From Xestospongia bergquistia (taxonomy: Eukaryota; Porifera; Demospongiae; Haplosclerida; Petrosiidae): a stretch of DNA of 64,000 nucleotides. The notes under the pieces were generated by a model, which was not told the DNA's origin, ran no database searches, and worked only from the letters and a program-made list of their open reading frames with translations. This document shows positions 1 through 64,000 of this stretch, in pieces. Positions within the stretch are counted from its first letter, which is position 1; every line of letters begins with the position of its first letter. The stretch is taken from the NCBI GenBank assembly GCA_963965975.1, contig OZ014419.1, forward strand, positions 2,268,701-2,332,700. The letters are read 5' to 3'. The position numbers and the translations under genes were made by a program.

Positions 1-787
1 GCCACCTTTACAAATAGGATGGAAAGGACATTTTAGTAGCATTGTGAGTGTTGATTTGGCCGAGGATAAAGAATTGATCGTAACTGCATCAACTGATCGT
101 TGTGTCTCTTTGTGGACAATAAATGGAAGATATATTGGTAAAGAAATGTTAGTTGTCCCTTCTATACAGAAATTTATCATTTAGGTACATTTGGTGAGAA
201 ACAGCCATGGAAGTTGAGCTATCCTCTCAATCCAACCAATCTCCCTCGTAAGGTACCTCCCGGACTGCATCAAGTTGCTTCATTCAATACATTACAAACT
301 ATAGCCGGTCCTTCGCCTTCAAAATGGAGGTTAGAAATAATGCGAAGAGACAGAATTAACATTGTCTACTATTAGATTAGCCAGGAATTTATTTTTGCTT
401 CTCATGAAGAATCACTTTTATCAACCAAAAGATCAAAGAAATAGCATTGTGTCAGTAGAATATACTATAGATGATTCATACATTGATGAAATACTGGGAG
501 AGACTTATAAGAGAAAGACACGATTTAGACAACCAATAAAACCAGTGAAAATTCGAGCATCAGAACACCATCCTTTCTCAATATACTCTGCACTGAAGTG
601 TCCTGAACTTCAAGAGCCCATATATACTCAGCCACATGTACAATGTGTAGAAGAGGAGACTGTCATGAGGCAGAGGGGAGCACAAAACAATCAAGACATT
701 GTACCCTTGAATAAGGTGTTACCCAAGAAACCCATTACAGAGAAAATGCTGTTACCTCATGTAAATAAAGTCAATATATCTCATTAA
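1..787 (+). CDS. WD40-repeat protein, 3' end (WDR49/WDR64-like), partial
   Basis: C-terminal part of a WD40 protein whose 5' end lies before the window. Exons are about 1-137, 185-247, 305-329 and 376-787; three introns of 45-57 nt keep one reading frame. The first exon carries the end of a WD repeat (HFSSIVSVD, then ASTDRCVSLWTI), followed directly by NGRYIGTFGEKQPW. That run, a last propeller blade leading into a G-T-F-G..W stretch, recalls the WDR49/WDR64/EFCAB8 group, which is linked to cilia in other animals; this assignment is from memory of the family and is only moderate. The remaining 140 residues are basic and have no domain I recognise. Its stop lies 42 bp from the stop of the CYTH gene on the other strand, so the two 3' UTRs must overlap or be extremely short. 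Confidence 0.6.
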
Positions 788-829
788 ATTAATTAAACAA
801 CATTGGTTCTCATAAAGATTACAGTACAG

Positions 830-1621
830 TCACTTTAATTCTAAGAGGTCCATGTATGCACAAACTATTAAGTCACTCTCTGTTATGCCAAGTTTTATCA
901 TAAGATCTTTAGCAATATCTTCTCCTTCAGACAATAACTGCTCTTTCTTCATACATATCTATAATAATATCCCATATGAGAGGGATATTAAAGTAAATTA
1001 TCATACCTCTAATTCAATAAAGTCTCCAAGTCCTTCTACTGTATCAATATGGATCCTAGTCTGTCCAACTATGAATAACTGCCTCACCTTATGTACACAA
1101 CCTGGAAACAAACTATAGAAGTTAATGAGAAATTCAAGCAGAATTAGATGCCAGATCATATACAATGTACTCAGTAGAGTGAGACTACAATGCTCCTTTA
1201 TTCTGTGATATATTGTCATTTACCTTTTATGCCTAGTGCTAACTTCAAAGTCTCTTTTAGATCATGAGGATTTTGGACAATTGTACAAGTATAGTCACTT
1301 TGTTTAGGTCCTGATATGTTATTACGAGTGTAGAAGATAAGAGACCCTGATGTAGATCTTTGTTCAATTCTTAACTAGATAAAGTCAGAGGGGTCATCAT
1401 GTCACTATAATTAATTTTGAACAGACCTTTAATCTTCCATTTGGTGAATTGAAAAATGTGTCTTCTTGTTCCAACCGAGTCCCTAATTTTGTAAAGTTTG
1501 TATTTGTGAGTGTCTTAGGTTTGTAGTATTACTCACCATCAGATCCACTCAGTTCTTTAGCTATCCTCAAAACGTTTTCAATATCTTTGACAGAAGCCTT
1601 CACTTCAACATTGGTAGGCAT
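830..1621 (-). CDS. CYTH-domain protein (class IV adenylate cyclase / thiamine triphosphatase fold)
   Basis: Five exons: 1537-1621, 1427-1482, 1224-1374, 1007-1101 and 830-958, totalling 516 nt, 171 residues, all in phase. The protein is a complete CYTH (triphosphate tunnel) domain: it opens MPTNVEVKA, matching the N-terminal E-x-E/V-x-K metal and phosphate-binding motif, then has [26 protein letters not shown], the core strand [15 protein letters not shown], and the closing [13 protein letters not shown] then AYMDLL. In the family this tunnel binds triphosphate-containing substrates with a divalent metal; the actual substrate here (cAMP synthesis, thiamine triphosphate or inorganic triphosphate) cannot be told. 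The sequence looks closer to the bacterial CyaB-like branch than to vertebrate ThTPase. It starts only about 176 bp after the stop of the NHL gene on the same strand. Several introns prove it is a resident eukaryotic gene. Confidence 0.85.
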
Positions 1622-1797
1622 TGTGTTCACGTGGAAGGAAGCTACACCCACTTGTTGGTCAATTGCATTAGTCCTTGACCTGAACTACTGTCTTTGTATT
1701 AATTAAACGCTAGAGATTCTCATAATTCTCAACATTATCAACAGCTATATTTCTTAAGTTATTACATTAAAAATAAAGAAAATGGATAATTTACCAA

Positions 1798-4700
1798 TCA
1801 AAATACTTGTATCCTATTGTTAAGCATGTCACATACGTACACATAACCATCTTCATCAATGGTAACACCTTGTGGAGCTGCAAATTCTCCTGGTTGACAT
1901 CCTTCTTGACCAAAACATGTGATAAACTCTCCATTAATATTAAAAATGGAGACACGACAGTTCATCTCTTCAACAACATAAATGAAACCTTGTTCATCGA
2001 TAGCAATTCCTCTTGGCTCCATTAGTTTCCCTTCCTCAGTCCCTCTGCCAGCGAAACTGTTTATACATTGTGAGCTTTCATTGAATACAGCAACAAGGTG
2101 GTTATGATGGTCAGTGACATACATACAGCCATTATGATCGAAAACCACATCATAGGGTGTTATAGCATAAAGAACTCGTTGGAACTTCCTTTCATGTGAG
2201 AAAATTTGCACACGATCATTGTTATGATCACAAATGTTGATAGTACCATCATGGGGAGAGATTTCTATGCCATATGGATAACAAAACATAGAACATTCAC
2301 CACCTTTCCCTCCAATTTTATCAACAGGTATTCCCTCGAGAGTGAAAGTATACATACAGTGGTTACCTGAGTCCACAATATATACCAAACCTTGTTTATC
2401 AACAGCAATACCATTGGGTAATTTCAGCTGCACAGAGGAGTCAGGACCTCCTATGGACATTAGTCTTTTACCAGTGACCTTGTCAAGAAGGGTGACACAT
2501 TGACTTTTACATTCAGATACAAGTATCATGGAGGAGTTGGGTACAGGGCATGCATTGTAGGGGTAATTTAATAAATCGATAATACGTACAGGATAACCTA
2601 ATATGTTTGGTGCCTGACAAGCATAAATAGAATATGGTTTCAGTCCTTTGATTGATTTGTTGTTTGACTTGATGAGCAACTGATGTCGACCACGAACAGT
2701 TGGCTGAAAGACTACTGTAAGTGTAGATGGTGTAGTGGTGGTGTCAAATACTAAAGGATTAGTTTTAGATGAGTCATCAGCCAAAGCTCTAATCTCAGCT
2801 GTGTATGTATGTTTTTTAGGATTGAGCTTCAACATTTCATCAATTGATACAATGAACTTGATAAATTGGTTTGTCTTGACTTGAGCCACCTCATTTGGAG
2901 AGAGATGGCACTCCACTAGTGCTAAGGGCTGATTAGTTTCTTCAATTGCGCTAGGAACTGAGTCCTGTTGTGGTGTATCTTCAATAGAAATCTATACAAT
3001 ATAATGATCAACTATGTACATTATTACTTTTAAGATTTACTTGTACTTTACTAAGAGAATCCAGTAACTGCTGTAAAACTTTCTTTTCAGCCCCTGTAAC
3101 CTTGCGTCCTCTCTCAGTACTCCAGCTATTCAATTTAGCCTTTAGTAAAGAGGTCTGTAGTACTTCAGTATGTTCTACTTGCTGAAGCAACTGTTCAAGT
3201 TCTTCATCTTTCAACTCCACTGCCTCCTTTCCTTTCCCAGATTCTAATTTCTTCATCCAGTCTGTGACATCAGCTACTTTTTTGTCAAGGTTTTCTTGTG
3301 TCTCTGTCACATTTTGAAGAATATCTTCTTCTTTTTCATTGAAAAGTACAGCTAATTCAGATTCCTTTTCAGCCATTTCAACTTCAGTAACCCCACGCTG
3401 AATCTGTGTTTTGAGTAAAATGTAGACTAAATACCTCTAACAATAACATTATTGTAAACAAACAAATGGCGCCATTATGTACAAACCACCTTGTTGCTCT
3501 ACTAATGGCCATTATGCTTTCAAATGATATAAGGATTTGCCATATCTTTTACAGGTTAACTAAGTAGTTCTAATGCATGGGATATATACTTACTTGAAGT
3601 ACTGTCGTGTCAGATTTTGTTTTGCTAGCAACTTGTCCTTGTAAAAAGTGATCAATTTTCAACGTGTGTGTCAGGGTGCTGACTTGCATCAAATCCACTA
3701 CTCCTTGTAACTGATGTACTTGTCGGCTCTTTGACAAAAGTAATTGAAACTCTTTGATGAGTTTTTCATAACTTTTCATGAGTTGAGGTACCAATGTGTT
3801 TAATTGTGTTACTGCTAATTCATAATCTTCTGAATGAACAGTTTGTGAGGTAATCAAATTGTGCATTAAATCTTGTAAGTTCTGTTTAGCTTGTGTTATA
3901 GGATTCTTATCCACCTCTTCATCTGAACCTTTCTCTTCATTCCTTACTCTTTCAGTATCTTCTTTACAATCTCTCTCTATGTATTTAGATTCACCCTTTA
4001 ACTCCTCCTCATTGATTTCTTCCACTTCTTCTAGATCGGTTTCTTTGCAGCCAAGACATCTCAAAGCTATTTTTAATGCTGCTACATTTCTATTGGACTT
4101 AACCAGTTCTTCTGTTGACATTGCTCTCATCTTCAAGACATAGTGAATATCATCAAGGAGTTCTGATAATTCCTTCTTCAAAAAATCCATTGATATTTCA
4201 AGTGCTTTCTTCTGCTGATAGTACAAAGTGAGTACCCTCATCTTCTCAGAGATTTGTTCTTCAATATCTTGTGTGGCCTTTACTGAGCTTTTTAGGACTG
4301 GATCAGATAGCAATCGTCCCTACATGGAATTGTCATGTCTCTTAGTTTTATTTATTAATAATACTCACATGTGCAGATGCATCTTCAAGTCTTAATGGCT
4401 CAAAGGCATTATTTGATAGACCTAATTAAGAAGAATCAACTTATAATTTTAATTGGAAAATCTGTACTAACTGTAGTGTTGAACAAGGTGATTGGCAATG
4501 CTTTTATTTCCAATTGTAACCATCACCCTAGCAACATTTGTCCAAGTAAGTTGGTTTTCACCGTTTGCATCAGTATTTTGACTGTACCAGAGACTGAGCA
4601 TTTGTGACTTGCAAATGCCTATTTAGTTATGTAGTAATTAATTTCATAGCCATATTGTTGACTGTAATCTATACCTCTGTGTCTGAAGTTTAGAAGAATG

Positions 4701-5478
4701 CTTAATAGTGATGACAAAGGTAATTTAATGACAATCCCCATGTGAAACCAATTGGTGAGCCCCTCCAGTTCATTGTTCAGATCAGTCAATGATACTGACT
4801 CTATAGAAAAGAAATAGTGCTTGTATTTGTGATACTCAAGTTACCTTTAATGTATTGTGATGAAGACTTGTCATGGTAAAAGGTGTTCATTGCAGATTGG
4901 AAACTAAAGACAAGACTGGAGGCCATTGCTCGCACAATATAGTGGTAGTTTGCGAGAGTCACTGGTGTAATCCTCACCTCTTTCATAGAGGAATTAGGAG
5001 AAAAGAATAGGAGATCAAGATGGCAGCTATTACCAGATCGAAACATATGTTGCAGTCGTATCCCGTCAATTGTCTTTGCATTGTCATCTTCTCCTTTTAA
5101 CAAGGATGAGTTGATTTTTTTAGCCTTCTTGAAGAACATGTCCCAGACTAGGATCCAGATATGAGGTGTGAGATCTCCAATACTATGTAACAAGTTCTTG
5201 ATGCTTTCGGGACAATCAAAACGGATCTCCAAAAGGGGAAGAGGATCAGAGAAGCAACGTACAATACTGGACACACCATACTGAGCCAGCAATGGTTTCA
5301 GTTGATTAAGAAGTGGTGGAAAGGAGATATGAGGAGTGAATGAGTCACAATGGAGATATGGTGGTTTTGATGTGTGATCTAATTGAATGGAGTGGTCTTT
5401 AATGATAATTTTTAAACGCAATGCATAGAAGCTGTTATGAAATTTGTGTTGAATATCCAGAGGTAAGGAAGACTCCAT
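1798..5478 (-). CDS. Death domain - coiled coil - filamin - NHL repeat protein
   Basis: Seven exons: 4845-5478, 4675-4800, 4472-4618, 4369-4421, 3594-4319, 3041-3403 and 1798-2991; 3243 nt, 1080 residues, every junction in phase. Residues 1-211 are an unrecognised globular region. About 216-300 form a death domain (LTDLNNELEGLTNWFHMGI, then LTWTNVARVM and NKSIANHLVQHY). About 321-680 are charged coiled coil with an acidic linker. About 705-800 fit a filamin/ABP280-type Ig repeat (ECHLSPNEVAQ; PTVRGRHQLLI). From about 855 there are five or six NHL repeats (LPNGIAVDKQGLVYIVDSGN; PRGIAIDEQGFIYVVEE), giving a beta-propeller. The rear half is the layout of TRIM-NHL proteins (TRIM2/3/71), but no RING or B-box is seen, so ubiquitin-ligase activity is not supported. 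A possible 5' UTR intron ends just before the chosen ATG (acceptor near 5500), so an upstream coding exon cannot be ruled out. Confidence 0.85.
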
Positions 5479-5639
5479 CACTGCACTATGTTCTCCTAAC
5501 TATATAAAAGAAAAAGTATTGTATATTATGGTAAAGAAATAACTCACTTTCAAATATATCAGCCCCACCCTTTCTTTGCAAAGGTGAGAGCCACACCCAA
5601 CTATTGCAATAACCCTTTGTCAACGAGATATATCCGTGT
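5479..5639. promoter_or_regulatory. Short divergent (bidirectional) promoter region
   Basis: Only 161 bp separate the ATG of the death-domain/NHL gene (-) from the ATG of the alpha2delta-like gene (+), so both promoters and both 5' UTRs must lie here. No TATA box is obvious. A possible splice acceptor for the minus gene (polypyrimidine run and tatag) lies at about 5500. Shared regulation is inferred from the spacing only. Confidence 0.4.
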
Positions 5640-8600
5640 ATGGCTGTGTTTAGTATTCTACTGTTCTTGTGTCTTTGTTTGTTTGTAAATTCACAACGAG
5701 GGTAGTATTCTCTTTACAAATAATTGTAATAACATCTTTTATATATTGTAGGCTGGATAATGTCGTGAATGAAATCAGTTCTAATTTATTGTCTCTGTTT
5801 AACACAGCTACTGACTATGATGTAATGAACAAGGTTAGTTATTATTAGTCAATGAGTACTATATTGTGTCTGTAGTACTATGCACAGTTGGTGAATAACA
5901 CAGAAGTCATTGAGATCAATGTAACAAATATTACACACGATATAGCAGCATCATTAATAAGAGAAGTCCGACCTGTCTTTGATGTCTTAAGGGTGAGAAC
6001 GGATGAACAGATGGATGGACTGACAGATGAATGGATGGATGGACAGCTGTACTGATGGATTTAATGACAGATAATTTTTGATGGATTGGATTGACTACGT
6101 ATTTAAATATTATTTATTCTATTTAGGATTCTGTTAATTATGCTACTCAATTATATATATCTCATCTTGATACAAGTTGTTGTTCTCCTGAGTGTATAGA
6201 TAATTATAACAAAATCCTCTGTAATAGAGTTTGTAATGCCTCAGAGATCACCTATTACCGTGCTTCTATTAATGAAGGGGTAACTCCTCCTTTAAAATAC
6301 GAGCCATCTTTTCGTCGACATGTTAATTTAAATGATTCATCAATTCATATTCCTGTTAATGTCAACAGTGAAGGTAAATTAATGAATTGTATATTAATTA
6401 TATTTTATTCTATATTAGACCCCAATGTTCTTTGTTTCATTGAGTGGTCACAAAACCTGACTGACCGGTTTGTCCAGAACTGGAATCAATTGATTAAAAC
6501 GTATAATGTCAGAATTGGAAGCCAGTTCATTGGTAGTTCTTCAAGTTCAGTTCGTTTTTTTCCATGTTAGTTCAGTATATTTGATTTTAATGACTATAAT
6601 CTTGTAGCTTCAGAATGGACTTTACTTGGAGACTGTGATAGCTGTCCTTATGAACGAGTTGATACATTCAATGCAAAAAACAGACCTTGGTATGTCTCTA
6701 TTTGTCTATATGCCATCCATTCATCCATCTATCTGTCCTTCTATTTAGCAATTGGTCTATTCCATTGTTGTTTTATTCATCCATTGTTGTTTTTCCATTG
6801 TTGTTTTATTCGTCCATTTAGGTATATCAATACAGTATTAGGTGAGAAACATGCAGTTATTCTCATTGATATGAGTGGTAGTATGACTGGATCATACTCT
6901 ACATTGGCTCGTCTGACGGCTACTGAATTCATTAATGGTTTATCAGCCAATGATTTCTTTCTGGTACTGAGAGTTGGTGAAACCAATCCTTCTTTTAAAC
7001 CATTTGGTAATTGTTTCGATAAGTTGGTGCGTGCCTCATCTGAGAACAAACTAGTCATCACTACTATTCTCTCAGAGGTGGATGATCCAGTTGGTGTAGC
7101 CGACTTTGAGGCTGCTATGACAGCTGCTTATAATCAATTACTTGTAAGAAATGACTTTTTTATTGCTATGTTCATCCATCCATTCATCTATCCATCCATC
7201 CATTATTTCATTTGTCAATTATTCTATATAACATTTTATTCTTATTTCTGTTATAATTATTTACTTTATTAGATTGTTTAAATTTTTGTCATTTTTGCAG
7301 TTTTTGTTTGCAAATGTTGTTATTGTTATTATTATAAACTGTCTTCATTCCAGAATAGTTCAGGCTGTCACAAGATGATAGTTATCTTCTCTGATGGCGA
7401 TGCCACATTTCCTGTTGAAAGTTTCTCTACACTCAATAGCCACAAAGAGATACAAGTGTTTACATTTCAAGTCAGTCCGGAAGGAGACAGCAGTGACATG
7501 AGAAAATTGGCATGTAACAATAGAGGTAACCTATTAACAGCATATATATCACCATAACAACTGTTACTATAGCAACAACATGTGTGTAATGATGGAAACT
7601 ATTACCTTGCTCACTATTGCCATTAAACGACTATAGTATAACAATAAATGTGGCAAGATATTCAGCACGTAACAGATTTTAGTTACTGTTTGAGTTAAAT
7701 GACAGTCATTTTTATCATTTTTAATTGCAGACTAGTTATAGTAAGACTAGTTGAATTAATTATTTCTAAAACAGCACTAGAAACATACCTGTAATGATGG
7801 AGGAGTATGAAGGAATGAGATTCCCTTGTGTTTGTGGGTATCCTTCATTAGTTAACTATGTATTACCTTACAACCACAGCTTACTTATATAGTAATCACT
7901 TATGGTTGGCATGGAATTTAAATCAGATTGGACTAGCTCAGTGAAATGACACTAATCTAAAATTGGAACAACGAATAATATCATTGCCAAATTATCTAAA
8001 CACTTGAAGCCATTACATCACATTCTACTCAGAACACCTGTAACAAGACTATCATTTTATCGAAACCACATTTATGTCAATCCCATATAATATAGCATAA
8101 TACATACCTCCTTTATATTGACAGTTGGATTATAAGGATAGCTATACCAGATATATTCTAATATATATGTAGTTGAAATCTTAGTTACTGGTATTGTCTC
8201 GTGAAATTAGTTGTATAACTACAATTGATTCTTTTCTTGTAGGTATCTTTAAAACAATTAGTGGATTTGACAATGTTGCTTTGAGTATTCAAGCTATTGT
8301 TGATGAGCTTCAACGTCCATATAATGCAACTGATGACATATTCAATGTAAGGTACATTGATTTGTGGACCGAGAATCTCATATTGACACTGAGTATGCCA
8401 ATTAAGCCTTATGTTGGGGGCACACCTCAATTTGTGGGTGCTATGGGTATTGATGTCACGGATATACGATCAAAGAACTTAATTGAAGGAAGAAGAGTAA
8501 GGTTCTCTATTGTATCATTTTTATCACTTTTTGTTGATTATTTTAGCTTGGATCTCTTGGATATACATTTAGTATCAATAACAATGGACAACTAATATCT

Positions 8601-11600
8601 CATCCGTTAATATCAGAACAAATCCATGAGCGTGTACCAGGAACTCTAAACGTCTTTGATATGATGCAGTTGGAATTTGAGAGCCAATCTGATGGAGGTG
8701 GAGTCAAGTTTGTGAGAGATGCTATGGTCAATAGGATGACTGGAGAATATACATTAATGTCACATTTTCCTGTTGAAAACAAGGTTAGTTTAGATGGAAA
8801 GATGATGGTTGAATGGACAGACAGTTGGATGAATGAATGGATGGACAGACGGTTAATTGTATATGCAAACATCTTTTTTCTAATTTTATTATTTCAGAAA
8901 AGATATGTAACAGCTAATACTACCTATCATTATGCACCTGTTATTAATTCTATCCAAAGGTACATTACATCATTTAACCATTACTATTACACAATGCTAT
9001 TATTTGGTTTAGTGTGAGCATCAAAATACCCTCAGAGGGGGTCCAACTCCTTGATTACATACCTTTATCTGAGTCTCAATTAACACAACTCTTATTTAAT
9101 GTAACTTACAATGTCATTGGAGAGATTCTTATCTCAGGACAAAGGTAAAATTTATTTACTATTATCACTTCACAATCAAAACAATCAAACTCGTTTTTAA
9201 TACAGGTCTTATTGCTATAACCAGTTTGAATATGACCTGTTGAATGACATCGGAGCACGATTATTCTTGGAGATGTTGATAGAAGTTGCACTGAGACATC
9301 AGAACATGTCCAGTACATCATGTAGTCCATTGTTGTATGAACCATTATTAAATGACTTGTACTATATGTACTCTAGTTCACTACTAAGTAATGTATCTGC
9401 TAATGATACTGTGATAAGGTGAGAGAGGAGATAACTAGATTGATGGATGTTGTGATTGTGTTTTCTATAGTACTTTTGTCCAATTTACATCTGGTTTGCT
9501 GTGGTGTCTGGGAGGAGGGACTGAGACCTTCAATTGTACCAGTCTATCCACTACTAACTATGTGGCTTTAGCTGAAAATAATGGCATTGTATTGTCTGTA
9601 TATAGAGGTATGGATTGACGGATGAACACACAGACGGATGGACTGACAAATGAATGGATTCAACTATAATTATAATTATATTGACTAGTATTTTTTTCTT
9701 CTCAAGGTATTTCACAGTCAAACACAGCAATTGTTGCTGTTCGTCCATTATTCCTTCCTCTCTCTCCACGTGTATCTATTGGAGTCTTAGGAATTATATC
9801 AGATGTCACAACTATTAATCAACTTCTCTCTAACATCCCCAGTAATATTTATCTCCTTGATGAAGGAGGGTATATTGTGGGAACCACCCAAAATGGAGAG
9901 GAAACGAATGGGACTGGTTTCTTAGGAGAACTACAACCTGCGTTATTCTTAAGTTTAATTGAAAATGGTATTTTCATTAACAAAAGTATTAAAGGATATA
10001 GTACTCGTTCATGTACCCAAGGATACGGAAAGGAACGGTCTTCTGCTTCTAGAATCACTGTGAGTGTGAACTTGAGTTAATTTAACTAATTAACTTTGTT
10101 ATTGCAGGGTCTTCTCATTACATTTGTTACATTTTTGTGGCATTTTATGTCATGGCTCACTTTAGTCTCTCTTCGTTCAATTTTTGTCTTAATACCTTAC
10201 TCCACTTCAATGTCCTCTTCTTTGTCTTCTTCATGTCAAACACTTGATCTCTGTCAATCACAAGTCATTTTTTATTCAGCTAACTATTCATTAATTAAAG
10301 AGACATCTCATTTGAACAGATCTCTTGACTGTAGCGGACAAATGTAAGCAGTTATTAATAATCCCGAACAGACACTATGTAATAAACACTGACCATCATA
10401 TACTGTCTGTAAATACAATGACCATAATAATCTAATATGTAGTGACAATAATGTAATTCTATAACTTGTGTTCTATTTAGTTTAAATACTAGAACTCAAA
10501 TATGCTTAGTTCTATTGAATTAGTAATGTAGTTTCCATAAGATTGAATAATAATGTTGTGGAAAGAGTGAATATGCGATAATAATAATAGTGTGAATAAT
10601 AGTGTTTTGTAGCAATACTTCGTCATTATATAATGACAGGAATTTTTTCTACATTATGATAATGGATTTTGTATATGTAATGATAATACTAAAATAACAG
10701 GAGCTTTGGTCAATGTAATAGTAATACTAAAATGACAGGAGCTTTGTCAATGTAATGATAATACTAAAATGACAGGAGCTTTGTCAATGTAATGATAATA
10801 CTAAAATAACAGGAGCTTTGTCAATGTAATGTGATAATACTAAAATGACAGGAACTTTGTTAATTGTAATAGTAATACTAAAATGACAGGAGCTTTGCCA
10901 ATGTAATGGTAATACTAAAATGACAGGAGCTTTGTCTATGTAATGTGATAATACTAAAATGGTTTGTCTATGTAATGTGATAATACTAAAATGACAGGAA
11001 CTTTGTTAATTGTAATAGTAATACTAAAATGACAGGAGCTTTGCCAATGTAATGGTAATACTAAAATGACAGGAGCTTTGTCTATGTAATGTGATAATAC
11101 TAAAATGGTTTGTCTATGTAATGTGATAATACTAAAATGACAGGAGCTTTGTTAATTGTAATAGTAATACTAAAATGACAGGAGCTTTGCCAATGTAATG
11201 GTAATACTAAAATGACAGGAGCTTTGTCTATGTAATGTGATAATACTAAAATTACAGGAGCTTTGTCAATTTAGTTATAATACTAAAATGACAGGAATTT
11301 TGTCTATGTAATGTGATAATACTAAAATTACAGGAGGTTTGTCTATGTAATGTGATAATACTAAAATGACAGAAGATTTGTCTATGTAGTGTAACACTAA
11401 AATGACAGGAGCGTTGTCTAAGTAATGTGATAGTACTAAAATGATGAGGTTTGTATGTTTAATTATAATACTAAAATTACAGGAGCTTTGTCTATGTAAT
11501 ACGATAATACTAAAATGACAGGAGCTTTGTCAATGTAATGGTAATACTAAAATGAAAGGAGCTTTGTTAATGTAATAGTAATACTAAAATGACAGGAGCT

Positions 11601-12665
11601 TTGTTAATTGTAATAGTAATACTAAAATGACAGGAGCTTTGCCAATGTAATGGTAATACTAAAATGACAGGAGCTTTGTCTCTGTAATACAATAATACTA
11701 AAATGACAGGAGCTTTGTCAATGTAATGGTAATACTAAAATGACAGGAGCTTTGTCTCTGTAATACAATAATACTAAAATGACAGGAGCTTTGTCAATTT
11801 AATTATAATACTAAAATGACAGGGCTAGTGACAGCAGCTTGATTTAATAATCATAAATACTAACAGTATGTATAATGATCATGTGCTATCTCATATTTGA
11901 TTGTTTTAAAACTGATTTTCCCTCTAATGAACTAATTGAATGTGCTAAGTTGAGTAGGTAGACAGTTGTTTGGAATTCCCAAAAGACAAAGAATGCCAAA
12001 ACTATCTTATCAAGTTATTTTTGTCACTTTGTTCTATTCAGTTGGTATGTTCAATGTACCTCAATATAAGGACTGTGTTAATGAGGCTATTTATGCATAG
12101 TTGAAATTAAGTTTTTAATAGAAAATAAACATCTAGAAAATGATATTCCTTCTTATTAAAATGCAAAAAATACATTTATTACTAATGGTATTCTCTCTCT
12201 TCATACAGTACATACCAAGTGACTATTGTACCTAATACATCATTAGTGTTAATATCTATTGATGAATGGTCCATGTTAAAATCATGTCCAGAAAGCGACA
12301 AAGTGACAATAGGAGAAAAAGACTATCAACTACCTTGCCAGTGCTCTTGTACTGACTGTCAACTCCATAGAAGAAGACCCTCTAACAGTTGTCCTGATAC
12401 ATATACTGTTAGTGTATCCTTCCATTTATATGTACCATTCTTACCAACTATGTTATACACCCACATTGTGTACATTTAATAGTTTGTGCTTTTAGCTGGC
12501 ATGTCATACTTCATAATGTTTAATATAATGCTAATATATTTGACAATCACTTGTACATTATTGTAGGAAACACAAGAGTGTTCAGGAGTTAACAGACTAC
12601 AGTCTATTACTCTCTCGTTGTGTGTATTTACGTTGCAACCAATCATCACTCTTTTCTTGTCATAG
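5640..12665 (+). CDS. Voltage-gated calcium channel alpha2delta / CACHD1-like protein
   Basis: Eighteen exons (5640-5701, 5752-5833, 5876-5992, 6127-6373, 6419-6565, 6608-6689, 6822-7143, 7354-7525, 8243-8496, 8547-8783, 8898-8959, 9013-9144, 9206-9418, 9471-9607, 9707-10059, 10108-10343, 12209-12407, 12567-12665) join in phase to 1050 residues. There is a signal peptide (residues 1-19), then a VWA_N region (SSIHIPVNV..DPNVL, IEWSQNLTDRF), the hinge RPWY, and a VWA domain from about 250 with a perfect MIDAS (DMSGSMT) and FSDGDA later. The Cache-like extracellular region follows (VGAMGIDVTDI; LGYTFSINNNGQLI), then a cysteine-rich segment (PCQCSCTDC). The protein ends in about 20 hydrophobic residues with no cytoplasmic tail, which suits GPI anchoring as in alpha2delta subunits. 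Family role: trafficking and gating partner of Cav channels, MIDAS-dependent. Whether it is alpha2delta proper or CACHD1 is undecided. Confidence 0.88.
10660..11825. repeat. Minisatellite, about 37-bp unit, about 30 copies, intronic
   Basis: Tandem array inside the 1.87-kb intron 16 of the alpha2delta-like gene. The unit reads roughly taatactaaaatgacagg followed by agctttgtcaatgtaatgg. Copies vary in the linker (gtaatg, gtaatgtgata, ttgtaatag) and in short deletions, and groups of several neighbouring units recur as blocks, a sign of higher-order duplication. The host intron is about 30 times longer than its neighbours mainly because of this array. Confidence 0.9.
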
Positions 12666-13599
12666 AAAATGTCAACTTTATTATAAATATATTTTTTTAT
12701 CGTGATAATAATTGATATGATGATATTTTAATTTGATGCATTAAAACAATTATGCGTATATTTGATTGTGAAATATCACAATAAATACTTCTTTGAACAG
12801 AAGGACTTTAAAACAATTGTTGTATAATATTGAGACCTGCTTACAGTGATAAAAGTAGGGAAGAGGATCACAATGAATTTTGTTTGTTTTGTTTAGCAGA
12901 AATAGATTTCTTTTTCCTCTTAGAATGATCCACTTTATGCCACTATTTGAGAGAGAGAGAGGGGGCACATATTATGTGTAAGAAATTCCCCCCACATTTC
13001 ACTATAAACCATGTTAAAGACACCACTTTTACCACTATCAATAACCAGTCAAAACCACACTTGGAATTTTCCCATAGACATTACTGATTACACAAATAGC
13101 ATAGCACAGAACTAGAGTGGGCTGAGTATAGGGAGAGAGTATGATGTCAGGGAATAAAACAAGTGGGACCAGTAATTCTCACAGAATAGAGAGATTACTA
13201 TCAATTTCCTGAAGGTGTTTGATAATAAAGTTATCACAACTATCATAAAAGTCCCCAACCAAAACTTAATAAGGATGCTTGTACCCTTCAGAGTACATTA
13301 TGTACAAGTATTAATCAAATGTACAAGTATTGTAGTTGAAATTGTATAACAAATGTTGTTGGCAGTCTGCCATAAACCCTATTCAAGCTATAATCATAGC
13401 ATCTTGTCTACAATATCAAATAATTAGAACTATTATGATAAGCAACCACAACTCTACCATACAAAGTACATATACATGTCTCCCTGTACATTATGGTATT
13501 ATGAGTTAACAGGTTATTAGGAAGATATAACTGAAGGAACTTCTACCATTTTTGTTGAAAATACAATAGGCCCAGTATTTAGTGCATTATCTGTCGAAT
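12666..13599. other. Intergenic, AT-rich, no gene seen
   Basis: Gap between the convergent ends of the alpha2delta-like gene (+) and the SUCO-like gene (-). It should contain both 3' UTRs. A purine-rich GA run lies at about 12950-12963. The open frames here are short and show no domain or splice context. Confidence 0.5.
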
Positions 13600-16500
13600 T
13601 TATAACATTGGCATTAAATAGAGTACCTGGTCTATGTGGGTATTGTCTGAGTCACTATAACCTCCTAAGGGTTGACTTAAACTCTCAAAGGAAGTTGAAC
13701 TCAAAGACTGAGTACTTGATAAGGTAGTGACAATTCCTTCACCATCATCCTTGTCTAAAGAAAAAGACTTTCGTGCATCACCATTACAACCACTAATGAA
13801 CAATGATTTGTAAGGATGTGTAGAGTGAATAGGCTCTGCCCGTGTCAATTCCTTCTTAAGAGTTCTTAGTTCATTCTCAATGTTCTCCAAAGATTGCTGC
13901 AGACTTGTTTTTGTCTGTCTTGTCAATAGCCACTGCAAACAACAACACATAATGAGAATAGCTTCCAGAAAAGATGTTATTAAAACCACAAAGAGTACCT
14001 GGAAAAAAGCTTAAACTGAAAATAGAGTTTAGCTCAAAGGTTACATATAATTATGTCACACCTGCTAATAACTATGTGTGTGTACTACTAGCTTTACCAC
14101 TTCTAAGAGACCATTGCTGTCTTCATTAAGTGTAGATACAAGAAGAATGAGCTCATCTAATGAAGTAGTCAAATTGGCTAGTATAGATTCATTCAAATGT
14201 GTCTAAAGTAAAAAATGATAATAGATTTAATGAATAATTAAGGAGATAAATAACAGGTGTGTTATTAAATGAACTATTAGATAGTAAATATAGAATAATA
14301 TAAGATAATTAGATTAGTGGGACGTTTAGGGATGACCTACACTTATCAGTCTGAGAGGCCATTGGTTGTTACTGATACTCTAGTTTGTTGACAGAGTGCA
14401 TCCTGTGTCACTGTCTGAATAATTTCCCTCTAAACCACAAATCAAACTTAATTATGTTAACGCCACCATCTTTTAATATGAAGAATTACATTGAGAGAAA
14501 CAGTAGATTTATTTAATGTTCATAACTTTGTTTTTTTAAAAAGTCATTCTTCATTGATAGGTAATTTAGATCAGATGTTACTTACTTTATCACAAATTTG
14601 TTAGTCTATATGTTAAAGTGAACAAGACACAATCAGCTCATACCACATCTTTGTTATCAAATCTATTAGCAAACAATTAAAGCTACTATTGTTTTAGTAA
14701 TTCAATCAATGAACTCTAGTCTTAGCAGTACTTTAACACCTGGACCACATGAGCATAGTAATTATCCCACACATCAAGAATTACTAGAAATATTACTATT
14801 AGAAATAGTATGCATTCCAGCAAGTAACACGAGATCAACTGTAAAGAATTTTGCATTTATGAGAACCTCATGAAAGAGGTACTATACAAAATACTATGAG
14901 AAAATAATATAAATTAAAAAACAACCATGATAAAAACTTATGGGTTCTTGTCCAGGTATAGAGTGACAGACAACTTTCTGTCATTATAGTTACACACACT
15001 AATATCTGTACTATTTACAAACCAATAATTACATTAGGCAGGAAATGTTATTAATAACATTACCAAAGTAATGAAATTAAGGGGAATTTGTGGCAAATGA
15101 CTCCTGTTTGATGGAGATTCTTTAAACTATAGCACACAGGTGTTCTAAGAGTTGTGGTCAACTATCATTAAACTTTTACCACTAGTGAAACAAAAACTGA
15201 ACCTCACTTTACTAATGTGACTAAGTATTAGTAACCACAAAAATGGTCCAAAAAGATAGTGACTATTTTCATAACCAGGTGTTAGTAAACTATCCTTAGT
15301 AACATGAAACACCTGTCAATACATTACTGTAATAATATTCATAGCCAAAATGTTTACATGTTAACTATATTCATTGCTTACTTGCAGTTTGAGAGAGAGA
15401 ACAGTTGAGTTCAAAGATGCTATTCTTCTTTCAAGAGATTTCTGCATGTCATCTGTTCTATTTTTATTTCTTTTAAGACTAAAAGAAAAATATGAACATA
15501 TTAATTCACTTCTCACTCATCCAACTGTGTTCACATCCCACCAATCTATCATGTCTTTTATGTATCCCTCCTCCATTGTTATTGATAATTTGTTTACCTA
15601 GAACTAATCTGGTCTAGATAGCTTCCAAATAAACTCATGTTCATCTCAAGGTTATTAATACGATTACTGAGACGTACAAACACAGACTTCTCACGAGGTG
15701 ATCCACTTGCTCCATTGGTTCCCCCATTTACCCATCCACCTTCCTCACTAGGTAATGATGTCATGTTTGTTTGATTTCCCACAGACAGAGTCTGATTACC
15801 ACTAATATTATTATGTGTGAGAAGGGAAGATGTATCAGAAGTCTCGTTCTTGCCTTGGACTTCTTGATATAACTTGCTCTCGTCAATACTTTGATGAGTC
15901 ATGTTTAATTGATGAGATAGATAGCTAGTTGGTTTAACAGCTAATGTACTGTCATCTGTCTTCTCTTCTTTTATAGACAAAGAATCTTTGTGGATGATGG
16001 GAATTTCCTCTGAAGAGTGGAGAACAGCTGTTGGAACAGGAATGTTATTGTTAGCAGACACCAAAGTATTTGGAGTCTGATCTGGAACAATTATGGAAGG
16101 AATTTGATATTGAGGTGTTTGAGTTATATGTAATACTTCATCTGTCATTTCCTCGTTATAAAAAGATTTTGTTTCCATATTTGGAGATACAGTATTTATT
16201 AAATCTTGACCACCTGTGGAACCTGGAGAAATTGTGTCTATGATGTGGGTAGTCATCTGAGTGGTAATACTAGTTTCTGAATCAGACTGAGTGGGTGATA
16301 TTAAAGAAAAGGAAATAAGGGTGGACTCAGTCAAATTACTCTCAGTTGGTCCCAAAGATGAGGCCACATTGGAAATGCTTAAAGTGGGTGTATTAGATGT
16401 TGATTCCAGGTGTTCCTTTGAAGGTTGGGGGCTGACTCTATTGATGGAAGTTTCAGGGAAAAAGACACCAGAAGTTTGACCTGTGTGAATGACATGAAAG

Positions 16501-19500
16501 AGAGATGATAATAATAACAATAGCAGTTTGTATAAACTCTTTTAAAAGAGAGTATTCTAAAATGAGAGTAGCTATTGTATTCTGTCATAGATAGCTGATT
16601 CATTATATTATTACTATTTTTAGTTCTTACTGAATTTATCAGTTGATTCATATGAACTTTGCACAACAGGAACACTAGAAGGAGGGAGAGAACAGATGGC
16701 ATCAGCCACACAATAGAAACATTATTATAAATGAGACTAGTGAGCAAACTAATGTGGTCTAAATTGAATAATTAACATTAACCAAAAATAAAAAGAATGA
16801 TCCATCACTTCACAGCTGTATACACACAAGATAAGGAAGAGGGATCTAACAAATAACAGTGCAATTATTGTGACAGCGTAATGTTTGCCAGCTGTAAAAA
16901 AGGACAGTCACATGTACAGATGTACAACTATTGACATCTGGTGAATCTCTTCACCAGATGTACTGGATTTCTCAAAGAAGAGTAGAAAGATGAAAAGAAG
17001 GTGCACACATGAACACACCTGTGATATCACCCTCCTACTGTATGCTCATGTGTCATACAGCTGAGCAAACCTGTCCAACAAAGACACTTGAAAGCTCTGC
17101 CTTCACATGATGCTTGTCTAACCAACTGTACAACAACAGTACCAACCCAAGAGTGCAGGTGGCAGAGTATTAGAATCACTTTTGATTGAAGTATACCAAT
17201 GTCTAGTTAATCTTGTTTAATATGCAAACAGGATCAAAGAAAGAACTGTCATAACCACACCTTGGGTGTCTAGAATGGGTTGGAGTTTACAAGGTAAAAG
17301 ACAACCACACTGGAGCTAAGAATGTTGTATACCCACCCCTAGTATGGAGAGAACCCACTACAATGGGATACTATGTTTTGGTTTAACTGATTTTTAACCT
17401 TCTACAACACAGAGGCCATAATAAACAAGGCAATGATATTAAGGTCCTAATTAAACTCTTAGCACAAGAGCAAATTTCCTTTTTGATAAATGATTTATAT
17501 GAAAAGACAAGTTGTTTTCCTTAGAAATGCTGTAGATAATTAAGCTAATCTATCTTACCTATGTCAACTTGTTTATAATCTATTCATCCATTTATCCATT
17601 AATCTATCTATATATCCATCCATTATATCCATTAAATGAGGAGCTAATCTATACTTAAGCATTTATGGCATGTTGACCTAATCCATCTTGTTCCTATGGA
17701 AAGCTGTCTAAAACTGTCCACCATTAGTTAGGGTAAACATGTACAGATGGGTCAAGATTTAAAAGACTTTCAACTATGCCACACAGCATATATGTAACGA
17801 ATGCCATTGGTCATTAGCACAGAGTAAAGATGGTTTGTATTAGAAGTGAGAGGGAAAAAATGACACCTGTAAAATGTGAAGCATACACACATTGAGAGAA
17901 AGGCATACATGCAAAGATAGCCAGCCACCTGCATGAACAATCTCTCCCAGCTGCTCTAGCAGTTTGCCATTTTCCAAGTGCCATTTCAGACATACTGTAC
18001 ACATATTGTTTATAAAAGGAATTATGCCAATAATATAACTGTTCTTAAAAATGTTGGTTAAACAAGCGCTTTTGGCAAATAATTAGTGCATATAATTATC
18101 AGTGCAAGGACACCTGGTAAGATAGATTTGGCGTTAGATCATCCATATTAATTATTCATAGCGGATGTCCACTTGTCTTTTGTACACATCTAATGAAGTG
18201 TGTGTGTTATGTGGGCAGTGCAGACACAAATTGCAGACATTCTGCCGCCAGCTGACGAAGCCGTGTGTTTATAAAAGCAGTGTTTCTAGCCGAGTGGCTA
18301 GCAATAGTTGGCTGTAAGCATCATAACCTAGCTGCATATTTCGAACTTTTGCAAGTTGCTTCTTTTCCCTTTACACCGGTATGATGACTCGCTCCATGAA
18401 TAGACCAGAAAGTCCTAAGAGCCGTTACTCAGGCATTGGTAAGAGATACTAGTTAGCTGTTCTGGGCAGTAAATCACCTTAAATTTTTGTTCTCCTTGTC
18501 TACAGGATCTCAACCACCTCGTCTTCAAGATGGCTCAGTCTGCAAAAGACAGCCTTTATCTCCTACTCAACGGTCGGTTAAAATGCTCTCTAGTCAAAAG
18601 CCAACACTTCAAGAATGCATGGCTCAACTTAAAAGCCTCTTGCCTAAAATAGGAGATGAGGAAGAACAAATCTCAGAGGTAAGAAACGTTGCATCACTTT
18701 AAGCTCAAAAATAGTTGTACTACATTTTATTATAATATTATTTTCGTGTTGAGTTTATGTTCTCTTCTATTGCAGCTTGCTCTGGTTGAAAGAACTATTA
18801 ATTATATCGCATATCTTGAAAGTCTTCTAAGTACAAAGCAGGTACGAGTCTAAAAGACTGTAATGTGTTATAAATTATGAATTGTGTGTTACATATAACA
18901 TGCATTTCTCTGCATGAGGCTAGCACCTGTACTTAATGAATATAATTAACTAGTAATATTCATAACCATTTCTCTGTTTTGTTCCCATAGGATGAAACAG
19001 TACAGTCTACAGTAGAAATGTTCCGAAAAATGGCTGTTTAAGGGGGGGACAGCTCCTCCTCCCACCAAGACTGCCACACAGCAGGACTATCTCACCAATC
19101 TAGCATATATCATGCGTGTCTATGTCGCAGGACAAAAGAAGAGAGATACAAGTGTCACGTGACTAGTAGTGTGTGACCCAGCTGTCTCTTGAAAGTATTG
19201 GAACTTTGCTAGAACTACAGGCCATTGATTACCACTTGTAGACTGGAGCAATAACTAGCTAGCTACATTGTGAACAGATCTGCAAAACATGTTTAGTTTT
19301 TTTTCTGTAATCACACCTTTTCATTTTACTAAGTACATTTCCTTTTTAAGACTTTCCCTTAATCACAGTTGTTGTTAAAATATAACTTCTCTTTCAATAA
19401 TAACTCCACCTGCTGTCTGCCAACACAGGAATGGACAGATCGCTAGATGTGTTACTCTCATGTTTGTGTGATTATGTGATTGTTGTCAGTTCAAACAAAC

Positions 19501-20079
19501 ATTAGCAAACGTGTTGTAGGATGTGAAATCAGCTATTGTTATCATAACATACTGTTGTATTACTAACACTAATACAGAAAGCTGGTACAATATGATATAC
19601 AAACTGCCAATATAGAAAACTAAGTCAATGCAGGATCACAAACTTGGTACCAATCCCTTTAAAACTTGTAACTATTATTTGATTATTTTGATGTGGGTAG
19701 TTTGAACATATTCACTATAGTAATTGTTTAGAAAAAGTCAAAGCATTTATGAGAGAAGTGTCAAACCTACCCACAGCTATTCAGATCAATCCACACACTG
19801 ATAATATTGTATTTTTAAAACATGAATTGTCTGCTATGAGAGACTCAACAATGAGTTACACACAGATACAAGTTGCGTTACTTGGTAATGAATAGACAAA
19901 AGGAATCTTACCTTTCTCTTAGCTTGTCTTCTTTGTCTTCAATTGATGTATATTGAACTGGATAGTGAGGATCACTGTCTTCAAATTCTTTTCCTTCTGA
20001 ACCCATTAACCCATGCATGGCTTTACCAATAACACTGAAAATTGCATCTGTGTGTATGTGAGTGAGTGAGTGAGTGAGT

Positions 20080-20127
<48 letters not shown>

Positions 20128-23100
20128 TTTCAAACCTTTGTTATTAATGTTGACAACAAAACATGCTTAAATTCATTATTACCATCTTTTGTGAGTAAAA
20201 CAATCCTTAGCAATATCTAACACCAGAAACCCCAAACATGTCAGTATGGTGAAATAATAAAACAATATATACCAGATCTGACACTGACAGTTAGTAAGAG
20301 CCACCTGCTGTTACTACAGCTGGTATTGGGGTGTCTGAACTCTCAGTCAGTTGAAAAAAACAATGGCAATTCCTCTCACACCATTAATGGTCAGATAAAA
20401 CCAATGGAACAATGAATTATGTAAACCCTTCCTGGACTTTGGTTGACCACTTGTTGGCAATGACCATACACAGTCAAAACCTACTACCACGAAGACAGTA
20501 CAGATAGAGTGAATGATAATAGATAGTAAAGAAATTGTTTGTTGTTAAACAGTGAATTAAGAGGTGCATTTCAGTGCAACTGCTATGTGTGAAATTAAAA
20601 CAGTATATAAAATACAACTTTGCATGTAATATACCTTATCACATGGTTTGTTATTGTATCAGCTACAATGACAGTTTCAATGTGTACAATAAACAAAGAC
20701 AGAACATGAAATAACTGGATCTTGTTTGGATGCATACAATATACACTGTAGATTAATTATTAGTAGGGGCATACTCATCAAGTACAGTCCATTAACGAAC
20801 CAATCAATAACAGATGTTATGATGCATCTGTCCTGATCAAAATACTTAATGAATTTACTCCATGATACAGTGACCATCTGCAAGCACAAGAAATGGTTAA
20901 GCCTGACTAATACCCACCAATGTGATTAGATATCTACATTAGATCTACATCCCATCACAGCTGTTTATTCAATTGAAAATCAGTTCTGTAACTAATGAAC
21001 TACAAATAAAACAACATTCTAGTTACTTTACATTATGTATTTCTCCTTTCAACAAAGATCAACATAAGGACATGGCTAATATATGGCAACATTGTGTACA
21101 ACAACAATAAGATTAGCAGTTGTTGTAACGCCAGCTACAGGGAAACCTCTTTATGTAGATTGCAGCTGCTACTCCTGACATGGTAACGTACACTATTTAT
21201 ATTATCTCAACCACAATCTACTATACTTCATGTTATGTAATAAAGAGATTTTACACAATGTAATTCACTCAGTCATTTAAAATTACTCTCCATTATTTAT
21301 ATGCATTAATTATTTCATTCATTGTTTCAATCTTTTTTATTATTCTCCAATAACCATTAAACTAGCACCAGTAAGCAAACATTAGAGTGGTTGCTAAGCA
21401 ACAAAGTGAAAGCTCCACCCACCACTTATAACAAGGAAACCCCAAACCCTTGTAATGTAATTTGCTAGTTTGCAAACTTTGCCAGCCACAAAGGATTAGT
21501 AGAGTGGCCACCTGCACTTTATAAGTGTAGACACCACACATAAGTAGATGACCTATTAGTCTATACAGCTATTACAAGCCAAGTACAGGACATTGTATAC
21601 ATTGCTAATCACATTGACACTACATATAGGGTAGAACTATTGTTAGGATCATATGGCTATTAAATAAACTTCAATATCCTACTCAAGACACAGCTATTAT
21701 AAAGTCATGAGTGAGTCAGAGGGCCACCCCAGACTTAGTGGCTCTGTTAACAACACATGCAGGTGCATGCGTTCCATAAGTAAATGCAAGCTCCAGCAAA
21801 AGGCAAGGTATGCAAGGAATGTCTAGTCACTGCTAGTGTAGTTAATGAACTGTGCAGTTTAATAACACTACGTCAGTAATAAGGCCATAGTGTGTGTGTA
21901 TAACTAAAGAAAGTGATATTAGTTAATTAGACAATGCTCTTTCGCACCTGTGCCCTTCTGTTAATTCCCAGCAGATTACCCACCATTCATGGTAACAGCA
22001 CAAAATGAGTCAAACACATATTTAAAGTATAACTACTCTGCCAATAGAGTCTGTTAGTTAATATCTCAATTAAATGACAAATCAAATTAATTTATACTAT
22101 AACAAAACCACAATCAATTTATGCAATGTGCTAATAGAACACGTGTAACTAAATTCATGTAACACTACATTGATCAAACAAGAAAAAGAAGTATGTCCCC
22201 CCCCCGGGTGCCACTTTACCCAGATGATTGTACAGGCTATATATATATATATTATGATCATTTGGTGCATTTAAACTTACGTAACTTCTCAGGTGTAGTT
22301 CTACACTACTACAATTTCAGAGAGTGACTTCATTGCATTAACGTATTGTGTTATTGCTATTAATCTAATTACATTATTATTATTGCAAGGTCGTTGCTAA
22401 CAAAGTAAAAGTGATTAGTATTAGGGTGGGGTAGTGATAATATAATAAAGAGTTGCATTACAATGTCAAGAATCAGACTAAGTCTGACTGAGGTGTTATT
22501 ATTAGGACATTTGTGAAATGCCCCTATGGGAAAGAACGTCAACAGATGTTACAATGATGGGAGCTAATAATATTGTATGGCAAGATATGGAGAGAATTAA
22601 AAAGAAAAGTCAATTAGAGTGGAGGGTCAAGATGTAAATGGCATTTTAAAATGTGATGGTATGTGAGTTGACACATCTTAAGGGTTATTGGTATGCCGAC
22701 ATTCAAGTGTCATCATTACACAGCAATATGAACAAATAAACACTCATAGCCATTATTACATAACTGAGAATTGTAATAATGAATGGAACCCATTATGACA
22801 ATGACCTTGGCTTAGAAAACGATTTTTAGAGCGAGTCAGTTTTGTTTATCGGACCCTCTTGGAATGCTATTATATGACATAGGACAAGTCAGAGTTTGTC
22901 ATTTACAAGAAAATACATGCATTGTATTGAATGGGGGAACAAAGAATGTTGAACATTTTATCTTAAAATATCATTTTTAAAAAGAAGGCTGAGGTCACAT
23001 CATGTGTAATTGTAACAAGTGAAGTCAACTTTCCAGTTGTAATCTAATGGAGACAACTCTCTTCCTCTCCTACAAGTACCAGCTGTTGTGTCACTCATTG

Positions 23101-26100
23101 GTCCACAAAGGTCTTCAGGTTTATAAAAACTTTATGAGTTATTGTGTACACATACATATAATCCACTCTATAGTTCTTTCATGTTATCCACAACACAAAC
23201 TCCACTAAATTATTCATTCTAGCTAGCTGTTACTTTAAATTCTAATTATTCTAAATCTATGTCTCTAATTCCCGGCAACCTTATGATGTGGGTCAACTTT
23301 ACAAAACCACAAGGAATCAGTTTTAGACAGAAGTTCACATCTGCTCTTTATGAGTAGTGTGGTCAGAAGCTAAGATTACTACTATCACATTCACTCTGCT
23401 CTACCACATATGCATAAACAAAAGAGACTAAAACTACTATAACACTATATTACACTCTAATACTTAGCAAAGACTGCTCGTGTAATAAGTATAGCCTTGA
23501 GGTGTCTTAGGAACCACAATGTCGCACTCCTACTATGCAATGGAGAACTTAGCAGTTAAAAGAAGCCCAGTGTGTTCTCTCTCCACCTGGCTCATAATAT
23601 ATAGATCACACACAAGAGACGTGACTTATGTGACTAGATCAATGTTTATCCATTGGGTTTCATAGTAATACAGTCATATAAAAATAAACATACAAACATC
23701 AGCAAACAACTGTAACCTAATCTACTATGACGATAAACACAGTTTCCTGACGACAGAAGCCTACACTACAAAGCCCTTACAAGTCTACATAAAAGGTATA
23801 TACATTCTATGTAGTTGAGCCAAGCTATTGTGTTGGAATTTCACAGGATTTAGGGTACTTTATTGTATACCTTCAATGTCAGTCTAAATAGTCTATTGAT
23901 TGATATTGGCTCAACAACAAATTGTGACTGTACTGTGCGATATTATTACCTGTGGCAGCAAAAATTGGATTGCCATTCTTCTGTGCAATATCGGTGTCTT
24001 TGTCATCTGTAAAGAGACAGAAATGGATAGATTGTAATCTCTATGGACAGCAATACATGGATAAATGAATGCACAAACGATGAATCAATGGATATATAAA
24101 CAAATAAATGGATGGCCAGATGGCTAGAAAGTAATGAACTAATTTAATTTGTAGGAGTGATACATTTTTTAAAGAGCTACCAATGAGCGATACAATATAA
24201 TACCTTCGGATTAATTAATGACATGCTAATTAAACACATAGACAGACAAACAGACAGATAATAGACTAACAGGTGTCTTATGAAAACCACCCCCACAAAG
24301 AAATATGAGATATTTCAACACCTGCATCTACCACCTTGTTAATATCAACTACTATGTTACTATGTGAATGCGATTAGAACAATCATGAATTATGTTATCA
24401 AGAGCTGAGAGTGAGAAATATGGATCTGCCTAGGGGGGGATGTTGAGATAAGAGCGTCAGTGATCTGTAGACATACTTATATATAGGTTGTGATAAATGA
24501 GGAGTGTGGCATACTTCTTTATCTAAACAATCACTAATGATTGTATAACACAAAATATAAACAGGCACTATTTGTAAGTGTATATACAGCTGGATGAGAT
24601 TATTGCGGTTAAATGTCTTGTAGAGTAGAGTGACATTGTGTAACTTAGTCAGGAATTTAATTCATGAAATAATGAATGAAGGAAACAGATGATTGGATGA
24701 TTAAATAATGATGGACATGTGACAAAAACATTGATAAACCACTCTAAATAACTCTCAGTATAATATCAAATTTATAACACAATACAAATGGATTGTGCTA
24801 ATGTTTATTAATCCTTAATTCAGTGGGTTGGTTGCTAATAGGTGATGATTATTTAACGCACACAATATTACATAACTCAAAGCCAAGCATTGATGCTATA
24901 CTTATATTAAACTAACATTAGCACATACTATCTTTGGGTTGTTTGTCCCCATAGAGAATGACATTTCTAGACATCAGCTGTGGCCAGTCAGTATGGCCTC
25001 TCTCATACCGCCCTCATTAATAAAATCACTACATTAGCACAAATGAATGTGTACTAAGAAATTAATGAATTAATTGATTTATCTCTTGCCATGGCAATCC
25101 CCAGACCAACCACCTGTTCTGTTCATTCTCCCCTATAATGCATGCAAATAGACACACACATGATGATTATCATTCACAAGTGGCATACAAGTGCTATACA
25201 AGTACAAACATGAGGTAACTAATTGACCAGTGCTTGAATGGGAAACCCAAACTATTATAGTCTATATCTTTGGCGCCATTTTGTCAGCCACAGCATTGTT
25301 AGTGAATACAACTTTAGTATTAGTTTGTATGCAAACACCGTCTAATACAGGATATTATAAAGAGCTGTTGGGTGTAAAGGACAGTTCAAAATCATTATCA
25401 CAGATTAGGCACAACACAACTGAAAGCACAATAGGAACATAAAGGAAATAATCAAACAGAAGAAATAAGAGCACATATTTAGGACACTTCTATACTAATT
25501 CCTTATGTATTAGGGACACCTCTATAGTAAGAGTAGTTCCAAGGAGTGTCTTATACTAGTACTAATATTTTGTGTGCAAAAACATTATTGTATGTAAAAT
25601 TCATGTGATAGTCATGTGTTAGTCATGTGACAAGCATCTGTCAACATTTATGATGTTCAATGAACCTGGACACATGGGTATATAAATTTCACACTCTACG
25701 TACTACACACCAATGGACCATCCAATCAAACAACTGATCTTTTAAAGGGAAATACACTAATGTAATACATCAAAGAGTGGATCATTTATCATCCAGAACA
25801 CACCCTAACATCCCCCAATTTAGCATAAGTTCATTTGATCTCTCATAAAACATATGTCACCGACACACATACGATGATAAGGCCATTTGATAGTACTATC
25901 AATCACAACAACCTCCACACCTAACATTCTCATCTTCCTTAATGTTACTTAGCATAGCTATGAACAAAATTACCCGCATCGGTTGCTTAGCAACTTATTA
26001 AAAATGATCTAAGCCCACAGCTATTTACAGAGTAAATTGTGATGTAGTACATTAAATAGACAGGTGTTGGAAACACAACCTCAGTGTTTTTAGGTACAAC

Positions 26101-29100
26101 TAGGATAGTGGTTTAATTATTGAGAACAAAGCAGGCGTAATACATACCACAACAGAGAACAATTAGTAAAGTTAATCGTTTCTTGTCCCAGGACAGCTGC
26201 ACTCCAGATGTAACGGTCTTGCCAAGTAAACGATACATATGAGTTAGTCTCCAGACACTATTAGCAATAAGGCAAAGCGATTGAAGCATTTGAAAGGCTT
26301 CACCATGTTCATTAAGGCATATCCACTCAATTAAAATTTGCAGCTGCAAAAGATGTCAATTGCACAATATGATTTACTAAGAAATATTACATTCAGAAAT
26401 GGCAAGGGTTAACTATGAACAGAATAATATTCTACTATTATCTCTCACCTAGAAGTTTTTTATTTACATATATCGCATGATCTCATTGTACCTCAAGTTC
26501 CTGACTATTCCATTACACAACCTTTGAAATGCATGTGAAAGGAAGGACCTAATCCACCCAAGTGCTACTGTTACATTGAAATTGAATTGATTTATGCGAC
26601 TATACTCCACATTTGAATAGCATCTGTGCAGTGTGTAACAAATTAAGTAATTTTCTACTGTATGCTGATTCAATATGTGGTTACTATGATCATACCTAAC
26701 TACTTGGCAAGAGTTAGAATCTTGCATAATCTTATGTATGTTAAATAAACACTATTCTAATGAGTGGTCTCCTATAGTAAATTGAGCTAGACAAAAGAAA
26801 ACACATCAAGTGGGAAGTCGTGTTGATGAAACCTGTTGATATTAGGGTGTGTTATAGGCTACAGACAAACATAGGAATTTGTGTGTAGGTGGATGTAATC
26901 GTACGACACTACTATACATAATACGCCCATAATACAGGGTCTAATATTATCGTTACATAATGAGATATATCATGTAAGTGTAATATAATTCTTCTAGTGG
27001 GTGCTGTTTGAAAAGTCACAGGTGCATAAACAGGGCTGTTTTGTTAGATAACATAAACAATAATATATGTATTGAGTATATGGGGATACATAATGCTACT
27101 AGCTCTCTCTTATATGTACTCAAATGTGATTGTTGTATTCCCAAGAGTCCAAATGATTACCTACATAGAAATTACAAACTAAAACTGATCTTAGATAATC
27201 TTTAATAGTAATTTAAAAAAGATAACCTGTTCTTATCAACAAAAATGTCTTATAGTACATATATTAACTGGACATGTATATTTACATTTATATATATCTA
27301 CATATGTAGTGCATGAAGGATAGCTCATTACAAGGTTCAAATAAAATGCAGATAAGCCAGCTGTTGTATGAATAGAAGACACATCTATATTATCGGCTCC
27401 AAATTAGGGGGAAAGAGATATCAAAACAAATTTATCAACATAGAAAAGGTGATATGCATACACACACCTGGTCTCCCTTCTTATACAAGGCAAGGTGTAT
27501 ACAAACATTATCCATGAGATGTATGACTACTAGTATTCCTTAATGGGCTATGTAAGTTCATATCAACTAGTCTGAGGTGAAAGGGCAGTCATACTGGCAC
27601 CATTGCTTGTGGGAGTAAAGGAGGGTTTTGAACTAAGAAGACACCAATGTATTGAGTGCAGGATATGAATAAAGGATAAGACAAGCCATTACAGGGTTTC
27701 TAAGGGGAAAATGGATGGCCACCAGTAAACAAACATAGTGTTTTATTTACCACTAATGGACCTGTTGCCTAGTAACTTAAACCAAGTAGCAGCTGTATTT
27801 ACAGTATACTTCTAAAGGTTATAAGGACAAATAATTGGTTATTGTTATGTTATTGTATTACTAGGAATACAATAGCTAATTATTACTATAAATATTATTA
27901 TTGTTGTATTAGGAGTGTTTGCAGAGGCCAGGAAAATTAAACATGAGAGAGAGAGATGCTACAGAGATAACACAATACATACACAAACTGGCAAGAGACA
28001 TCAAAGATTTCATTCTATTTAACTGGCTTTCAGTAATTTGAATAGTTTACATTCCATGAGCTCCTCAGGGAGTCCAAGAAACCTCACTGTTCCAGTTATG
28101 ATAGGCAGCCACACATCTGGGCGCTGAGAAGAACATTATAACTAGAAACTATTACACAACAATGCATTAATGACATTGCCTTTACCTTTTAAGACAAAGG
28201 CATTGCAATAGACTTAACGAACGTTGATATAAACAATGGCTTCGTGCATCTTTGGTGGATTAGCAATACTAGAACAAACACACACAAGTGCATCAGAGAA
28301 ATAATACAGCAGCTGTTTTTTACACATGTCTTTACATGCATGTAGTAGAATACAACAGCTGTCATTTACGTGTTCTTTACTGTAAAATATAGCAGCTGTC
28401 ATTTACGTGTCCTTTATAGTAGAATACAACAGCTGTCTTCTACATACATGCAGTTCATTTGAAACATCTTACTATAATTACAATAAAACTTAATTAACCA
28501 ATAAATGTTAAAGAAACTCACTCTATACAAATGTCAATGGATTTAACCCTACATGTATTAAAGAGAAATAGTGTTACAAAGAAGTTATTGTATACACACA
28601 CAGACATGAAGGCATTCTTCAAAGAGAGGAAGCTAGACAGATTCACGTTAGTCGCACATTCCTCGCTGATTCATTAAAGGCTATTTAAATTTGCAAGAGA
28701 CACACCAAGAATGATGTCCAATTGAAAATAATTAATTGGTCTCATTAAGAGCTAAACTATATTTGGTCATTATGTAATTAGATATCAGTGAAATGATGTA
28801 ATTTTTAAAAAATGAACACCTGCAAATTTTAAATAATAAAATAATGTCAAGGTATACCTACATAAGATAATTGACTGCATCCTCTTACAAGAGTAAGTCA
28901 AATGTTATTTGAGCTGTTCATTCGATAACACTTCCATCAATTTCACCTCCTCATTTGTCATTTAGTTCACAATATCAGAGTATACAATGAACAATAGAAT
29001 GCTAGTATCCATAGCAACCACCATTCACTTCTCACTGACCACAAGATACACAATAGTCATTAACAGTTATCTATCATTATGGTTACCATAGAGAAATGGA

Positions 29101-32100
29101 CAGAAGTCAAACAAGTGACGTCAGAACACAGGTGCTGAGTGATATTCGTATATGTGAGATGATATTTCAATCATTTTACTAAGGTTTGCTTGCCACTTAC
29201 TCTATATTTGTTCATCTATAACTATAGCCATTAAGAGTTACCTAACATTATACCACAGACATGATGTTTACGACACAGGTGCTGAGAGATAGTTCTAAGG
29301 TTTGTTAGTCATTTACTCTCCGTTTATCCTTATAAATAGTCATTACAAGTTACCTAACATTATACCACAGACATGATGTTTACGACACAGGTGCTGAGAG
29401 ATAGTTCTAAGGTTTGTTAGTCATACACTCTCCGTTAATCCTTATAAATTGTCATTACAAGTTACCTAACATTATACCACAGACATGATGTTTACGACAC
29501 AGGTGCTAAGAGATAGTTCTAAGGTTTGTTAGTCATCTACTCTCCGTTTATCCTTATAAATAGTCATTACAAGTTACCTAACATAATGTCATAGCAACAA
29601 TGTTTACAACACAGGTGCTGAGAGATAATTAATTATGGGAATAATTTTATTAAGATTTGCTAGTCATTTATTCTCCATTTATCCAATTCACATTGAAGAC
29701 ACTACATATATATATGTTTTACTTGTTTAGGAATGGTATGTAATATTATGTGAGATGATATGAACTATTAAATACTGACTGGACACATATTGAAGTAAAA
29801 CTAAAGATATACAAGATCTGTGATGTCAAAGTGTGTACCATAACATTAAAATGATGTAACATGTACTAAACAAGAGATACAAATTAGCTTTATTCAGTAG
29901 AGTTAAACCTAACATCTATGAGGTTTCAATTACATCATTTGTTACTATAGCTACTGTTTCCTACTAACAAAACTGTAAACACAATCTTAGTAGGCTAGGG
30001 TTCAATTACAATCTACTTAGTTAGCAGTGACTACTACATATTCCATTGTCAATAAGTACATTCCATAAACCTAAATTGTTAATGTTAAATGAATTAGTAA
30101 CACCTGCAAGACAAATATGAGAATAATCCAGCTAGTATTACAGTACAAATGCGTAAATTATAATTGTATTTAACCACATAATACATGAGCTACATAGTCA
30201 AGAAGCCGACTCTGTCTTTAGAGTGTTCATTTGTGACAAAAAAGGATGCCTCTATTGGATAGTGTCAATATATTGTGACAATCCTACTCAAATACGTTGT
30301 TTTTCATAAGCAGACAGTCTGATATTAAACATGCAATTAATGGCTCTCAATTGTGGTTGACATATTATATCTCACTGTTGTGTACATTGTGGTTACCAGA
30401 CAAATCATTTGATTGGTGGGTTAGAGTCACATGAATTTGTCACTATGGAAACTTTGGTTTAATAGTCAACACAGAAAGTGATTGGTTGATGGATAAGGTT
30501 ACAGTAGCTAACCAGCTGAGAGGTGACCACTAACTAAGTGTGAAACATTTGATACTCTGGGAAGATATTGGATAGAAAGGTATAGATAAGAGATAAATGT
30601 TAACTAGATAACCAAACAAAGTAGGCAAATGGCAAACAATTGGGATGAAAAAGGGAAAGTCATTGATAAGACAATTAATAGGCAAGTTCAGCAAAGATAA
30701 GAATAAACAATATAAGAGTCTTAAAAATGTTTATAAAGTCTGATAGAAAACTGATTATTTATATAGGAAGTTGGGAGAACTTGGGATAAATACATGATGA
30801 CTAAATCATAACAGTCATGACTAAAGAAACAGGCCTTTCTAATAACTTATCACAATTGCAGATATTCTATTAATAACTGCTGTTCTTGCAGTCCCACATG
30901 TAGGTAGCTTAATACATGGCAAAATAAGAACGAGACAATGTATGCAACTTACACTATACTAATAAGACTGGTTATAGCTATTGTACAGCATATGCATACC
31001 TTTAATAGTCTTCTCTTCTTGGTTTGTCTCACTATCTCCTGTCACACTACCTTGTCCCTGCTCACGCTGAGATTCTGTATATTCATATTCTTCCATCATA
31101 GTAACTCCATAGACACGAATCATACTGACAGGACAATAGTGTTCGGAGCCAAAGTGTTGTAACATAACAATCTTAATGTATTTAGCATAGACTGTATCAG
31201 CTAATGGGAAGTTTTGTATGCCCCTTTCATTACGCATGTGGAACGAGCCTAAACTCTCCCATTTTGTAGCAGGATAACTAACGAGAAAGAAATTACTTTG
31301 ATTGAAATGTGAATGTTATTGATAATTACAAAATAATATTATTGGTTCAAAACTTTCAATTTGAAACAATTTCATTATGTAGTTTAAAACCACCACAATC
31401 AAATATGACGTTTCTATAACATTCTATAAATATACAGATTGGTCAACAATTTATATCAAACATTTCATAACCACTCTATTAAAATGAACAGATCAAAAAC
31501 TAAGTCAGTAGCTTACAACAAACGGCAAAGTCTGAAGCAATGAATTATATAGCAAAGTATAGTAGTACAGGCTACTGACCTTTCACTAGTATAAACAGCA
31601 AATGTCTCAGGTATTGAAGAAAATAGTTCAAAACAGCCAATCTCAAATTTACTGACAGAAACTAATTCACACAATTCAATAACAAACCTGTGTGTGTGTG
31701 AGAGAGAGAGTAATTTGAGGACGAACAAGTGTTTCTTTACCATATGTTAGCAGAACAAGGGTTAAGCATGTAGACATCTTTATTTTCAATGAGAATAGCA
31801 CCAGGATTCTTTAGTAAAAGAAATAAAAAAATATTCATTAATCACATAATCCATCAGAATCTTCTATTTCATCTACTAATTCTGGAACTACTATATATGT
31901 TAGTGTTTTTTGTACTTTAGGGTTTTGAATTTATGTTTTTGAGATTTGGATTCTGGTCTAAGAACAACTTTGGATTATGCTGGAGAAGTATCCAGAATTT
32001 AGTAGACAAAATGGAAGGAATTCACATCTATACTAACCCTGGCTTCATTATTTGTAGCAACAACTTTTGCACCACATTCAGATGAAGCATAGTTATTACT

Positions 32101-35100
32101 TTCTTTACGAACAAGTGGAATATTTACTAAAAGAGAAGAGTGTTATGTAGCAGCAATGAAAATAAATATAACTAGTATTAAAGTAAGCCACACCCCTTAT
32201 CTTACCTTGAGGTGGTTGTTGTTTAGTAGAAGCTGTCTCTTGACTCTTACGACTTTTAAACTCCTCAAAGGTAACAATATCATCAATTTCCTCCTCTGTT
32301 ATTGTAATATTCTCATCTTCAGTATTTGTTGACTTCTCCTCTACGACTGGAGTAAGACTTTTATTGACAATAATATTATTATTATTATCATCAAGATGAG
32401 GCATTTCAGTATTGTTGAGTTGTTTGTTGTCATCATCAAGTTTGCCAGTGTTATCAAGTTTTACAGTATTAACAGGTAGCTGTTCTGTGTTAGATACCTC
32501 AATGGTTTGTTTCGTGTTAGATACTTCAATGGGTTGTTCTGTATTAGATATTTCAATGGGTTGTTCTGTATTAGATACTTCAATGGGCTGTTCTGTATTA
32601 GATACTTCAATGGGTTGTTCAGTGTTAGATACTTCAGACTGCTCCATGTTAGATACTTCAATGGGTTGTTCCATGTTAGGTACTTCAGACTGTTCAGTGT
32701 TAGATACTTCAGACTGTTCCGTGTTAGATACTTCAATGGGTTGTTCCATGTTAGGTACTTCAGACTGTTCAGTGTTAGATACTTCGGACTGTTCAGTGTT
32801 AGATACTTCAGACTGTTCAATGTTAGATACTTCAGACTGTTCAGTGCTAGATACTTCAGACTGTTCTGTGTTAGATACTTCAATGGGCTGTTCAGTGTTA
32901 GATACTTCAATGTGCTCTTCAGTATTAGATACTTCGGACTGTTCAGTATTGTGAGGGACTTCAATGGACTGCTCAGTATGACTAAGTATTTGAGCATCAT
33001 TGGATTGTTCAATAATGCTATGTATTTCAACATTACTGGACTGTTCAATAGTGCTAGGTACTTCAACAGTAGGCAGTTTATTGATATCACTGGATTCTTT
33101 AATAATATCAGGTATGTCAGATTTCGTTGGGTCTATATCATCTATTACTGGTAAGTCTTGCTGTGGTTTATCATTGGACTCAGTTTGATTCTCATGTTGA
33201 CTTTGAACCATTATATTATTTAACTTTTCAACTCTATCTTCACTTCCCCTCTCCATCTCCTCTGATTGATCACTGTGACCTGTTTCAAAAACTGGTTCAT
33301 CTGGTACATGCAGTTTCTTTACAAGTATTGGTTCATTAGACCCAGTCTCAGAATGTACCTCACTTTCTTTCTCTCCAATTTCTTTGACTTTGTCAACATC
33401 CAACTTTTCCCTCTCCACTTCATCTTCCGGTTCTGCAAAATCAATAGTACTTGACAGTTTGACACTTGTGGGTGTGGTATATTGATCGCTATGAATATTA
33501 TTATCAACATTGTGTATTGGACTTTCATTAGTTAATATGTTGCCATGGCTACACACATGGTCGGCAAAAACTATGAGAAATCTATAATGAGATAATGAGA
33601 ATATTAGATTATATATTTAGACAGCATGTGTGATAATGTTATGCTCAATAATAATAATAATATAATTATTATATAACAATAATTCTTATTAACATAATTT
33701 GATCGTGCTAATTAAAATAATCAAATTTATTATTAATATTAGATAACTACTAGCTAATATTTGTACCCTCCCATTTGTATTACAAAATTAATTGATATAA
33801 AAAATAAATTTTGGATGTACAGATATTATCATTATGATGATTACTTAAAAGTCATGCACTCTCTACAATTTATTGTCATCAACTATGAGCCTGATGTAAG
33901 CAGAGGTGGGACATAAAGTAACTAACACCAAATCTTTCTTTGCATAGAATAGAAAACTTTCGTATTAGAATATGCTAACTCAGCACTACTTAATATATTC
34001 TATAAGTGTAATATATAATGACATGTATATACAACCTATTTCAAACTGAGACTTTTCCTTATATGGAAAAATTAGTTACTTCATGCAGTCAAGTTAAAAT
34101 AAATTTAGCAGATCTGTCTAAATGTTTATTCTTGTACTTAAACACCTGTTCATTCAATGTAAAGGGTTTAAAGGCCGCTTGGCAATTTAATCAAATTTCT
34201 TGGCATTGAGCTAGATGTTTACGGCAAATGTGTCAGTCTGATAAGATTGTTTTTGACCATGTTGTAAATGAATATATATATATTTGCTTTGTGTAGTTTT
34301 AGTCTATTGTTCTATGAATAAAGAAACCACACCCACTGGCTGCTGATTACATCATATCCAGTAAATTTAATTTTAATCTTAAACTTATTGTACTATTTTC
34401 CAAGAAATAAGTGAAGCCTCTAGAACTTTATAAAATCTTTAAAACAATTTTTTTTACTATTAAAGTCTTGTTCTAACTGTACCATCTGGGGCAAGTTCCT
34501 AAACCACACCTCTTTTGCAACACGGTCAAGATTTGTATCTAATGATCATTAAAAGTTAACTGATAATTGATTTGTTTGAATGACTTAAGAAAACTATATT
34601 ATATCAACTATTGATATCATGTATTATATTGTTATCAATGTCTATTAACTCATCATATAATACTTAACATAAATACTTTAAAACATACTTTCTAACAAAC
34701 CTCTATCTCGTTTCAAATAATAACAGTTTGAAAGAATGAAAAGTGTTTATATAATCAAAGTTATTATCACAGTACAAGGTAGCATTGGTTACTGTATAAT
34801 TTATAATGACAATACATAGTAAATTTAATTTAGCATCTTCTTACACTAAAAGTATCCTATAGTGGGAAAATTTGGCAAAGATTTTAATTTAACCCCTTGC
34901 CAAGCTTTATATTTATGTACATCATAATATTATTAATGTTTTATACATGTATTATATATAGGTTGATTGCTTGGAGTGATATACTATAGATATGTAACAA
35001 ATGTTCATTAAGAATTAACTATACTAAACACTAATTCAAACCACACCCAACAAACACATTACAAAACGGATGTATCTGATTGTGCTTCAAAGATGTGCTT

Positions 35101-35668
35101 CATAAACTCTATCTTAATTTAGTAAACTTCTAAAAAATCATTTTGAAAACATTTTTAAAATTGTAACATTACGTGATCAATTTTTTTTAACCAATAATTA
35201 TAGATAGACAATATGGTCTATCTAGATTTAAATGGCATATTAATTTATTGGTAATTCTTAATGTGTACATGTACAACTACATGTATAATGTTTCCTCCAT
35301 AGGGAAGGTACCTCCTCATAAAATATCTCAAAACAATTTAAATCTGTTCTGTCAATTTAGCCTCATCTCAGTGATTTAATAACTATTTATAAACTACCTA
35401 TCATTATGTGTGTGCATCTCCAATAACGACAACTATATTTATTGCTTCTATCAAAACTAAATTTAGAAACCTTTCTATTTACCTGAAGGAGTGACAGTTA
35501 TTATTTTTACCAAATTAATAAAAGGTTCAAGCCAGTTTATTAAAAGAAAATATTTGTGTAGAACTTAAGATAGTTACAGTCAATTTCATCATATATTACA
35601 TTTTATTTTCAAGTTACGTCAACTCACGCTAAGGTCAGAAGCCACAAAAACATGTTATGATGCCTCAT
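13600..35668 (-). CDS. SUCO: SUN-domain ossification factor-like protein (SUCO/SLP1 family)
   Basis: Twelve exons span 22 kb: 35628-35668, 32206-33581, 32038-32126, 31741-31808, 31580-31687, 31000-31277, 23950-24006, 19912-20047, 15598-16536, 15382-15478, 14098-14202 and 13600-13998; about 1230 residues, close to the mammalian protein. A signal peptide ([19 protein letters not shown]) is split by a 2-kb intron. An acidic repeat-rich region follows, then an SLP1-type SUN domain at about 470-640 ([66 protein letters not shown]). Near the C terminus are [20 protein letters not shown], a coiled coil, a membrane segment ([19 protein letters not shown]) and a Ser-rich tail. In animals and yeast these are ER/nuclear-envelope membrane proteins. 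The acceptor of exon 9 (after 16537) was chosen because it keeps phase with exon 8; the stronger-looking site at 16481 does not. Introns of 7, 3.9 and 3.4 kb are far above the local norm. Confidence 0.85.
16537..18260. other. SUCO intron DNA upstream of the nested HLH gene
   Basis: About 1.7 kb of AT-rich sequence between SUCO exon 9 (-) and the promoter of the nested Id-like gene (+). I see no supported exon. An ATCC-type simple repeat stretch occurs at about 17580-17630. Enhancers for the HLH gene could lie here, but nothing in the sequence proves it. Confidence 0.4.
18249..18276 (+). promoter_or_regulatory. TATA box and E-box upstream of the Id-like gene
   Basis: A clean TATA box (tataaaa, about 18270-18276) lies 105 bp before the ATG of the HLH gene. 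It is preceded by an E-box (cagctg, 18249-18254). An E-box near an Id-type gene would allow control by bHLH activators, the factors Id proteins antagonise; that feedback is an inference. Confidence 0.6.
18381..19041 (+). CDS. Id-like helix-loop-helix protein (no basic region), nested gene
   Basis: Four exons (18381-18438, 18506-18678, 18776-18841, 18991-19041) join in phase to 115 residues. Residues 53-95 form an HLH: helix 1 [15 protein letters not shown], an acidic loop GDEEEQ, helix 2 [21 protein letters not shown]. The sequence before helix 1 (MLSSQKPT) lacks the basic DNA-binding block, and the total length matches Id proteins, which dimerise with bHLH factors and stop them binding E-boxes. 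An N-terminal proline/serine-rich stretch (QPLSPTQRS) precedes it. The gene is whole, has its own TATA box, and sits inside intron 8 of the SUCO-like gene on the opposite strand. It could instead be another HLH subfamily that lost its basic region. A 3' UTR of several hundred bases probably follows. Confidence 0.85.
20058..20124. repeat. GTGA/GA microsatellite
   Basis: A gtgagt-type run turns into a (ga)n run of about 45 bp, just upstream (on the minus strand) of the acceptor of SUCO exon 8. On the sense strand of SUCO this is a long CT/CACT tract, so it may act as an over-long polypyrimidine tract. Confidence 0.9.
20125..23949. other. SUCO intron 7, no gene seen
   Basis: Nearly 3.9 kb of AT-rich DNA with scattered stops in all frames. 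Small landmarks are a poly-C run near 22197 and a (ta)8 run near 22237. I found no convincing exon, RNA gene or element on either strand. Confidence 0.45.
26158..26344 (-). other. Exon-like open stretch with good splice sites, unassigned
   Basis: An open stretch preceded on the minus strand by a good acceptor (ttttgcag) and followed by a good donor (gtatgt) encodes about 62 residues with an amphipathic to hydrophobic pattern ([32 protein letters not shown]). It lies in SUCO intron 6 but starts in a phase that would hit a stop if joined to SUCO exon 6. It may be part of another nested gene, an old duplicated exon, or chance. Confidence 0.25.
28338..28437. repeat. 45-bp repeat, two to three copies, with E-box
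   Basis: A unit containing cagctgtcatttacgtg repeats at about 28352 and 28392, with a third partial copy ending near 28437 and an earlier partial near 28310. Each copy carries a cagctg E-box and a tacgtg core. Confidence 0.6.
29130..29615. repeat. 112-bp tandem repeat, three clear copies plus diverged ends
   Basis: The words gttacctaac and gacacaggtgctgagagata recur with a strict 112-bp spacing (starts near 29237, 29349, 29461 and 29573). A diverged copy precedes them. Differences between the central copies are single bases, so the expansion is recent. Confidence 0.85.
32475..32965 (-). repeat. Coding minisatellite (TEQSEVSN-type) in SUCO exon 2
   Basis: Within SUCO exon 2 the units EVSNTEQS and EVSNTEQPI (24-27 bp) repeat about 18 times. 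The DNA repeat is open in several frames on both strands, which creates long false reading frames on the plus strand. The encoded region is acidic, Ser/Thr-rich, presumably disordered and luminal. Flanking residues ([20 protein letters not shown]) are older, diverged units. Confidence 0.85.
33582..35627. other. SUCO intron 1, no gene seen
   Basis: Two kilobases of very AT-rich DNA splitting the SUCO signal peptide. No exon, RNA gene or mobile element is visible on either strand. Confidence 0.5.
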
Positions 35669-36128
35669 CCTGATGATAACAATGTAATAAATCACACCCA
35701 CCACAGGGATATCACACCACCTCTAGAATATGGAAATTTGTTGTTACTTAAAATAATTAATACAACCATTATACTAATGACAGGGTTGTCCTCCTCAATA
35801 AATACAAACCTGACTAGTCTATATTCTCTCAGATAAAGGGATGATTACTTTCATACATCATTCCTATTGTATTCTCTTCCACTTTTCTCTTGTTCTGTTC
35901 CAATTAGTGCGCATCACGACACATCATCTAATCAGCCCCTCCCATTTACGTAGTGTTAATTATGTAGCTATTAGTTTTTATTAGCGGACGACCACTTCCA
36001 GTGCAAATGAATATCGTAATGAGGTAACTTGATGCAAATTTTACTTCTCAAATTTGCTTCTACATTGTTCTGTCATTGTTTGTCAATTCACAACTGGTGA
36101 TCACTACTGGACATTACCTGTTTTCAAT
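35669..36128. promoter_or_regulatory. Divergent promoter region, SUCO-like / coiled-coil gene
   Basis: The start codons of the SUCO-like gene (-) and the coiled-coil gene (+) face away from each other 460 bp apart. The region must hold both promoters. No TATA box or clear motif could be assigned. Confidence 0.45.
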
Positions 36129-36575
36129 ATGGCATCATTATATCTAGAAGAAACATCTTCCCCAAAACTGTCTACATCATTGAATGCTTCCACTGGGGAC
36201 CACTCCAGGGACCAGTGCACTGATGTGTTCATGATTCCCCAAAATGGTTCTATAATAAACATCAGTAGCAACAGAACATCACTACAGATTCCCCATATGG
36301 TAACAATGAGCTCTGGAACAGAAAAGGGAAAGTACTGTAGTAATAATGATAGTGAAATGACAAAAAAGGAAATTGAGTCTGTCAGTTTGCTGTCATATAA
36401 AACAGGCTCTAATCACATGTGTTTTAACAGTACTAGCTGTCACCTATTAGCACAAGAGTGCAAAAACAATTCCCAGAAACTGTTTAGCACCTGCAATACA
36501 GTCACTGACCAGTTGATTATGAGTATAGTGGCAGCTTTGAAGAATGCAACAGAGAGCAATGATGAAGTAAGTTCA

Positions 36576-36613
<38 letters not shown>

Positions 36614-39486
36614 TTTAAAGATAAATAATGCAGTCTTATTGGAGTCCAAAACAGTATTCAATGCACTAGTTTTACTGTATTATTATGTTACAGTTAGAAT
36701 CGAGCATACATGTATTAGGTACTGTTATTATTTCATGTATTATAAGTATGCCATTTAATGTCTTTATGTAATGATTTGTGGTGATGAATACCAGAACAGA
36801 TGGTACTGTTGTGTGACTACACCAGCCACTGAATGTCACAAGACACATAGACTAGTTGATTTATCCATATCAGGTATACAGTACATTGTATCTCCATTTT
36901 ATTGCTGGCACTAGAGCACTATATAACAGTTGTGAGAGGTTTCACTCGTTTAGTTGTATAGCTATAGTTTATTGTGAAAGGAGGTGAATAGAGAAATGTT
37001 GAATGGTAAGTTAGTAAGTTGTATTTAGTAAATTCTCAGAAATTGTTATATCAACTGAGATTTTGGGAATTTTATTGAATAGTCTGTACTGACTATGAAG
37101 TCATCAAAGAAGTAATATAACAGACTATAATTTATTAATACTGTTCAGTATAGTATTATTAGATCATTCTGTTTACAAACCAAACGATTACTATATTTAC
37201 CTTACCATTCAACTCAGCTATTTATATGCCAAATGACTAAACTATTACTTATTATAGGCTGGTCTCATTTCTATAATGAAAGAGAATCTGTCCTCCATAC
37301 TAGAGGACAGGGAGGCTGAAAACAGAAGACTGAAGACCAATTTTGAACATTCTTTATCTGGTAAAGACAGTCAAATACGTAGTCTACAAGCTGATGTGGA
37401 GTCACTAAACTCACAACTGAGTGATCGTATGAAACAAATAAGTGTTCTACAAGAAGCTAGTAAATTAAAAGACCAACACATACAGCTACTGAAAAAAGTG
37501 GTAAGCTCTTAATACTTGTATAATCACTAGCCACACAACCACACGTTTACTAAATGTAGTAATATACTAATGACATTACTATATTTAGGATTTAGGATGG
37601 TTTTTGAAGTCTTGAGTGTAGAGATTAATAATTATTATTGATGATGTTATCTGGATCCCATAAACGACTACATGTAGAAACAGCCTATATATATAGATCC
37701 ACCCTCTTCTTATATTCTCTTTTCACGGGGAATGTAAAGGTGATGAATTTGCAAGACCTATGAGCAGTAGGCTCTCTATACTCAACATATATTTGGCAAC
37801 ATTACTGATTTATACAAATCCACATTTCCTTTATTGAATAAACTGTTGAGACTGTAAGCCAAATGTTATCAATGACATCAAACAATATGTCCATTTTCTT
37901 ACCTGCCTACAGAATCAAGAGCTCCAAAGTAAACTGTCCTCGTGTTGCCAACCAAAACCTGGTACAACCAGTTATACACAAATCATAACAGAACTGAGAC
38001 AAAAACTGGATCACAAACAAAACCAGTTACTAGAAGCAGAAAAACAGGTTTGTACATGTATGATGTTCTAATTACAGACCAAAACATTGCAATAAGTACT
38101 CATAAACAGTGACTAATGACTTTTTGTTTGTATTGCATTAAAAGATGATTTATCTTATATAATCACAGGTAATAGAACTAAAACATGAACTGGAAAGTAA
38201 ACAATCAATGGCTATAGATAGTACTGATGACCACTATCTACAGACATTACCCAATGAACAGACATCCGATACTACTATATTAGGTAACAGCAGAGATACT
38301 GACAGTACTAAAGAGTGTATTACCATGCTGAGTGATATAGCTGTTCAAACAGATGATGTAATTATCTCTACAAGGGAAATGACAGTATCACAGGAAGCAT
38401 TTACTCAGCTTCTGCTCCAATTGAAGACTACACAAGAGTTGGTTTCTATGAAAGAGGTAAGACATGTTGAGGTTAATGGGATCAACCCTAATATAGTGAT
38501 ATAATAATTATGCCATCAGATTACATAGCATCATTCATGATTACTTTATACAGAAGGCTCTATCTGAAGCAACTGAAGCACTTGAAGAGTTAAAACAAGA
38601 CTTAGAGTATCAAACTGACATAGTCAGAGATCAATCAGCTACAATAACTAATATAAAGACTGAACTCAGACTCAAAACAATCCAATTACTAGAAGTTGAC
38701 ATTGAACGATTACAAACTGCCATCAGTGAGAAAGACACATCAGTAGCTCTGTTAGAATTACAAGATGAACATCTGTGTCCAGAGAAGAGATATCATGTGG
38801 AAAAGTTACAAAAAGAGAAACTAAAATTAACTAAAGAACTTAAAACAAAAGTAAAGACAAAACACATAAAAAGTCTAGAAAATGTACAAATACTTTTTTG
38901 GTTGCTACTAATGTTGTATTATATGCTTTTGCATTTTCAAATCCTTTAAACTTAATCTTATACATTACTACTCTTTGTACAGATACAAGAGAAACTTGTG
39001 CTGATGCAAAGTGAACAGGACAACGAAACATCATTCTCTGTAGACAAAGAGTACACACCAGATCAAGTAAGGTTATATTGTGTCATTCTCTAACTATATA
39101 TTGTTATTTCATAAGGTTTGTGAGGCTATTAGATCAATGGAGAAAAGTAAAGTCAGATTAAAAGGTTATATTGATCAATTGTTAGCGGCAGTACTGGACA
39201 GAGACCCAAACCTGTTAGAAGGTCTACCTCGGCTACAACAAAATACAGGAATGAGACCTGATCTACTTAGAGTAGCATCATTACCTGAGGTAGTGTTACC
39301 AAACTATATCATACTATATCATGCCACTGTCTATTACATATATTTGTTTTGTAGTTACTGGAAGAACTACAAGAGGAGAAGGAAGACATGTACTGTCTAC
39401 AAAGATATGCTGCCTTACTACTACAGAGGATATCAGATAATACACCAGAACTATTAAACTGTTTAGATGTTTGTGATCCATCATGA
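36129..39486 (+). CDS. Coiled-coil protein with Rab11-FIP-like C terminus
   Basis: Eight exons (36129-36566, 37258-37500, 37913-38047, 38169-38456, 38554-38850, 38983-39066, 39116-39289, 39355-39486) join in phase to 596 residues. Residues 1-146 are low-complexity, Ser/Asn-rich. About 150-480 are heptad-rich coiled coil (LISIMKENLSSILEDREAEN onwards). The last two exons contain VRLKGYIDQLLAAVLDRD followed by PNLLEG, which fits the Rab11-binding (FIP-RBD) pattern of a helix with Y-I-D, hydrophobics at fixed spacing and then N/D-P-x-L-L. A second, weaker look-alike follows (LQRYAALLLQRISDNTPELL). Known FIPs are dimeric Rab11 effectors in endosome recycling; no C2 domain or EF-hand is seen, so class II without EF-hands is the nearest. 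The FIP call is tentative; the gene model is firm. Start: the first in-frame ATG after stops. Confidence 0.7.
36578..36612. repeat. TA microsatellite
   Basis: A (ta)n tract of about 32 bp lies 12 bp after the exon 1 donor of the coiled-coil gene. Confidence 0.9.
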
Positions 39487-39789
39487 TCTATGCATATTAT
39501 ATATATGTTTCTTTAACTGTAATTGTGTCGTGTCATTTTTCTACACTATTTGCTAGAGAGCTACTTAAATGTAAAGAATAAAGAAAAAAGCTGCATTGCA
39601 TTGCACTAAAAGATTATCAATTTAAAATCAGAATCAATGAAGTTGAAGTTACTAATACATGGCAAGCACAAGTAGTTATAGTAGTAAGGGTATGTCACTG
39701 TAATACAATACAATAACGGCTCCTACATTCATTTTGTTTATATCACACTAATCCTGCTAACATCAGTCAATTCAGACCTGGACCACCCA

Positions 39790-40515
39790 ATGAACAAGCT
39801 TGATGTATATAGTACTGGTAACAGGTGGTTAGAAGCTCAAGTGTTGTCTATCTACTAGTTGTTCTATATACCAACATCATTACTGTCCATATATTCAATA
39901 AGTTATATTTTCATTACCACACACAGCTAATAGTATTAATGATACAATTGTTACTAGGGATGCAGAGATCAATAGTGGAATATTTAGTCAGTCAAACAAT
40001 AGTGGTGATCATGTACATAGGTGTTATGTAAGAGTTGAAGATATTAAACAAAACCAGTAACTGGTAAGTGTTGGCAACTACTTTTACTATAGTTACATGG
40101 TGTCATATGTAATCCAGTTCTATCTGATGCTGATGGATATGTAGTCAATGTCACTAGTGACACACACACACTGTGACACAACAGGTGTACTGGAGTAGGA
40201 ACCAAAAAGTACTATAAGTAACAATTTAATTATGAGTACACACTGATATCATAGTATGTTCTTAATGTTAGTCCATTGATTAGAACTTCACAATCTGTTG
40301 CTAATTTTCACATACCTTCCAACATCACAGTGTCACAGTATGTAACATACTACAACATTTCTTATTGTCATCTTGTCTAGAGTCAGTTAATATGAAACAA
40401 ATTAAGAGATTGTTTAGTGGTATGAACTATACCACCACAGTGGAAGCTGGTAATATATTAGGAGAGTCTAGTCCAGTAATGATATATCAAGACATATCAA
40501 CAACAAATAATTAAT
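39790..40515 (+). pseudogene. Decayed Ig/FN3 receptor copy
   Basis: A chain of fragments in the same order as in the inverted gene at 50893-54690: the end of Ig 1 (near 39825-39905, aagctcaagtgttgtctatc), the end of Ig 2 (near 39960-40050, frame GDHVHRCYVRVEDI), an FN3 piece (near 40105-40165, LSDADGYVVNVTSDT) and an FN3 end (near 40420-40505, GMNYTTTVEAGNILGESSP). Stops and missing segments between them rule out a working gene. Orientation and order show it came from a duplicated receptor gene. Confidence 0.75.
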
Positions 40516-41133
40516 AAAATGAGAGTGACTTCCAGAGATGCACATCTTCTTCATGAATTAATATGTTATATGTGGATGCTCTTTGCAACTGTGTTTGATC
40601 ACTTTTATTTTGATGATAAGAATTTATTTTCTTTTTGTCATTGGTTTATGTCAAAGTTGTCGAATAATTAGCAGCTGTTTCAATGATTTGATAAAACAAG
40701 ATATCTTTAATCTCTAGTGAACTATTAAATAATATTATTATATAGCTATAAAAGAAATGGCTGGTTCATAGAAGCAAATAGATTAAATTAAATTTATAGA
40801 CAGTGGTATGGCACAGGAAGTGCATTGGAGTATGTACTTCCGGTGCTGTACGCTATTTAAAAGGAAAAGATACAACACATTGCTGTACACTTGTACTTGA
40901 CCTTCATTAATTATCAAAATTTCATTTCCTTTCTAACATACAACAGAATCACTGACCTTCCTACCTCTGTTTTCCTCTATACCACTGACATCAAAAGACT
41001 TAAGTTTTGAGAAGTCAGACAATGCACTGTTGTGTTCATATATAGTGAGAAATAATTATAGCTAGTAGCAAGAGAATTATCCTTAGACAAAATCCTTTTA
41101 TTAACAGTACTTATAATCAAGATACAATAAAGA

Positions 41134-42120
41134 ATGGCAGAGTGTCAAGGCCTTGAGAGTCAGCTAGATCAGTCAAAGTTGAGAGATGGTGAACAATCTA
41201 CTTCTGGGGAGTCAAGCAGTCTTACGTTTACTTGGAGAAAGGGTCCAAATGCTCCATCTAAAATGTTCAAGGGGACTTGTACAGCTCATGGGAAGAAGGC
41301 TTACTTCTCAGGATGGCAATCTAGTGAAGTTGTGTACGAGTTTGATGCAGAGACTGATGAGTGGCTGAAATTACCAGATTGTCCCAACACAAGGTTTGGT
41401 CTTGTTGTTATCGATGGTCTCCTTACAGCTGTGGGTGGAGATGATAGTATGTGGTATAGAACGAACAAACTATTGAGTTACAAAGACAATAAATGGGTCC
41501 AACACTTTCCCTCCATGCCCACCAAGCGGATGTCATCTGCTGTAGCTTGTAATGGTAGTATATTAGTGGTGATTGGAGGTTACGAGAAGATTCAGAAGGC
41601 TGATGGTACACCAGCCAAAAGGCTTGAAACTGTAGAAATAATGGATATTAAGACACGAAAATGGTTCACTGCTCCCCCACTTCCATTTGGTATTACTGAT
41701 GCAACAGCATCTATCAGTGGAGATACTCTCTATGTCATGGGTGGTTATACAACCTCCTATTCTTATGATAAAGTAGTATCGTATTGTTCTCTAAAAGCAC
41801 TTCTACAATCTACTACACAAGAATCATCCACTAAGGTGTGGCAGAAGACTGAACAGCTTCCTGTAGATTCAGCTTGTTGTGTAACTGTCAAAGGACAGTT
41901 ACTAGCTGTTGGAGGTGTGAAATTCAACTATGATGAGATGGCACCTATTCGCAAGTATAATTCAGTATGCAATTCCTGGGACATTGTCAGTCATATGACT
42001 ATTGGTCGCTCCAAGTGTCTGGCTACAGTTCTTTCTGATGACCAATTGATGGTGGTAGGTGGATTTATTGATGGACGGGGCAATAACACTGACGAAGTCG
42101 AAATTGCTTCCATTATCTAA
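41134..42120 (+). CDS. Kelch-repeat protein, single exon
   Basis: An intronless frame of 328 residues. Five or six kelch blades are marked by double glycines after hydrophobic strands (LLTAVGGD, ILVVIGGYE, LYVMGGYT, LLAVGGVK, LMVVGGF) and by the W-x-x-L/P pattern (EWLKLPDCPN; KWFTAPPLP; VWQKTEQLP). There is no BTB or BACK domain before them, only a 33-residue polar N terminus, so it is a free-standing beta-propeller, probably a protein-binding adaptor. In a region where every other gene has many short introns, the lack of introns suggests a retrocopy or an intronless family. A degraded second copy of its promoter and first codons lies at 46.7-47.3 kb. Confidence 0.9.
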   Translation: MAECQGLESQLDQSKLRDGEQSTSGESSSLTFTWRKGPNAPSKMFKGTCTAHGKKAYFSGWQSSEVVYEFDAETDEWLKLPDCPNTRFGLVVIDGLLTAVGGDDSMWYRTNKLLSYKDNKWVQHFPSMPTKRMSSAVACNGSILVVIGGYEKIQKADGTPAKRLETVEIMDIKTRKWFTAPPLPFGITDATASISGDTLYVMGGYTTSYSYDKVVSYCSLKALLQSTTQESSTKVWQKTEQLPVDSACCVTVKGQLLAVGGVKFNYDEMAPIRKYNSVCNSWDIVSHMTIGRSKCLATVLSDDQLMVVGGFIDGRGNNTDEVEIASII

Positions 42121-42599
42121 AACTAGTGGTATTGGAATGATCATATCAACTTTTATTTACACCTTATGTACATAATTAAAGACAGTAAGATTATTCATTT
42201 CTTATATAACTAATAATTTTTAAAAAAATGTCAAGCAATGCATAATATATCTGGTCATAAATAAAAAAAATAGAAAATTAAACACCAAGTAGTTGACTTT
42301 CAGGCAACAATAGTTAGTGTTGATTAGAAGAAGTCAGCTCAAGACAATATGACTTAATCCAAAACAAAACAGCAAATAATGAATAAATGAGAAAACAGCA
42401 GAAAATTAATAAGATAACAAAAAATAAGGAATTTGATAGAAGTACAAGATTCGACATGATTGCATGGGAAAAGTGTTGAATCCACTTTCATAGCTATTAT
42501 GGCAAAGTCTTTTCATCAAGTCTTTTCAGTTAATCTCATGAACTATAAATTGCTTCAAATTCAAAAAAGAGCTAACTGAAAGTAACCGTAAATTAGAAT
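42121..42599. other. Intergenic after the kelch gene
   Basis: AT-rich spacer presumably holding the kelch 3' UTR. No gene, RNA or repeat seen before the inverted-repeat element. Confidence 0.5.
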
Positions 42600-42607
42600 G
42601 TATACTA

Positions 42608-42788
42608 GGGTGGTTCTTGGTGTAACTTCACTCTGATGACATCATCATTAAATGACAGGTAGTGATGTCATCATATATGATGACATCATCTAAATCCATC
42701 ACCTACACCCTAAACCAATCCTTATGACACATAGTGATGTCATCATCATAGTACAAGTTACATCATCATAGAACACCAAGATGGACCC
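42608..42788. mobile_element. MITE-like foldback element, hAT-type target duplication
   Basis: A 181-bp element flanked on both sides by the same 8 bp, gtatacta (42600-42607 and 42789-42796). Its ends are imperfect inverted repeats: gggtggttcttggtgt on the left and, reverse-complemented, gggtccatcttggtgt on the right (13 of 16 positions match). It has no coding capacity. Inside is a perfect 26-bp palindrome (42663-42688) made of tgatgtcatca arms, with two further copies of the arm. An 8-bp duplication is the mark of hAT-superfamily transposases. A single copy in the window means mobility is inferred from the structure only. Confidence 0.75.
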
Positions 42789-43079
42789 GTATACTACTTT
42801 ATTATATAATAAAATGGCCTCTTGTAGAAAGGGTATTCTCACTGAGTTAGTGCTAAATTAAAATTGATATTTTCATTATAAGTGATCAAAAAATTAACTG
42901 ATAAATATTTATATCTGATACTGATGGATGCGTACATGTGTACACTGACATTATGAATGAAATAGTCAGAATAAGACTAAACTAAAGAAATTATCAGCCA
43001 CAGCTTGTTGTTAACTATTACATGTAGACATACTTAAAACTGTAACATTATTATTAGTAAGATATTAATAATATTAGTT

Positions 43080-43480
43080 GAAACAGAACCAACATCAAGT
43101 AATTTACATGATAATAATACGGCTGATATAATGTTGACAATAATTCACAGGTCCAGGAGGATCACATCAAGTATGGGAAAGATACAATACATGCAAGATA
43201 ATTTGTAAGCTTGTAGATGTTTGAGTATCTCTCCATTCTCCTGGTTCTATTTTACTCTCACTCCAATCATATAGTTAGTGTTAGGTAGTAGATCTCCTAT
43301 ACTGTGCTGTGTGTTGATTGTATTAGTCATATTGTATGGACCATTACTGTTAGATTCATACTATTGGGTACTGTGGGTAAATTCCATGATACACTAAGTA
43401 AGTCTATACTAGTACCACTAATACCAGGACGAGTATTACCAAGAATTCCATCATTCTGTCCTGTACTATCATTCAAATAA
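43080..43480. pseudogene. Scrambled FN3 fragments of receptor genes
   Basis: Two pieces lie back to back. On the plus strand, 43084-43177 matches the end of one FN3 exon and its linker in the inverted receptor gene (gaaacagaaccaacat; ggtccaggaggatcac). On the minus strand, about 43240-43480 encodes another FN3 domain (LSVSWNLPTVPNSMNLTVMV) that then runs into a stop. Neither has a usable gene structure. Confidence 0.65.
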
Positions 43481-43850
43481 TAGCAAGTACTTAAAATTTA
43501 ATAATAATTATTAGGTATGAAGTAAGTAGAACTAATAATATTATAACTAATTCTATTTTTAATTGATGTTGGTATTTCACATTTATAGAAATTTAAAGAA
43601 CTAATGTACAAGACAACTGATCAAGAATCAACTTATAAAGTCATTGAACCTCCTTTAATGACAAAAATATATATAGTTATGAGAGAGCCACTCTATGATT
43701 TACTTGTACTGCTGTTAAATAGTTATCGGTTTTATTTTTACAGAAAATATTCTCATTTACAGGTTAAGAGGAAGTTATTAAATAACACAGCATGTATATG
43801 GTTTCTGAGCTTTGACTTATAGATCAACGTTTGCAGAGCTTGTATCAAAA

Positions 43851-46357
43851 ATGATGATGAAGGTATTGTGTTCTGTGTTACTACTAGTACAACTAGGAGA
43901 CGGACAAGAACCTACCAACAGACCTAGTAATGGCAAGTAGTTGTTCTTTGAGTGATCATTAATGTATAGTTCATAATAACAGATGTACAACTGTATCTAC
44001 CCTATGAGAAAAGGATAACACCAGACTTCTCAATGATACGTGAGCAACAGTTTTATAATCGGCGTAGATATCGTCCTGATAATGTCTTGTGGTGTCAGAC
44101 TGCTAATAATTGTGGACATGGACATTGGTATTATCCTAATGCTAATAGTACACAAGTACCTTTATTTAATGGAACACTTTTTGCTCATTCATCAACAATA
44201 CCATTGTTTTCTAAGAGGTTCACAGGTCAAATTGCACTGGGTAGAAGAGACTCTTCATCAGGTTATGAAGGTCTGTACACCTGTATCATTCTTGATGAGA
44301 ATGGAGTAAGCCAAACACTAGTGGTAGGAGTCTACATAAATGCTGCTTACAATAGCAATGGTCAGTGACTGAATTCATGTAATAATATGGTGATGATATA
44401 TCCTATATAGATGGTCCTGATGCAGACTCCTTCATGCAGTTTTCTCTCATCTCCACAAGAGATGTTAATCCTCCAATTTTCACTTTTACCTTCAATGTAT
44501 CTGATGGACCTCCCACTAATGTCACTTGTACAGATGGAAGTAGCCCATTCACCATTGATAGTAGGGACCTGGTAGTGAATGGACCAAGATCTGTTACACA
44601 AGTGACAGTGACAGTGAGGATGAGACAGGCTGGTACTTACCAGTGTACTGTCTCCATTGCCAGAGTAGATCCTGGTACTATAGGTAGTGTCACTGCTATA
44701 AATAGTAGTAGTACATCACAGCCTATAACAGGTTAGTAAATCACTGAGTAGGATGGTATGCATATTCTCTCTCTGTTATAGTTGCTGGTACTCCTACTGG
44801 TCTAATTGCTAAAAGACTGAACCCAAGTCTGGCTCATGTACAACTCTCCTGGTCATCTGTATCAGGAGTAGCTGGCTATGAGGTGTTCTATCAACTCAGT
44901 AGTGGTAACAGTTCTGTTATGAGTGCAGGAACTATCACCAATACAATGTTGAATATGACATCAGGACTGCATTTAGGTGGTACGTATTCTTTTTTTGTAG
45001 TATCGTATGGCAGCGAGGGTAGTACAGTACTACCTAGTGATCATAGTAACAAAGCCACTATGACATTATGTGAGTGCTTGTATGAAGATATATCATAAGT
45101 ATCCTTAATTCATAACTTGTCCTATCACTTCACAAAATATTTAATTAAAATATTCTTGTTTGTCCACACAGATATAGAAGACCTAACTATTCAGGTAACT
45201 GGAGATATGACTATAATATCATGGACTCCATTGGATCAAAAATGTCATTCAAACTATATACTACAATATAAACAAGTTGATCAAGTCATATTTAAAGATA
45301 TCATTATGTCATTATCAGTCTTGATAATTGAAACTTAGAGGAAGGAAAGGAGCATGTATTTCAAATATCTTGTAAACTAATGGCTAATGATGTGGAATAT
45401 ATTGGTGCTATATCTTCTCCAGTGGCTGTATTAATACCTAGACAAGTACCTTTATCATCAAATGAAATAATACAGACTCTGTCTCGTCCTACTTCCTCTG
45501 CTAGTTCATTAGTAGATGAACAGGATATGTGTATATGTTCTCTAGTTAATATATCGTTATTAATAGTGATAGTAGTTATATTACTAGTTATGTTAATTAT
45601 GTACACTGGAGTACTAGTGCTCCTCTATCACAAGAACAAAAGATATGAACAAAGACATGAAGAATGTGTTACAAAGTAAGGAAGTACTTAATATAACAAA
45701 TAGAATTGACTCTCTTTCTAGTTCAGCATATGTAAAGACAGAAGATTTATCTGAATTCACATCATCTGTGGATTATGAGACAATCACAATGTAGGTAGCT
45801 ATATATATATATAATGATTATTAGCATGTTATTTTAACCTGTTGCATGATCATTTAGATTACACTTAGTATAAAAACTTATTAGTTTTGCTTAAGTACTT
45901 TATTTTAACTTCTGCAATAAGTAGACAATTTGCAGAGTATGTCAATACATAGTGTTATAGATCCTTTGATGAATTAAGCTTCAATTTATTGGCAATAAAG
46001 TACGAAGATTTACTTTTGGCTTTACATATTAAGTTACAATAGTTTTAGTTTGTGGTACTCAGTAATGGCTACACATTATATTAATGAAACTATGGTAATC
46101 AAGGCCTCAGTTGACATGATACAATGCTTTAATCAGTGTAATATTATATATAGATATTGAATGTTATCTGTTAGTCATTCTGTGCTAATTTATTAAAATT
46201 TAATGATTATGAAACTAATTGAACTAGAGTACCATTAGCAATATATAATTTTATTTTCAGTAAATTTCAAGAACCATTATATGAGACAACTAACGAAGAA
46301 CCAACTATGGAGGTCACTAAAGAAGATGAGTATGACTTTTTAGATGTCATTACTTAA
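43851..46357 (+). CDS. Ig/FN3 single-pass receptor with tyrosine-rich tail (receptor 1)
   Basis: Eight exons (43851-43932, 43983-44360, 44411-44731, 44782-45069, 45172-45284, 45341-45675, 45722-45790, 46261-46357) join in phase to 560 residues. Order: signal peptide (MMMKVLCSVLLLVQLGDGQ), Ig-like domain 1 (LWCQTANNCGHGHWYYPN; GYEGLYTCIILDENG), Ig-like 2 (VTCTDGSSPF; AGTYQCTVSI), FN3 (HVQLSWSSVSGVAGYEVFY), a shorter FN3 (IISWTPLDQKC), a membrane segment at about 465-489 (SLLIVIVVILLVMLIMYTG) and a 70-residue tail. The tail has four tyrosines, including VDYETI, which meets the ITIM consensus, and YDFL. The first intron uses a GC donor (g|gcaagt). Exon 6 was joined after 45284 because a stop would otherwise cut the protein before the membrane segment; that junction needs a transcript. 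Ligand unknown. Confidence 0.8.
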
Positions 46358-46709
46358 TAATAAGATTTAATTGTAATTATGATAATCATTTTTTATAATC
46401 ATGTTTGTGATTCTTAACACTTACTTTTTTGTAAATTATTATTTGATGGTACTTAAAACACAGGTAGTCATCATTACCATTGTGGTCATCAATTATTCTG
46501 GAGTAAGTCAATGATATATAATAAGGTATGATGCTGCAGTACCTGTGTAGAAACAGCACAATGGTTCATCTTTTGTACTGGGTTATCATCAATAATTGTG
46601 GCATTAGTCTCTGTTATATCTTATCAGTTAAACAGAGCCTCAGCGATTATTTCATGTTGACTTTCATATTGTATGTGTTTGTCATAATCAATGGACTAAC
46701 TTTTTTTTG

Positions 46710-47300
46710 GTGATTGGTTTGTGTCAAAGTCGTCTGATAATTACCAGCTGTTTCAATGATTTTATTAAACAATGCATCACTTGTTTCTAGCTAAATATTG
46801 AGTAATATTATATAGCTACTAAGGAAGAAACATAATGCACTGCTGGTTCACAGAAATAAAGAAGTCCTGTCAGTATAGACACAGACCACATGTATCACTG
46901 TGCAATCCACCTGGATGAGTTGACTGTGTGAATTAGAGTATCACCATAGCAACATTCCTTAATGCTGTTGATATAAGGGTTGTACTTGACTTTTTGCTGT
47001 GGTTATTCTATAGTGCCTCTCTCTAATATATAATTATAGAACTGATACCACTGGCCACTCTAACTCTGAAGTGGTAATTGTATGCCTTTACTGCTGACAT
47101 CAAAGACTTCAGTTTTGAGTGCTATGGGAATGGGAGCCTCCAGCTGTAATACAAAACACATTATTATACTGAAAAGCAATTTAGCCAGTATGTATAATAG
47201 TAAGGACAAATACATTTATTAATAGTACTTATAGTCAACATTCAATAAATAATGGCAGAGAGTCAAGGGGTTTGAGAAATTATTTAGATCAATTGGAAAA
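46710..47300 (+). pseudogene. Decayed duplicate of the kelch gene's upstream region and start
   Basis: Sequence from about 46710 matches the kelch upstream region from about 40630 (gtttcaatgattt; tattatatagct; ctggttca) and ends with a copy of the kelch start (atggcagagagtcaagg at 47252; intact gene atggcagagtgtcaagg at 41134). In the copy a stop arrives after seven codons (MAESQGV) and kelch repeats are absent. Confidence 0.75.
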
Positions 47301-47394
47301 TATGGTTTGGTTTAAGACCTTGTTTTCATATGTCTCGTGTTACCAATAAACACAGTATTCATATTATACATGGCATATAGCATACATGGTATAC

Positions 47395-47715
47395 ACAGTG
47401 TACATTAGAGTATACATGATACAAATGGTATTTACAGAATACGTGGTATACGTTATACTTGGTAAACATGTATACATGGTATACATAATATACATGGCAA
47501 TATACAATATATGTAATATATATGGTATATACAGTATACATAGTATCATAGTATACATTGTAATACATAGCATACATCGTAATACATAGTATACATCGTA
47601 ATACATAGTATACATTGTAATACATAGTATACATCGTAATACATAGTATACATTGTAATACATAGTATACATTGTAATACATAGTATACATGGTAATATA
47701 CTGAAATATATAGTA
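47395..47715. repeat. 19-bp minisatellite (gtaatacatagtatacat)
   Basis: About seven near-identical 19-bp units at 47575-47700, with more diverged atacatggtatac units before them. It is rich in the self-complementary word gtatac, and the long open frames on both strands are by-products. Confidence 0.85.
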
Positions 47716-48379
47716 TGTACACTATAACAGTATACATCATACTGGCACCTACATCAACCTAGAAAAATGTTTACCATTCACACCAGATACATCAATAGTA
47801 CATCCACACATTGCATTAAATTAGCTATATTCAATTAAAAGAGTACATAATCTTATTTGTAGTAAATTTAGTTAGATCTATAACAACATTGACATGGGGT
47901 CCAGGCAGGACAGTAAGAAGACTTAACTTGAGTTCTGGTATCAGCATTGTTCTTAACTATATTTAGAAATATTAAAAAAGAAAGTCAATAAACAAATAAT
48001 TGAAGGAGTACATCATAATTATAGTCTTGTTTATGATCATTTTGTACCACTGATCATTCAAGTCTTCTTTACTATAGTACAAGCCATTATTTCTACTAAC
48101 TTCATTGGATTGTGATTTATTGTTAACTACAAAGCATACATTCTAGCAAAGCACTTATTACATCACTACATAGTCTAAAATAATATAATGAATTGAGGAA
48201 AATAAATTGAGGAAATGTTTAATATGATTAAGATGATGTAACATCACTAATGCACATGCTTACATCAGTTTGTACAGACGTAATAACTCAAAAGAACCTG
48301 GAAGGCTAGGTATGATAATATTACTAATATTTAATACAGATCCAGAGAAGGCACAACCAGAAAAAATCTTGGTCTTGTT

Positions 48380-48444
48380 AGGATATGAAGCCAAGATCTT
48401 CTTAATATTAGCCAGATGCTCTATCACTTGAGCTATTGGAGCCT
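48380..48444 (-). repeat. tRNA-derived SINE or tRNA pseudogene
   Basis: On the minus strand the sequence starts ggctcca, has a good A box (tagctcaagtgatagagc), an anticodon-like arm and a B-box-like ggcttcatatcc (one base too long). The arms do not pair well enough for a working tRNA. A downstream unrelated stretch would fit a SINE body. Confidence 0.4.
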
Positions 48445-48790
48445 GGGAAAGCAGTAAATAATTACATAATGGATGTTATTATGGTCAGCCAAACCTAGAC
48501 ATATCTGTTTACTATTATAGGTATAGTAATGATCAATGTGTTATTTTAAGTGTTTTAGTGTTGATTCCCACCACTTTAGTAAATAGAGCAACCACATTAT
48601 ATAATTGTGTCATTCATCATGTACAGAGTGAAACTGTTAGTGGCTCATAGCTAGTGTAAATATTGATTTAAAATATGGTAAGTCTACTAATTACTCACAT
48701 TCTAATTTATGGGCAGTAAGTAGGCCTTTATCAGAAAGTTAGTTGTTACTTTTATAGAATCAAATAAAGAAATAGTAGTTAGTGCTAAAT

Positions 48791-50475
48791 ATGAAGACAT
48801 GGAGTATAAAGTTAGTAGAGGTTGTCATGCTCTGTCTCATTATCAGGAGAGTGGAGTCACAATGTGATCCTAATGCTGGTAAGTAGAGAGCCTCCTAATG
48901 TTTGATGTTAGTGTTTTATTACATTTCTTAGATATCTATCTTGTACAAAATGGAAATTGTTATCCCAATAACACTGTATTTAATGAGAACATTATTGATG
49001 ATAATCCATCTAAAGGAGTTAATTGTATTAAGAGAGGTAGTACTTCTACTAATGGACAATGGATACAACCAAATAACATACCACTGACCTGTGATACTAA
49101 TAGAGGTCCTGTACGATGTCAAACTAGGACAGGGAATGTTATTATTTATACTGCTATGGGGTTTAAACCTCACCATAATGGAATATACACTTGTTGTATT
49201 GACAGTCACTGTATTAATGCTAGAATATATGAACAGCATAAATATCATAATGTCTTTGACTCAGGTAAATGTGTACTTTGTAAATGAGAAGTAAATTGTG
49301 TGTTTTTCTCTTTTAGAAGCTCCTCCTCAAATAGAGAGCTGTTCTGTTGTTGAAGTTTCCTCATTAACAGTTATACCTCAAACTTATATTGTACAAATGA
49401 CAACAAGTAATTTTCCACCAACAAAACTTACTGCTAGCATTACATATATTGGAACAGACTGTAACAGTCAAAACAGTATTACATGTAGTACTCCATACTA
49501 TAGACATTTGGGTAATGAAAGATACCAATATAATATGCCAGTTTCATGGAACCCAACTGATACTTCATTCACTTATCATCAACTTCAATGTACTGCAAAT
49601 TTTGAGAATGAACAACCTGTAACTTCTACAACTTCTATCAGAGGTAAGTAACCTGTTGTATAGAGCCATCATTACTACTATTTCTTTATTAGCTGCTGAT
49701 ACTATTCCTAGTGTTAGTTATGAAGAAATTAATGCTACTGCTATAAGAGTGAGATGGACTTATAATGGTAGCTATATCAATGGATATATTATCACTATTA
49801 CTTCAATTGGTGTTAATATAATAAAACAAATAAATAATAATACTGTGACAAGTTATATAGTGGAAGGAATAATTCCTGAAAAAGATTATACTATTAAAGT
49901 TAGAGGATATTTCATGTTAGTAGGAGCTGCTGGATCAACTACTGCAAGATTGTTTAGTATGTAATATAAATAATTCTTGATTATTACACCTTTCTCTCTC
50001 TCTCTCACTCTCCTATCATAAAGGATCAACAACAAAAGATGGTTAGTCAGAGTACACATGCTATTACTTTGCTATCATTTTAATCAGAAAATTCATTCAA
50101 CATTGCTATTATAACAAGTTTTATATCAATTGGTCTACTAATAATTATAACAACAATAACTGTTGTTGTTATAATACTCTTAATTTGTTACATTAGAAGG
50201 TATAATAACAATATCATAATTATATCTAAATTATATCACAATAATTATTATAGGCTCAAAAGATTCATAACTACTACTACCACTGAAAACCAGCATCAAA
50301 TAGACAGCTGGTAAAAAGCTCTATACATGTTATTACTGTTATGATAGTTCTTATCATTAGTAGATCTAATGAAAATATTGAAATAAATCTCTGTGAGGCC
50401 TACAATATTCATCAATCAAATAATTATAAAGGAAGTAATGATGATCAAAATCAATGTACTGATGAATATATATAA
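48791..50475 (+). CDS. Ig/FN3 single-pass receptor (receptor 2)
   Basis: Eight exons (48791-48878, 48932-49264, 49317-49643, 49693-49956, 50024-50041, 50088-50199, 50254-50310, 50361-50475) join in phase to 437 residues. Order: signal peptide (MKTWSIKLVEVVMLCLIIR), Ig-like 1 (YLVQNGNCYPNN; NGIYTCCIDSHC), Ig-like 2 (APPQIESCSVVE; FTYHQLQCTANF), one FN3 domain (AIRVRWTYNGSYINGYIITI), an 18-nt micro-exon (STTKD), a membrane segment at about 347-375 (LLIIITTITVVVIILLICY) and a 60-residue tail with LCEAYNIHQSNNY. It shares domain order, exon phases (phase 1 between domains) and the tail motif with the broken paralog on the other strand, which faces it tail to tail 418 bp away. Ligand and signalling partner unknown; an adhesion or recognition role is inferred. 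Confidence 0.8.
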
Positions 50476-50892
50476 TAAACAAAATATCACGTTACTACAA
50501 TAAGCAAATACACACAATTGACTACATATAATTCTATTTAATAATGTATTTATACAGGGCTGATTTAGTTGTTGTACTTATAATTGTATTAACTATTTTT
50601 TCATATCAATGTATTGAATAATGAAAATGTCAACTGATCAATCTCCATCTTGGTAGAAGTATGATGAATTTGTGGACAATACATTGATGTAATGTTTTGT
50701 TTATGAGAAGAGAGAGTCTTTCTGTCACTAATTTGTTTATTACAGATGTGATTAGATCAGTAACAAAAATACTTAGTTTTCAATAAAACTAAAAATTTAT
50801 TGCTAATAAACTACAATATTTGTTAAGATACATTAACTACAATAACTCTGTATAAAATTAAACATAACAATTAACATCATATTACTGATATA
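50476..50892. other. Spacer between convergent receptor genes
   Basis: AT-rich; should hold the 3' UTR of receptor 2. No other feature seen. Confidence 0.5.
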
Positions 50893-53800
50893 TTACATAT
50901 ACTCATATACACTGGTATCTATTGGTGGTTCACACTCATCATAAATATCATCAGTTGGCTTAGACTGATGTAAACTGTAGGACTCACAAACTTTCATTTC
51001 AATATCTTCATTAGGTCTATAGTTAAACATTATATGAGTTAACACAACGTAACAGAATATGATAACTTACCTACTATCTGTTCCTTTAATTGTATTAGTT
51101 ACCAATGATTTGAGTCTGCAAAAGTGAAAATTCTTAATAACTAAAAACATTATATCTTCCACATACTATCTGACATATAATAATATAATAATATATAGTA
51201 TATTGAAGATGTAGGGTTCACAGACTTTCATTTCAATGTCTCATCATGTCTATAGATAGACAGTATATGAGTTAACACAAGTTAGCAGAAATAACTTATC
51301 TTCTGTCTGTTTGTTGTTGAACTTTAGAAGTAGCAATGACTAGTTCACTGAATCTACAACAAATAAAGATAGCTTTATTAATACTTATTAACAATATTAA
51401 TAATATCCATACTGTCTATTGTATATAAACTGTAAGATATTCCCAACAACACTATCACTACAATCAACAGTATATCAAATAGTACACCTAGTATAGTAAT
51501 AGTACTAATAATAGATGAAGTGACTGCAAAGAAAATAATTAATAACTTCTAGATTGTCTACAATTACCTTCATTAGTACAATAGTTGACTCTTGTTCTGT
51601 AATATTACCAATTACTGTCCATAGTCCATAACCATTAACAGTGTAACCACATACACCAAACAGATAACAGTTGTTACCTATCACATCACTTATAGTCACA
51701 TTTCTACTACTTGTATTAGTTTTAATCATTGGACTAAACTCATCATTAGGAGAACAACTACCTTTAGATTGATGACTAGTGTATCCTATCTCATATGTGA
51801 TAATAGGATAGTCTACAGGAATATACACTCCATAAGATAACAGCCCACGTAGTAGACATCAAATTGGATAGTGTATACTAACTGGACCAGGATCTAAGTA
51901 AAAGTATAATTGTGTTCACTAGAACTGATAATGTACTTACCAGTTCCAATCTGTACTAATAGGATCACTGAAGGGACCTCTTCCAATAGAGTTCACACCA
52001 GCTACACTCATGTTATATACATTACCAAATACTAGATCATTCACAATGACATATCTCTCACTACTGGTCAGGTTGTATGTCATACTATTGTTACTAATCA
52101 TCACAATATACTCAATGATTCTACTATTACGTAAATGACAATCAACCTCTTCCCATGTGATTTTGTTTGATGTCTTATTTAATGGAAAAAACATAATCGA
52201 TGTAGGTGATCCTCCTGGACCTGTGAATTATTGTCAACATTAAACCAGCCATTATTATGCAAATTACTTAATGTTGGTTCTGTTTCACCTAATATCATTA
52301 TTGGACTAGACTCTCCTAGTATATTACCAGCTCTCACTGTGATGATATAGTTCATACCAATGAACAATTCTTTTAATATATAACTAAATGTTGTAGTGAA
52401 CTGATGAGGAGTAACAGAGACCAACATCACATTTATTGATAATAAGTCAGGACAAGATGGACATGTTGTAGTATGTTACATAGTTACCACCTTCTTTACT
52501 GGGACTAGTCAATTCACTGTAAAAATAGTGGTTGAGACTGAGAGAGAGGTTACTTGTGCAGGAACTAGACAATCAAATAAAGTCACATTGTGTTTATACA
52601 AATATCATCTCATCATCAAACCTTAACAATCTTTGTCTACTATTAATTGAAGGAAGATCTTTATATGAGTACACACTGATCTCATAATATCTACTCAATG
52701 TTAGTCCATTGACTGTTACTTCATCTTCTGGAGTAGGTACCAACAAGATAATATCTTGTTGGTATCTACTCTGGTAGTAGAGATAATGATAATCACATAC
52801 CCATTAGTTTTTGATGACATATAACTTTGATACTATTCTCATTCAAAATATATGTATGTCATCACATTAGATGGAGGACCACTGGGAACTAGAAAAGGGT
52901 AAACCTAGTTAAGATGAACAACTACTTTTCACATGCCTTCTAATATCACAGTGTCACTGTAGTTCACTCCTTTATACATTGCTATACAGGTAACATTAAC
53001 TGACACTCCCAGTGGATCAGGATATACCAGTAGTGTGTTATTGTATATGAGGAGATCAGGATCAATTAATCCATACATTGAATTTTACTTCATCACTCCA
53101 TTCACTAACCAGTAAACATCAGTAGTAACATCGACAGTAGTTGTCATACAATCAATATGATATTGAGTGTTTTCAAGTTGAGTAATGGATAAGTGTCCAA
53201 TTGAATGTTTAAATAACTGGAAAAATTTGATAAATTGATTGACATTACCTGATGATATTGTCTGTATACTAATTGCATTAATAGCAACTCCGAGTATATC
53301 TTGGTAGGCTCTGAATGTTATAAGTTGTTGCTGGTATTTGTCCCTTCAATGTCATCTCATTCTGGTTACCTCTGTTGCATCACATTGTGTGTGTCACTAG
53401 TGAGATTCGCTACATATCCATCAGCATCAGATGGAACAGGTGTCCAACTGACAGTGATAGTGGTAGCTGTCTTGTTGATCAGAGTAGGAAGAGAGGGAAT
53501 GAATCCTGGAGCTGAAAGGATTACAAATCACATTATCACTGTAAAATTGATTAGTTAATTTGATCAATATATATCTACTAAATGTTAAAAATACGATGAT
53601 TTTATTTATTTTTCACAAAATATATTCTTTGACTAGGACTGTCACTATGGAGTTCATGTATACAACTCAGTATTTTGTAGTGAAACATAGAACCAAAATG
53701 TCAATGGACCACAGTTAAAATAAACAATTTATTATTACAGTATAACCATAGTAGTAAAAGTACTTATCAGTTACTGTAAGATAACGATTTCTCACAATGT

Positions 53801-54690
53801 CATCAACTCTTTCATAACACCTATGTACATGATCCCATTATTGTTTGACTGACTAAATATTCTACTACTGATCTTCTCTGCATACCAAGTAACAGTTAGA
53901 TTATGAACAATTGTATTATTAATACTGTGAATAGATTGACTCTCATTACTACATCTGTATCCAAAGTTTTGTGTCAAACAGTTGAATTCAATACTAGAAC
54001 TCTGATTGTTATATTCATAATACCACCTGAAATTTCTATCAATTCCACTTTGAACACATTGAAGTCTATATTGTTGTGGAACAACTGTCATATTAGAAGG
54101 AAACTCAACAACACTGAAGTCTGTGATCTCTACATGTCCTGTAGTAGATCAGTAACAAATGAAAGTGTGTACTAGTACAATGAAATATAACTTACTGAAT
54201 ATATGAACAGTGATGGTGTTTGTAGTAGGATCAGAAGAACCACTCGGTAGACAACACTTGAACTCATTACCACCTATTTGGGATTCATAAAATGATTGCT
54301 AATTTTGTGGTCCTGGTCTATATACAGTGATGTTAGCAGGATTATTAGATTCAATACAGTGGAGAGGATCATTGTTATTGTTGCTGTTACAGTTGACAGG
54401 TTGTCCATTAGGATAGACCCACTCTCCTCCAGACGAAACATAATTAGGTAACACACACTGAAGAGGTGAATAGTTAGTGTGACCTGGTGTGATGTAAACA
54501 TGGTTAATGTAGGAGCCATTAGGATAACAATCTCCATTGAACATCAGGTAGATACCTAGAACATTGTCAATAAACGATGTACTACACATCAATTCACTTA
54601 CCTGAGTTTGGTGGACAGTTAGTAATAACTTCACTTACACATAACAAGAAAACAACTAGTAGTAGTACAGATATTCTCTTACTATCAGAG
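50893..54690 (-). pseudogene. Broken Ig/FN3 receptor (receptor 3)
   Basis: A full-length relic, read from 54690 to 50893: signal-like exon (VLLLVVFLLCVSEV) with no in-frame ATG; Ig 1 (54196-54555, YLMFNGDCYPNG) cut by TAG at 54299-54301 although the same frame continues with GGNEFKCCLPSG; Ig 2 (about 53770-54138) with a one-base loss near 53834 relative to the copy at 40 kb; an FN3 near 53380-53510 (TITVSWTPVPSDADGYV) with two further shifts; FN3 domains at 52207-52440, 51935-52193 and 51560-51830; a membrane segment near 51430-51525; and tail exons ending VYEYM at 50893. Many splice sites are still good. The tail motif VCESYSLHQS matches receptor 2. Sequencing error could explain one break but hardly all. 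Confidence 0.75.
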
Positions 54691-54699
54691 CTAACATAG

Positions 54700-57480
54700 C
54701 ACTTCTCTCTGATAGATCTAATGTTAAAATATCATACTTTGTTGATATATAAACTTGATATATACATGACAAACATTGGGTACACTACTACCAATTACTA
54801 TAGCATTATACTATTAACATTATTAGTACAATAAATATTTAATAAAATAATTTTGGTGGAAATGCTAAGATGAATCTAAGCACTAGCAAATATTATTAAA
54901 ATGGATTACAGTAAGGTCATCCTTATTTTGTAAATTAAGTGTATTGCATGGTAAGTTAAAACTAATGTTTTAATCAATTCATGGACAGTTTGGTTATATG
55001 TGTCCTGTCCTACGAAGTAGCAACATTGTATCAACATAGCTGGTATTAATATAAATGGTATTAGTCCATATAATACAGAGTCTATGGTTTTCACTTGTAA
55101 GTAATCACATCTACAAACAGTAAGTGTATTATAAAATCTTTTCCATAGTTGGTGGTTACAGTAACAAATTTTACTGCCACTCCAACCATGTTATCAGTAC
55201 AGTTAACAGGGGCCACTCCCTTTCTACATATTTGCTGTAAGAGCTTACAATATGATACAACCTTCAGTACCAGGACAATGGAGTATCATGCAACTACTAC
55301 AGGCTCAACAAAAGATGATTAGTCAGAGTACATATACATTTTATTGTTAGTTTTCTATCGTTTTAATCAGAAAATTCAAAACAGATAGACACAGTTAGAC
55401 ATGCACGTTACTAATGGCAAGAAATACTCAATACAGAAGTAAATGGACATTGTATTTTCATGTTTACAGGGCACATTAGCGGAGGTTAACGATGTTATCC
55501 GTACTTTTCAGAGGTTTCCTCTTACTTGCTTGAAAGTCAAATAAAGATAAAGGTCAGCTAGGTATTGTTCTTTGTGTGAGTTAGAAAAGAATAGCTTAAG
55601 ATATTCTATTGAAACTGCATCCCTTATCTGTGCATGACTGACTAGCTACCCAGTTACCATTGATTGGAATGGAGTAGAGAAAGAAGCCTCATGTAAGGGC
55701 AGGAGCAAAGTGGGTGTGACTGATTAAAAGACTTGCTGCAATTGGCATAACACCCCAGCCAACGACTTTCCTTTATTTCTGTCTCCTATTCTCCTGTAAG
55801 ATCATATCGTGGTAGTGAACCTACAAGTTGGCTACAAGTGCCTTTAGCTCTATAAAGTCCTGTGTTATGATTCATTACAAACCACTCTATGTGAGAGGCT
55901 TATTTCTCTAGTGAAAATGTTCTACCAATCTGGCCTATACTGGTGTTTTTATCTATCCTATTTATAAGAAAGAGTCTATCACACGGTCAGTTTATTCGTT
56001 TGAGGTCATCAATTATTTAAATATTTAATGATTCAAGCTTGACATTTTGTATCAGTTATCTCTTTCTCATCTTTGTCATAGAGTAACTGGCTGGAGTTTC
56101 CTGTACACATTTTTCTGTGTTTCCAATGTCAGATATGGAGAGGTTCGACTTTGCTTGCCAATTAAAGGCAGCTGGTCTGAGAATATGTGTTCAACCATCT
56201 TTTGCGGCTCCTTTTATTGCACTGATCAAACCTGGAATGGTCTGTCATACTCAGAGAAATAAGTCATGTGATAGTCAAATGACAAGATGTTGTTATGTTA
56301 ACAACTTGATAGTTACATCATGATATCTCACAATGTCATGTGATAATCATGTGATCTTCTCTCTCTGTAGATAGATAATGATGCTTGTTATTGGATCATA
56401 GTCAGGTATTTGCTAACATCAATGAAACTCTCTCTGGCATGCGAAAGAGGTTGAAAGAGAGAGAGAGAAACAACCTGCAAAGCAAGTTGTAAGATATTTG
56501 ACTGAAAAAGGGAATCTCTGAAAATCAGATAGAGTGACATAAAAAGAGATAGATTAGATGTACAATACATAGATGACTATCAGATTGATGGAAAGGTACA
56601 TTTAGACATGCGTGTTACTAATGGACAGAATACTTAACACAGAAGTAAATGGACACTGCATTTTTATATTTACAGGACACATTAGTGGAGTTAATTATTA
56701 ACATATGTTCTGTTGGTAAACTCAAAGTCTCCTCTAATGATGCTATGAGCAATGGCCTGACTGATGAATCTGTTGAAACCTTCTGAGAATCTCATGATGA
56801 ACATGTGCTATGCCTTATTTTATTACTGTGGCCTACGATAAAGCAATCAAGATATTTGCAGCCTTCATCCATATTGATAACCAGAGGACTCTGGAGTAAG
56901 AATGGGTGAATAGATGGATGGATGGGTAGATTGATGGATGTATGGGTGGGTAGATTGATGGATGGATGGATGGACTTAGATTTTAAAAAAGAGGAATAGA
57001 TTTATAGATGATTGGACAAAGAGAGAGATATAGATAAGTAGTTAGAATTTCTATCTACTAGTCATGATGGTTAAAAGACTCTCATAGTACTTGAAGTTGA
57101 TGAACAGTGTAAAATTGTGCATTTTGATGGAGTTCAAAATAACATATGAGCTAGACAAGTTGAAATAGTGGGTCAACCTGCTACTTTGCCTAGTACTGTT
57201 GCTATGCAAAAAGAGTGTGAAACTGAGGTACTTAGATTATTTAGATTATTGACTTCACAGTTAAAAAGAGAATTGATGCATTGTTATATCATTCATTCAT
57301 TCATTCAACCAATAGCAAGCATTTATTCATTCATAGAATTTTATTCATTTATCTCTCTATCCATCTATCTTTTCAGGTATTTGGTAGTCTCCTGTTGTCT
57401 ACCACTCATTTCAAAGAAGGAGAAGAAGAAAAGACAGATTCATATCATAATATAAACACTACAAATATTAGTTATATATT
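54700..57480. other. Gene-poor stretch with exon relics
   Basis: Near 55295-55385 there is a scrap of the receptor 2 micro-exon and its intron (caacaaaagatg..ttagtcagag). Near 55393-55490 and 56590-56695 two copies of an unidentified exon pair lie in the same direction. A frame at 56117-56323 (MERFDFACQLKAAGLRICV) and others to 57480 read like protein but break often and match no family I know. ATGG simple repeats lie at 56900-56970. Confidence 0.4.
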
Positions 57481-57739
57481 CTAATTATGTGTTATTTGTG
57501 TCATTACATTAGAAACTCACTGGTGATACTGCTGTGGCTGCAGTGACGCTAGAAACTCCTAATAGTTGCAAACCTATTTTTGGTGAGGCTCATGTTAGAG
57601 ATGCTTTTTTCCTACTGGTTACTAATGAGGGCCAAGTAGCATGTGTCCTTTAAAGACTATTGCTATTTTGATGAGCCTGTGTGGCAACTATTCTCTTCTA
57701 CATAGAGATCTTTACTACATTTTGTAATTGTATAGTCTC

Positions 57740-58589
<850 letters not shown>

Positions 58590-59191
58590 AGAAACAAATG
58601 TTACCAACTTGATGAAAGTGGCAAAGAAACCCTACTATTCTGCTTTGCATCCTGATCCAATGGCCTTTTGGAAAGCTTTAAGGCAGCTCAATGAGTCATT
58701 TAGTTCTATACCAACTCTGTCTTTTGGTAATGATTTACTAACTAGTGACGTAGACAATGCCAATCAAATCAGATTTCTCTGCACTAGATAAATATTTATG
58801 TACAGTTGAAGAAGTTAGTAATCTACTGATCCATGTTGACATAACTAAATCTAGTGGGTCTCATTGAATTACTAATCAAATGTTCAAAGCAACACGTGTT
58901 TCAATTGGTTCTATCTTGACCAGGCTTGTTAACGTCAGTATTTTATCACTGCCTTTTTCCTGGAAGCACAGAAAACTTCATTCATCATACCAATTCCTAG
59001 ATGTAAGAATAAATCAGTAACATCAAACTATAGACAATTATCACTGTTGTGTCTTGGCAGCAAAATACTGGAGAGGCACATTCTTAATGTTATCCATGAT
59101 GATTTACTACTGTTACAACCACCAAACGCTAACCAATAGATCTTTTAGCCAAAGAGCTCCACTTCATTATCTCTTATTGAGTCATCCTTTA
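58590..59191 (+). mobile_element. Decayed non-LTR retrotransposon (LINE) reverse transcriptase fragment
   Basis: Across frame shifts and stops the sequence reads as the front of a LINE reverse transcriptase: PMAFWKALRQLN, then LDKYLCTVEEVSNLL, TKSSGS (the K-S-x-G-x-D region with D replaced), ITNQMFKATRV, SWKH, PIPRCKNKS-like, SNYRQLSLLC and SKILERHILNV-like. This is the usual order of RT blocks up to the R-P-I-S-L-L motif. The catalytic Y/F-x-D-D block is missing because the element stops where rDNA spacer repeats begin. Clade (CR1, L2, Jockey or other) cannot be told. Confidence 0.7.
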
Positions 59192-59727
59192 AGGCGAGCT
59201 ATCCATCTGAGGAGCAAGGCCGACCTTCCTTCGGCGAGAAGTGCGAGTATTGACAGCCGACAAGATTTTGGCCGCAAGCGTCCGGCAGGATGACTGATCT
59301 TTCAGGCGACTATCCGTCCGAGGAGCGAGGCCGACTTTCCATCGGTGGGAAGTGTGAGGGCAGGCAGGCCGACACGAAAACGGCCCGAAGCGTCCGGCAG
59401 GATGACTGATCTTTCAGGCGACTATCCGTCTGAGGAGCGAGGCCGACTTTCCATCGGTGGGAAGTGTGAGGGCAGGCAGGCCGACACGAATCCGGCCCGA
59501 AGCGTCCGGCAGGATGACTGATCTTTCAGGCGACTATCCGTCCGAGGAGCGTGGCCGACTTTCCATCGGTGGAAGTGTGAGGGTAGGCAGGCCGACACGA
59601 ATCCGGCCCGAAGCGTCCGGCAGGATGACTGATCTTTCAGGCGACTATCCGTCTGAGGAGCGAGGCCGACTTTCCATCGGTGGGAAGTGTGAGGGCAGGC
59701 AGGCCGACACGAATCCGGCCCGAAGAT
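59192..59727. repeat. rDNA intergenic-spacer subrepeats, 112 bp, nearly five copies
   Basis: The word ggcgactatccgtc recurs at about 59193 (diverged), 59305, 59417, 59529 and 59640, a 111-112 bp period. Each unit contains gaggccgactttccatcgg and gaagcgtccggcaggatga. The first unit is the most diverged, the fifth incomplete. Such subrepeats upstream of the pre-rRNA often carry promoter or enhancer copies for RNA polymerase I; that role is inferred from position. Confidence 0.9.
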
Positions 59728-60483
59728 GGATTCATCTTTCAGGGGAAGTATCCGTCCGAGAAGTCGGGCCGACAACGGGGAAGGCGTCGAGCGGTTTTCC
59801 TGGAGAAGCATTCTCGGTTGGTGCTTTATATGAGAGGGGAGGGAGTCGATGTCTGAATTTGCTTTCAGTTTGAGAGTTGCATTTTCTGGCATGTGCTCGG
59901 ACTCCTCTCTTTCAGGCGTTTGGCGGGCACTGTACGTGGCAAGGTGGATGCGCCGAATGGTCGTGTTCGTCTTGTTCGGAGTGTCCTTTTGGGTGTCATG
60001 AAGCGATCTGTTCTCCCTTTAACGGAGAGAGGGCAGCATCGTTGAATAGTCAGGCGTTGCAACGAGGTTGCTTTCGTGACGCTGTGGTTGAGTGGGACCT
60101 CCAAAAAGGAGGTTTCGTTCAATTCGTCGTCGCGAAGGGAGTGTGCAAGAAGGTCTGGTGTGTGAGCTGTTGTGCTCTCTCCTAATGGCTTCTGTGTTCG
60201 TTGATCAGATTGTGATGTTCATGGTCGATGCCCTGCAGTTGCGGACGACTGTTGACGCAGTCGCTGCAATGCATGCCGCTGGCCTTCAAGGGAGGTTGCC
60301 CAATTCGGTGACTCTTGCTTGTTGTAGCAGCGGTTTGTGTCGCTCTGACCAGTAGGGAAGCAATTTTGTGAGTTTCGTTGGTTAAAGGGTTCCCCGACAG
60401 CATGTGATAACGGGTGTATGCCTGTGCCCGTGCTGGAAGGGTGTAAGCTTTGTTTCGGCCGTTCCTAGTGCCGATCATTGAGT
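59728..60483 (+). other. 5' external transcribed spacer / promoter side of rDNA
   Basis: About 750 bp of GC-rich sequence between the last spacer repeat and the 18S start. It must include the RNA polymerase I start and the 5' ETS, but no conserved motif lets me place the start site. Confidence 0.7.
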
Positions 60484-61532
60484 TACCTGGTTGATCCTGC
60501 CAGTAGTCATATGCTTGTCTCAAAGACTAAGCCATGCATGTGCAAGTATAAACGCTTGAACCGTGAGACTGCGAATGGCTCATTAAATCAGTTATAGTTT
60601 ATTTGATGGTGTTCCCACTACGTGGATAACCGTGGTAACGTAGAGCTAATACATGCCGAAGGCCTCGACTCCGTCTCGGCGGGGAAGAGGCGTATTTATT
60701 AGATCCAAAACCAACCTGGGCGGCTTTGCTTCCCAGCTTCCTGCTTGGTGATTCATGGTAACTGCTCGAATCGCTCGGCCTCCGCGCCGGCGATGGTTCA
60801 TTCAAGTTTCTGCCCTATCAACTTTCGATGGTAGGGTATTGGCCTACCATGGTTGCAACGGGTGACGGAGAATTAGGGTTCGATTCCGGAGAGGGAGCCT
60901 GAGAAACGGCTACCACATCTAAGGAGGGCAGCAGGCGCGCAAATTACCCAATCCCGACTCGGGGAGGTAGTGACAATAAATAACAATGCCGGTCCCTAAA
61001 GTGGTCCGGCAATTGGAATGAGTCCAATCCAAACCCCTTAACGAGGAACAATTGGAGGGCAAGTCTGGTGCCAGCAGCCGCGGTAATTCCAGCTCCAATA
61101 GCGTATATTAAAGTTGTTGCAGTTAAAAAGCTCGTAGTTGGATTTCGGGGCCCGCGCTCGTGCTCTGGCGTCTGGGGTCGTTCTCGTCCAGTTCGCTGGA
61201 CTTGTCGTCGCCGTCGTCGGTGTGCGGCGTGCTCGGCCGGAGCGGTCCGCCGAGAGGCGAGCACTGCCCGGCGGCTCCCTGTGCTCTCGGAGGCTCCGTC
61301 TGCTCTTGATTGCAGCGGTCGGGGAGTTCGGGACGTTTACTTTGAACAAATTAGAGTGTTCCAAGCAGGCCAGTCGCTTTGAATACGTTAGCATGGAATA
61401 ATGGAATAGGGCTGCTCTATTGTCCTATTTTGTTGGTTTTCGGGACGGCAGTCATGGTCGATAGGGACAGTTGGGGGCATTCGTATTCAGTTGTCAGAGG
61501 TGAAATTCTCGGATTTACGGAAGACGGTCGAG

Positions 61533-61585
<53 letters not shown>

Positions 61586-61692
61586 TTCGAAGACGATCAG
61601 ATACCGTCGTAGTCCCAACCATAAACGATGCCGGCTAGGGATCGGCGGACGTCGGGTGCGACTCCGTCGGCACCTTTGGAGAAATCAAAGCC

Positions 61693-61771
<79 letters not shown>

Positions 61772-62236
61772 GCGGCTTAATTTGACTCAACACGGGGAAC
61801 CTCACCAGGTCCGGACATGGGAAGGATTGACAGATCGAGAGCTCTTTCTTGATTCTATGGGTGGTGGTGCATGGCCGTTCTTAGTTGGTGGAGTGATTTG
61901 TCTGGTTGATTCCGTTAACGAACGAGACCTTAACCTGCTAACTAGTCGTGCCGTTTCCGAACGGCGGGCGTCGCGTCCGCGTCGGGGTAGCTGTGATACG
62001 GTTCCTTGTCGGCGGCCGTCGTCCCGGCTCGCAGCCAGGCGACTTCTTAGAGGGACACTCGGCGTTTCAGCCGGGGGAGGAGTGAGGCAATAACAGGTCT
62101 GTGATGCCCTTAGATGTTCTGGGCCGCACGCGCGCTACACTGACGGAGGCAGCGAGCGTGTCCTTCGCCGGGAGGTGCGGGCAATCTTGCGAGTCTCCGT
62201 CGTGCTGGGGATAGATGGTTGCAATTGTCGATCTTG

Positions 62237-62275
<39 letters not shown>

Positions 62276-62280
62276 CTGAT

Positions 62281-62328
<48 letters not shown>

Positions 62329-62413
62329 CGGTTTAGTGAGAACTTCGGATTGGAGCCTTGGCGTCCGGCGACGGTCGCCCGGGAGTTTCCGAGAAGTCGT
62401 TCTAATTGCGTCG

Positions 62414-62473
<60 letters not shown>
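60484..62473 (+). rRNA. 18S ribosomal RNA
   Basis: Starts at tacctggttgatcctgccag and ends at the universal ggtgaacctgcggaaggatc plus atta. Internal landmarks are intact: gtgccagcagccgcggtaat, aattgacggaagggcacc, gtacacaccgcccgtc. The length, about 1990 nt, exceeds the usual animal 1.8 kb; the extra bases sit in GC-rich expansion segments, mainly the V4 region (about 61140-61330) and a V7-like region (about 61950-62065). No intron or frameshifting insertion interrupts the conserved core, so it looks functional. Confidence 0.97.
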
Positions 62474-62683
62474 CCGGTGTACGTTCGGGACGCGTTTTGG
62501 CGTTTCGTTCTCTGTCGGTTCGGTCGGTAGTTGTTGTGTAACCGATCGAGTGTGCACGATGGCTCGCCCGCTCGTTTGGGCACTTCTTCGCGAACGTGAA
62601 GGGGGTGCCCCGGGCGTTTTGTCGAGCTGATTTTTTGTCCTTTCTGATGTCTGTCCCTAGTCTTGATAAAAAGGTATGGAAGC
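62474..62683 (+). other. Internal transcribed spacer 1
   Basis: About 210 bp between the 18S 3' end and the 5.8S start, GC-rich and non-conserved as expected. Confidence 0.9.
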
Positions 62684-62846
62684 ACAACTTCCAACGGTGG
62701 ATCCCTTGGCTCGCGCGTCGATGAAGACCGTAGCAAAGCGCGACAGTGTGTTGTGAATTGCAGAATTCAGTGAATCATCGAATTGTCGAACGCACATTGC
62801 GCCTTGCCGGCTCTCCGGCGAGGCACGTTCGGCTGAGGGCCGTTGA
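62684..62846 (+). rRNA. 5.8S ribosomal RNA
   Basis: Starts near acaacttccaacggtggatc and contains the conserved cgatgaagaccgtagc, gaattgcagaattcagtg and gaacgcacattgcgcc. About 163 nt, normal length; both ends are good to a few bases. Confidence 0.93.
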
Positions 62847-63057
62847 AATTGCCTGTAGCAATAGACTCTCGACATAGCTGCCAGCAGAGGAGAGAGTCGA
62901 CAGTTGGTCGAGGGCCCTTCGCTTCCTAAAGAAGTCATTGAGGCACCTCCAGTGTGAGTTGGCGTGAGGTAGTCGTGCACAGTTGCGGGAAGTTATAGCC
63001 AGCGGTTGCAGGCGCACATTTCCCCGAAAACTGGGCACGGTGTCATAAACTTACATG
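62847..63057 (+). other. Internal transcribed spacer 2
   Basis: About 210 bp between 5.8S and 28S. Short for an animal ITS2 but intact. Confidence 0.88.
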
Positions 63058-64000
63058 CGGCCTCAGATCGAGCGAGAGCTACCCGCTGAACTTAAGCATA
63101 TCAATAAGCGGAGGAAGAGAAACCAACTGGGATTCCCTCAGTAACGGCGAGCGAAGTGGGAAGATCGTGCCCAGGTCTGAAATCTCCGGCCTGACCCAAG
63201 TGCGGCCGGCGAATTGTGGTCTGGAGAGCTGGACTGTCCCGAAGTCACCGGTCCTTTTGGGGCCCGAAGTCGACTTGGAACGGCGTGCCGGAGAGGGTGA
63301 GAGCCCCGTAGGCGCCCAGAAACCTGGATCGGCGGGACGAGGGTCCGGACTCGTTGAGTCGGGTTGTTTGAGATTGCAGCCCCAATCGGGTGGTAGACTC
63401 CATCCAAGGCTGAATACGTGCGCGAGTCCGATAGCGGACAAGTACCGTGAGGGAAAGGTGAAAAGCACTTTGAAGAGAGAGTTCAAGAGACCGTGAAACC
63501 GTTGGGAGGGAAGCTCGGGGTGTCGAGGCGGTCTGTGGGTCTGCGAGTTCATCGGTCCGTGGTGGCGACGGCCCTTGAGTGGGTCTGTGACTTCGACGGC
63601 CGTGCATTGTCGCGTCCCTGCGGTGACCGTCAGCATCGGAGTAGCCCGTGGCGGAGAATGGTCGGCCGGGTAGGTAATCTCGGAGGCAATTGCACTCAGA
63701 GGGACCTATAGCCGGTCCGATTCGGGCGTCGTGGCTTTTCCGTGGTGTGTCTGGGGCGACATTTCGTCCGAGGTTGTGAGGTGCGGGCCGTCACCATTGC
63801 TGTGACGGTTCGGGCTGTTTCCCGTTGGAAGGGTCTCTGGCGAGGTTTGCGACCGGGTGCTGAGTGTTCTCAGGGATGTTCAGCGTTCGGCGTGTCCTCC
63901 TTGACTGGCACTTCGACAGGATTTGTCCGCGTTCCGTACCCAGGTTGCTGGCGTGGAGTCGGCACCCCGTGCCCCGTCTTGAAACACGGACCAAGGAGTG
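63058..64000 (+). rRNA. 28S ribosomal RNA, 5' part
   Basis: Begins at the typical cctcagatcgagcgagag, then ctacccgctgaacttaagca and cggaggaagagaaaccaact. It continues through the D1-D2 region to gaaacacggaccaaggagt at the window end, where it is cut. No insertion seen in this part. Confidence 0.95.

Follow-up and report, generated by a model that had tools for sequence, protein, structure and literature searches.

In vertebrates, receptor tyrosine phosphatases of the R2A/LAR type are three in number, and a LAR-like phosphatase architecture typically marks receptors of cell-cell contact. The paired receptors of vertebrates (KIR, LILR and FcR-like), which evolve by birth and death, bear opposing tails on closely similar ectodomains, and the inhibitory members recruit SHP via ITIMs rather than carrying a phosphatase themselves. 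Sponges reject foreign grafts, and the candidate usually named for graft recognition is the aggregation factor; to our knowledge, the receptors that decide on rejection have not been established. In an Amphimedon grafting transcriptome, the aggregation factor is reported to show no significant enrichment (PMC5450542).

Here we analysed a 64,000-nucleotide stretch of the Xestospongia bergquistia genome (hereafter the window), in which an earlier note had described a cluster of Ig/FN3 receptor genes. The window holds a degraded part of a family of sponge cell-surface receptors that is very large and still evolving. All counts given below come from one genome assembly.

Receptor genes and remnants in the window

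When the exons of relatives were searched against the whole window (tblastn), pieces of receptor genes were found in both orientations across 39.7-55.4 kb (E 1e-48 to 1e-3), as the earlier note had claimed, while the same search against the reversed window as a control gave no match at 1e-3. Members of one family in every state, from intact through dead to fragmentary, lie next to each other, and the proposed birth-and-death pattern is strongly supported, in a family far larger than the window alone could show. No match to the PTP D1 domain was found in the window at E <= 1e-3, and the window genes do not display the LAR-type set of features.

Of the two receptors that had been regarded as intact, gene B (48,791-50,475, plus strand) kept this status. 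Its eight exons are open with phases kept, and encode 437 amino acids comprising a signal peptide, Ig1, Ig2, one FN3 domain, a transmembrane segment and a short tail (CEAYNIH ... DEYI; 50,361-50,475, plus strand), which is related to the short tail of C-type genes. The gene is a shortened short-tail receptor: at 50,005-50,041 (plus strand) we located the junction of a ~1.65-kb in-frame deletion, which joined positions corresponding to 4,930 and 6,580 of L053, eliminated Ig3 together with the greater part of four FN3 exons, and fused the Ig3 acceptor to the final bases of the FN3-5 exon. Over 1.37 kb, gene B is 94.5% and 94.9% identical to L051 and L052, respectively, both of which carry PTP sequence. 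Its paralogs are L010, L011 and L012. The Ig1 exon (48,932-49,264, plus strand) differs from three paralogs by 22-23 amino-acid-changing and 2-4 silent differences, an excess that is suggestive only, and positive selection for that exon alone is not claimed. Genome-wide we found four B-type Ig1 exons (100, 85, 85 and 85% identity), every other match being at or below 42%, so that no donor is visible for a conversion of this exon from another copy. A search with the gene B protein, which requires shared 5-residue words, gave no match at E <= 1e-3 among 1,898 candidates, and the B-type ectodomain of L051 found one FN3-rich match with 24% identity. We read the B-type, from these sequence comparisons, as probably lineage-restricted or fast-changing.

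Gene C (50,896-54,674, minus strand) corresponds to the full-length broken paralog in inverted orientation that had been noticed earlier. It is a dead C-type gene with signal peptide, Ig1, Ig2, FN3, Ig3, four further FN3 domains, transmembrane segment and short tail. Compared with the C-type gene of L051, it carries 14 frameshifting indels in eight of 11 exon segments, as well as in-frame stops in Ig3 and Ig1; its tail exon is 93% identical and without indel. The same 11 segments of the C-type gene of L052 contain neither frameshifts nor stops. On C9 the pair of B and C genes occurs at ~2.154, 2.199, 2.318 (the window) and 2.378 Mb, and C-type arrays were found on C9 and C2. Duplication involves the B+C pair as a unit, and we rejected the idea that A and B are tandem duplicates of each other.

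Gene A (43,851-46,357, plus strand; seven exons, first intron with a GC donor), delimited by a gene model and homology, encodes a signal peptide, Ig1, Ig2, FN3, FN3 with a transmembrane segment, and a tail. This second supposedly intact receptor is broken in exon 5, where a 7-bp deletion (45,326-45,350, plus strand) shifts the frame and leads immediately to a TAG ahead of the transmembrane segment, which is therefore no longer in frame; the membrane anchor is lost. The seven missing bases are kept in all five paralogs aligned out of eight other genomic matches (L055, L056, L058, L059 and L061), and exon 5 is open for 163-181 codons in four of the five. There is a small chance that the loss is an assembly slip. 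Judged by eye, a cryptic intron in exon 5 that would rescue the frame is unlikely: an acceptor at the TAG has no GT donor in the needed phase, and a weak acceptor just past the TAG, used with a phase-0 donor, would excise FN3 strands. If the product of the frameshifted gene were a functional secreted receptor and not that of a new pseudogene, the signal peptide, two Ig domains and one FN3 domain that stay open upstream of the stop would be its soluble form; nevertheless, the stop falls within an FN3 domain and none of the five aligned paralogs shares the deletion, and we hold this to be very improbable.

Genes A and B/C belong to different subfamilies. Relatives of the gene A Ig1 exon lie on C8, C5, C1, C2, C3 and C14, with none elsewhere on C9 among the matches listed, and these matches include at least 78 further A-type Ig1 exons (identity >= 51%, the window's own excluded). 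Of the tails, which had been described as having motifs in common, those of B and C are related (42% identity, E 2e-4), whereas gene A has a tail of its own; the shared exon phase was recovered for the extracellular exons of B and, until its break, of A, which are joined in phase 1.

The decayed copy and the scraps of the earlier description are present as well. At 39,749-40,505 (plus strand) a C-type copy is compressed to ~0.75 kb with remnants of Ig1, Ig2 (E 1e-7), FN3-1 and FN3-3 (E 4e-10), and includes an inverted FN3-2 piece (40,231-40,340, on the opposite strand relative to the copy; E 3e-5). A scrap of the C-type FN3-3/FN3-4 border (43,066-43,176, plus strand) is 88% identical in nucleotides to 52,206-52,300 (E 2e-30) and also matches L053, and a second scrap, of B-type FN3-4/FN3-5 exons (55,029-55,378, plus strand), shows 84-87% nucleotide identity to L053 6,136-6,645. 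Within the receptor span there is also an open Kelch-repeat ORF (41,131-42,120), unrelated to the receptors.

With C dead, A frameshifted and scraps on the flanks, all window copies might be non-functional debris of a family working elsewhere. We consider this rather unlikely, as gene B is open over 437 codons, having kept its frame despite the deletion of 1.65 kb, and in L053 the tail exon that its own tail matches is open.

Two cytoplasmic tails in a large family

Two alternative tails were found on B-type as well as on C-type ectodomains. One consists of tandem PTP domains of the receptor tyrosine phosphatase kind; the other is short and has three tyrosine motifs (roughly CEPYx[IL]H, Y[DE]E[CS] and, at the end, one resembling YEx[MI]). 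Among C-type genes, the phosphatase tail was read through in L019/L073 (HCSAGVGRTG, WPDHG) and the short tail in the C-type genes of L051 and L052 (labelled L025 and L033, respectively) and in L013/L074; among B-type genes, L051/L072 carries the phosphatase (HCSAGIGRTG), and L053 and the window gene B carry the short tail. Closely similar ectodomains are thus found on different signalling tails, as in paired receptors. L051/L072 and L019/L073 are predicted to combine Ig and FN3 domains, a single transmembrane segment, tandem PTP domains and the D1 signature, i.e., the features of R2A/LAR-type receptors.

Near-full C-type Ig1 exons number 89 of 141 matches, in arrays on C9 and C2, and the A, B and C types together amount to at least about 170 near-full Ig1 exons. 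Of the 89, 48 were assigned a short-tail exon and 21 a PTP exon, and 20 could be assigned neither; pairing means the nearest exon on the strand, and single pairs may for that reason be wrong. For three of seven PTP-labelled genes the closest Ig1 exon came from a short-tailed gene, at 94-96% nucleotide identity; the Ig1 exons of L025 (short tail) and L023 (PTP), for example, are 96% identical. The nearest neighbours of PTP-labelled genes differ exon by exon. Ig1 is partly sorted by tail class: mean identity is 0.900 among genes of one class and 0.867 across classes. The PTP-labelled L028 and L038 are alike, neither being close to any short-tailed gene. Exons have been copied and mixed between genes, and the arrays grow, invert and decay.

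In the protein search, 58 of 59 matches were named Amphimedon queenslandica, in line with a sponge as the host; six of the 59 had the short tail and five had PF00102. A tree placed our 18 rows (16 genes, out of about 90 C-type genes) in one clade apart from 57 Amphimedon proteins (support 1.0). One-to-one orthologs, which the earlier note held to speak against a recognition role, were not seen in this sample; the tree suggests lineage-specific copies, a picture that concerted evolution would give as well.

The two tails bear on the view that the genes are an expanded LAR-like phosphatase family for tissue cohesion, whose short-tail members merely lost the phosphatase and are drifting. PTP D1 is closest to PTPRS and LAR/PTPRF among solved chains, the sequence examined for the B-type phosphatase copy of L052 is without the catalytic core of D1, and sponge IgSF proteins are treated mostly as adhesion molecules (PMC11999971). 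The short tail is nevertheless not debris: besides the 48 pairings, its exon has 74 genomic matches, most of them without a stop, and its motifs recur in Amphimedon. We regard ordinary adhesion as unlikely.

An ITIM-type motif ([SIVL]xYxx[ILV]) is absent from the tails of window B, window C and the C-type gene of L051, and from the juxtamembrane part of the B-type gene of L051; it occurs once each in the C tails of L052, L074 and L053 and in the window A tail piece, and three times in the juxtamembrane part of L073. ORFs for SH2-SH2-PTP and SH2-kinase proteins are themselves clustered, and their products are possible candidate partners of the receptors.

Exon divergence and the case for recognition

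The identification of Ig1 as an Ig domain is putative and follows its cysteine and W pattern; Pfam gave no Ig match above cut-off on Ig1, and AF2 models were of low confidence (mean pLDDT 47.9 with a 28-row paralog alignment and 33.4 with a 10-row one). Amino-acid divergence of C-type paralogs peaks in the two distal Ig exons, with dN among 13 genes of 0.149 (Ig1) and 0.234 (Ig2) versus 0.066 (FN3-1) and 0.061 (Ig3). In the comparison of Ig and FN3 exons which the earlier note had proposed, mean omega, which is below 1 in these four exons (0.49-0.81), did not differ significantly between Ig and FN3-1 or Ig3 (bootstrap P 0.05-0.36). The highest mean omega was that of the stalk exon FN3-2 (1.26, interval 0.67-2.85, eight genes). 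dS is also higher in the distal exons, which indicates homogenised stalks as much as selected tips.

Site tests did not show purifying selection throughout, another finding that the earlier note held to speak against a recognition role. Each of the five exons tested had codons with omega > 1, the evidence being strongest for Ig1 and Ig2: M2a exceeded M1a by 2dlnL of 24.4 (Ig1), 20.7 (Ig2), 6.8 (FN3-1), 14.0 (Ig3) and 12.4 (FN3-2), against null-simulation maxima of 3.7 and 4.6 (Ig1 and Ig2, eight runs each), 0.8 (FN3-1, four runs), 3.7 (Ig3, eight runs) and 2.3 (FN3-2, seven runs), albeit gene conversion can inflate these tests. Split halves gave sums of 23.2 (Ig1) and 39.9 (Ig2). With every exon tested giving a signal, the tips are not singled out. 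This breadth would suit ordinary adhesion, and the concentration of amino-acid divergence in the distal Igs would not.

A recognition role of the family is likely, and we find it on balance probable that the genes form a birth-and-death family of recognition receptors with tail swapping like that of paired receptors. The family is a candidate for self/non-self discrimination or microbe sensing in sponges. The variable ligand of the two distal Ig domains would be either a microbe or another sponge cell. The short tails would be phosphorylated by kinases, whereupon SH2 proteins could be recruited, and phosphatase-tailed receptors of the same specificity might oppose this signal, as in vertebrate paired receptors.

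If the ligands are microbial, the family would play no role in allorecognition; the distal Igs would track microbial or symbiont surfaces, and the arrays would diversify as other innate receptor families expanded in sponges do. Codons with omega > 1 and species-specific copies suit such an arms race equally well, and other sponge immune families are expanded according to three reports (PMC10855680, PMC12909245, PMC4772301). No result of the analysis points to microbes as ligands, and a phosphatase of LAR-like architecture is what receptors of cell-cell contact typically have. We deem microbe sensing quite possible, albeit short of probable. Only tentatively do we put forward a paired-receptor self/non-self system of the sponges' own, in which diversified Ig tips, shuffled among well over 100 genes, sit on either a catalytic receptor phosphatase or a conserved three-tyrosine tail and have expanded together with SHP-like and Src-like genes. 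If this is the case, it would be a receptor-level basis of graft rejection or symbiont discrimination, an enzyme tail would do in sponges the job of the vertebrate ITIM, and not only the logic of paired receptors but also a link between recognition and tyrosine phosphatases would be placed near the base of animals. For graft crosses, a large, fast-diversifying, two-tailed family supplies genes and exons that can be typed by name.

Comparison with known receptor systems

In the open-licence literature searched, we found no description of this receptor family or of its tail swap. The closest proteins are FN3-domain and protein-tyrosine-phosphatase proteins of A. queenslandica (UniRef, e.g., A0A1X7TAG7), which carry automatic domain names only. 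They have the same C-type architecture at 38-60% identity and, as here, both a PTP form and a short-tail form, but they form a separate clade.

With the R2A/LAR-type phosphatases (PTPRF, PTPRS, PTPRD), the PTP-tailed relatives share an ectodomain of Ig followed by FN3 domains, one transmembrane segment and tandem PTP domains, of which D1 has the signature and D2 is degenerate. The sponge genes differ in forming arrays of tens, in that the short tail is commoner than the phosphatase among paired C-type genes (48 versus 21), and in that the three window genes have no phosphatase.

The fester co-receptors (FcoR) of the Botryllus fuhc locus are likewise clustered IgSF receptors of one family with alternative tyrosine signalling motifs (PMC12065747). 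Their alternatives are an ITIM versus a hemITAM or core motif, whereas those of the sponge are a phosphatase enzyme versus a tyrosine tail, and the link to allorecognition is established for FcoR/fuhc and not for the sponge family. For the Alr family of Hydractinia, polymorphism has been shown, and phosphatase tails are not mentioned in the portions of text covered (PMC11067881, PMC11999971). Toward KIR, LILR and FcR-like receptors we claim no homology of ectodomains; by analogy, it is the logic of the tails that appears alike.

Receptor genes, remnants and rearrangement on C9

In the 146 Mb assembly (21 contigs; window C9:2268701-2332700), gene models were built from splice sites and reading frame. 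Two intact receptors had been claimed in the earlier note, of which one is retained here. Gene B (48,791-50,475, plus strand) comprises 8 exons and 437 open codons encoding a signal peptide, Ig1, Ig2, one FN3, a transmembrane segment and a short, tyrosine-motif tail. Gene A (43,851-46,357, plus strand) starts like gene B, belongs to a different subfamily and runs into a stop in exon 5; seven bases absent there are present in all five aligned paralogs (five of the eight other genomic matches to this exon), four of which keep the exon open for 163-181 codons. Because of the stop and the 7-bp loss, gene A is not intact, and as assembled it lacks a membrane anchor. Its first intron opens with GC rather than GT (GCAAGT, 43933).

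The full-length broken inverted paralog was confirmed as gene C (50,896-54,674, minus strand), a C-type copy with 14 frameshifting indels spread over 8 of the 11 exon segments, as well as in-frame stops; over the compared segments, its relatives at the C9 loci L051 and L052 show no frameshift between them. The decayed copy and scraps were also recovered, as a compressed remnant (39,749-40,505) and fragments at 43,066-43,176 and 55,029-55,378, and the same homology search of the reversed window gave no matches. Amid the scraps lies an open Kelch-repeat ORF of 329 codons (41131-42120), and between genes A and B a tandem repeat of a TACATAG-type unit with 19-bp spacing (47347-47736). An ORF rich in SNTEQ(S/P) repeats (32105-33616, minus strand) lies upstream of a segment that we take to be SUN-like (30,959-31,315).

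A genome search with the gene B Ig1 exon found three near relatives, all on C9 and each close to a C-type gene, at about 2.154 (L051), 2.199 (L052) and 2.378 Mb (L053). Ribosomal RNA genes (SSU, 5.8S and the LSU start; window 60484-64000) sit within this receptor region, between the window pair and its 2.378 Mb copy. The B- and C-type genes point the same way in L051 and L052, whereas they stand tail to tail in L053 and the window, so that an inversion separates the two layouts. Compared with L053, gene B has lost about 1.65 kb, a deletion that took out Ig3 and almost the whole of four FN3 exons; the former Ig3 splice acceptor now opens, in frame, onto the final bases of exon FN3-5.

Two cytoplasmic tails and their ectodomains

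Read onward, the L051 B-type gene encodes tandem protein tyrosine phosphatase (PTP) domains, D1 with WPDHG and HCSAGIGRTG and D2 degenerate. Its L052 counterpart (C9:2194001-2204000) keeps the PTP N-terminus and linker, and the D1 catalytic core is absent from the sequence examined; it appears to be a decaying or pseudo-phosphatase form. The B-type genes of L053 and the window terminate in the short tail instead, and a homology search of the window detected no phosphatase in its genes. Both tails recur among C-type genes, L019 (continued in L073) having a phosphatase tail with HCSAGVGRTG and L013 (continued in L074) a short tail.

Genome-wide, we found 141 matches to the C-type Ig1 exon, 74 to the short tail and 106 to the phosphatase signature exon, of which 89, 60 and 25, respectively, were kept for pairing (near-full Ig1; tails within the C9 and C2 arrays). 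The 89 Ig1 exons comprised 48 paired with a short tail, 21 with PTP, 13 blocked by another Ig1 and 7 with neither. At C9 1.98-2.15 Mb, 16 of 19 were PTP-paired and none short-paired, and the array nonetheless contains one short-tail exon (2,059,400). Short-tail pairing without PTP was found at C9 2.15-2.73 Mb (14 of 21) and C2 4.95-5.12 Mb (22 of 28), and both kinds at C2 6.83-6.96 Mb (5 PTP and 12 short among 21). The A-type family seems to display part of this pattern: scored on the PTP exon alone and among the matches listed, a phosphatase exon follows 9 of 10 Ig1 exons at C5 0.62-0.75 Mb, and 69 of 78 A-type Ig1 exons have none following. Within an A-type region, C5:326266-337311 carries more than 20 FN3 exons of similar score at roughly 449-bp spacing, apparently a giant FN3 gene.

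If the tails marked old lineages, ectodomains would be expected to sort by tail, and they do so only partly. With tail labels taken from exon pairing (some short-tail rows from array membership), the nearest Ig1 of three of seven PTP-labelled genes was that of a short-tailed gene (94-96% nucleotide identity). The closest gene also switches by exon, that of L016 being L020 for Ig1, L035 for Ig2 and L017 for FN3-1. Against free sharing, mean Ig1 identity was 0.900 within tail classes versus 0.867 between them, and L028 and L038 stand apart, grouping with each other.

Selection and the Amphimedon comparison

The selection analysis covered the C-type loci L013-L038, 26 in all, which rank among the top matches to the Ig1 of gene B; exons missed by the search patterns were omitted. 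In 13 distinct genes with all four exons, dN and dS were 0.149 and 0.197 (Ig1), 0.234 and 0.291 (Ig2), 0.066 and 0.134 (FN3-1), and 0.061 and 0.091 (Ig3). Both rates are thus higher in the distal Ig exons, a pattern compatible with homogenisation of the proximal ones. Mean omega was below 1 in all four, with no significant difference between exons; for FN3-2 (8 genes with a readable exon), dN was 0.071, dS 0.056 and omega 1.26 (0.67-2.85).

In site tests of M2a against M1a (our own implementation), 2dlnL was 24.4 for Ig1 (24 genes), 20.7 for Ig2 (15), 6.8 for FN3-1 (20), 14.0 for Ig3 (17) and 12.4 for FN3-2 (8), above the null-simulation maximum in all five exons (3.7, 4.6, 0.8, 3.7 and 2.3, from 8, 8, 4, 8 and 7 runs). 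The two distal Igs gave the largest values, Ig1 also having the most genes, and their signal stayed when each was halved with its own tree per half (sums 23.2 and 39.9). Gene B differs from its three relatives by 22-23 changing and 2-4 silent differences in Ig1, and by 3-5 and 0-5 in Ig2. In the Ig versus FN3 comparison suggested earlier, codons with omega above 1 lie in FN3-1, FN3-2 and Ig3 as well as in the two distal Ig exons.

A spliced C-type protein retrieved 59 protein matches, 58 named Amphimedon queenslandica, five with PF00102 and six with the short-tail motif series. In a FastTree phylogeny of the shared ectodomain, which used a sample of the family's genes and omitted two of the 59 matches as too short, all 18 of our rows (16 genes) formed a group apart from the 57 Amphimedon proteins (support 1.0). 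No one-to-one ortholog, which the earlier note held would speak against a recognition role, occurred in this sample. Independent expansion or concerted evolution could each give this picture.

Signalling setting and known systems

The short-tail tyrosines are conserved in both X. bergquistia and Amphimedon. YxxM is present in the tails of window C and L051 and, of three Amphimedon tails inspected, in two; ITIM-type motifs occur in some paralogs, including three copies in the L073 juxtamembrane part; a motif scan of the window B tail found neither. Loci encoding two SH2 domains and a PTP (SHP-like) cluster at C3:1.265-1.284 Mb (C3:1265457-1283528), with others at C3:916188-917681, C7:8318067-8319560 and C6:199640-201523. 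Most form a single open ORF of 521-629 codons, one has a stop and the C6 locus is fragmented; they possibly represent an expansion of the ITIM effector phosphatase. Ten single-ORF SH2-kinase (Src-like) genes cluster at C6:1.62-1.70 Mb (C6:1621395-1697212), with another at C6:7992405-7993502. Both are partner kinds that such tails would need, although we infer the link.

The receptors consist of modular exons that have duplicated, inverted, been deleted and decayed, and mixed between genes; they carry two tail modules and codons with omega above 1. In the mechanism we propose, the receptor tips would engage a variable partner, phosphorylation of the short tail would recruit SH2 proteins, and the phosphatase-tailed form would oppose its signal. 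We somewhat favour self/non-self or foreign recognition working through this tail logic, and rate allorecognition in particular as less probable.

The family is tied by sequence to LAR-like phosphatases; the window genes themselves gave no phosphatase match. In the portions of the open-licence literature searched, we found no description of shared, expanded ectodomains on which a tyrosine tail alternates with a catalytic phosphatase. The layout of the loci resembles that of Botryllus FcoR and Hydractinia Alr, and, like paired receptors, the sponge family combines a shared ectodomain with different tails.
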